From the NCBI GenBank assembly GCA_030649165.1, contig JAUSGG010000255.1, positions 1 through 41,023 of the forward strand: DNA of 41,023 nucleotides, read 5' to 3'. Shown here piece after piece: positions 1 to 41,023 of the stretch. The notes beneath the pieces were generated by a model. The model did no database searches. It was not told the origin of the DNA and saw nothing but the letters and a program-made list of their open reading frames with translations. The first letter of the stretch is position 1. The number at the start of each line of letters is the position of its first letter. This stretch comes from Armatimonadota bacterium (GTDB taxonomy: Bacteria; Armatimonadota; UBA5829; JAUSEB01). The position numbers were made by a program, and so were the translations under genes.

Positions 1-14
1 AGGGTTAGGGAGAA

Positions 15-110
15 CGTCATTTCGAGCGGAGCGCCAGCGGAGTCGAGAAATCTGCTTTTCGTGCTGGCAGTTCCGGAAAAAGCAGATTCCTCTCTACGTT
101 CGGAATGACG
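15..110. repeat. Palindromic intergenic repeat, copy A
   Basis: An imperfect inverted repeat runs from CGTCATT (15-21) to AATGACG (104-110). A second pair of arms lies inside: AATCTGCTTTTC (49-60) and GAAAAAGCAGATT (76-88). The same plan recurs at 182-266, and the GTCATT/AATGAC ends recur at 13304-13331, so this is a dispersed family. No open frame with coding character covers it. It could fold as a large hairpin in RNA read from either strand. A small non-autonomous element is possible, but no target-site duplication was identified. Confidence 0.75.
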
Positions 111-123
111 CTGCCCGGTACGT

Positions 124-179
124 ACTCACCATTCCTGAACAGTTACGGAAGAACGCGTAAGAGCTCAGGAATAGTGAGT
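124..179. repeat. Inverted repeat with 15-bp arms
   Basis: ACTCACCATTCCTGA (124-138) is complementary at 14 of 15 positions to TCAGGAATAGTGAGT (165-179), with a 26-nt spacer. It lies between two larger palindromic repeats. Part of its sequence (TGAACAGTTAC) recurs in altered form near 277-290 and around 13270-13290. It is probably a component of the same dispersed repeat cluster rather than a gene terminator, because no T-rich tract follows on either side. Confidence 0.65.
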
Positions 180-181
180 GC

Positions 182-266
182 GACGTCACCCTGAGCCTGC
201 GAAGGGTCTGCTTTTCGACCACGCTCCCCGGAAAAAGCGGATTCTTCGCTCCGCTAGAATGACGTC
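182..266. repeat. Palindromic intergenic repeat, copy B
   Basis: This second copy shares the architecture of the element at 15-110. The outer arms are GACGTCA (182-188) and TGACGTC (260-266). The inner arms are GTCTGCTTTTCG (about 206-217) and a GGAAAAAGCGGATT-like arm (about 230-243). Its left part also contains CCCTGAGCCTGCGAAGGG, a variant of the short palindrome found inside the transketolase C gene at 6836-6855. No coding function is apparent. Confidence 0.72.
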
Positions 267-344
267 CTCCCCAACCGTGAACTGTTACAAGAACGCCGAC
301 AGACACGGAACGCAGATGGAGAGCTAACAGGTATCAGGGAAGAG

Positions 345-887
345 CTATCGGGTGGCGTGCAGACGGCGGTAGGCCATCAGGAGTCCGCAAATGGTCTTGG
401 CGTCCTTGATCTGGCCTGTCTCTATCATCCCCAGCGCTTCGTTCAATCCCACGGTGACGACGTCGAGCAACTCGTCGGCTTCGGGAGCGGCCTCAGTCTG
501 CCGGAGGTCTGTCGCCAGGTAAGTGTGGAGCATTTCGCTGGAGTAGCCGGGCGCGAGGTAGGATTTGAACATCTTGTGCAGAGTCCCGGCCCGGTAACCG
601 GTCTCTTCAATGATCTCCCGCGCCGCACAGTCGTCGGGATCTTCTCCCGGATCGAGCGTACCGGCGGGTATCTCCAGCAGAATCTCTCCAGTGGGCTGCC
701 TGAACTGGCGCACCATCACCACGACGTCCGTGTCGATCAGCGGGACGATGGCGACCGCGCCCTTGTGCTCGACAACCTCCCGCGCCGCGCGTCGTCCGTT
801 GGGGAGTTCCACGGTATCCACCCGAAGGTTAACGACGCGGCCGTCGTAGATACGTTTCGATTCGATTGTCTTTTCGCGCAGGTCCAT
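345..887 (-). CDS. NUDIX hydrolase, ADP-ribose pyrophosphatase type
   Basis: The 180-residue length is typical of bacterial ADP-ribose pyrophosphatases (NudF/YffH type), cytosolic enzymes that hydrolyse ADP-ribose or related nucleoside diphosphate sugars to AMP and a sugar phosphate. A complete Nudix box is visible: G76, E82, R90-E91, E94-E95 and G97, fitting G-x5-E-x7-R-E-U-x-E-E-x-G-U. A beta-strand segment before it (AVAIVPL, VVVMVRQFR) and the conserved proline-glycine stretch (EIPAGTLDPGE) are as expected in this subgroup. The ATG at 887 is preceded by GAGGTGAG at a suitable distance. The gene stands alone, about 250 bp downstream of the DUF3866 gene, and that gap contains two dyad repeats and a stem-loop. 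The exact substrate cannot be read from sequence. Confidence 0.93.
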   Translation of the reverse strand: MDLREKTIESKRIYDGRVVNLRVDTVELPNGRRAAREVVEHKGAVAIVPLIDTDVVVMVRQFRQPTGEILLEIPAGTLDPGEDPDDCAAREIIEETGYRAGTLHKMFKSYLAPGYSSEMLHTYLATDLRQTEAAPEADELLDVVTVGLNEALGMIETGQIKDAKTICGLLMAYRRLHATR

Positions 888-917
888 AATCTCACCTCGA
901 AAATAGGTACCTATCCG

Positions 918-1056
918 GCGGGAACGGCCTCATATAACCGAGTCACCGAACGTCGTCGAAGTCAGTTCCCGCAGGAGGAAGCAACCGGTTTATCGTGTGG
1001 GAACGGCCTTGTGCGACCGAGTGATCGAACACCACCGAAGTCAGTTCCCGCAGGAT
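918..1056. repeat. Two tandem copies of a ~58-bp dyad element
   Basis: Two related units lie 79 bp apart (about 918-977 and 997-1056). Each begins with G-x-GGGAACGGCCT and ends with GAAGTCAGTTCCCGCAGGA. The ends are complementary (GCGGGAAC at 918-925 with GTTCCCGC at 965-972; GTGGGAAC at 997-1004 with GTTCCCGC at 1044-1051). Their centres share ACCGAGT and CGAAC but differ elsewhere. They fill the intergenic space upstream of the NUDIX gene, so they could be part of its leader or a repetitive extragenic palindrome pair. Confidence 0.72.
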
Positions 1057-1103
1057 AGCAGAGTATTTCGCCTTATCCTAGCTGCGCGTTAACCTCCCCC
1101 TAA

Positions 1104-1124
1104 CCCCCTCCTAGAAGGAGGGGG
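1104..1124 (-). terminator. Stem-loop downstream of the DUF3866 gene
   Basis: CCCCCTCCT (1104-1112), loop AGA and AGGAGGGGG (1116-1124) form a 9-bp GC-rich stem with a three-base loop. It starts 17 bp past the DUF3866 stop codon, at the end of the long minus-strand gene string. No clear U-tract follows on the minus strand, so it may be a 3'-end stabiliser, a repeat, or a weak or Rho-assisted terminator. Confidence 0.5.
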
Positions 1125-1140
1125 AACCGGATCCGGCGGA

Positions 1141-2241
1141 TTATCGCGTTGTCACGAATTGCGCGGCGGCGGCCCCGGCGGCGGCCGCCGCGAGGAAGAA
1201 CTCGGGATCGTCTTCGTAACCGCGGCCCATCGTGTTCATACTGACCCCTTTTGCCCGCAGTTCGTCGATTGCCGGCGAGCCGTCCAAAACCCGAACCTTA
1301 TGTTTGAGGGTCGCGCCCGAACGGGCCAATTGCTCCTCCAACAGGTTCAGCTTCATTTCCTCTATTACAGGCAGCGCCACTATCGCCGGAGTCAGGGCGA
1401 TCTTGGTCAGCGCGGTTATGGTGTGGTGACTGATTCCGCGGTGGCGAGGCCGCGGGTCGGCGAAACTCACGCGCGGAACGGCAATTGCTCGCCCGCCCAG
1501 GATATTGACGGCGTTGATGATCTCCCCCTGTTCGATTCCCGAATAGCCGAATGTCGTGCCTGTCCCCACGTTGCCGGGTCCCTGGCAGACTATCACGGCG
1601 TCGGCCTGAGCGACCTCCTTTGCGGCGATGAGGCCCGTGTAGACGTTGACGGCCTCCAGGTCGCCTCCGAACGCCTGCCCGGCGGTGATCGTGACGTCTA
1701 TGAGTCCGGCGTTTTTAAGTTCTTCAACCAACCTGCTGAAGCCAATAGGCAGGGCCGCGCCTTCGGTCATGCAATAAGCTACTCTAACCGGTCCTGAGCC
1801 GGGCGAAGGATGGCTGAGCCGTTTCACCGCAGCCGCGGCAGGAGCGATCTGGCTGTGAAGCTGGCCTACGATCACCGGAAGCCCGTCAAGCGACGTGAAC
1901 CGCTCTATGGCGTCGCGGTGAGCGCTGTCTTCCTCCTCGACCGAAAGGACGGACCGCTGCAGCGGAGTGTAGCGGAGCTTCATTATATGCCCCGGCTCGG
2001 ACGGCTCTTCGCCAGGCTCGCGAGAGAGGTTGGCGATCACGAAATGACATCCGCCCGTGCCCAGCGACAGGTTCACCGCCGTGGTGTTCAGCAAAACTCG
2101 ATCGCCCTCGGCGACGGGTCCGGTGAGACACGGGTAGGCAATAGCGCGGGCCTTGGAGCCTTCAACATCGACCTCCATTTCGATGGCCGAATCACGAACC
2201 GGGCCTATCGCGGTTACGGTTCCGATGGCTTTGCTAAGCAA
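1141..2241 (-). CDS. DUF3866 family protein
   Basis: The protein (about 366 residues from the chosen start) matches my recollection of the DUF3866 family, which has no established function. Hallmark segments are CMTEGAALPIGFSRLV, ITAGQAFGGDLEAVNVYTG, the glycine-rich CQGPGNVGTGTTFGYSGIE, RVSFADPRPRHRGISHHT and a conserved C-terminal region. No signal peptide or membrane segment is seen. The reading frame stays open upstream to 2361, inside the peptidase gene. The best start is the TTG at 2241, which follows GGAG and overlaps the peptidase stop by 8 bp; the N-terminus then reads LLSKAIGTVTAIG. Translational coupling to the PepT-like gene is therefore likely. This is the last gene of the string. 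The family assignment is firm and the role unknown. Confidence 0.85.
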   Translation of the reverse strand: MLSKAIGTVTAIGPVRDSAIEMEVDVEGSKARAIAYPCLTGPVAEGDRVLLNTTAVNLSLGTGGCHFVIANLSREPGEEPSEPGHIMKLRYTPLQRSVLSVEEEDSAHRDAIERFTSLDGLPVIVGQLHSQIAPAAAAVKRLSHPSPGSGPVRVAYCMTEGAALPIGFSRLVEELKNAGLIDVTITAGQAFGGDLEAVNVYTGLIAAKEVAQADAVIVCQGPGNVGTGTTFGYSGIEQGEIINAVNILGGRAIAVPRVSFADPRPRHRGISHHTITALTKIALTPAIVALPVIEEMKLNLLEEQLARSGATLKHKVRVLDGSPAIDELRAKGVSMNTMGRGYEDDPEFFLAAAAAGAAAAQFVTTR

Positions 2242-3373
2242 CGTCGCGCTCCGTTTCGCCGCTCTTGCGGATGAGCGCGACCAAAAATTCCGCGCATTTC
2301 GCGAGATCGGCGACAGCGATCTGCTCGCTTGTGGAATGGGCGCCCTCATATCCAACGCCAATCAGAACCGTAGGAACCCCGATCTCGTTGTAAATGTTGG
2401 CGTCGCTTCCTCCGCCGGCCTCGACCAATTGCGGGGAAATGCCGATCGACTCGCCCGCCGAAGAAGCAAGCCGGATGATCGGATCGTCCGGTTTCCATCG
2501 AAATGCGTTGTACTCGCGCTGGACCTCGATCTCGACCGAGGCCCCGACCTCGGCGGCGCCCTCGCGGAAACATTCGAGCATGTGCTGCCTTTGCGCGGCG
2601 AGCTTTTCTTCGCCGCGGCTTCTGGCTTCGGCCAGGACCTCCGCCCGCTCCGCGACAATGTTGCGCGCGACGCCGCCCTCAATCACGCCGACGTTGGCCG
2701 TTGTTTCGAAATCGATCCTGCCGAGCTTCATCATGGAGATTGCCCGGCTTGCCGCCACAATGGCGTTCACGCCCGCCTCGGGGTTAATCCCCGCGTGCGA
2801 CGCCCTGCCGGTGAATACGGCTTTCAGGTTTTCGTGGGAAGGCCCCGCGACGACGATCGACGCGACGGGTTTTTCGGTGTCGAGCACGTACACAAAATCC
2901 CCGCGTATCGACTCCTTCGGGACCAGCTTCGCGCCCAACAGGCCAATCTCTTCAGCTACGTCGAATATGACTTGGATGCCGCGGTAAGGAATGTCTTCCT
3001 CTTCGACGACCCGCAGAGCCTCGATGATAGCCGCCACGCCGGCCTTATCGTCCGCTCCGAGGATGCTCGACCCGTCCGTCTTGACGACTCCATCCTGTGT
3101 TACGACCGGCTCCAGCCCGCTGGTAGGCTGCACGGTATCGAGATGAGCGCTGAACGTTATGGACACTCCGTTCCTGCTCGCGCCTTGTTTGAAGGCGTAT
3201 ACGTTTCCGGCAGTCCCGCCGATCCTCGCGCCGGCGTTATCCTCGAAGACTTCATACCCCAACGCCTCAAGATGCGGCGGCAGGAAGTCAGCCATCCGCC
3301 GCTCGTCTTTGGACGGACTGTTGATCCGGACCAGACTCAGAAACAGGTGCTGCAGGCGCTCATATTTGATCAA
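2234..3373 (-). CDS. PepT-like M20-family metallopeptidase
   Basis: This 379-residue cytosolic zinc peptidase of the M20 clan most resembles the peptidase T-like group, di-zinc aminopeptidases acting on short peptides. Metal-site segments are visible: SAHLDTV with H77, GADDKAG around D108, VAEEIG with the catalytic-type E141 and ligand E142, LDTEKP with D165, and a C-terminal EGAHSTSE. The lid or dimerisation domain would be about residues 180-290 (SHAGINPEAGVNAI is typical). The ATG at 3373 lies 3 bp after the SIS-domain gene ends, so the two are co-translated or tightly co-transcribed. It overlaps the DUF3866 start by 8 bp. Substrate specificity cannot be inferred; other M20 peptidases are less likely because of the overall pattern. 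Confidence 0.88.
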   Translation of the reverse strand: MIKYERLQHLFLSLVRINSPSKDERRMADFLPPHLEALGYEVFEDNAGARIGGTAGNVYAFKQGASRNGVSITFSAHLDTVQPTSGLEPVVTQDGVVKTDGSSILGADDKAGVAAIIEALRVVEEEDIPYRGIQVIFDVAEEIGLLGAKLVPKESIRGDFVYVLDTEKPVASIVVAGPSHENLKAVFTGRASHAGINPEAGVNAIVAASRAISMMKLGRIDFETTANVGVIEGGVARNIVAERAEVLAEARSRGEEKLAAQRQHMLECFREGAAEVGASVEIEVQREYNAFRWKPDDPIIRLASSAGESIGISPQLVEAGGGSDANIYNEIGVPTVLIGVGYEGAHSTSEQIAVADLAKCAEFLVALIRKSGETERDVA

Positions 3374-3376
3374 CTT

Positions 3377-4414
3377 TTACCTCGTAAGTGTGACTTTGGA
3401 CAGGCCGCGCGGCCTATCGGGATCGTAACCTTTGGCCAGGGCCACGTGGTACGTAAGCAGTTGCCCGACCAGCACGTAGACGAGCGGGCTGAATATTTCC
3501 TGGACGGCTGCGGGAACACGGATGCCCTTGGTCGCTTTCGACAATATACCCCGCTCGCGCGCGATGACAACCAGCTCCACTTTCTTATCGAGCAGCTTGT
3601 CCGCGGTCTGGGCGAGGGTGTCGAACGCTTTACCGTCGGGGGCGATCAGAAAACAGGGAAAACCCTCGTGCGCCACCGCAATGGGGCCGTGCATGAAATC
3701 GGCCGCTGAATACGGCTTGGCGCCGATGTAGCCGGTTTCGGCCATCTTCAGAGCGGTCTCAGCCGCCGTCGCATGGTTCAGACCGCGGGCTATGACGAAA
3801 CAGTCCTCCATATAGCGATAACGCTGGGCCAGCGCCGCAATATGATCCTCGCAGGTCAGCGTCTCCCGCATGAAATCGGGGACCTTTTTCAGACCTTCAA
3901 GTATTTCGCCGCCGCCGTCCAGCTCGGAAGAAAGAACGTACAAAGCCCCAAGCGCGGACGTGTAAGTCTTGGTTGCCGCCACGCTGCGCTCGACGCCGGC
4001 GCAGCAGAACAAGGAATGATCGGCGACCTTTGCCAACTCCGAATCCGGCTCGTTGGTAATGGCCGCTGTCAACGCCCCCGCTTCGCGAGAGCCCCGGAGG
4101 TACTCCACCACATCCGTGGCCTTCCCGGACTGCGAAATGCCGATCACCAGCGTGCGGTCGAAGCGCAGTCTCGCGCCGTAGAGCGTTATGATAGATGGGG
4201 CCGCGAGTGAAGACGGGATTCCATTGACGAGCTCGAACAGGTATCTGCCCAAAGTGGCCGCGTTGTCCGAGGCGCCTCGGGCTACGAGCACGATGTGACA
4301 GATATCGCGCTTGCGGATATCATTGGCCAAAGCGCGCGCGGCCTTGCCATTGCAGACGGCTATCTCGGCGAGGATATCGGGCTGCTGCCTTATCTCCTCC
4401 AGCATATAGGACAT
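3377..4414 (-). CDS. SIS-domain protein, NagB-II/GlmS isomerase-like
   Basis: The 345-residue protein has two sugar isomerase (SIS) domains (about residues 35-170 and 190-330) and no glutaminase domain, so it is not a complete GlmS. It begins MSYMLEEIRQQP, like the GlmS isomerase half. It carries GISQSGKATDVVEYL, SVAATKTYTSAL, DFMHGPIAVA and a DPDRPRGLSKVTLT end, typical of NagB-II type glucosamine-6-phosphate deaminases. The expected reaction is glucosamine-6-phosphate to fructose-6-phosphate plus ammonia, although AgaS-like deaminase activity on other amino sugars is possible. GGAG lies 7 nt before the ATG at 4414. It sits 42 bp after the acetyltransferase gene and 3 bp before the peptidase gene. 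Confidence 0.85.
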   Translation of the reverse strand: MSYMLEEIRQQPDILAEIAVCNGKAARALANDIRKRDICHIVLVARGASDNAATLGRYLFELVNGIPSSLAAPSIITLYGARLRFDRTLVIGISQSGKATDVVEYLRGSREAGALTAAITNEPDSELAKVADHSLFCCAGVERSVAATKTYTSALGALYVLSSELDGGGEILEGLKKVPDFMRETLTCEDHIAALAQRYRYMEDCFVIARGLNHATAAETALKMAETGYIGAKPYSAADFMHGPIAVAHEGFPCFLIAPDGKAFDTLAQTADKLLDKKVELVVIARERGILSKATKGIRVPAAVQEIFSPLVYVLVGQLLTYHVALAKGYDPDRPRGLSKVTLTR

Positions 4415-4456
4415 TCAGTCGCTCCGATGGACTCTTGTACAAGTTTCATGCAAATA

Positions 4457-5650
4457 CTAGAACATATCCGCGTGCCAGTAGACGAAAGGCCGGGGTGGAA
4501 ACAGGGTCGACAGGAATTGGCGAGCCGGTTCGGCAACCTCCGACTTCACGTCTTGGACCGGCCCCATGCCGAATATCAGCCGCGCTAGATCGGGCTGTGT
4601 CAACTTCGCCCGCGAATCCGTGTCGGATGTCGCCACAATGGCTATGCCCGCGCCGTCCGATCTCAGCCCAATCGAGCCTACCTCGGTATCTATCGTAACC
4701 GAGCCGGCCAGGCCCGTCGCTTGGACACGTTTATCCAACTCAGGCAGCAGCCTGCTGAACGTTCGATTCAGGTCGAAGAACAAGACCATGCCGTAGTTGG
4801 TGTGCCGAAACTCGAATCCCCGCGCGATCTCGGACGCCAGGGCCGTCACTGTCTCGTCGGTCGCGGGTTCCACGCGGACTTCCGAAGCGCTCTTATCTAG
4901 CGCATCCTCAGCCGCCTTTCGCATCAGGACGCCGAGACCCTGCTCGTGGCCGGACAGATAACCCAACTCGTCAAACACCAGCATATTCTCCGCCACTCGC
5001 GTCATTGTGTACGCAACCGGCTGCGAATCGTTTTCCGCCAAGAGTATGGTCCACGCCGGGTGGTACTCGTGAAGGCAGAACTTGCGCCAGTAGTGTTCAG
5101 TGCGCACGGCTGACATCAACAGGCCTGCATTGAACTGATCGTATATTCGCAGAAGCGCGGCGGCATCTTTCCCCACATCGTAGTGTCTGATCGTGTATGG
5201 ACCGCCTGAGGACTCGGCAGCCCTAAGCTTACCCCACAGGTAGGGAACCGGCAGAGTTCGCCATCCCAAACGCTCGTAAAAACCGTTTATGCCTGTGTAG
5301 AGAATGGAGAAATCCATTCCGTCGTCGCGCATCACAAGTGCGGCATCGCGGAGAACCTGCGAAGAGTAACCCTTCCCGCGATACTCGGGGTCAGTTCCGA
5401 CGTTGCCTATCCCGCCCATGGTCAGCGTAACCGACCCAACGCGGACCTCGCGCCTGCAGATGTTCAGAGCGCTGACTATGCGACCATTGTCCAGGTAAAC
5501 CCGGCAATAGTCATTCTTGAACCAGGGATCGCCTCTAACGTAGTGGACAAAGTAGCCGTCGAGCGTGAAGGTGAAGGCCCGGTCGAGCATCGCCAGACAT
5601 GCCTCATACTCTTCGTCTCTTATTGCGCGAGGGCCTGTCTCGTCAACCAC
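4457..5650 (-). CDS. Eis-like GNAT N-acetyltransferase
   Basis: The 397-residue length and layout fit the Eis-type family: an N-terminal GNAT domain, a second degenerate GNAT domain and a C-terminal sterol-carrier (SCP2-like) fold. The acetyl-CoA loop is visible in VGTDPEYRGKGYSSQVL (about residues 85-101). The C-terminal part (VTIDTEVGSIGLRSDG, then LTQPDLARLIFGMGPV) matches SCP2-type ends. Family members acetylate amines, including aminoglycosides and lysines, but the substrate here is unknown. The start is a GTG at 5650 that overlaps the dehydrogenase stop by 8 bp, with AAGGAG 10 nt upstream, so translational coupling is likely. It is cytosolic by appearance. Confidence 0.85.
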   Translation of the reverse strand: MVDETGPRAIRDEEYEACLAMLDRAFTFTLDGYFVHYVRGDPWFKNDYCRVYLDNGRIVSALNICRREVRVGSVTLTMGGIGNVGTDPEYRGKGYSSQVLRDAALVMRDDGMDFSILYTGINGFYERLGWRTLPVPYLWGKLRAAESSGGPYTIRHYDVGKDAAALLRIYDQFNAGLLMSAVRTEHYWRKFCLHEYHPAWTILLAENDSQPVAYTMTRVAENMLVFDELGYLSGHEQGLGVLMRKAAEDALDKSASEVRVEPATDETVTALASEIARGFEFRHTNYGMVLFFDLNRTFSRLLPELDKRVQATGLAGSVTIDTEVGSIGLRSDGAGIAIVATSDTDSRAKLTQPDLARLIFGMGPVQDVKSEVAEPARQFLSTLFPPRPFVYWHADMF

Positions 5651-6824
5651 AGCAGCTAAACTCCTTCTTCACGACCGGAATCTGATCGAGGATGGTCCTT
5701 ATCATCCCCTCCTGGCCGTCCAAGCCACACAAGTCGGTCAAAACGCGCTCGAATCCGCCCTCGCGGATTCGGGCCTGGATCTGGGGAGCCGTCGGGTCAG
5801 TCGGCTCGTCGTACAGAAGAGCGGCGGCGATGCCTTTGCAGACGTTGTCCGGCCTGACGCCCTGCTCCACGCACAGCCTGGCCCCGCCGATCAACCTGTC
5901 CGCGGGACCGAGCTTCCGCAGAAGGTCCTTGCCCACGCGCGTCACCTGGTCGCCCAGGGCCTCGTTTCCAAATCTCTCTAGGAGATCGTCGACGAATTCC
6001 TCATGCTCCGAAGGGACGAAATCCCACTTCCTGATCATGGCGGCGCCGGTCTCCATCATCGCGGCGCGAGTGACGCGGAATACCTCAACGTCACGCATTG
6101 ACTGATAGATATACTCGTAGCCGCGCAAATGACCGAGGTAGGCCGAGATGGCGTGCCCCATGTTGTGCCCGAACAGCTTCCTGTCGACGTAGCCTTGGAA
6201 GTTGTCCTTGTACTGTACGCCGACGATTTCCGGCATCTCGCCGATCCACGCCGCGCGGTCCACTGGAAGGATTTTGTACGGCTCGACCACGATCAGCAAA
6301 GGATCCTCGCGTTTCTGCTCCTCGGTCATGATCGGCACCATCCGGGCGACCACTGACTCGACAAAGCCTATATTGCGGTCGAGGTACGCATGGTATTCGG
6401 CCGGCAAGGTCTCCTTGACCTTCTCGCACAGGAATTCAGAAGCGTGGGAAAGGTTCTCGCAGATGATGATGTTCAACGGCCTGTCTCCGAGCCTGTCCGC
6501 GCGTTTCCTGATTCCCTGGGCTATGCCCGGCGCGACGGCCGGGAGCACGTTGACCCCAACCGCCGTGCAGAGAAGATCGGCGTCGGATATTTCATCGGAA
6601 ACTGCTTCCAGATTCCGTCCATTTACAGCGCGCGCGCCGCGAATCGGGATGTCTTCCGGAACCGGTTTCGCATAGCGAATCGTGTATCCGCGGCGTCCGT
6701 TGAGGAGATCGACGACCTCGGAGACGACATCGACAAATACGACCTCGTAGCCCGATTCGGTGAACAATTGGCCGGTGAACCCGCGCCCGATGTTTCCCGC
6801 GCCGAACTGTACAGCCTTCTTCAC
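5643..6824 (-). CDS. mtlD: Mannitol-1-phosphate 5-dehydrogenase-like enzyme
   Basis: The 393-residue protein belongs to the long-chain polyol dehydrogenase family, close to MtlD, which interconverts mannitol-1-phosphate and fructose-6-phosphate with NAD. It opens with the dinucleotide-binding stretch VQFGAGNIGRGF. It has the family's K-x4-N-x2-H catalytic signature as KLFGHNMGH. No PTS transporter is nearby, so mannitol uptake is not implied; the enzyme may make mannitol or handle another hexitol phosphate. The frame is open far upstream to 7592, but the real start is the GTG at 6824. It follows GGAGG by 7 nt and overlaps the transketolase stop as GTGA. The upstream extension is a shadow of the transketolase gene. 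The downstream gene overlaps by 8 bp. Confidence 0.88.
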   Translation of the reverse strand: MKKAVQFGAGNIGRGFTGQLFTESGYEVVFVDVVSEVVDLLNGRRGYTIRYAKPVPEDIPIRGARAVNGRNLEAVSDEISDADLLCTAVGVNVLPAVAPGIAQGIRKRADRLGDRPLNIIICENLSHASEFLCEKVKETLPAEYHAYLDRNIGFVESVVARMVPIMTEEQKREDPLLIVVEPYKILPVDRAAWIGEMPEIVGVQYKDNFQGYVDRKLFGHNMGHAISAYLGHLRGYEYIYQSMRDVEVFRVTRAAMMETGAAMIRKWDFVPSEHEEFVDDLLERFGNEALGDQVTRVGKDLLRKLGPADRLIGGARLCVEQGVRPDNVCKGIAAALLYDEPTDPTAPQIQARIREGGFERVLTDLCGLDGQEGMIRTILDQIPVVKKEFSCCG

Positions 6825-7795
6825 CGGCCGGCCTCCCCTTCGACTGCGCTCAGGGCAGGCTTGCGGGCCAGCACGATCCTGGCGGCGTCGGCGATGTTCG
6901 GGCCGGTCATGCAGTACTTGCAAAGAAGCTCGTCGGAAGTCCCGGATTCCCCGAAACAGTCCTCGATCCCGACGCGCTTCATCGGAACGGGATATTCCTC
7001 GGCCAGCGCCTCTGAGATCGCGCCGCCCAGGCCGCCGATGATGGTGTGCTCCTCTGCTGAGACAGCCGCTCCGGTTTTCCGTACGGAAGCGACGATCGTC
7101 TCTACGTCCAGCGGCTTGATCGTGCTGACGTTCACCACTTCGGCTGAAATGCCTTCCGCGGCGAGGATATCCGCTGCCTTGAGCGCCTCGGCGACCATTC
7201 CTCCACAGGCGAAAAGGGAAATATCCGTGCCCTCGCGCATCACGACCGCGCTGCCGATTTCGAACCGATATGTGTCGTCGAAGATGACGGGCACGTCGGC
7301 GCGTCCCAACCGGATGTAGGCCGGCCCGGCGTGCCGGGCAGCCGCGTGCACAGCCTGCCTGGTCTCGACCGCGTCGGCTGGAACGATCACCGTGAAGTTG
7401 GGAATGACCCGCATCAGAGCGATATCTTCGTTCGCCTGGTGACTTGCGCCGTCCTCGCCCACGGTTACTCCCGCGTGCGTCGCCGCGATTTTCACGTTCA
7501 TTCTCGTATAGCCGATCGACATCCTGGCCTGTTCCCACGCGCGTCCCGTAGCAAATACCGCGAACGTGCTGGTGAACGCTATCTTGCCGCACGCGGCTAG
7601 TCCGGCTGCCGTCGCCATCATGTTCGCCTCAGCAATCCCCATATTGATAAACCTTTCAGGGAATTCTTTAGCAAACTGATTGGTCATTGTAGATTTCGAC
7701 AGGTCGCAATCCAGTACGACTACGTTTGGGTTCTCGCGACCCAATTCCACCAGCGCCTGGCCGTAAGCCTTGCGGGTGGCTAGCATTTCGGGCAT
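6821..7795 (-). CDS. Transketolase, C-terminal subunit
   Basis: This 324-residue protein is the C-terminal half of a split transketolase (PYR domain plus C-terminal domain), to work with the N-terminal subunit encoded upstream. PYR-domain features include LDCDLSKSTMTNQFAKEF, FINMGIAEANMMATAAGLA (with the conserved glutamate that activates thiamine diphosphate) and THAGVTVGEDGASHQ. The C-terminal domain follows from about residue 200. The last 11 residues (ALSAVEGEAGR) are encoded by a short palindromic repeat (6836-6855) and look like a non-native tail. The product transfers two-carbon units between sugar phosphates in the pentose phosphate pathway. It is separated from its partner by 165 bp and overlaps mtlD by 4 bp. 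Confidence 0.92.
   Translation of the reverse strand: MPEMLATRKAYGQALVELGRENPNVVVLDCDLSKSTMTNQFAKEFPERFINMGIAEANMMATAAGLAACGKIAFTSTFAVFATGRAWEQARMSIGYTRMNVKIAATHAGVTVGEDGASHQANEDIALMRVIPNFTVIVPADAVETRQAVHAAARHAGPAYIRLGRADVPVIFDDTYRFEIGSAVVMREGTDISLFACGGMVAEALKAADILAAEGISAEVVNVSTIKPLDVETIVASVRKTGAAVSAEEHTIIGGLGGAISEALAEEYPVPMKRVGIEDCFGESGTSDELLCKYCMTGPNIADAARIVLARKPALSAVEGEAGR
6836..6855. repeat. Short palindrome inside the end of the transketolase gene
   Basis: CCCTTCGACTGCGCTCAGGG is an imperfect palindrome of a type I recognise as a dispersed element in many bacterial genomes; a variant lies at 188-205. It sits in frame near the 3' end of the transketolase C gene and immediately before the Shine-Dalgarno sequence and GTG start of mtlD. 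It therefore both encodes protein residues and could form a hairpin next to the mtlD start. Confidence 0.65.
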
Positions 7796-7960
7796 ATCTT
7801 AACCTCCTGGTTGATGGTTGTTCGTTGTTGGTTGTTTACGGAATCACCCTCACCCGGCGCCCCCACAGTGAGAGGGGATTAGGCCGACTACATTCCGGGA
7901 ACACCGAATTCTCTTTCGTGTTTTCCAGCTTCCGTGCTTTCGTGATTGGCTTTTCCGCCT

Positions 7961-8824
7961 CTACGCTGCGTCAAGCTCGGCCAGAGCCTTTTCGACTTCG
8001 TCGGGCTTTGGGGCCTTGCCGTGCCAGTCAACGGCGTTCTCCATGAAGCTCACGCCCTTGCCTTTTACTGTACGCGCGACGATCATGGTCGGCTTGCCCG
8101 CGGTCCTGTGCTCAGGAGACAGGGCGTCAAGTATCTGAGCCAAGTCGTGGCCGTCAATCTCGATCACGTTCCAGCCGAACGCGCGCCATTTGTCCGCCAC
8201 GGGCTGGATGCCCATCACTTCCGCGTTCGGGCCGTCTATCTGCAGGCCATTGAGATCTAGAATCGCGGTGAGATTGTCCAATTTGTAGTGAGCGGCGGCC
8301 ATAGCGGCCTCCCATATCGAGCCCTCCTGCGACTCGCCGTCGCCGATCATCACAAACACCCGGTAGTCCTTCCCGTCGAGTTTGCCCGCGAGCGCCATTC
8401 CGTTGGCCGCCCCGAGTCCCTGCCCGAGCGAACCGGTCGAGAACTCGACGCCAGGGGTCTTCCTCATATCAGGATGGCCCTGGATGCGGCTGTTGATCCG
8501 GCGGAAGGTCATCAACTCTTCCCTCGGGAAATAGCCGAACTCGGCCAGCGCCGCGTAAAGCACGGGACACGCATGTCCTTTGCTGAGCACGAACCGATCG
8601 CGGTCCGGCCAGGTGGGATTCGCGGGGTCGTGGCGCATAACGCGCCCGTAGAGCGCGGCGAGTATGTCGGCCGCGGAAAGCGAACCGCCCGGATGGCCGG
8701 ACTTTGCCGCGCCGACCATTCGCACGATGTCTTTGCGCATTTCCCTCGCCTTTTCGCGAAGGGACTCAATGAGATCGCTTCGGTCCGTGCCATCCGCGGC
8801 GCAGGTTTTGGTTTCGATTGTCAT
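7961..8824 (-). CDS. Transketolase, N-terminal subunit
   Basis: The protein (about 287 residues) is the thiamine-diphosphate-binding PP domain of a split transketolase. It shows AAKSGHPGGSLSAADIL, FVLSKGHACPVLYAAL, the GTGSLGQGLG-like substrate loop (STGSLGQGLGAANGMA) and the thiamine motif starting GDGESQEGSIWEAAM and ending DLNGLQIDG. The ATG at 8824 is preferred; a TTG at 8839 is also in frame, but GAGGAG abuts it directly. mutS2 ends 20 bp upstream, so both are probably on one transcript. The 165-bp spacer to the C subunit holds no gene, only low-complexity GTT/GGT-rich sequence. Confidence 0.92.
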   Translation of the reverse strand: MTIETKTCAADGTDRSDLIESLREKAREMRKDIVRMVGAAKSGHPGGSLSAADILAALYGRVMRHDPANPTWPDRDRFVLSKGHACPVLYAALAEFGYFPREELMTFRRINSRIQGHPDMRKTPGVEFSTGSLGQGLGAANGMALAGKLDGKDYRVFVMIGDGESQEGSIWEAAMAAAHYKLDNLTAILDLNGLQIDGPNAEVMGIQPVADKWRAFGWNVIEIDGHDLAQILDALSPEHRTAGKPTMIVARTVKGKGVSFMENAVDWHGKAPKPDEVEKALAELDAA

Positions 8825-8844
8825 TTTGCCTGTAGTCAACTCCT

Positions 8845-11205
8845 CTATTTCTTAAGTTCTACAATCGTCGCTCCGGCTCCCCCTCGATTTCGCTCGGCCA
8901 GGCGATAAGACTCGACGGCGGGGTTGTCCTTGAGATACTCCCACACCGCCCTTTTCAACGCCCCGGTGCCCATTCCGTGGATAACACGAACTTCCGCAAG
9001 CCCGGCCGCAATAGCCTCGCCCATGTAACGGTCGAGGTTCTCCAGGGCAGGCTCCACGCGCTGCGCTATCAGCTTGAGTTCGGGAGAAATGCTTTGCGCC
9101 TGGGTGACGCCGGAGTCGGCGGATACCAATGGCTCCTGCTTCTGCTCGGTCTGTGGCGACGTTTTGCGCGGCGGGCGCAGCGCGGACACGGGGACAGTCA
9201 CCTTCATCACCCCGACCTGCACGGTCGCTTCGCCTTCCCGCGGATCAGTCAGCAGTATCCCTTCCTGGTGAAGAGAGGCAATCCTCACGGTGTCGCCTGT
9301 ACGGAACGAATAACGGCCCTCCGGCTCCTCTTCGATCTCCGGAATCTCCACCAACTGCTCGGTCATCTCTTCAAGGGTCTTGTCCATCTCCTTTTCGAGC
9401 TTCTGAGCTCGACCGCTTTCCGCCTTCTGTTTGCTCAAATCCTCGAGAGCGCGGTCCAGCCGTTTTGTATACTTTCGTATAAGATTTTCCGCTTCAACTT
9501 TAACAGATTCGTGCGCCTTAACACGCGCGGCCTCCGCCTTGCGGACCATCTCCTCATAGCGGCGACGAAGCGATTCGGCATCGACGCGGGATTTTCGCGC
9601 CTTTCGCTCCTCGTCGAGCGTCGACCGGCGCGCCTGTTCGATGTCTCTGATGATCGACGCCGATTGGTTATGGTCGCCGAATAGCTCTTCTTCAGCCTTG
9701 TGTATTATCTGCTGGGGCATTCCCAGCCTGGACGCTATTGCGAAGGCGTTGCTGCTGCCTGGAACGCCTACGATCAAATGATAGGTGGGTCTAAGAGTTT
9801 CAGGATCGAACTCCACGCAGGCGTTCTCGACCTCTTCGCGAATGAACGCGAACTCCTTGAGTTCTCCATAGTGGGTCGTGGCGACGGTCCTGGCGCCTAT
9901 CTCGACGAGATAGTCAAGAAGGGCCTTCGCGAGCGCCGCGCCCTCCGCGGGGTCCGTACCGGCGCCGATCTCGTCCAGCAGCACGAGCGAATTGGGGGTA
10001 AGATCGGCCAATGCCCGAACGATGTTTCCGACGTGGGAGGAAAACGTGCTCAGCGACTGCTCTATGCTCTGTTCGTCGCCGATATCGGCGAAGACTTCGT
10101 CGAAGACCGCCAATCGCGCGCCGGCGGCGGCAGGCACGTGCAGCCCCGACTGCGCCATCAGGGTGAGGAGTCCTATCGTCTTCAGTGTTACGGTCTTGCC
10201 GCCGGTATTGGGACCGGTTATCAGCAGAGCGCGGAACCTCCTGCCCATCTCAACATCGATTGGCACGACATTCCCGGTCAGCAGCGGGTGGCGGGCCTCG
10301 CGCATTTCGATGCGACCCGAATCGTTCAGCTCCGGCTCGACCGCGGATTGCGCCAAACCAAGCCTTGCCCTGGCGGTTATGAAGTCTATCTCGGCGAGAG
10401 CGTCAAGTGTCGCGAAGATACCGTCCGCCGCCGCGGTGATAAGCGCGGTGAGCTTCAACAGGACCTTCTCGATCTCCTCGCGCTCTTTGATCGTCAGACG
10501 CTTGAGATCGTTTCCGATCTCGACGACGGTCGCCGGCTCCACGAATATGGTCGCTCCGCTCGCGCTGCTGTCGTGAACGATCCCTGGGATTTGCGACCGG
10601 AATTCGGATTTTACAGGAATACAGTAGCGGTCTTCGCGCAGCGTGATAATCGGATCCTGGATTGCCGTGCGATGCTGCGCGGATTGCAGTATGTTGTGGA
10701 GGCGGTCCATCAGCCGCGCGTGAGTCGATTTAATCCCGGAGCGCGCTGAGGCGAGAGCGGCGCTGGCGGAGTCCTGCACCTCTCCATTGCCCGCGATGCA
10801 CCGTGCGATCTCCTCTTCGATGCGCTCGAAGACGACGATCTTCCGTCCAAGGGCGACTATCAGCGGATAACGTTCCTGCAACTTGACGAGAAACGCGCGA
10901 AGCCTGCGGCCGGCGGCGAGCGTCTCGGCGATGTCCAGAAGCTCCAGCTGCTGCAGCATCGACTCGATTCCGGCCTTCTCCACGAGAGGACGAATGTCGC
11001 GAATCCCGCTCAGAGGAATCCTGCCTTCACCCTGGAGGATAGCGGTCGCCTCGGAGGTCTCCCGCTGCCTCAGTTTGACGAGTTCCAGGTCGGACGATGG
11101 CGACGTGCGCGCGGCCGCCTGCCTTCCGAGTTCGGAGGCCGCCTGATCCTTGAGCGTGTCGATTATCTTGTGGAACTCCAGCACGCGGAGAGAACGTTCG
11201 TTCAT
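8845..11205 (-). CDS. mutS2: MutS2 family protein
   Basis: The 786-residue length is normal for MutS2, a MutS homologue lacking mismatch-recognition domains that acts on branched DNA and, in some bacteria, rescues collided ribosomes. The Walker A segment GPNTGGKTV and Walker B region LVLLDEIGAGTDPAEG are intact. They are followed by a long coiled-coil region rich in K/E (about residues 510-620), a KOW-like segment and a C-terminal Smr domain. The Smr domain keeps HGMGTGAL, but the usual LDLRG/LDLHG motif reads LKLIAQ, so its nuclease function is doubtful. The frame extends to 11244, but the ATG at 11205 is chosen. A good promoter overlaps the longer N-terminus, and MNERSLRVLEF is a normal MutS2 beginning. 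It heads the minus-strand gene string. Confidence 0.93.
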   Translation of the reverse strand: MNERSLRVLEFHKIIDTLKDQAASELGRQAAARTSPSSDLELVKLRQRETSEATAILQGEGRIPLSGIRDIRPLVEKAGIESMLQQLELLDIAETLAAGRRLRAFLVKLQERYPLIVALGRKIVVFERIEEEIARCIAGNGEVQDSASAALASARSGIKSTHARLMDRLHNILQSAQHRTAIQDPIITLREDRYCIPVKSEFRSQIPGIVHDSSASGATIFVEPATVVEIGNDLKRLTIKEREEIEKVLLKLTALITAAADGIFATLDALAEIDFITARARLGLAQSAVEPELNDSGRIEMREARHPLLTGNVVPIDVEMGRRFRALLITGPNTGGKTVTLKTIGLLTLMAQSGLHVPAAAGARLAVFDEVFADIGDEQSIEQSLSTFSSHVGNIVRALADLTPNSLVLLDEIGAGTDPAEGAALAKALLDYLVEIGARTVATTHYGELKEFAFIREEVENACVEFDPETLRPTYHLIVGVPGSSNAFAIASRLGMPQQIIHKAEEELFGDHNQSASIIRDIEQARRSTLDEERKARKSRVDAESLRRRYEEMVRKAEAARVKAHESVKVEAENLIRKYTKRLDRALEDLSKQKAESGRAQKLEKEMDKTLEEMTEQLVEIPEIEEEPEGRYSFRTGDTVRIASLHQEGILLTDPREGEATVQVGVMKVTVPVSALRPPRKTSPQTEQKQEPLVSADSGVTQAQSISPELKLIAQRVEPALENLDRYMGEAIAAGLAEVRVIHGMGTGALKRAVWEYLKDNPAVESYRLAERNRGGAGATIVELKK

Positions 11206-11215
11206 GACCGGTAGG

Positions 11216-11244
11216 ATTATACCAGAGGGGATATGCTCAGGCAA
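11216..11244 (-). promoter_or_regulatory. Sigma70-type promoter of mutS2, near-leaderless
   Basis: On the minus strand, TTGCCT (11244-11239) and a perfect TATAAT (11221-11216) are separated by 17 bp. The predicted start of transcription is about 3-4 nt before the ATG at 11205, so the mRNA would have almost no leader. No Shine-Dalgarno sequence is visible between the -10 box and the start codon, which fits leaderless initiation. Confidence 0.7.
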
Positions 11245-11359
11245 GGAGACCTCATACGGTTATCGGTTGACGGTTTGCCGGACACGTCCGACGGGTCCGA
11301 CCGGTCCGAATCGTACCCTGCCGCGCGCAGGTCTCGTTCGACTCGTTCGACTCCGTCCG

Positions 11360-13192
11360 CTAAGACCGCACCAGGATTGTGGCAGGGTAGGCCGAGCCGG
11401 CCAACGGCACGGTCTTTATCAAGACGGTGCGACTCTCATTTGGCCCAAGGATGTAGCGCGCCAGCGGGACTTCCCTCGGAGGGGCAATGTGAGTGACTTT
11501 AACGTACTTGCCGTCGATGAGGAAGACTCCGGACGCCAAGCCCGCGGCGGACTCGAAGAGTACATCTACGGATCTCTGCTCCGGATTCGGATTTGCTATC
11601 GCCAGTTTTATATCGTAGACGACGCCATAATTGCCGTACAACTGCTGCTCTTTGCTCACATCGGAGATGCCGTGTTTGCCGACCCGGATGAACGCCCATG
11701 CTTTTCCGACGATATACTCGGCGTCGATCGACTTCGTCGGCGACGGGAACACCCAGGGCGACAGAACGACTACTCCGTCCATCGGGCTCGCGGGCAGCGC
11801 GCAGCCTTCCGTGACAATGCCGTCTTCGACCAGGTCGGCCGATATGCGCAAGAACAGCGGTGGCCCCTCAAGCGCCCGGAACTGCATAATGCCGCTCGCG
11901 GTATACATCCTATCTACGACGCGACTGCATATCGCAACCCTGGACATCGGCGGCAGTTCGATTATCTCTCCGACATCGTTTATGTAATTCGGCAAAAACT
12001 GAACGCCCGCCCGGTATCCGACCGCAACGGTATCGATGAGAGGGTCGGGCGCGGCCTTAACGACCTGAACGCGCGCCGCGGTGGAGCCCGTGTTGATGAG
12101 CATTATGTTGAAGACGAACGGTTTGCCGATCATGTTCTGGTGATGGTAAAGCAGGCGCGTCGACTCGCCCGGCTCCAGCCGGCCCGCGAACAACGATCCG
12201 AACTTCTTGACCTGCTCGGGCGAATTGCTGTAGAAGAGCTTGCCCACCTCGGCCTTGGGCAGGGCCACGTTGACGATCCTTACCGTTGCCGAACCCGCCA
12301 CTGGGATATATCCCTCGCCCTCGATCCTGACGGGGAAGGTGAGATCGCCTTGGTAGCCCTGGGGTAAATCGGGCAGCTTGGTCGTAGGCGCCAACGCGGT
12401 GACGCGCGCGCCGGGTTCGAGGTCGGCGCTGGCGACGACGCGGCATCTGGCGGACCGCAGACACATTTCGGAAGGAGCAGGCGAGCCGGTCACCATCACG
12501 GTCCGTGGAATCTTCAACCTGCCCGCGTACTTGCGCACGGCAACGTTGATGCTGATGGTCATGTCGCCCCGAGTAACCGCGACAGCGGCCGAGCCCGGCG
12601 TGAGTCCCTTGACGATCAGTGTTCGCCCGTCCGGGCCGACAGTTGTCGAGCATACTTCAGGCCGCTGGTCGAAAACTGTAAAGGGAGCCGGCGACACGCC
12701 CCCGATTGTTACCTGGCGAGTCTCACCGAACGGGACTACGAGGTTCGCCGGCGTAACAGTCAGTGGCGGCGTTGCCAACAGCCAACGGATATTCGCCACC
12801 CAAGCCGCGGCAAGCTCGGTCGGCGATTGCGAGTGGGCGTTCGCCTCTCTCTTGTTGACCACGATAATCGGGGATTGGTTCCAGGTTATATCCGCGCGGC
12901 CCGCGCCGATCACTTTGAACTTGAGCGCCTGGCGGTCCGCGCCTGAGTCGACCATCGCCTGTAGTCGCGCAGCCACGATCCGCGCCCGCTGGGCCGGATC
13001 GAGAGGGCCGCTCGGAGTCAAGAGCTGGATAGCGATTCTATCGCTGATATGTATGGAAGCCGGTCCGGAAGGGATTCCGGGGATAACCTGAACTGTGACT
13101 TTGGGCCTGAATTGGGCGACAGCTTGCGTTGCTATCGCGAGAAACAGAAATGCGCTGGCGTTCACCAACGACGCGCGGCGCAGAAAACGCAT
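11360..13192 (-). CDS. Exported protein with Ig/pilus-N-like domain
   Basis: The 610-residue protein of unknown function has a cleavable signal peptide (FLFLAIATQAVAQ, about residues 15-27). Residues 32-135 resemble a periplasmic module I associate with some mechanosensitive-channel and RlpA-like proteins; the marker is REANAHSQSPTELAAAW followed by an IRWLL helix. Residues about 138-225 (PANLVVPFGETRQVTI to GLTPGSAAVAVTRGD) look like a bacterial Ig or pilus-assembly N-terminal domain. The remaining ~380 residues are predicted mostly beta and not recognised. The ATG at 13192 has GAGGAG upstream and its own consensus promoter. It is the last of six exported-protein genes in a row. Function is not assigned. 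Confidence 0.8.
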   Translation of the reverse strand: MRFLRRASLVNASAFLFLAIATQAVAQFRPKVTVQVIPGIPSGPASIHISDRIAIQLLTPSGPLDPAQRARIVAARLQAMVDSGADRQALKFKVIGAGRADITWNQSPIIVVNKREANAHSQSPTELAAAWVANIRWLLATPPLTVTPANLVVPFGETRQVTIGGVSPAPFTVFDQRPEVCSTTVGPDGRTLIVKGLTPGSAAVAVTRGDMTISINVAVRKYAGRLKIPRTVMVTGSPAPSEMCLRSARCRVVASADLEPGARVTALAPTTKLPDLPQGYQGDLTFPVRIEGEGYIPVAGSATVRIVNVALPKAEVGKLFYSNSPEQVKKFGSLFAGRLEPGESTRLLYHHQNMIGKPFVFNIMLINTGSTAARVQVVKAAPDPLIDTVAVGYRAGVQFLPNYINDVGEIIELPPMSRVAICSRVVDRMYTASGIMQFRALEGPPLFLRISADLVEDGIVTEGCALPASPMDGVVVLSPWVFPSPTKSIDAEYIVGKAWAFIRVGKHGISDVSKEQQLYGNYGVVYDIKLAIANPNPEQRSVDVLFESAAGLASGVFLIDGKYVKVTHIAPPREVPLARYILGPNESRTVLIKTVPLAGSAYPATILVRS

Positions 13193-13233
13193 AGTCTCGA
13201 CTCCTCGCTGGTCGGTTTGGGCGGTTCGTGAAC

Positions 13234-13262
13234 ATTCTACCGGCGGCTCGCGCGTGTGTCAA
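13234..13262 (-). promoter_or_regulatory. Sigma70-type promoter of the 610-residue exported protein
   Basis: On the minus strand a perfect TTGACA (13262-13257), a 17-bp spacer and TAGAAT (13239-13234) precede the ATG at 13192. The leader would be about 35 nt and contains a normal GAGGAG ribosome site. This suggests the gene can be transcribed independently of the exported-protein genes upstream. Confidence 0.75.
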
Positions 13263-13303
13263 CCGCCGGTTGACTATCGTAACAGTTCAGTCTTCCGGGC
13301 ATC

Positions 13304-13331
13304 GTCATTTCTCGACTTCGGTCGGAATGAC
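13304..13331. repeat. Hairpin repeat with TTCG tetraloop
   Basis: GTCATT (13304-13309) pairs with AATGAC (13326-13331), and CGAC with GTCG around a C(TTCG)G tetraloop, separated by a small internal loop. It shares the GTCATT/AATGAC ends with the repeats at the window start. It lies between the stop of the 291-residue gene and the promoter of the next gene. It may act as a transcript end on the minus strand, although no U-tract follows. Confidence 0.6.
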
Positions 13332-13384
13332 ATTCCCGCGGAACTGAACTCACTCTGACTGTCGGTTATCCCGTCCCATCCGTC

Positions 13385-14260
13385 CTATTTGGCCTCGATA
13401 GGAGCAATCGTTGTATCGTAAAGTTGCTTGGCGGCCTCTTTGGTTTCAGCAATCGCAATATGCGCCACGTCCGGCCAGTCCGCCTGAGTCAGCTTCGCCC
13501 CACCGAAGGCGAACCTCAAGTCTATGGGGTACACTGCCGGCGCGAGCCCGCTCTTGGCCGTCAAGGCGCCGGTGAACCGGCATACCTCCCCGGGTTTAAC
13601 GGCGTCCACCAGCGCCAGACTCCGCCGCTGCTTGCACCCCTTCTTCGAGACGACCGATACCTGCATCTTCTTGACGCCCTTCTCGATCAGGTAGTTGGCC
13701 AGGCTGCGCGGCATCTCGATTTCGACGGTTACGTTGAACGGCTCCGCCGGCAGGCCGTAAGACGGTTCCAGGATCACCCGTCGCGGACGCAGAGTCTGAT
13801 CCGAAACAACCGACTCTTTCTCGGACTCGTTTCGCGCCAGGATGACATCCCGCACACAAACCTTGCTGCCTATCGCCACAACATAGTTGGTATCGGCGGT
13901 CACGGGTTTGTAACCTTCCTTCTCCGCGTGGACGACGAGCGCTCCGGTGTTCTTCTGATAGTCGCGAAAACCGACAAATGGCTTCCAAGTTGTGCCCTTT
14001 CGACCGATCTCCACCTTGCCCTTGGCCGCGCCGGAGACATCGGTGACGGCCAAAGGCTTCTTGTCAGTTGACGGGTCGCTCGGCGGCCAAGACTGGCCGG
14101 CCTTCAAGAACCCGATCGAGGCCCCTTGCAGAGGCTGCATTGTGTCGGCATCGAGAACGACCACATGCGCTTCGCCGATGAGGGCCTTTGCGTAGGATGG
14201 CGGTCCGGCGGCCACGGTGAGAACCAGTAGGACCGGCAGGAACCAAAACCTGACATGCAT
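13385..14260 (-). CDS. Exported hypothetical protein, 291 residues
   Basis: An N-terminal signal peptide (FLPVLLVLTVAAGPPSYA) indicates export. The segment ALIGEAHVVVLDADTMQPL, followed by GASIGFLKAG and GALVVHAEKEGYKPV, looks like a carboxypeptidase-regulatory or transthyretin-like beta-sandwich (about residues 27-125). A second beta-rich domain (about 150-270) with cysteines in VSKKGCKQRR and GEVCRF follows. No catalytic motif is recognised. GGAGG lies 9 nt before the ATG at 14260. The gene is 55 bp downstream of the 827-frame lipoprotein gene, so co-transcription is likely. The function is unknown; a structural or binding envelope protein is a reasonable guess. Confidence 0.75.
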   Translation of the reverse strand: MHVRFWFLPVLLVLTVAAGPPSYAKALIGEAHVVVLDADTMQPLQGASIGFLKAGQSWPPSDPSTDKKPLAVTDVSGAAKGKVEIGRKGTTWKPFVGFRDYQKNTGALVVHAEKEGYKPVTADTNYVVAIGSKVCVRDVILARNESEKESVVSDQTLRPRRVILEPSYGLPAEPFNVTVEIEMPRSLANYLIEKGVKKMQVSVVSKKGCKQRRSLALVDAVKPGEVCRFTGALTAKSGLAPAVYPIDLRFAFGGAKLTQADWPDVAHIAIAETKEAAKQLYDTTIAPIEAK

Positions 14261-14315
14261 TTCGAGACACCTCCAAGTTTATTTTTGTTACGGTCTAACG
14301 AACCGCGCGTTCCGG

Positions 14316-16766
14316 CTACCACGGCGCGGGCGCAAAATACATTGCGTCGGCGTTAGCCAACAGATCGTCGATATCCTCTTTTTGTCCCACGTGCGCGCGC
14401 GCCAGAATATAACCAACGTAGGCGCGCTGGCGCGGGCGGGAGACTTTCGTGAATTGGCTGGTAGCCTGTTCGAGCAGACGAGCGCACATTCCGGCGTCGC
14501 TGCTCTTGGCCCTGATCGCGATCACGGCAAGAGCAAAAGCCTGCTTGGCCGGATCGGTGACGTTCCCGGCCAGGTCGAGCGCGCGTTTCGGGTCGAGCTT
14601 TGAATAGGTCGCGGCCAGGTCGCAGATCGCCTGGTTTTTCTCGTCGGCGTCGCCCAGCCTGGCGGCGTCGGAAGCGACCGATTCGAGCAACGTCTTCGCG
14701 CGAGCAGGATCGGTGTCGATGGTCGAGGCGGCAAGCAGTCTGGTGGCCTGGACTTTGTCGTAAGGCGAAGAGAGGGACCCGGTGACCGCTTCGACTCCCG
14801 ATGGATTGGTGGATCCCAGCCATGAGACAACAGTCGCCAGGTCTCTGGCCGCTGACTCGCGCTCTTCGAGATCTCCCTGTCCGCGCGTCGCCGCATAAGC
14901 GTCGTTGAACAAACCGACCGACCGAGGGTTATTCCTGGCTATCAGCATACTCGCGACGTACCGTTTGGCGCAATCGATCTCGACGCCCGTCAACTTGCTC
15001 TGCTCCAGGATATCCAAAGCTTTCTCGGGGTTGGCGTCGGCCATAATGACGGCGGCGCGGCGGTAGGCGTCCCTTTTCGTATCTTCATCCGTAATGCGTT
15101 GGAGTATGGTTTGCGATGAGTCCGGAAAACTGGCGGCCATCCTTTCGGCGAGGTGCTTGCCGAGGTAGGAAGACCACATGCTCTGCCCGTGACGGAGGAT
15201 AAAATCGTTCAAACCGAGCGATGCGCGGGCCTTTGCAAGATCGCGAGTTTTCTCGTCTACCTGGGGAGACAACAGCGCCGCGTCCGTCACAACCGCGAAT
15301 TCACCGCCGCGCATCTCGTTTCGAACCGCGTCCACAACCGCCGGGTTCATGAGCCAAAGCCGCTGTACGATGCCTTCCCACAATTGCCAGGTAAACAGGC
15401 GGTCCTGGTCGATCAGCTTTCGCATTTTGCGGGTCTCTCCCGCCATAACGATCTTGTGAGCAAGCGACCCCTGTCCGGTCTGATCGCGCGACTCCTTGCC
15501 CTGCGCCACCTTTTTCTCGACCGCCTGGAGGATCTGAGTCATGGCTTTCTCTCCGAATATCTTCTTCGCGAGATCGGGCTCATCGTTCATAATATCTTCC
15601 ATCAGGTTCCAGACAAGCCGCAGTCGGTCCGGGTCCTGCACGCTGAACTCGGCAAAGAGGGTGTGCATCTTGTCGCTCAATTCGTGTCCGGGGCGCTGAC
15701 GCGCGTGATCGATCGAAGCCTTCGCCCAGCGCGCCAGGATGTCCATCCCGGCGGCGTCGTAGGACTTACCCGCCTGCTCGTCAAGAAACGCCTGCGCCAG
15801 GTCGGTGTTGAGCGAGGAGAGATTACCCGCCGCGATTACACAGGCGGCGTCTCTATCGAGACCCGCTCGGAAGAGTTTGGCGCCGTCTTTTGGGCTCATC
15901 AAGCCGGTCAGAGCGGACGCCTGGGCGAACCACAGGCGGCCTCCAAACCCTTCGGCGCTCTTGTCGGAGGCGGCTTTGGCGAGTGATTCACAGCGAGTGG
16001 TGAGGTCCTTCGCGGCGGCGGGGTTGACCAGAAACAGCCGATGCGCGCCGTAGCATACATACTTGGCGATGTTGGCTTTCGCCCCGCCGCTGTCGCACTT
16101 TTCGGACGACTTTACCGCCTCGCTCAACGCCCTTATGCCGTCGGATTCTCGTCCATTGAGCAGGGCAATCTGCCCGATGTTGCACATCGCCCGCACGCGC
16201 CACAAGTCCTTCTTGATATGGCCGGCCGCGGAGAGCGCCAGACCGGGGTCCACCTTGGCGGTGCGCTGCAACTCATAAAGCAGGCTGGCGTAAATCTCCT
16301 CCTCGGTCTGGGCGGCCAGAACATTGTGGAGGTTCTGCGGTCGGTAGCCGGCGGCCATCGAGCCGAGCAGTCCTCCCGTTCCCTGCGCAAAGGACATGCC
16401 GACGGACTCCCCCCACGACATCTTTGGAGTGGAGGAATAGTAGCTCTTGCTCTGCATGTACTGAAACGTGCCCTGGAAAGCCGCGTCGAGCAGCATTTCC
16501 ATGAAGATCTTCGGGAATGGAGATGACCTTTCCGGAAGACTCTGCTCTACTCCCTCGATGGCCGAGCACAGGCTTTTCATGGCGCAATCGGAGGTCGCGG
16601 TTCTGGCGGCAGCCTCCTGCTCTCCGAGGGCCTGTGATTGCTGGCTTGACGCGGAGGCGACGCAAGATATGAGCAGCGCGCACACCAGCGCCGCACTGAT
16701 CGTCCGTCTTAGCAAACGGCGTCTCCGGCGGTCGTTGTTACGGTTTTCCGTCAAGCTTTCACCCAT
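14316..16766 (-). CDS. Helical-repeat exported protein, probable lipoprotein
   Basis: From the chosen start the protein has 816 residues. The n-region is very arginine-rich (DRRRRRLLRR), followed by a hydrophobic stretch ending LLISC, a plausible lipobox with C35 as the lipidated residue. The rest is alpha-helical with TPR/HEAT-like character, with many A-x2-A and L-rich helices. Examples are GLALSAAGHIKKDLWRVRAM, RDLATVVSWLG and ICDLAATYSKLDPKRAL. No enzyme motif is visible. The ATG at 16766 is preferred over the upstream start at 16799 because GGAGG sits 9 nt before it. It lies 74 bp after the Y-x-P repeat gene and would be co-transcribed. A scaffold role in an envelope assembly is a guess. 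Confidence 0.78.
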   Translation of the reverse strand: MGESLTENRNNDRRRRRLLRRTISAALVCALLISCVASASSQQSQALGEQEAAARTATSDCAMKSLCSAIEGVEQSLPERSSPFPKIFMEMLLDAAFQGTFQYMQSKSYYSSTPKMSWGESVGMSFAQGTGGLLGSMAAGYRPQNLHNVLAAQTEEEIYASLLYELQRTAKVDPGLALSAAGHIKKDLWRVRAMCNIGQIALLNGRESDGIRALSEAVKSSEKCDSGGAKANIAKYVCYGAHRLFLVNPAAAKDLTTRCESLAKAASDKSAEGFGGRLWFAQASALTGLMSPKDGAKLFRAGLDRDAACVIAAGNLSSLNTDLAQAFLDEQAGKSYDAAGMDILARWAKASIDHARQRPGHELSDKMHTLFAEFSVQDPDRLRLVWNLMEDIMNDEPDLAKKIFGEKAMTQILQAVEKKVAQGKESRDQTGQGSLAHKIVMAGETRKMRKLIDQDRLFTWQLWEGIVQRLWLMNPAVVDAVRNEMRGGEFAVVTDAALLSPQVDEKTRDLAKARASLGLNDFILRHGQSMWSSYLGKHLAERMAASFPDSSQTILQRITDEDTKRDAYRRAAVIMADANPEKALDILEQSKLTGVEIDCAKRYVASMLIARNNPRSVGLFNDAYAATRGQGDLEERESAARDLATVVSWLGSTNPSGVEAVTGSLSSPYDKVQATRLLAASTIDTDPARAKTLLESVASDAARLGDADEKNQAICDLAATYSKLDPKRALDLAGNVTDPAKQAFALAVIAIRAKSSDAGMCARLLEQATSQFTKVSRPRQRAYVGYILARAHVGQKEDIDDLLANADAMYFAPAPW

Positions 16767-16840
16767 ACTGGGAAACCTCCTGATCCGATCGGGTCGCAAT
16801 CGCGGCCCGCGCGACTTTGGTTTTCGCCACTAGCCCACGG

Positions 16841-19351
16841 CTAAGGAGCAGAACTGGCGCCGCTTGGCAGGACGGCGACCGCGCGGTATCGCTCACCGCT
16901 GACCTGGAAATCCCAAGCTGGCGCCGAGTCGCGCGGCCTGGCCGCAAGCGCCGCGTCCTTCATCTGATCGCCCTCTCCATTGTCGGCCTGGTACTCGTTG
17001 TTAGCTTTGAAATCAACGCCGCCGATCAGCGTGCAAGAGGCCATGCGGGTCAACGATCGGAACACATAGTCATTGCGGATCATCGGGGTGACTTCGGCGG
17101 TAGCCATCCATTCGATGTCATCCGGGGACAGCTCCGCGCGGTCCAGCGTTATGCTCTTTTCTTTCATCCACTTTACGACGCCGGCGATCTTCATGAGCTG
17201 GCGCAGTTCAGCGAAGACGGGAATCTCCTTCTCGTAATCATCGAAGCGCGCATTGATGTGATCGACAAACCTGCGCGCGGAAACGGTCAGCGCCTTGACG
17301 GGCGGCCCGGAAACCAGCTCCCAGCTTAGATCGACCGATGCTTCACGAAAGATGATCGACCGGCCGTCTTGGGACCGGGCGAGTATCATCTTTCGCGGAT
17401 GGAACCAGTATCTGATGACGGTAGGCTCCCTGTCGTTCCAGTTCGTATCGTAATCCAACGTCTCCGAAGCAAGAGCGGCGCGCCGCGTGGCTTCGGTCTG
17501 GAACCCGGGCACATTGCACGCGACGGGTTGGCCGGTGATGTTGTCTATGCCGGCTCCGAGCACTTTGAGCATACGATCGGCCTCGAAAAGGACACTCCCG
17601 AAACGGGTATTTTCCGTGTGGCCGTAATAGACCACCCTGCCAATGTCGTTCCGCCCCGGAATGGGCTCGATAGAAACACCCGGATCCTCAGAGTAATCGT
17701 AGACTGCTCGAACGGCGACGGTGACATCCTCGCGGTTCATCTTCGGAAGAGGCAGGTTGGTCTTTCCCACCAACACGAGCGATCCCGCGGAGGTATCGTA
17801 GAACGCTCCCTTGATATCCTTGATGTCGCCAAGGAACACCGCGGCTTTGTCGAGAAGGATGCCGCCCGGCTTGGCCAACGGGCGGATATCCATGCCGCTG
17901 TACGAGGGGAACTGCTTTACGCCGATCTCCCGGTCCGAGAAGCCGGCTCCTTTGAGGAAGTCATAACCATAAACCTTGGATATGGATTGGCGCGGTAAGC
18001 CGCGGGCGTCCCACGATTGGGAAAGCGTCGAGTATTGGTTCCTTATGTCACTTCGGACCCTGGACCACGCGAGGCGATCGCCGAGCGCCTCGGAACCAAA
18101 GTCGACGACGTCGGCGACTCCCCGCAGGACGGTTGAGGCTCCTTTCCCCCAGTACGAGCCTAGAGTTCCTACAGCGGATTTTGCCACAGGCTTGAAGGCG
18201 TCCATCGTGTCAATCCACGACGACCCTGCTCCCGACGAGCCGACAGGGCGGTATTCGCCCGCGGAGTAGACGTCGGTATAGCCGCGAGGACCGAACGTGA
18301 TGGTTCGAGACTCAGGCGCGTACGCGCCGTTCACGTACTTGTCCTGCCAGCGGAAAGGTCCGAACTCGATGATTCTGGAGCCGGGCGTGTACCTCGTTCC
18401 GGAAAACTGATCGTTCCAGCTTATCCCGCCGAAGCCGACCGTCCTGTCCAACGGCCGGTAGGCGCCGGACTGGAAAACGTCGTTGTACGTCACGTGTCCG
18501 AAGGAACGGCCCAGATCTATTGTCCTGCCTTGCGGCCGGTAACTGCCGCCGCTGAACTGATCGGCCCATGTAGTTGTCCCAAAAGGATGGCGGATCTCGA
18601 TATTCCGCGCGGCCGGGGCGTATTGGCCGGCGTTGAACCGGTCGGTCCAGGTGGTCGTCCCGAATGGATGGCTTATGCCGACGGCGCGCATACTGGGAAC
18701 ATAGCGGCCGCCGCTGTAACGGTCAGTCCACTTCACCGAACCGCCAAGGTATCGGGCGGACGCATTGAAACCGACGGTTCTGATCGACGGCTCATACCGT
18801 CGCCCGTTGAAAGTGTCGGACCACGAGGTCGAACCGAATCCCGCGTCGATAACGGTTGTTCTTGTTGACGGATTGTAGCGGCCGGAATTGCCGAAGTCAG
18901 CCCTTACGGTATCCCGGATCGAAGATGTCGCGACGGTGGAGTATTGGTATCCCGACAAAGCAGAATCCGTTTTCGGTGGAACAACAACCGTTGACCTGCT
19001 TTCCAGCCGTCCCTCGGGCGATAACAGCAGAGTCGCGTGAAGAAGTCCGCCGGAGTATACGTAGACCTTCACACGATCGCTGAGGTCCTCGAAATCGAGG
19101 TTGATTTCGAGGTCGCGCTGATCGGGCCGCAGATCCAGGTTGACGGTCTCCCTCGCTGCCTGCGACGTGAAGATGAGCGACACATTGCCTGAAGCGTCGC
19201 GCTGAACGGACGCCCGGAGGTCGCCCGGACCGGCGAATGTTGTCGGCGGGTCAGGCAAGGCGGCGCTTTGGGCTACAGCCGGAGTTCCTCCGGCGCTCAA
19301 TACTGTGAGCGCGAGCGCCAAGAACGCTGTCAATCTAATAGGCGTGCGCAT
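16841..19351 (-). CDS. Large exported protein with nine Y-x-P tandem repeats
   Basis: The 836-residue protein is secreted through a clear signal peptide (LTAFLALALTVLSAGGTPAVAQ). Residues about 155-383 hold nine tandem units built on G-x-Y-x-P-x2-R with a following W/Y-x-D-x-[FYM]. The tyrosines are spaced 27, 31, 27, 27, 27, 23, 23 and 23 residues apart. The C-terminal ~450 residues form a separate mixed alpha/beta region with VSIEPIPGRNDIGRVVYYG and FGSVLFEADRMLKVLGAG. That pattern is reminiscent of uncharacterised secreted proteins of planctomycetes and chloroflexi (low-confidence memory). The start at 19351 has GGAGG upstream; the longer frame to 19396 is less likely. It is 41 bp after the CsgG-like gene. 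No function is assigned. Confidence 0.8.
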   Translation of the reverse strand: MRTPIRLTAFLALALTVLSAGGTPAVAQSAALPDPPTTFAGPGDLRASVQRDASGNVSLIFTSQAARETVNLDLRPDQRDLEINLDFEDLSDRVKVYVYSGGLLHATLLLSPEGRLESRSTVVVPPKTDSALSGYQYSTVATSSIRDTVRADFGNSGRYNPSTRTTVIDAGFGSTSWSDTFNGRRYEPSIRTVGFNASARYLGGSVKWTDRYSGGRYVPSMRAVGISHPFGTTTWTDRFNAGQYAPAARNIEIRHPFGTTTWADQFSGGSYRPQGRTIDLGRSFGHVTYNDVFQSGAYRPLDRTVGFGGISWNDQFSGTRYTPGSRIIEFGPFRWQDKYVNGAYAPESRTITFGPRGYTDVYSAGEYRPVGSSGAGSSWIDTMDAFKPVAKSAVGTLGSYWGKGASTVLRGVADVVDFGSEALGDRLAWSRVRSDIRNQYSTLSQSWDARGLPRQSISKVYGYDFLKGAGFSDREIGVKQFPSYSGMDIRPLAKPGGILLDKAAVFLGDIKDIKGAFYDTSAGSLVLVGKTNLPLPKMNREDVTVAVRAVYDYSEDPGVSIEPIPGRNDIGRVVYYGHTENTRFGSVLFEADRMLKVLGAGIDNITGQPVACNVPGFQTEATRRAALASETLDYDTNWNDREPTVIRYWFHPRKMILARSQDGRSIIFREASVDLSWELVSGPPVKALTVSARRFVDHINARFDDYEKEIPVFAELRQLMKIAGVVKWMKEKSITLDRAELSPDDIEWMATAEVTPMIRNDYVFRSLTRMASCTLIGGVDFKANNEYQADNGEGDQMKDAALAARPRDSAPAWDFQVSGERYRAVAVLPSGASSAP
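18203..18889 (-). repeat. Coding tandem repeat array, 9 units of 23-31 codons
   Basis: This is the DNA for residues 155-383 of the exported protein above. Units share G-x-Y-x-P, an arginine three residues on, a short hydrophobic strand and W/Y-x-D. Five units are in the longer class (27 codons, one of 31) and the rest are in a 23-codon class, so the array looks like two successive amplifications. Nucleotide identity between units is low except for short stretches such as CCCGAATGGATGGC and CCAAAAGGATGGCGG, so the array is old. Confidence 0.85.
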
Positions 19352-19392
19352 AACAGGGCCTCCTTTGGCCATAAATCTGTACCGCCGACAGC

Positions 19393-20019
19393 TCACTTCC
19401 TGGCGGCGGCAATCGGCTTTACCAGATCGGATGCGGCGTCAGGAATAGTCTTCCCGCCACGGTAGTCTCCCATAACCACAAGAAGGATTTCATCCGTCTC
19501 CGCGTCCACGATCTGCAGAGACGCGGTGACGACGACGATGGGCTGGTCAAGAACGTCGGTAAGCGAGAGTTGCTTTGAGGGCGTCCACGCGCCCGATCTC
19601 AGTCTCTCTTCCAACATATTGCCGGAGATGACAGCCTCGGCCCGGGCGACCTTTGCCACATCGAGTATGGACACCGACGGCTGAGCGGCCTTAGTCTTGT
19701 CGGCGGTCGCGCTGTCGCGCCGGCCGAGATCATCAACGATCTTGTCAACCTTGGCTCGGGAAACTGTTTGAATGCCCAGGGACGATAACTCTATAGCCAT
19801 GGCGTCCTCCATCGCCCGGCTGCGCAGCGGATCACCGCCGTTAATGATCACTATCGCTCGGCGTATCGATTTGGCCCGTTCCGCCGATTGCGGAGCAACA
19901 GCGGTAGATCTCAACTGGGAAGGCTCTGTCGCGGACGCCGAGGTCAAACCCTGCGCCCACACCCCAGGCATAATGCCGCCCGCTACAATTACCGCGATTG
20001 CCAGTCTACACGTCCTCAT
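19393..20019 (-). CDS. CsgG/LpoB-like exported protein
   Basis: The 208-residue protein carries a signal peptide (LAIAVIVAGGIMPGVWAQ) without an obvious lipobox. The body follows the CsgG/LpoB/GNA1162 fold plan: an initial strand (RAIVIINGG), a helix (RSRAMEDAMAIELSSLGI), the QTVSRAKVDKIVDDL stretch, VARAEAVISGNMLEERL, then VVVTASLQIVDAETDEILL with the D-x-x-T-x-E-I pattern. CsgG forms the outer-membrane curli secretion pore, whereas LpoB activates a peptidoglycan synthase, so the family alone does not decide the role. It lies between the propeller/LolA-like gene (82 bp upstream) and the repeat-protein gene (41 bp downstream), all read leftwards. The assignment is by pattern only. Confidence 0.68.
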   Translation of the reverse strand: MRTCRLAIAVIVAGGIMPGVWAQGLTSASATEPSQLRSTAVAPQSAERAKSIRRAIVIINGGDPLRSRAMEDAMAIELSSLGIQTVSRAKVDKIVDDLGRRDSATADKTKAAQPSVSILDVAKVARAEAVISGNMLEERLRSGAWTPSKQLSLTDVLDQPIVVVTASLQIVDAETDEILLVVMGDYRGGKTIPDAASDLVKPIAAARK

Positions 20020-20101
20020 AATGCTTTCCTCCGATTCATTTTATTTTGCTCTCACCGGCTTGCCGTGTGCGGCTAGTCCGGCTGTCAGTCCGTTGCATGG
20101 T

Positions 20102-22615
20102 TCAGAGTTCAACCTTGGACGACCCGGATGGGACTCTAGGATCGAACAGATCATCGTGGGGATTCGCCTCTGTATTCCAATCCGTTATGGTCACGTCAAT
20201 ATCGGGCGTCTGGCCGACGGCTACCTGTAGACGTTTCGGATAGCCTGTTTTCTTGTCCAACCATAACACAAATGCGGAGGACATCCAATATTCCCGCGAA
20301 ATTGTGTCACCAAGAACCCAAATAAGATAGCTCGACCGCGGAGTGAGCAGCGCCTTGACGTCGCCGGTTTCGTCGTCATTCTCCACAACGCGCAGCACGT
20401 CGGACGGAAGATCGCCGGCGATGCTCCCGAAAAGGACATCGCAGGGTCGCTTTTGCGTCCGCTTGCTGAGTTGCTCGATGGCGCCGTGGAATGAAGAAAC
20501 CAATGATGTCGGGTTAACGGGCGCGTGGGGCGCGTCCACGAGGCCGCTAACCGTGAAGTCTACGTGTTCGTCTTTTGGACCCAGTTCGTCGGGTTTGGTC
20601 TTGCTGATCTTGGGACGCCTGTCTTTGCCGATCGCGATTCCCGAATGATAGTCACGGCTGGCGTAAGCAACCAGGCTTTCTCCATTGCGGATAAGGGTTG
20701 CCCTGGCGCGATAGCTCTCATGACTCTCCAGCAAATCCACCCTGAGACGATCCGGTGGTCTGATTATGAGCGTTCCGGCTCCTGATGCAACGGGACATCC
20801 CGAGGCGGCGGTCCTTACCGTTATCCTTGCTTGTATGGACTTGGCGCCGACAGGGTTCTTGGGCAGGAGATCGTCGCGCGAAGGCCCTTCAAGAGCCTTG
20901 GCGACAGACTTGAACGGCGGCAGGCGCAGCCGCTCCCCTGTCCCCAATGTCAGCTTGCGGAGCGAGTTCTTGCCGTCGCGCGAAGATACCGAATAGATCA
21001 CCGTTCGACCGTCCGGCGTCCACGCGAACGATCGCGGCAGCCCTTGGGAGCAGGGGATGAAGACGGTATCGGGTGGAGAAGCGGGAAGCTGAAGTATGCA
21101 GAATCCCGGCGGATCCGTCCGCGTCACCGCCAACAGCTTGTTTCCGTGGCCGGACAACGCTATGCCCGGATGAACCAGGAACGATCCCGGCATGACGAGG
21201 CTTCGCTCCGACCCCTTCTCGGACATTCGGTAGATTCCCGCCGGACTGCCCGGTTTGTAGCTTATGAAGTAGATTTGCCGATCAGTTCTATTCCAAACAG
21301 GGCAGAAGTCGAATGCGCCGGTGTCTCCAAGCGCGACGGGCGAGCCGCCATCCTTGGGAATTCTGACAATGCAGGCCCCGGCGAACTCTTCGCCGCCCGC
21401 GCCAAGCGTGACGCAGTGAGCGAGCAGCGTCCCATTGTCCACCCACTCCGAATGTCCGTAAAGGCTGCCTGGAAGCGTCACCCCTTTCTCGTGAGACGCG
21501 TCGGCTCGCGTGGTAACCAGCGCGCCGAGGCCCAATTCTCCGAACAGGCCAGGCTGGGGTAGCGTAAACACTATGCTCTCACGATCAGGCGACAACCTCG
21601 CGTGGCCTCCAACGCGGCCAAACGGGTGGAGCTTCGCTTCGTCGATAAGCCGGATTTTGGATGTCGCCGTGACGGCTTCTCCCGTTGGCGGCGCCGCGCG
21701 CCCCGCGATGAGCGCAAGCCGGCCGTCGGGCGAGACGGAAACTTCCCGACCCTCCGGCGTGTCAAAAGGAACATCGGCTTCGGCGACGAGGTTCAGGCCG
21801 TCAACCGAGCTAAGCCAATCGGCGACAGCGGTCGGCGAGGCGCGATCCGGGGCGGTCGCCGTCGCTCTTAGTTGCGCCTTCGCCTGAAGAAAACCTTCCC
21901 TGCCGCCAAATCGATCTATACATGCCAGCAGCGCGTCCAAGGCGGCGACCGTTCGCTTCTCGGCTTCCGCCCGTATCGATTGTTCGGGCATGCCCGACCG
22001 CTCAGCGGCGACCTCGGCCAGAATATCGCCGGGGCCCCAGTCGTCCGTCAAATCCCACAAGGCGTATTGCGCCGCCAGATATTGGCTGCCGTATTCGGCT
22101 CCGTTTACGGGCTGCGCCTGGTTATCCGTCGTGGTTGAGTCGGCGAGGGCCGCGGTCGTCTGCCCGCTCTGGGCCATGGCCTGCAGCGCCGACAGGATCG
22201 ACGAACCGCTTTCGGGCGGAAGGATTTCGTACTTGTAGTCCTGCAATCCAGGCCAGTCGGCGGGAGGCGCTAAGCGCGCGTTGACACTCAGCGTTTCGAC
22301 GAAAAAAGCCTGCTCGTGGGAGCGGGGAACGATCGTAATAGTCTGGTCGCGGGCGGCGACGAGCCCTTGGACCGTCCCACGCGAGGAAACAAATCGCGTC
22401 CCCACCGGGACGGAGATGCGGCAGGTGTTCCGCGATTCATTCGAGAGGATTAGTTTGACCCGGTCGGATCGGCCTGTCCCCAATATCGAGTCAACAGCGA
22501 CCATTCCGTTTTGCGTCCGGACATCCGCAAGGGTCCGGTCAGACGCGCGGATGGGACCGGCTATCAGCGCGACCAGAATGGCGATAGTATGTAACGACCT
22601 CTTCGTCGTGTTCAT
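20102..22615 (-). CDS. Exported beta-propeller and LolA-like protein
   Basis: The 837-residue protein begins with a signal peptide (HTIAILVALIAGPIRA). Residues about 30-135 form a beta domain (VKLILSNESRNTCRISVPVG) followed by a helical linker. Residues about 270-600 are TolB/PD40-like propeller blades: REVSVSPDGRLALIAG, HARLSPDRESIVFTLP and FAWTPDGRTVIYSVSSRDG. The final ~240 residues look like a LolA-type lipoprotein-binding fold (GAGTLIIRPPDRLRVDLL, FVLWLDKKTGYPKRLQVAV, ITDWNTEANPHDDLFDPRVP). The ATG at 22615 is chosen; the frame is open to a TTG at 22663, but the signal peptide fits the ATG. No strong ribosome site is visible. It is first in the exported gene run, behind a consensus promoter. 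A role in lipoprotein or sugar handling is only inferred. Confidence 0.78.
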   Translation of the reverse strand: MNTTKRSLHTIAILVALIAGPIRASDRTLADVRTQNGMVAVDSILGTGRSDRVKLILSNESRNTCRISVPVGTRFVSSRGTVQGLVAARDQTITIVPRSHEQAFFVETLSVNARLAPPADWPGLQDYKYEILPPESGSSILSALQAMAQSGQTTAALADSTTTDNQAQPVNGAEYGSQYLAAQYALWDLTDDWGPGDILAEVAAERSGMPEQSIRAEAEKRTVAALDALLACIDRFGGREGFLQAKAQLRATATAPDRASPTAVADWLSSVDGLNLVAEADVPFDTPEGREVSVSPDGRLALIAGRAAPPTGEAVTATSKIRLIDEAKLHPFGRVGGHARLSPDRESIVFTLPQPGLFGELGLGALVTTRADASHEKGVTLPGSLYGHSEWVDNGTLLAHCVTLGAGGEEFAGACIVRIPKDGGSPVALGDTGAFDFCPVWNRTDRQIYFISYKPGSPAGIYRMSEKGSERSLVMPGSFLVHPGIALSGHGNKLLAVTRTDPPGFCILQLPASPPDTVFIPCSQGLPRSFAWTPDGRTVIYSVSSRDGKNSLRKLTLGTGERLRLPPFKSVAKALEGPSRDDLLPKNPVGAKSIQARITVRTAASGCPVASGAGTLIIRPPDRLRVDLLESHESYRARATLIRNGESLVAYASRDYHSGIAIGKDRRPKISKTKPDELGPKDEHVDFTVSGLVDAPHAPVNPTSLVSSFHGAIEQLSKRTQKRPCDVLFGSIAGDLPSDVLRVVENDDETGDVKALLTPRSSYLIWVLGDTISREYWMSSAFVLWLDKKTGYPKRLQVAVGQTPDIDVTITDWNTEANPHDDLFDPRVPSGSSKVEL

Positions 22616-22723
22616 CTGCCGTGACCAGAATGGCGGGACGAGTCCAACTCCCAACTTCCGCAATGCGGACGTTAGGCATCGTCAGTTCAGCGGTTGGTTA
22701 CGTCTACCGACCAAACACAAGTA

Positions 22724-22752
22724 ATTGTAGGCCGCCCGCCTGGCGGTGTCAA
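22724..22752 (-). promoter_or_regulatory. Sigma70-type promoter of the exported-protein gene run
   Basis: On the minus strand a perfect TTGACA (22752-22747), a 17-bp spacer and TACAAT (22729-22724) lie about 110 bp before the ATG at 22615. The spacer is a GC-rich near-palindrome (CCGCCAGGCGGGCGG), a place where a regulator could bind. The leader of about 100 nt has no obvious known riboswitch. Confidence 0.72.
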
Positions 22753-22900
22753 CAGCAGATCGCAGGCCACCGGTTGATGGTCGGCGGTTATCCTTTCGCA
22801 GCCGACCCTTCCACCCATAGCGTCCAGGCTGTATAATAGGCCAGATGGTTGGGTGAACGGAGCCAGCCAACAACTAACAACCTGGGTATATACTGTCGTG

Positions 22901-22914
22901 CCCGACAAATCGGG
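22901..22914. promoter_or_regulatory. Possible operator of the toxin-antitoxin pair
   Basis: CCCGA (22901-22905), spacer CAAA and TCGGG (22910-22914) form a short perfect dyad directly before the GGAGG of the antitoxin-like gene. A TATAAT-like -10 lies at 22832-22837 without a convincing -35. Toxin-antitoxin pairs commonly bind such dyads to repress themselves; here this is an inference from position. Confidence 0.35.
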
Positions 22915-22926
22915 ACGGAGGTGGAT

Positions 22927-23187
22927 ATGGCCGGACTGAAACACATGGATGTCGTGCCGGGGCAGGCCGATCAGGCGTGCGGCGAGATTCGACGCATGAC
23001 CGCGGATGAGGTGGAGAAGACCCTGAGCTTCATACTCTCTCTTGTCGCCGGCAGGCGACAGGGAGAGACGCGGACCGGCAAACCCGAGCGGCTGCTGCTG
23101 CATCTGAACAAGTGGAGCTTCAACGAGGGTGAGAGGGCAAAGCTGCTCGAAGAACTGGCGCGGATGAGAAGAGGCGCGCGACCATGA
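22927..23187 (+). CDS. VapB-like antitoxin candidate
   Basis: This small protein of 86 residues has no recognised DNA-binding motif in the sequence I can read. The start at 22927 is supported by GGAGG 5 nt upstream; the frame is open further to 22849 but lacks a ribosome site there. It is charged and helical at its C-terminus (NEGERAKLLEELARMRRG). Its stop overlaps the PIN-domain gene start as ATGA, the usual layout of toxin-antitoxin operons, and this context is the main reason for the call. The middle stretch MTADEVEKTLSFILSLVAG may be a dimerisation helix. It could instead be an unrelated small regulator. Confidence 0.6.
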   Translation: MAGLKHMDVVPGQADQACGEIRRMTADEVEKTLSFILSLVAGRRQGETRTGKPERLLLHLNKWSFNEGERAKLLEELARMRRGARP

Positions 23188-23588
23188 CGGCTTATCTTAT
23201 CGACACGGACCACCTTATCGGGCTCGTGGGCTCTGAGGAGCGGATCGTCGATCGAATGCGGAGGCCGGGCAAGAACGGCGACACGTTCAGTATCTGCGCC
23301 ACGGTTTTGTCGGAGCTTTACTGGTTCGCCAAATCCACAGCGCAAATGGATACGAATACCGCGTGTCTGACTGAGTTGGTCGCGGACCTGCCGGTATGGG
23401 AGATGGGCAGGGGCGCGGCGGAGATTGTTGGCGAGATACTATCCGAGCACAGGTCGCTCGGGACGCCAATCTCGCGTGCCGTCGCGGAAGTATCCGCCGT
23501 CGCGAGGCAGCGGCAACTGGTCGTGCTTTCGTCCGACCCGGACTTCCGCGCGGTAAGGGACATACGGGTGGAGGATTGGCGGGGATAG
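23184..23588 (+). CDS. PIN-domain protein, VapC-like toxin
   Basis: The 134-residue length is standard for VapC ribonucleases, which cleave tRNA or rRNA until bound by their antitoxin. Three of the usual acidic positions are visible: D7 in YLIDTDHL, E44 in TVLSELYWF and D118 in LSSDPDF. The third one, normally a D in the GTPI-x3-D-x2-IAA segment, is absent; this protein reads GTPISRAVAEVSAVA with V100 in that place and E102 two residues on. Activity is therefore uncertain. It overlaps the antitoxin-like gene by 4 bp. The C-terminus ends normally (RDIRVEDWRG). Confidence 0.82.
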   Translation: MTAYLIDTDHLIGLVGSEERIVDRMRRPGKNGDTFSICATVLSELYWFAKSTAQMDTNTACLTELVADLPVWEMGRGAAEIVGEILSEHRSLGTPISRAVAEVSAVARQRQLVVLSSDPDFRAVRDIRVEDWRG

Positions 23589-23808
23589 CAGATTAGTTGT
23601 TGGTCGTTAGTAGTTAGTCGCTTGTAGCGCCAATGAGCGGCGTCCACCACGAACCGTACCACACCTTCGGAACCTTCGGAACGCGGCGGTTGAAACCACG
23701 GCTACAACTACGCGAAGTCGGCCTTCACCGACTGCAGAGTCTGTACCTGAACGGATAGGCATTTGGGCCGGCGTTCCGGTTTTGAATGCGCGGTTTCATG
23801 GAGAAAAC

Positions 23809-23851
23809 TTGACCCAGATCAATTCCAGAGGCGATAGTCAGCCAGTATACT
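23809..23851 (+). promoter_or_regulatory. FNR/CRP-type box and -10 of the octaheme cytochrome gene
   Basis: TTGAC-CCAG-ATCAA (23809-23822) differs by one base from the FNR consensus TTGAT-N4-ATCAA. A -10 box TATACT lies at 23846-23851, with no -35 element at the right distance. With transcription starting near 23857-23858, the box is centred 41.5-42.5 bp upstream, the standard class II activator position. A regulator of the CRP/FNR superfamily responding to oxygen or nitrogen oxides is inferred. Confidence 0.65.
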
Positions 23852-23890
23852 TGAGGCGTTATCAACTTGGGCTTTCCGGGAGGCAACGTT

Positions 23891-25195
23891 TTGGACATGC
23901 ACGGTAATAGTATCTGTTATCGCCTGTTTCTGTTGATGTCGGTTTGCGCGGCGTTGGTTTGTCCCGCCGCGGTGGCAAAGGCGGCCGACAGCGCCTGCGT
24001 GACCTGCCACAAGTCTGTGACCCCGTCGATCGTCGGACAGTGGCGCGAGGGGAAACACGCGAAGCGCGGCGTGGATTGCACGGGATGTCACGCGGCGCGG
24101 AAAGGCGCTCCGGGAGCACAAGAGCACATGGGCGCGGGCTATATTACGCCGGTTGTCAGCCCGAACGCCTGCGGCAAGTGCCATCCACGTGAGCAGAAGG
24201 AGTTTACCGCCAGTCACCATTCCAAGGCGGCCAAGTTCATCGGATCGCTGGACAACGTCCTTGGCGAGATGGTGGAAGGCGGACCGGCGGCGAACAGCGG
24301 ATGCAAACAGTGCCACGGCAGCACGGTTAAGGTAGATCAGGACGGCAAGCTCGATGCCGCCACTTGGCCCAACTCCGGCATAGGCAGAGTCAACCCGGAT
24401 GGCTCGGAGGGAGCATGCTCAGCTTGCCACTTCCGGCACACTTTCTCCAGGGCGCAGGCAAGAGAGCCGGAGATGTGCGGCAAGTGCCACATGGGCCCGG
24501 ACCACCCACAGATCGAGATTTACAACGAGTCGAAGCACGGCTTGGCGTTCAAAGCGCACAGGTCGAAGATGAACTTGGAGAGCGACAAGTGGGTTGTGGG
24601 GCAGGACTATACGGCCGCGCCGGCGTGCGCGACGTGCCACATGTCCGCCACACCGGATCAGCCGGTTACTCACGACGTAGGCGCGCGGATAAGCTGGACG
24701 CTCCGACCGGCGATCTCGATCAAGCTGGAGAACTGGGAAACGAAGCGGGCGAATATGCAGGGCGTGTGCGCGCAGTGCCACTCCCGGTCTTACGTCAAAA
24801 GCTTCTACACGCAGTACGACAGCGCGGTCGATCTCTACAATGAGAAATTCGGAAAGCCGGCCAAGACGGTTATGGATAAGCTGTACGCCGAGAAGCTGCT
24901 GACAACCACACCGTTCGACGAGAAGATCGAGTGGACCTACTATCTGATGTGGCATCACGAAGGCAGGCGCGCCCGCCACGGCGCCTCGATGATGGGACCG
25001 GACTACACCCAGTGGCACGGGTTCTTCGAGGTGGCGAACAGGTTCTATAACGAGCTGTTGCCGGAGGCGGAGGAGCTGAAGAAAGGCGTGACGCAGGAGA
25101 TCCTCGCACAGGATTACCATAAGTGGAAGTCAGGCCTGAGTAAGGAGGAAAGAGAGAAGATACTGGAGTTCTACAAGACCAGGTACGGAGAGTAG
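23891..25195 (+). CDS. Octaheme cytochrome c, hydroxylamine oxidoreductase family
   Basis: The protein (about 434 residues) is exported by a signal peptide (FLLMSVCAALVCPAAVAKA) and has exactly eight CxxCH heme sites, with first cysteines at 36, 63, 94, 138, 176, 196, 246 and 293. After the sixth heme comes MGPDHPQIEIYNESKHG. Its D204-H205 pair corresponds to the active-site Asp-His of hydroxylamine oxidoreductases as I recall it. The C-terminal YLMWHHEGRRARHG and MMGPDYTQWHGFFE are family hallmarks. Y372 is the candidate heme-crosslinking tyrosine, which would mean an oxidative rather than reductive enzyme. The start is a TTG 7 nt after GGAGG; an ATG two codons later is an alternative. No haoB, NapC-like or quinone-linked partner gene is adjacent. 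Confidence 0.92.
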   Translation: MDMHGNSICYRLFLLMSVCAALVCPAAVAKAADSACVTCHKSVTPSIVGQWREGKHAKRGVDCTGCHAARKGAPGAQEHMGAGYITPVVSPNACGKCHPREQKEFTASHHSKAAKFIGSLDNVLGEMVEGGPAANSGCKQCHGSTVKVDQDGKLDAATWPNSGIGRVNPDGSEGACSACHFRHTFSRAQAREPEMCGKCHMGPDHPQIEIYNESKHGLAFKAHRSKMNLESDKWVVGQDYTAAPACATCHMSATPDQPVTHDVGARISWTLRPAISIKLENWETKRANMQGVCAQCHSRSYVKSFYTQYDSAVDLYNEKFGKPAKTVMDKLYAEKLLTTTPFDEKIEWTYYLMWHHEGRRARHGASMMGPDYTQWHGFFEVANRFYNELLPEAEELKKGVTQEILAQDYHKWKSGLSKEEREKILEFYKTRYGE

Positions 25196-25197
25196 CA

Positions 25198-25221
25198 GTT
25201 AGGAGTTAGGAGTTAGGAGTT
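25198..25221. repeat. Three 7-bp tandem repeats between convergent genes
   Basis: GTTAGGA is repeated three times, followed by GTTGGAG, in the 49-bp gap between the cytochrome gene and the convergent LysM-G5 gene. It is simple-sequence DNA. No intrinsic terminator is seen here for either gene. Confidence 0.6.
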
Positions 25222-25244
25222 GGAGGGCGGAACGCGCGGGGCGA

Positions 25245-26243
25245 TCATCGCCTGGACTTGACGCCTACAGCGACTCGTCTCGGGACCGGCGAGCGGAGGA
25301 TGGTCTCTTCGAGGATCTCCCTGCCGGTCTCGACGCCGTTTTCGTATACAACGGCGACCCTGACCTGGCGTTTGCCGGATCGTCCCGGGCTGAGAACGAT
25401 CGACTTACCCGCGTACATCTGAACGCTGGTAATAGATTCCGTGCCGGCCGAAATAGGCTCGACGCGGCTGATCTGGTTTCGGACGACGACCGTCAGCGGG
25501 GGCTTTCCCATCCCGACTTTGAGCCGCTCACCAATACGGAGCCTGTTGAGTCGCTTGCCGGGGTTCAGCCTTTGCACGTCCGCCAGTTTCATGCCGTGTT
25601 GTTCCGCGATCTCTCCGGCGATCTCGCCGCTCTTGACCGCGTGCGTGGAAGGCTTACCTTCCGGGCTGAACAGCAGTTCCACCGCCTCCCGCGGCGCGCG
25701 TCGCCATATCCGCAGATCGGCTTTTTGGTTCTGGACCGTAACGTTCTCCTTGAATGAAGGTTCCTCGGCCAAATTCTTCACCAGTTTTCCGAAACGCTGC
25801 CTGGCCAGCTCAAGCGTCTCCCCTGCCTGCTCCTGCGCGTCCAGGGCTACATACGGCTGCTTGTCGATCAGAATGACCCACTTGTCGCCGAGCGGCCGAA
25901 GCTTAGCTTTCAGGATAGCCATCGCGGATTCCGAGTCCATTGGGCCGCGGCCAGCCATTCGCTTGAGCTCGACCTTCTGGGCGAACTCCGCCTCGTCGCT
26001 CTCCATACCGGCCGAATGAAGGAGCTCGTCCAGAAGCTCGTTCGCGACGGTCTTGCTCTCGACCACGACGATCGGCTTTCCGTCCGCGATGATCGCGTAC
26101 GCGGAGGAAGTAATGTATGTATATCCCCATCTCGCAAGAAACGAGAGCAGGACCAGCAGAATAATGGCGCGCTCGATCAAGAGTTGGCGACGCAGGCGCG
26201 ACGCAACGCTCTCCCAATCCAGGCTGCCGCGGCTTGTTTTCAT
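25245..26243 (-). CDS. Membrane-anchored LysM and G5 domain protein (YabE-like)
   Basis: The 332-residue protein has an N-terminal membrane anchor (AIILLVLLSFLARWGYTYI, residues 26-44) and a mixed helical region to about 195. A LysM module follows (199-243, THAVKSGEIAGEIAEQHG to GERLKV), then a G5 domain (249-328, with VVVRNQISRVEPI and VAVVYENGVETGREIL). LysM binds peptidoglycan glycan strands. G5 is found in YabE-like and resuscitation-type cell-wall proteins, usually next to a lytic domain that is missing here. An ATG at 26252 is also in frame, but the promoter places the transcript start at the ATG of 26243, so the mRNA looks leaderless. It is divergent from the giant secreted protein gene. 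Confidence 0.85.
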   Translation of the reverse strand: MKTSRGSLDWESVASRLRRQLLIERAIILLVLLSFLARWGYTYITSSAYAIIADGKPIVVVESKTVANELLDELLHSAGMESDEAEFAQKVELKRMAGRGPMDSESAMAILKAKLRPLGDKWVILIDKQPYVALDAQEQAGETLELARQRFGKLVKNLAEEPSFKENVTVQNQKADLRIWRRAPREAVELLFSPEGKPSTHAVKSGEIAGEIAEQHGMKLADVQRLNPGKRLNRLRIGERLKVGMGKPPLTVVVRNQISRVEPISAGTESITSVQMYAGKSIVLSPGRSGKRQVRVAVVYENGVETGREILEETILRSPVPRRVAVGVKSRR

Positions 26244-26250
26244 ACTGAAC

Positions 26251-26278
26251 ATTATAGTTGGAGGGCGCGCCGTGTCAA
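26251..26278 (-). promoter_or_regulatory. Consensus promoter giving a leaderless LysM-G5 mRNA
   Basis: On the minus strand TTGACA (26278-26273), a 16-bp spacer and TATAAT (26256-26251) both match the sigma70 consensus exactly. The seventh base after the -10 box is followed directly by the ATG at 26243, so transcription is predicted to start at or one base from the start codon. No Shine-Dalgarno sequence is present. Confidence 0.8.
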
Positions 26279-26327
26279 CTCGGCTGCCCCAACACAAAAA
26301 TAACCGATTTAATTTATGGATTGCTAA

Positions 26328-26356
26328 TTGACAGCTTGGGCCCGGCGTGCTATAAG
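26328..26356 (+). promoter_or_regulatory. Promoter P1 upstream of the giant secreted protein
   Basis: TTGACA (26328-26333), a 17-bp spacer and TATAAG (26351-26356) face rightwards, back to back with the LysM-G5 promoter. The nearest rightward gene starts at 26967, which would give a leader of about 600 nt. The spacer contains TGGGCCCGG, a sequence similar to that of the second promoter. Confidence 0.65.
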
Positions 26357-26637
26357 GGGATAATCACATTGACCTAGCCTACTCCTAAGGCGACGGTTGC
26401 GCCAACGATTGCAGGTCTGTATTCCCTCACGAACGGTCGCATGGTCGCGTACGCGCGCCGGCGCCTTCGGCTCCCTCAGAAGGGCTGTAGACCACGACAT
26501 ATAAAGGCGGCGATTCCGTCCGCCCGCTGAATCGTCGTGAACCAATCGCTCCCAGGATCAGGGAGTGTTCTACCAGTTCGTTGATTAACGGACCTGGATC
26601 GAGACGCGATCAAGAGCAGTGAAGCTCGCGCCGCTGA

Positions 26638-26666
26638 TTGCGCCAAGCCAGGGCCCGCGCTATAAA
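26638..26666 (+). promoter_or_regulatory. Promoter candidate P2 upstream of the giant secreted protein
   Basis: TTGCGC (26638-26643), a 17-bp spacer and TATAAA (26661-26666) resemble a sigma70 promoter, with a weak -35. The stretch AGGGCCCGCGCTATAAAGG repeats the pattern of P1 (GGGCCCGGCGTGCTATAAGG), suggesting duplicated promoter DNA. It would give a leader of about 295 nt. Confidence 0.45.
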
Positions 26667-26926
26667 GGCGTGTGTGGCCGTTTGGTGACTGTGGCAGAGT
26701 TCTACTTCACAGCCTTCCATTACCCCCACCCACCATCACCTGGTCACAACAGAATGCCTAACTCAAAAGAAGACTGATGCGATCCGCGGACGCTCGTTCG
26801 CCCGGCCCGTGCGGAGGCGAGAACGGATTCCCGTATGGAAACGGGTCCGGCGGACAGCCCGGACGCTGTGAGGAGGTGAAATATCTAAATATCTAGCTGA
26901 GGCTTCCAGAATATCGGACTGAAACA

Positions 26927-26948
26927 TACAGCTCAAGGAAGGGCTGTA
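26927..26948 (+). promoter_or_regulatory. Hairpin before the ribosome site, copy 1
   Basis: TACAGC (26927-26932) pairs with GCTGTA (26943-26948) around a 10-nt loop, ending 2 nt before TAAGGAGG and 18 nt before the ATG. A like hairpin precedes the paralogous gene at 35360-35379, so it is a conserved part of the leader. Confidence 0.5.
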
Positions 26949-26966
26949 CGTAAGGAGGATTACAGT

Positions 26967-29900
26967 ATGTTAGCAAGTAAATGGCCGAACAGAGCAATTG
27001 TCGTGGCCGCGGCGATCCTACTCATTGCAGCGTTCGCCGTGACACCACTGGTTGCGGAAGTCAGCGTCCACTCATCAGGACGCTACTATCAGGACTCAAA
27101 CGGAAAACCGGTGTTCCTGATAGGGTACTACGACTGGGCGGCAACGGTCGATGGCTATTACATCGATCAACCGTCACGTTACGACACAATGATTACTCTG
27201 GGGGCGCCGTACAAGGTCAACTACATCCGCATGGTCCTTGGCGGCAACAAGGTCAATGGCTCCAGCAATCCGCCAAGCTATAATGGCCAACAGGCCCCTG
27301 TTCCCTGGCTGCTGGTGAACGGCAAAGCCGATATGAACCAGTGGGACCCCGCATTCTGGACTGGCGTTAAGGCCCAGTGCCAGTTTGCCAAAGCCAACGG
27401 GGTCATCATCCACTTCGGCTTCTTCGACGGCGTGTCTATGCGGACTCAGGGAGGAGCATCCTATGGCTACTCGGGATCCTTCTGGAATCCGGCAAACCAG
27501 ACAGCGTCCTTCTACCCGAATCCGGATTTCAACGGCAATGGGCAGATTGATGACAATGGCGAGTTCTACCAAACCACCAACTTCAACAACAATACCGGCA
27601 TAGGCTATTATCAGCGCGCTCTGATAGACAAAGGCTGTTCCGAGTTGGCTGCCTATGACAACGTCTTCTTAGAAGTCGGAAACGAGCTGTTAGGCTCCTC
27701 CTCGGCCTGGAACACGACTGTCATTTCCTACATAAAGACAAAGACGGCCAAACCGATAACAACAGTCGGTTACAACGGAAGCGGAATGCAGGGCTATTCC
27801 GACCACATCGATGACACCGTCGCCGAACTCAAAGCCTCACTGGCGTCCATGGTCGGCCTCGGTTTTCCGGCATGGGTCGATCCGGATGGATCGGGAATCG
27901 CATACCTTCCTCCGGATGGTATTCGCCAGTGCTATTGGACTTCGCTCGCTAGTGGCGCCGCCGCCTATGGCGGGTTCACCACCGACTTCTGGACCTGGCC
28001 CACTAACCCTCCTCCGGGCTTCAACACCCTGAAGGGCGTCTATTGCAAGAACCTGCAGGACTTCCTGACCACAACTGCTTGTCCATTCTGGACTATGGTC
28101 CCGCAGTCAAGCCTGGTCACCAACAGCACCGTAAACTGCTGCATTGCGAATCAAGGCTCTACATACCTTGCGTATATCTTGAGCGACGCCACGGCCGATG
28201 TTAACCTGACATCCGTCAGCGGCAACGCCTACTACAAGCTCTATAATCCCGCATCTGGAACGTACAGCGGGCAAAGCACAGTTGCCGGTGAAGCATGGCG
28301 CTCCTTCAGCAGACCCGCCGGCGCGAGCGACTGGGTGATATACATCTACACCACCCTTCCCAGCCACGGCCAGCTTAACGTAAAAGCGGCCGGCACGTAT
28401 ACCATCGACGGTAACCCGAACGACTGGAACTTCGGTAACTACTCCTCGATGATATACGGCGGCGGCTCCGGCGCGGGTGACATCGCCCTCACGGGATACG
28501 ACCTCGGCCTTTTGCACTACGCCTCCTATGCAGGCGTCCTGCCGACCAGCGCAACCGATCACACCGCCAAGGTCTACACGTCCCACGATTCAACTTACGA
28601 GTACTTCCTGGTCAGGTGTGACGACGATGACATGCGTTACAGCGCCCCGACCAGCTCAAACTGGGCTAACGACTGCGTGGAGTTCTACATGGATCCAGCC
28701 AACAGCGGCGGATCGACGGCAATCAGCAACTCCACCTCCGACATTCAGCTAGTCATCGACGCGAACAACCAGAAGAATGTCTACATGACAACTTCGGGTT
28801 ATGCCACCCAGATTCTGAATGGTGTGACGTCTGGTGTGCAGAGAGACAGCACGGGTTGGTGGCTTGAGGCCAGGATAACGAAGTCCGCTCTCGATCCCGA
28901 CCTGCCGTCGTCCGGGACGTTCGGCTTGGACTTCAACTTCCGCGACAACGACAACGACAACGACGCGGCGCTAACCACGGTTTACACCTGGAACGACGCC
29001 AGCGGAAGCGGCTTCCCGAGCAAGATTCCTGACAACTGGGGAGACGCCTTCCAAATCGCGCCCGGTGAGACCCCGTATGGCGGCAGCTCAATAAATCTTC
29101 CCGGAACCATCCAGGCGGAGAACTTCGACAATGGTGGCGAGGGAGTCGCTTACCACGACACCGAGTCCACCAACTACGGCGGCGCGTTCCGAACCAGTGA
29201 AGGCGTGGACATCGCGTCAACATACGACACTGGCGGCGGCTACGAAGTTGGATGGGTACAACCAAACGAGTGGCTGAACTACATGGTGTACGTAAACGCC
29301 ACCCGCGCCTACGACATCAACATGCGCGTGTCAGGTGGCGGTGGTAACTTCCACATCAACATGGACGGCCAGAACGTAACAGGCACCAGAACCACCCCCA
29401 ACACTGGGTCGTGGGGGACCTATGCCACCTACACCGTTCCTTCTATTCAGTTGGCGGCGGGCTCTCACGTGCTCACGGTAGTCGCGGAAACCGCCGGATT
29501 CAACCTCAACTATATCGACGTAGTTGTTCCTCCTGTCTACTGGAACACGCTGGGCACATTGCAGAACATCGGCAGTGGCACTATGCCTCAGGTATGCGTA
29601 GATTCGTCGAACAATATACATGTCGCTTACGCAGCCGGCAATGGAGTTACCTATAAGAAGTACAACTCTTCGTGGACGCTCCAGACTTCCGAGACGATAA
29701 CTTCACCCTCCGGTGGCGCGTACTGGCCGCATATGATGCTCGACTCCAATGCCGTCCCGCATCTCGTATTCACCGAGGGCGTAACCGCATCGCTGCCTTA
29801 CGCCTCATATCTCTATTACACGAACCGCATAGGCGGAACCTGGAAGTCGGTCGTTACCGCGCTGAACCTGGCGGGAACCGGCAACAGCGTTTGGAATCCC

Positions 29901-32900
29901 AGACTTGCGCTGTATAGCACTTACGCCTACATTGGCTCCCAATACGGCTACAACCAGAGTCTCATAGGCCGAATCGACAGGCTAACAAACCTGAGCTCAA
30001 CTCCATCAGTTGACGCATCCGTAAACACATCGATTCGCTCTCTGGTCGCGGCGACCACCAACGGAAACATATTCGCTGTTGGCCGCAACACCTTGAGCAC
30101 AGGCGTCCAGGAGTACAACTCGGGTCTGGGTTTGGTTGGCGGCCCATGGAGTATGACTAACGGCACCGGCAAGGCCGGAGCTCCCGCCGCGGCATGGACA
30201 GACAAGTACAACATAGTCCATATGGTTGCTTGGGGCATTATGGCTGGAGGCAGTGGCCAGTGCGCGGACCGTTGTGGATTGATCTATAACCACACCGGCA
30301 GACGCAATGGCGACGGCAGCTTCTACAACTCAATAAACGGCATGCTTGGTGACAGCGGGGCAGTCGGCCCCGATCCTTCATCGCCTACCGGATGGTGGAA
30401 TGACGACGTGGCTCCTGCAATATGCAGAGACGGCCAAGATGTAGTTTACGTCGCATGGCGAGACAATTCCGCGTCCGGCGAAGGAAGAATCAGCAAGGTG
30501 GACGATTCGAGTTGGACCCAGTCCTGCAAGAGTTCACTATGCGGAGACACCACCTGCACAGGAACGCAGTTTGCCCAGACGCTCACCCGACGCAGATGGT
30601 GGAACTGCGAGTTGGCCCCTGCCGCAACCGGCGGTGGAGTCTATGTCGCGTATGAAAACGGCGGAACATGCTACATCCAGCCCGTCGGCGTTACGGCCGC
30701 CGTAGATACTACAGCGCCCGGAAACATCACCAGCTTCAGCGTTCGCGCTGAACAGAGCATGAACGTCCTGACCTGGACCAACCCCGGCGACTCGGACCTG
30801 AGCGGTATCAAGATCGTATTCAAGACCACCGGTTATCCGACCAGTACAACTGACGGAAACACCTGCTACGATGGTCTCACGACGAGCTATACTCACAACG
30901 GCCTGACAAATGGCACGACCTACTACTACAAGGCATTTGCTCACGATGCAGCTCCTAACTATGCGTCCGGAGCAACGGCCAGCGGCACACCCGCTACTGA
31001 TAGCACGGCCCCCGGAAACGTGACGAGCTTTACGGCAACCCCGGGAGACACGCAGGTCAGCTTGTCTTGGACCAACCCGACTGATACGGATCTTTATGGC
31101 ATTAAGATCATGTTCAAGACGACGGGTTATCCGACCGGCACGGCGGATGGAACACAGTGCTACAATGGTATGGGCACGAGCTACGTCCACACCGGTCTGA
31201 CCAATGGCGCTACCTACTACTACAAGGCGTTCGCCTACGATGAGGTCCCGAACTACGCAACGGGCGCCACGGCGAGCACATCGCCATACGATCCTCAGAC
31301 CCCTTACTCCGGCGTCATTTCGCTGCCCGGAACCATCCAGGCGGAGAACTTCGACAATGGCGGCGAGGGCATAGCCTATCACGATACGACATCCGGCAAC
31401 ACTCCGGGGGCGTATCGTTCGACTGATGTCGACATCGAGACTTGCTCCGACACTGGTGGAGGCTATGATATCAGCTACGTCGCGGCGGGCGAGTGGCTCG
31501 AGTACAAGGTCAATGTGACCACCACTGGAGACTACAGCATCGGCGTTAGAGTGGCGCTCAATACCGGCGCCGGCGGTTACCGAGTCAAAATCGACGGTAC
31601 CGATGTAACCGGAGCCAGAAACTTCGCGGCCACCGGCGGTTGGCAGACATGGACGACCATTATCACCCCGTCCGTATATCTAACTGCCGGCCAGCATGTC
31701 CTTCAACTGTATGTGGACTCCGGCGCCGCGAACATGAACTACGTCGACGTCATCAGCAGAGGACCTGACGCGGTCTCTATAGACCTCGACAGTACCAACG
31801 TCGAAGACGGCATGACCTGTGTGACCGGCGTCGGCGATGGCGACACTGTGGCGTGGTCCGCGGCGGGTCACAACTTCCGCGAGAACGTCGACTATCCCGA
31901 CGTCTACATGTACTTCACCGTGACTGACGGCTGGGCGTATCAAGGCAGCAAGCAGGACGTCTACATCACGTGCGACTACTACGACATCGGCACAGCCACG
32001 CTGGGTCTGGACTACGACTCCACAAGCAGTTCCTACCAGCACGTAAATGGCCCGACCCTTGGCAACACACTGACGTTTAAGAGCTACACCTTCCACGTCA
32101 CCAACGCCTACTTCGGCAACAGAGAGAACGGTGGAGCTGACTTCAGATTCACCATCTCCAGCCAGCAGGAGTGGGGCATTGACACGGTCGGTGTGTATCA
32201 GTCGACTGCTGACGTTACTCCTCCGGCCAATGTGACCGGCTTTACCGCCACACCCGGTAACCAGCAGAACAGCCTGTCCTGGACTAACCCGACTGATCCG
32301 GACTTCACCGGAACGATGATCCGGTTCAAGACCACTGGTTATCCAACCAGCGCGTCGGACGGAACCCATATCTACGACAGCAGCGGGACGAGCTACAACC
32401 ATACGGGTCTGACCAATGGGACGACCTACTACTACAAGGCGTTCTCTCACGACGTCATTCCCAACTACGCCTCCGGATCTCAGACCAGCGGTACTCCTGC
32501 CGACACGACTCCTCCGGCGAACGTAACGAGCTTCATAGCCACATCCGGAGACCTGCAGAACAGCCTGTCCTGGACTAACCCGACTGATACGGACCTGACC
32601 GGTATCAAGATTATGTTCAAGACCACCGGTTATCCGACCAGCGTGACAGACGGAACGCAGTGCTACGATGGACTTGGAACAAGTTACGCGCACACCGCTC
32701 TGACCAATGGGACGACTTACTACTACAAGGCGTTCGCCCACGACGGAGTTCCTAACTACGCTTCGGGCGCCACGGCAAGCGCGGTTCCGGCTGACGTAAC
32801 GGCTCCTGCAAACGTGACGAGTTTTGCGGCGGTATCCGGTGACACGCAGAACGTCTTGTCTTGGAACAACCCCGCTGACGCGGACTTTGCCGGAGTCAAG

Positions 32901-35237
32901 GTTATGTTCAAGACCACCGGCTATCCGACCAGCGCGACGGACGGAACGCAGGTCTACAACGGTATGCTGCAAGGTGTTACTCACACCGGGCTGACCAATG
33001 GAACCACTTACTACTACAAGGCGTTCGCCTATGACGAGGTTCCTAACTATGCTTCGGGCGCTCAGTCAAGCGCCATTCCTCTAGACGTCACACCTCCGGG
33101 CAACGCCACGAGCTTCACTGCCACTCCCGGAGCTTCACAGAACTACCTGTCCTGGGTGAACCCCGCGGATGCGGACTTTGCCGGAGTCAAGATCATGTTC
33201 AAGACCACCGGCTATCCGACAAGCGCAACGGATGGAACGCAGGCGTACAGCGGCACAGGCACGAGCACAATGCACACAGGCCTGACCAACGGCACGACCT
33301 ACTACTACAAGGCGTTCGCCTTTGACGAGGTTCCTAACTATGCGTCCGGCGCTCAAACAAGCGGTATGCCAGTGGGCGTGCTGACCATCAACACAAAGAG
33401 CGCGGCTAACCTGAACCTGGTCATCAACGCCAACTCCAGCGATTGGAACATCGCGACCAACTTCACGACCAAAGCTCGCGGCGGAATGAGCGAGATCGGC
33501 GACTATGCAATTGTCGGATTCGACGGCGGAACCTGCTACCGCGGGTCTTACGTGCAGGCGCTTCCTACCAGCGCTACAGACCACACAGCCAAGGTGTACA
33601 GCTTCCACGATCAGCAGTATCTGTACTTCCTGGTGCGGTGCGACGACGACGATATCCAGTACGGCAATCCGACCAGCGCGAACTGGGCAAATGACTGTGT
33701 CGAGTTTTACATCGACCCGAGCCACGACCACGGCTCAACCTCAATGTCGAACTCTACAAGCGATTGCCAGTTGGTCATCGACGCGAACAACCAGAAGAAC
33801 GTCTACATGACAACGACCGGTTATGCCACTCAGATACTGAACGGCGTGACTTCGGCTGTTGTGAGAGACGGGACCGGTTGGTGGATGGAGTGCAAGATAC
33901 TCAAGTCCGTGCTCGATACCGACTTGCCAAACAGCGGATCGTTTGGAATTGACTTCAACTTCCGCGACAACGACAACAACAACAATACGGCTCTGACTAC
34001 CGTGTACATGTGGCGTGAATCGTCCACGGAAGGCTATCCGACGAAAATCCCTGACCATTGGGGCGACGCGTCGCTGGCCACGCTGGCGGCTGACACAACC
34101 GCTCCCGCGGCGGTCACCAGCTTCACGGCTACTCCTGGAGACATGCAGAACGGCTTGTCGTGGACGAATCCCGGCACAGCCGACTGGTCCGGAACGATGG
34201 TCCGGTTCAAGACAACCGGTTATCCGACCGGCACGGCTGACGGCACCCAGATCTACAATGGAACTGGGGCAAGCTACAACCACACTGGTCTGACCAACGG
34301 AACGACCTACTACTACGCCGCTTACTCGTATGACGAGGTTCCCAACTACGCTACGGCGGCGCAGGCGAGCGGCGTTCCCGCTGACACGACCGCTCCTTCA
34401 AACGTGACCAACTTCGCGGCCACGCCCGGAGCAGGCCAGATCAGCTTGTCCTGGACAAATCCGGGTTCTGACTTCACCGGAACGATGGTCCGGTTCAAGA
34501 CCACTGGTTATCCGACCGACACGGCTGACGGAACCCAAATCTACGACAGCAGCGGGACGAGTTACGTCCACACCGGTCTTACCAACGGTGTCACCTACTA
34601 CTACAAGGCGTTCGCTCATGATGGCGTTCCGAACTACGCTTCGGGCGCGCAGATAAGCGCATCTCCTGGACCCATAACCATCAGCAACAGCACGTTCGAT
34701 TCGGATGCGAATGGATGGACGATCACCACGTGGCGGGCGCATTCGGCCTATGGCTATGGAACGATGGCCTGGAACAGCGGAGCCGGTAACGGCGGTGGCG
34801 GCATGCGCTCAACGGGAGCCGGCGGCACCGACAGCACCGACCGCTGCACCAGAGAAGGCGGAATGATCAACAAGACCATCTCCACTTCGGGATACTCCAA
34901 CATCAAGGTCAGCTATGACCTCCACGTCAACACCCTTGGCGGCAACTACACCGGAGCGGGAACCGGCTCCTGTGGCGGCGCTATAGACCACGACCTCATC
35001 GACGAGCAGGTCACCGTCTACTATTCCACCAACGGCGGCACAAGCTGGACCGAGGCGGAGTACACAACTAGAAGCACGCTGCTGGCAAGCTACCAGACTT
35101 ACGGCACGCGGACTATCGACCTGACGGGCGTGACTGCCTGCAACAACAATGCGAGCTTCGCGTTGAAGTTCCGCTGGCAGCTCAACACGACCAGTGACAC
35201 CGCTGACGTTGATAACATAAAGGTCACAGCGAACTAA
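26967..35237 (+). CDS. Giant secreted modular carbohydrate-active protein
   Basis: The 2,756-residue protein has a signal peptide (IVVAAAILLIAAFAVTPLVA). Domains in order: a DUF4038-like (apiosidase-type, clan GH-A) barrel, ~30-390, with acid/base candidate E240 in EVGNEL; a collagenase-associated type domain, ~390-465, ending SDWVIYIY; a CBM9-like module, ~470-705; CBM6, ~708-855; a BNR/propeller-like region, ~857-1245; two FN3-like repeats; a second CBM6, ~1450-1597; an unassigned beta domain, ~1600-1747; four FN3-like repeats; a second CBM9-like module, ~2140-2375; two FN3-like repeats; and a C-terminal beta-sandwich, ~2568-2756. The eight FN3-like units (~96 residues) share KTTGYPT and GLTNGTTYYYKAF. 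TAAGGAGG precedes the ATG. It probably acts outside the cell on plant or microbial glycans; the substrate is unknown. A strong terminator follows. Confidence 0.88.
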   Translation: MLASKWPNRAIVVAAAILLIAAFAVTPLVAEVSVHSSGRYYQDSNGKPVFLIGYYDWAATVDGYYIDQPSRYDTMITLGAPYKVNYIRMVLGGNKVNGSSNPPSYNGQQAPVPWLLVNGKADMNQWDPAFWTGVKAQCQFAKANGVIIHFGFFDGVSMRTQGGASYGYSGSFWNPANQTASFYPNPDFNGNGQIDDNGEFYQTTNFNNNTGIGYYQRALIDKGCSELAAYDNVFLEVGNELLGSSSAWNTTVISYIKTKTAKPITTVGYNGSGMQGYSDHIDDTVAELKASLASMVGLGFPAWVDPDGSGIAYLPPDGIRQCYWTSLASGAAAYGGFTTDFWTWPTNPPPGFNTLKGVYCKNLQDFLTTTACPFWTMVPQSSLVTNSTVNCCIANQGSTYLAYILSDATADVNLTSVSGNAYYKLYNPASGTYSGQSTVAGEAWRSFSRPAGASDWVIYIYTTLPSHGQLNVKAAGTYTIDGNPNDWNFGNYSSMIYGGGSGAGDIALTGYDLGLLHYASYAGVLPTSATDHTAKVYTSHDSTYEYFLVRCDDDDMRYSAPTSSNWANDCVEFYMDPANSGGSTAISNSTSDIQLVIDANNQKNVYMTTSGYATQILNGVTSGVQRDSTGWWLEARITKSALDPDLPSSGTFGLDFNFRDNDNDNDAALTTVYTWNDASGSGFPSKIPDNWGDAFQIAPGETPYGGSSINLPGTIQAENFDNGGEGVAYHDTESTNYGGAFRTSEGVDIASTYDTGGGYEVGWVQPNEWLNYMVYVNATRAYDINMRVSGGGGNFHINMDGQNVTGTRTTPNTGSWGTYATYTVPSIQLAAGSHVLTVVAETAGFNLNYIDVVVPPVYWNTLGTLQNIGSGTMPQVCVDSSNNIHVAYAAGNGVTYKKYNSSWTLQTSETITSPSGGAYWPHMMLDSNAVPHLVFTEGVTASLPYASYLYYTNRIGGTWKSVVTALNLAGTGNSVWNPRLALYSTYAYIGSQYGYNQSLIGRIDRLTNLSSTPSVDASVNTSIRSLVAATTNGNIFAVGRNTLSTGVQEYNSGLGLVGGPWSMTNGTGKAGAPAAAWTDKYNIVHMVAWGIMAGGSGQCADRCGLIYNHTGRRNGDGSFYNSINGMLGDSGAVGPDPSSPTGWWNDDVAPAICRDGQDVVYVAWRDNSASGEGRISKVDDSSWTQSCKSSLCGDTTCTGTQFAQTLTRRRWWNCELAPAATGGGVYVAYENGGTCYIQPVGVTAAVDTTAPGNITSFSVRAEQSMNVLTWTNPGDSDLSGIKIVFKTTGYPTSTTDGNTCYDGLTTSYTHNGLTNGTTYYYKAFAHDAAPNYASGATASGTPATDSTAPGNVTSFTATPGDTQVSLSWTNPTDTDLYGIKIMFKTTGYPTGTADGTQCYNGMGTSYVHTGLTNGATYYYKAFAYDEVPNYATGATASTSPYDPQTPYSGVISLPGTIQAENFDNGGEGIAYHDTTSGNTPGAYRSTDVDIETCSDTGGGYDISYVAAGEWLEYKVNVTTTGDYSIGVRVALNTGAGGYRVKIDGTDVTGARNFAATGGWQTWTTIITPSVYLTAGQHVLQLYVDSGAANMNYVDVISRGPDAVSIDLDSTNVEDGMTCVTGVGDGDTVAWSAAGHNFRENVDYPDVYMYFTVTDGWAYQGSKQDVYITCDYYDIGTATLGLDYDSTSSSYQHVNGPTLGNTLTFKSYTFHVTNAYFGNRENGGADFRFTISSQQEWGIDTVGVYQSTADVTPPANVTGFTATPGNQQNSLSWTNPTDPDFTGTMIRFKTTGYPTSASDGTHIYDSSGTSYNHTGLTNGTTYYYKAFSHDVIPNYASGSQTSGTPADTTPPANVTSFIATSGDLQNSLSWTNPTDTDLTGIKIMFKTTGYPTSVTDGTQCYDGLGTSYAHTALTNGTTYYYKAFAHDGVPNYASGATASAVPADVTAPANVTSFAAVSGDTQNVLSWNNPADADFAGVKVMFKTTGYPTSATDGTQVYNGMLQGVTHTGLTNGTTYYYKAFAYDEVPNYASGAQSSAIPLDVTPPGNATSFTATPGASQNYLSWVNPADADFAGVKIMFKTTGYPTSATDGTQAYSGTGTSTMHTGLTNGTTYYYKAFAFDEVPNYASGAQTSGMPVGVLTINTKSAANLNLVINANSSDWNIATNFTTKARGGMSEIGDYAIVGFDGGTCYRGSYVQALPTSATDHTAKVYSFHDQQYLYFLVRCDDDDIQYGNPTSANWANDCVEFYIDPSHDHGSTSMSNSTSDCQLVIDANNQKNVYMTTTGYATQILNGVTSAVVRDGTGWWMECKILKSVLDTDLPNSGSFGIDFNFRDNDNNNNTALTTVYMWRESSTEGYPTKIPDHWGDASLATLAADTTAPAAVTSFTATPGDMQNGLSWTNPGTADWSGTMVRFKTTGYPTGTADGTQIYNGTGASYNHTGLTNGTTYYYAAYSYDEVPNYATAAQASGVPADTTAPSNVTNFAATPGAGQISLSWTNPGSDFTGTMVRFKTTGYPTDTADGTQIYDSSGTSYVHTGLTNGVTYYYKAFAHDGVPNYASGAQISASPGPITISNSTFDSDANGWTITTWRAHSAYGYGTMAWNSGAGNGGGGMRSTGAGGTDSTDRCTREGGMINKTISTSGYSNIKVSYDLHVNTLGGNYTGAGTGSCGGAIDHDLIDEQVTVYYSTNGGTSWTEAEYTTRSTLLASYQTYGTRTIDLTGVTACNNNASFALKFRWQLNTTSDTADVDNIKVTAN

Positions 35238-35260
35238 GACAAAGGAGCTTACTCTCCGCT

Positions 35261-35290
35261 ATGCGGGAGAGGCTGACGCCTCTCCCGCAT
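35261..35290 (+). terminator. Strong stem-loop terminator after the giant gene
   Basis: ATGCGGGAGAGGC (35261-35273) pairs perfectly with GCCTCTCCCGCAT (35278-35290) around a TGAC loop, a 13-bp stem starting 24 bp after the stop codon. It is followed by TCTAGCTTGT, only modestly T-rich. It should end or attenuate transcription before the paralogue. Confidence 0.75.
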
Positions 35291-35359
35291 TCTAGCTTGT
35301 GACGCCGCTAAGAAGGTGGTCACCGCAACCGAAACGTAAGGCAACATATTTCACAGGAG

Positions 35360-35379
35360 ACAGCCAGCAAATAGGCTGT
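35360..35379 (+). promoter_or_regulatory. Hairpin before the ribosome site, copy 2
   Basis: ACAGCC (35360-35365) pairs with GGCTGT (35374-35379) around AGCAAATA, ahead of the purine-rich GGGAAGGAA ribosome site and the ATG at 35401. It is the counterpart of the hairpin at 26927-26948, although flanking bases differ. No clear promoter is seen in the 110 bp between the terminator and this gene. Confidence 0.5.
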
Positions 35380-35400
35380 GGGAAGGGAAGGAACAGCAGT

Positions 35401-36135
35401 ATGTTAGCGAGCAAATGGCCGGCCAAAGCAGTGTCGGCAGCAGCAATATGTGTGATCTTCGTCATACTTGCCGCAACGCCGATCATGGCCGGCGTCGGTA
35501 TTCACCCATCGGGTCGCTACTACACCGACACAAATGGAAACGCGAAGTTCCTGCTCGGTTACTACGCCTGGGCGGCGGCGCCGGATGGTTACTTCATCGA
35601 CCACCCGGCTCGCTACTCGGTGATGATGAACCAAGGGTCGCCTTACAAGATCAACTATATCCGGATCGGCTTGGGTGGCAACCGGATGACCGCAACGACG
35701 AATCCACCGAGTTGGGACGGCTCGACTCAGCCGGTCCCCTTTCTGTTCGTCAACTGCGGCGGCACGTACAAGGCGGACATGAATCAGTGGGATCCAGTCT
35801 TCTGGAACGGCCTCAAGGCCCAGTGCGACCTTGCCCAGCAGAAGGGCTTCATCGTCCATCTAACTATTTTCGACGGTGTCGGGACGCGAAGTAACGGCGG
35901 AGCCTCCTACGGATATTCAAACTCCGACTGGAATCCCGCGAACCAGTGCGGTACCTTCTACCCCAACCCTGACACCAACCAGAACGGCCAGATCGACGAT
36001 CCGGGCGAGTTCTACCGTGTCACGGAGTTCAACAACGGCAACCCGGCGCCGGGGACCATCAGTTACTATGAGAAGTTGCTCATAGATAAGGTACGACCGA
36101 GTTGGCGAGCTACGACAATGTTTTCTACGAGGTAG
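35401..36135 (+). pseudogene. Fragment 1: signal peptide and N-terminal half of glycosidase domain
   Basis: This open frame of 244 codons from the ATG at 35401 encodes a signal peptide (AAICVIFVILAATPIMA) and the first ~200 residues of the DUF4038-like barrel. It aligns residue for residue with the intact paralogue (IHPSGRYYTDTNGNAKFLLG; DMNQWDPVFWNGLKAQC). It ends out of frame in VRPSWRATTMFSTR. The correct continuation, with the catalytic-type EVGNEL, lies in the frame beginning near 36102 and runs to about 36431. Confidence 0.8.
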
Positions 36136-36412
36136 GAAACGAGCTCGGCGGCGCGGACTCCGCCTGGATGTCCGCCGTTATTCAGTACATCCAGACGAGA
36201 ACCATCTCTCCGGTAACACAATGCGGAGGCGCGGGCTACAACAGGGCCTCGTGTTGCCTGCAGGGCTGGTCGTCACACGACGCTACCAGCATAGCCATGA
36301 CAAAGAGCAACGTGGCCGGCTGGATAGGTCAGGGTTATCCCGCCTGGGAGGACCCGGACAACAATGAATGGGCCACCAACCATGGATTCCCGAACCTCAC
36401 TTATGACACCGC

Positions 36413-37822
36413 GTGCCGACAGGCGGCATGGTGTATGCAGCCCACGACGCGACATACGAATACCTCCTTGTCAGATGCGACGACGACGACATGCGGTACT
36501 CGAACCCGGTCGGCTCGAACTGGGCAAATGACTGCGTGGAGTTCTACATCGATCCGAGTAATGACGGCGGGTCGACCGCAATCAGTGATTCCACGTCGGA
36601 TATACAGCTCGTCATCGACGCGAACAACCAGAAGAACGTCTACATGTGCACGAGCGGCTACGCCACTCAGATTCTGAATGGCGTTACTTCCGGTGTTCAG
36701 CGAGACTCTTCCGGCTGGTGGCTTGAGGCGAGGATACAGAAATCCGCGCTCGATCCCGACCTGCCGGCGGGCGGAACCTTTGGCGTCGACTTCAACTTCC
36801 GCGACAACGACAACAACAACGACGCGGCCTTGACGACCGTTTACACCTGGAATGACAGCAGCGGCATAGGTTTCCCCAGCAAGATTCCCGACAACTGGGG
36901 AGACGCGTTCCAGGCGGCGCCGGGCGAGGCGCCCTACGCCGGCGTCATCGATTTGCCCGGAACCATCCAGGCCGAGAACTACGATCTTGGTGGTGAAGGA
37001 GTTGGCTACCACGACACGGACGCTCCGAACAACGGCGGAGCATACCGCACTGACGGTGTTGACATAGAAACAACCGCCGACACGGGCGGCGGCTACAACG
37101 TTGGATGGATCGAGCCCGGGGAATGGCTCAACTACATGGTCAACGTGACCTCTACCCGGAACTACGACCTCAACATGCGCGTAGCCGGCACGGGAGGCAG
37201 CTTCCACATCAACATCGACGGCCAGGACGTAACCGGATCGAGAAACGTTACGTCCACGGGCGGATGGCAGACCTGGGCCACTCAAACGGTTTCAGGGATC
37301 AATCTGACCGCGGGCCAGCATATACTAAGTATCGTAGTTGACAGCAGCGGGTTCAACCTCAACTACGTCGATGTGGTTATTCCTCCGGTTTACTGGAACA
37401 CGCTCGGCGCTGTGCGGAATATCGGAAGCGGGCAGATGCCTTGCGTCGCATTAGACTCCACAGGCAACATCCACACTGTCTACCTGTCCGGAAGTGGTCT
37501 TCAATACAAGAAGTATGACGCCTTTTGGACTCTGCTCCTGTCGGAGACCATAACGTCACCTTCCGGCGGCGCCTATTGGCCAAATATCATGTGCGACTCG
37601 AATAGTGTGCCACATGTGGTATTCTCGGAAGCCGTCAACCCGACTATGCCGTATGCATCGACCTGCTACTATACCAACCGCATTGGCGGTAGTTGGAAGG
37701 CGCCCATTACGGCGTTCGTCGCGGGAAGCGGCAACAGCATTTGGAACATCGACCTTGGGCTGTGGGGCAACTATGCCTACATTGGCTGTCAATTCGGGCA
37801 AGGCGGAAGCCTGATCGGCTGA
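36413..37822 (+). pseudogene. Fragment 2: CBM9-like, CBM6 and start of propeller
   Basis: This open frame covers the CBM9-like module (YLLVRCDDDDMRYSNPVG), a CBM6 (LPGTIQAENYDLGGEGVGY) and the first part of the propeller-like region. It ends at the TGA of 37820-37822, where the intact paralogue has CGA. The same frame then continues with homologous sequence (IDRVTNLSGTPYVD) to about 38143, so the stop is a point mutation within once-coding DNA. There is no ribosome site at its beginning, so it is unlikely to be translated on its own. Confidence 0.75.
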
Positions 37823-38144
37823 ATCGACAGGGTGACGAATCTCAGCGGCACACCTTATGTTGACACCTGGACAACAACCGCCACCCGCTCTACTATCGCT
37901 GTCACCTCCAACGGTTACATTTGGGCTGTCGGACGCAACGGCGCCGCCAACACCGCTGCCCAGCAGTACGACAGCAATCTGAGTCCTGTCGGTGGACTGC
38001 AGAACCTCACCCCCGGGATCGGCAAGCCCGGAGCCCCCGCGGCCGCCTGGGCGGACCAGTACAACGTAGTGCATACCGCGTCCTGGGCCATCTTGGCCGG
38101 CGGATCCGGCGTCTGCGCCGACCGCTGCGGAATGGTCTACAACA

Positions 38145-41023
38145 GACAACACCGCCCTCTGGAGCCCTCGTACCGGACTCCTCGGAGGACCCGCGGGCAC
38201 CGGTCCGGACGGAACCGAACCTACCGGATGGTGGAATGACGATGTCTCCCCCGCCATCTGCCGCGACGCCGCCGACACCGTCTACATCGGGTGGCGAGGT
38301 TGGACTGCTACAGGCGAAGGCAGAATAACCAAGGCCGACAATTCCTCCATCACCGAGACATGCACCGCGGAACCTACCTGCGGCGGTAACAAATGCACCG
38401 GAACCCAGTTCAGCTCCACCATCAACAGACGCAGGTGGTGGAACTGCGACATGGCTCCAGCCGTCACGAGCGGAGTGTACGTCGCCTATGACCTTGGCGG
38501 CACGTGCTACATACAACCTGTCGGTGTCGCTGTCGAGAACGACACGACTCCGCCCGGCGACGTGACCGGCTTTACGGCCACTCCGGGAGATACGCAGAAC
38601 AACCTGTCCTGGACGAATCCCGGATGCGCGAGCTTCGCCGGAGTCAAGATCATGTTCAAGACCACCGGTTATCCAACAGGGCCCGCGGATGGGACCCAGT
38701 GCTACAGTGGGACGGGCACGAGCACAGTCCACAGCGGCCTGACGAATGGAACGATCTACTACTACACGGCCTTCTCGTTTGATGGGGTCCCGAACTACTC
38801 ATCAGGCGCGCAAGCGACGGCGACACCTGCTGACGTTACTCCTCCGGGAGACGTGACCGGATTCACGGCGACATCGGGTGACACACAGAACAGCCTGTCC
38901 TGGACGAATCCCGGAGATTCGGACTTCGCTGGAGTGGCGATCAGGTTCCGAACAGACACCTATCCGACCGGACCGACTGACGGGACTCAGTGCTACAGTG
39001 GAGTCGGGACTAGCACGAACCATACGAGCCTGACGAACGGAACGACTTACTACTACAAGGCGTTCGCGCATGACGAAGTTCCCAACTACGCGGCGGGCGT
39101 TCAGGGAAGCGGTATTCCGGCTGACACGACTCCTCCGGGAGACGTGACCGGGTTTGTCGTCACCCCTGGCGACACTCAGAACAGCCTGAGTTGGACAAAC
39201 CCCGGCGGCGACTTCACCGGAACGAAGATCATGTTCAAGACGACCGGTTACCCGACGAGCGCGACAGATGGGACTCAGGTCTACGATGGCGCGGGCGCGA
39301 GCACGAACCATACTAGCCTGACGAACGGAACGACTTACTACTACAAGGCGTTCGCGCATGACGAAGTCCCGAACTACGCCGCGGGCGTTCAGGGAAGCGG
39401 AACCCCGGCCGACACGACTCCTCCGGGAGACGTGACCGGGTTTGTCGTCACCCCTGGCGACACACAGAACAGCCTGAGTTGGACTAACCCCGGCGGCGAC
39501 TTCACCGGAACGAAGATCATGTTCAAGACGACCGGTTATCCGACTAGCGCGGCTGACGGGACTCAGGTCTACGATGGCGCGGGCACGAGCACAGACCACA
39601 CGGGCCTGACGAATGGAACGACTTACTACTACAGGGCGTTCGCTCATGACGAGGTCCCGAACTACGCGGCGGGTGTGCAGGGAAGCGCAACGCCTGTGAC
39701 ACAGTCTCCTTACTCCGGCGTCATTGCGCTGCCAGGAACTGTTCAGGCCGAGAATTACGACATCGGCGGCCAGAACATTTCCTTCTACGACACGACATCC
39801 GGGAACTCCGGTGGTCAGTATCGATCCGATGACGTGGATATCCAGGTCACCACCGATACGGGCGGCGGCTATAACGTTGGCTGGACCGTTGTCGGTGAGT
39901 GGCTGGAGTACACGGTGAACGTGGCCGGTTCCGGCGACTACAGCATCAACGTGAGACTGGCGTGTGCGGACGTCGGAAGCTTCCGCGTGAAGCTCGACGG
40001 CAACGACCTTGCGGGCGTCAAGAGTTTCGCGTCTACGGGCGGTTCGCAAAACTGGACCTCGATCATCGTTCCAGCCAGAAACCTGAGCGCGGGTCAGCAC
40101 ATCCTCCAACTGTACGTGGAGAGTGGCGTCCCGAACATCAACTACGTCGAAGTGGTAGACAACGGGGCTGACGCGGTGTCCTACGATACGGGTTCGCCGG
40201 ACGTTCCTGACGGTATGACGCATATCCAGTACGGCGACGGCGACACCGCGGAGGCCACCATAGGCGGCCATTACTGCAGGCAAAACGCCGTCACCGGTGG
40301 CGATTACTACATGTACTTTGGTGTCAGTGATGCCTACGCATATCAGGGCAGCAAGCCTGACATCTATTTCACCTTCGACTACTATGACACAGGAAGCGGC
40401 AACTATATCCTGGAATACGACTGCACGTCCGCCGCGTATAGTGCGGCCGGCGCAGTCGCCCTTACCAACACTAACACCTGGAAGAGTTGCACCTTCCACG
40501 TCACCGACGCCTACTTCGGCAACAGAGAGAACAACGGAGCCGATTTTAGGATCGTTGGACCCTGGGGCGCTGCCTTCTACGTCGACACGGTGACGGTATA
40601 TCAGATTGTGGACGTAACTCCTCCCGGAAACGTGACCGGCTTCACGGTCACACCTGGAGACACGCAGAACGGTCTGACCTGGGCCAACCCTGGAGACTCG
40701 GACTTCGCCGGAGTCAAGATCGTCTTCAAGACCACCGGCTATCCTGCGAGCCAGAGTGACGGCACGCAGGTCTACAGTGGAACCGGAACCAGCACGACGC
40801 ATACGAGCCTCACCAACGGAACGCCCTACTACTACACGGCGTTCTCGTTCGACGAGGTTCCTAACTACTCATCCGGTTCTCAGGGCAGCGGCACACCGGC
40901 CGATACGACTCCTCCTGGAGACGTGACCGGATTCACGGTTACCCCTGGCGACACGCAGAACAGTCTGAGTTGGACTAACCCCGGCGGCGACTTCACCGGG
41001 ACCAAGATCATGTTCAAGACGAC
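38145..41023 (+). CDS. Fragment 3: open 3' part with FN3-like repeats and CBM6 (partial)
   Basis: I read this frame codon by codon to the window edge and found no stop in 2,879 nt. It encodes the end of the propeller region (GWWNDDVSPAICRD; RRRWWNCDMAPAV), four FN3-like repeats (about 38538-39700), a CBM6 (about 39714-40165), the unassigned beta domain (about 40166-40605) and two further FN3-like repeats, the last cut by the window. An in-frame ATG lies at 38451, but no signal peptide follows, so it could not be secreted alone. It is marked CDS because it is intact; it is most likely the tail of a pseudogene or of a gene with sequence errors upstream. Confidence 0.7.

Follow-up and report, generated by a model that had tools for sequence, protein, structure and literature searches.

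Five consecutive genes on the minus strand of an Armatimonadota contig (positions 22615-13385) encode proteins that all look exported, and one of them resembles proteins of the CsgG/LpoB type. Do these genes specify an undescribed envelope system, perhaps one that works in the manner of curli export? The window analyzed here is one whole contig (41,023 nucleotides) of a 5.48 Mb draft genome. A preliminary description, made from its sequence alone, had raised this question and had grouped a sixth exported gene with the five. Its observation of the run is confirmed and its analogy with curli is not supported; the notable result is that the C-terminal half of the repeat-bearing product is a widespread, nearly undescribed domain, which that description had missed, as it had missed that the sixth gene encodes a separate, phylum-conserved protein.

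Layout and conservation of the five-gene run

The five open reading frames lie as previously listed (Table 1), with intergenic distances that range from a 4-base overlap up to 82 bases; the overlap, with the 208-aa gene, arises from an upstream GTG start of the 851-aa frame at position 19396. The promoter-like site that had been placed ahead of the run is indeed present. Together with a second site, TTGACA-17-TAGAAT (positions 13262-13234; 11/12 match), which precedes a separate gene for a 610-aa protein, it is one of the best two among nine sites found, against 3.5 expected in shuffles, and no match as strong as that at 22752-22724 lies between the genes of the run. The GC3 of the five genes is high (0.68-0.75), and their GC and GC3 resemble those of the flanking genes, which supports their being real coding sequences with no sign of foreign composition.

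Table 1. Features of the five-gene run in the window
Feature	Position	Strand	Description
Propeller gene	20102..22615	(-)	837 aa from ATG; N-terminal domain, TolB-type PD40 propeller, weak DUF2092 (LolA-like) C-terminal match
208-aa gene	19393..20019	(-)	Exported single-domain protein, CsgG superfamily by sequence; no lipobox, no second membrane hairpin
851-aa ORF (836 aa from ATG 19351)	16841..19396	(-)	Signal sequence and beta-rich N-terminus; then nine Y-x-P repeats, a linker and the C-terminal domain
Y-x-P repeat array	18212..18877	(-)	Residues about 174-395 in the 851-aa frame
Widespread C-terminal domain	16952..17902	(-)	Residues about 499-815; distant DUF1598 match
827-aa ORF	14316..16799	(-)	Helical-repeat protein, LISC lipobox, probable lipoprotein
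291-aa gene	13385..14260	(-)	Exported, no family match, beta-rich by eye
Sigma-70-like promoter TTGACA-17-TACAAT	22724..22752	(-)	Upstream of the five-gene run; 11/12 match

All six proteins, the 610-aa protein included, possess a hydrophobic N-terminal stretch of the signal-peptide type (12-residue Kyte-Doolittle means of 2.2-2.8). These calls come from a rule-based heuristic (hydrophobicity and a lipobox pattern) and not from SignalP; by the same rules, a lipobox is found solely in the 827-aa protein. As had been stated, none of the genes of the run matches an enzyme family in Pfam or NCBIfam scans, and Rfam gave no match in the window. A role in defense was considered and rejected, as PADLOC returned only a chance-level match to Csm2 (E 0.007).

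Conservation was assessed in 61 genomes, which comprise the genome of the window and 60 relatives (one from the same family, the rest from the same order, class or phylum). Outside its own genome, no full-length relatives of the 208-, 827-, 291- and 837-aa proteins were found in this set. The propeller protein is represented by propeller segments and one N-terminal match only, the 827-aa protein by weak tandem repeat matches to a protein of genome G050 (L018), and the 851-aa protein by relatives that match through its C-terminal part only. None of the five genes has a full-length relative in these genomes; therefore, the gene order, whose conservation had been suggested as a check, is not kept in any of the relatives searched. 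Because no relative searched preserves the operon, a joint function of the five products is without comparative support. Nor were any of the window's other proteins found at the loci of the C-terminal-domain relatives.

The 610-aa exported protein (11360-13192), which has a weak DUF3370 match, is present in 52 of the 61 genomes, with 61% identity in the same family, and the five-gene neighbors are absent there; it is therefore the product of a separate, conserved gene. Its own promoter stands as previously described, whereas its membership in a system with the five was rejected, since it is conserved by itself while the five have no full-length relatives.

The 208-aa protein and the accompanying exported proteins

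Neither Pfam nor NCBIfam provides a match for the 208-aa protein. Against a CsgG profile built from 17 CsgG-domain proteins of relatives, it attains 11.3 bits in hmmsearch, while the best of 500 shuffles reached 6.0. With hhalign, it aligns to CsgG at 83% (E 9e-6), whereas 82 unrelated proteins stayed at or below 2.2% and its own reverse also fell far below. The single credible distant match in 291 genomes of the phylum bridges the two: this G154 protein (L119), a probable lipoprotein of likewise 208 aa, matches the CsgG profile (E 6e-15) as well as the window protein, and has the same short end. Judged by its sequence, the window protein thus belongs to the CsgG superfamily, as had been proposed, and it shares the core pattern of the CsgG family (PF03783) and E. 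coli CsgG over residues 63-184.

It differs from CsgG in the features that would make a pore. Its N-terminus contains no lipobox ([LVI][ASTVI][GAS]C pattern), and when it is aligned to CsgG and LpoB of E. coli, only a few residues remain at the second membrane hairpin, which is absent likewise in the G154 protein; its first hairpin segment is not Gly-rich in this alignment. The two barrel-building membrane hairpins of CsgG were accordingly not recognized in it. As lipobox and second hairpin are lacking, a curli-type pore is not supported, and by these features the protein is not a CsgG pore. In the same alignment, E. coli LpoB, a lipoprotein whose tether is long, is a short, hairpin-less exported domain like the window protein; the window protein, however, has no lipobox, and its likeness to LpoB itself may not be significant. 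A phmmer search of the PDB gave chance-level matches only. The AlphaFold model of the lone sequence (pLDDT 38.8) is too poor to use and its Foldseek matches are meaningless; its order of strands and helices fits CsgG, which we do not count as evidence. The 208-aa protein also demonstrates that poreless CsgG-superfamily domains reach below the detection level of Pfam.

The presence of a propeller in the 837-aa protein is borne out by matches to PD40 (E 2e-6) and TolB (E 7e-8), while the LolA-like end ascribed to it corresponds to a DUF2092 match below the cut-off (E 0.003). The PD40 repeats are common to this protein and the TolB propeller (TIGR02800), but its flanking domains differ, and with 31.8 bits against an equivalog cut-off of 343 bits it does not match Tol-Pal TolB at the equivalog level. 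The earlier view of the 827-aa product as a helical-repeat probable lipoprotein agrees with its LISC lipobox and with the weak tandem matches in G050, from which its helical-repeat character is taken. The 291-aa protein has no family match in Pfam or NCBIfam.

The repeat protein and its C-terminal domain

Both halves of the repeat protein had been correctly perceived. Its nine Y-x-P motifs, spaced by 27, 31, 27, 27, 27, 23, 23 and 23 residues, exceed what 2000 shuffles of the protein yielded (mean 2.0, maximum 8), and in the model, at moderate confidence, short and long beta strands alternate along the array. The repeats are real and not detectably of the RHS/YD type: against an RHS profile built from 7 units only, the array did not outscore its shuffled or column-permuted versions and reached 0.1% in hhalign, and Pfam RHS had no match in the 851-aa protein. 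A globular C-terminal half is predicted with confidence for the greater part of residues 515-845 (pLDDT means of mostly 78-97 per 10 residues). Foldseek found nothing in the PDB or BFVD for the full 851-aa model at E <= 0.001, and the domain profile had no match in the PDB; the N-terminal half of the model, which is of low confidence, could mask a match to the domain and leaves a new fold unproven.

The C-terminal domain, about 300 aa long, is found in 21 of the 291 genomes of the window's phylum, and a scan of GTDB genomes that started from relatives in the phylum revealed 18 loci that carry it. Metagenomic bins with the domain are labeled Chlamydiae, Parachlamydiales, planctomycete, Chloroflexi, Uhrbacteria, Omnitrophota, Proteobacteria, Spirochaetaceae, Nitrospira, Hebobacteria, Armatimonadetes, marine bacterium B5-7, a Micrarchaeota and a Methanoperedens bin; the one isolate is Agaribacillus aureus. 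Bacteroidota is among the phyla concerned. By bin labels, the domain spans about ten bacterial phyla. Such labels can be wrong, so the two archaeal occurrences are tentative. Most often the domain is fused to RHS/YD repeats, and it stands before or between them in L041-L046, L049, L050 and L054. It is also found combined with a CHAT domain (L045), TPRs (L050 and, by eye, L057) or a second copy of itself (L056, L062); an insertion seems to interrupt it in some class-mates of the window's bacterium, and G001 has it together with PDZ domains.

The alignment of the domain contains invariant T, G, D, K and R residues with near-invariant neighbors around ENT-x-FG-x-x-LFEADR-x-LK, and an R-x-W motif. 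Five of 20 members match DUF1598 (PF07643) in a scan to E 0.1 (best E 2.3e-4), and the matches seen fall at one motif, Y-x-G-x-x-ENT-x-FG-x-x-LFEADR-x-LK. The scored matches stay under the 25-bit cut-off, with none above the gathering score in 12 domain-carrying genomes; the window protein itself has no match, and about 300 aa of domain compare with 84 positions of DUF1598. NCBIfam has nothing for the members, and DUF1598 or PF07643 is not mentioned in the literature searched. Hence, beyond sub-threshold DUF1598, the domain is unnamed in Pfam and NCBIfam. It is a mobile, extracytoplasmic domain that recurs in many secreted architectures and is nearly undescribed in family databases. Its description would annotate many RHS-type proteins, and the window protein is a compact member of the domain family without RHS. 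That it represents an undescribed extracytoplasmic superfamily with a new fold, which bacteria, and possibly archaea, use as an interchangeable module on repeat proteins of the RHS, TPR, PDZ and other types, with the Armatimonadota operon as a self-contained display system for it, is a bolder proposal that we regard as rather unlikely.

Several loci deserve separate mention. Two-copy domain proteins are encoded directly downstream of a TPR protein in L056 (466-11546) and L116 (6512-11451); the L056 run also includes VWA-FHA and MotA/ExbB-type genes, and L058 shows a similar pairing of TPR and domain protein. The genome of the window itself contains a second DUF1598-like region (contig C158, 22160-23174; L081, L084) that extends over two frames and is possibly a broken gene.

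Possible roles of the five products

From the layout, we infer cautiously that the five genes form a lineage-specific operon for an assembly of extracytoplasmic (surface or periplasmic) proteins, a reading that is plausible and falls somewhat short of probable. The layout with its promoter, the export signals of all five products, the one lipobox, the TolB/PD40 propeller, the CsgG-superfamily match and the secreted architectures of the C-terminal domain count in its favor. The 836-residue protein would be the likely effector or structural component, whose beta-hairpin Y-x-P array might space or display the C-terminal domain; in other phyla, RHS repeats, TPRs or PDZ pairs carry this domain. The four other products would assist or anchor it as periplasmic or outer-membrane helpers: the poreless CsgG/LpoB-type protein as a docking or activating factor, the TolB-like propeller protein as a helper with a possible LolA-type lipid-binding end, the 827-aa helical-repeat lipoprotein as a scaffold, and the 291-aa protein as an Ig/beta-sandwich-like helper. 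The data establish the layout, the export-type N-termini, the profile relationship to the CsgG superfamily and the existence and spread of the C-terminal domain; the cooperation of the five, their location and each role are inferred, the helper roles from fold names only.

On present evidence, it is equally likely that the run is a loose neighborhood of orphan exported proteins, evolving fast and sharing one promoter but no common machine. The lack of full-length relatives of all five proteins in the 61 genomes fits this explanation, as do their native composition and the fact that their domains alone recur, each in different contexts; the tight spacing behind one strong promoter match, with none equally strong between the genes, and the exported appearance of all five speak against it. 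Since RHS is the usual fusion partner of the C-terminal domain, the Y-x-P units might also be diverged YD repeats that form the shell of an RHS-like display or delivery protein. Most domain relatives outside Armatimonadota do bear RHS repeats, and Y and R are similarly spaced in some units by eye; the RHS comparisons reported above argue against such a shell, which we deem improbable. Least credible, and very improbable in our estimation, is a curli-like nucleation-precipitation export in which the 208-aa protein would form the pore in the outer membrane, with the Y-x-P protein as its fibre-forming substrate. The adjacency of a CsgG-superfamily protein and a repeat protein had suggested it, but apart from the missing pore features, the curli system has CsgE/CsgF partners and short curlin-repeat subunits, whereas the proteins of the run match neither CsgE nor CsgF in the family scans, the repeat units are of the Y-x-P type and 23-31 aa long, and the supposed substrate, of 836 aa, includes a globular domain whose predicted pLDDT is mostly 78-97.

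Beside the operon proposed here, the window contains two small plus-strand frames divergent from it (22849-23588; 112 and 134 aa), which, judged by eye alone, look like a toxin-antitoxin pair of the VapBC type. It also encodes a multihaem cytochrome c (23867-25195; Multi-haem_cyto, E 1.7e-29), whose hydrazine dehydrogenase match is far below the cut-off, and a 2756-aa protein with the carbohydrate-binding modules CBM6, CBM9 and CBM35 (26967-35237).
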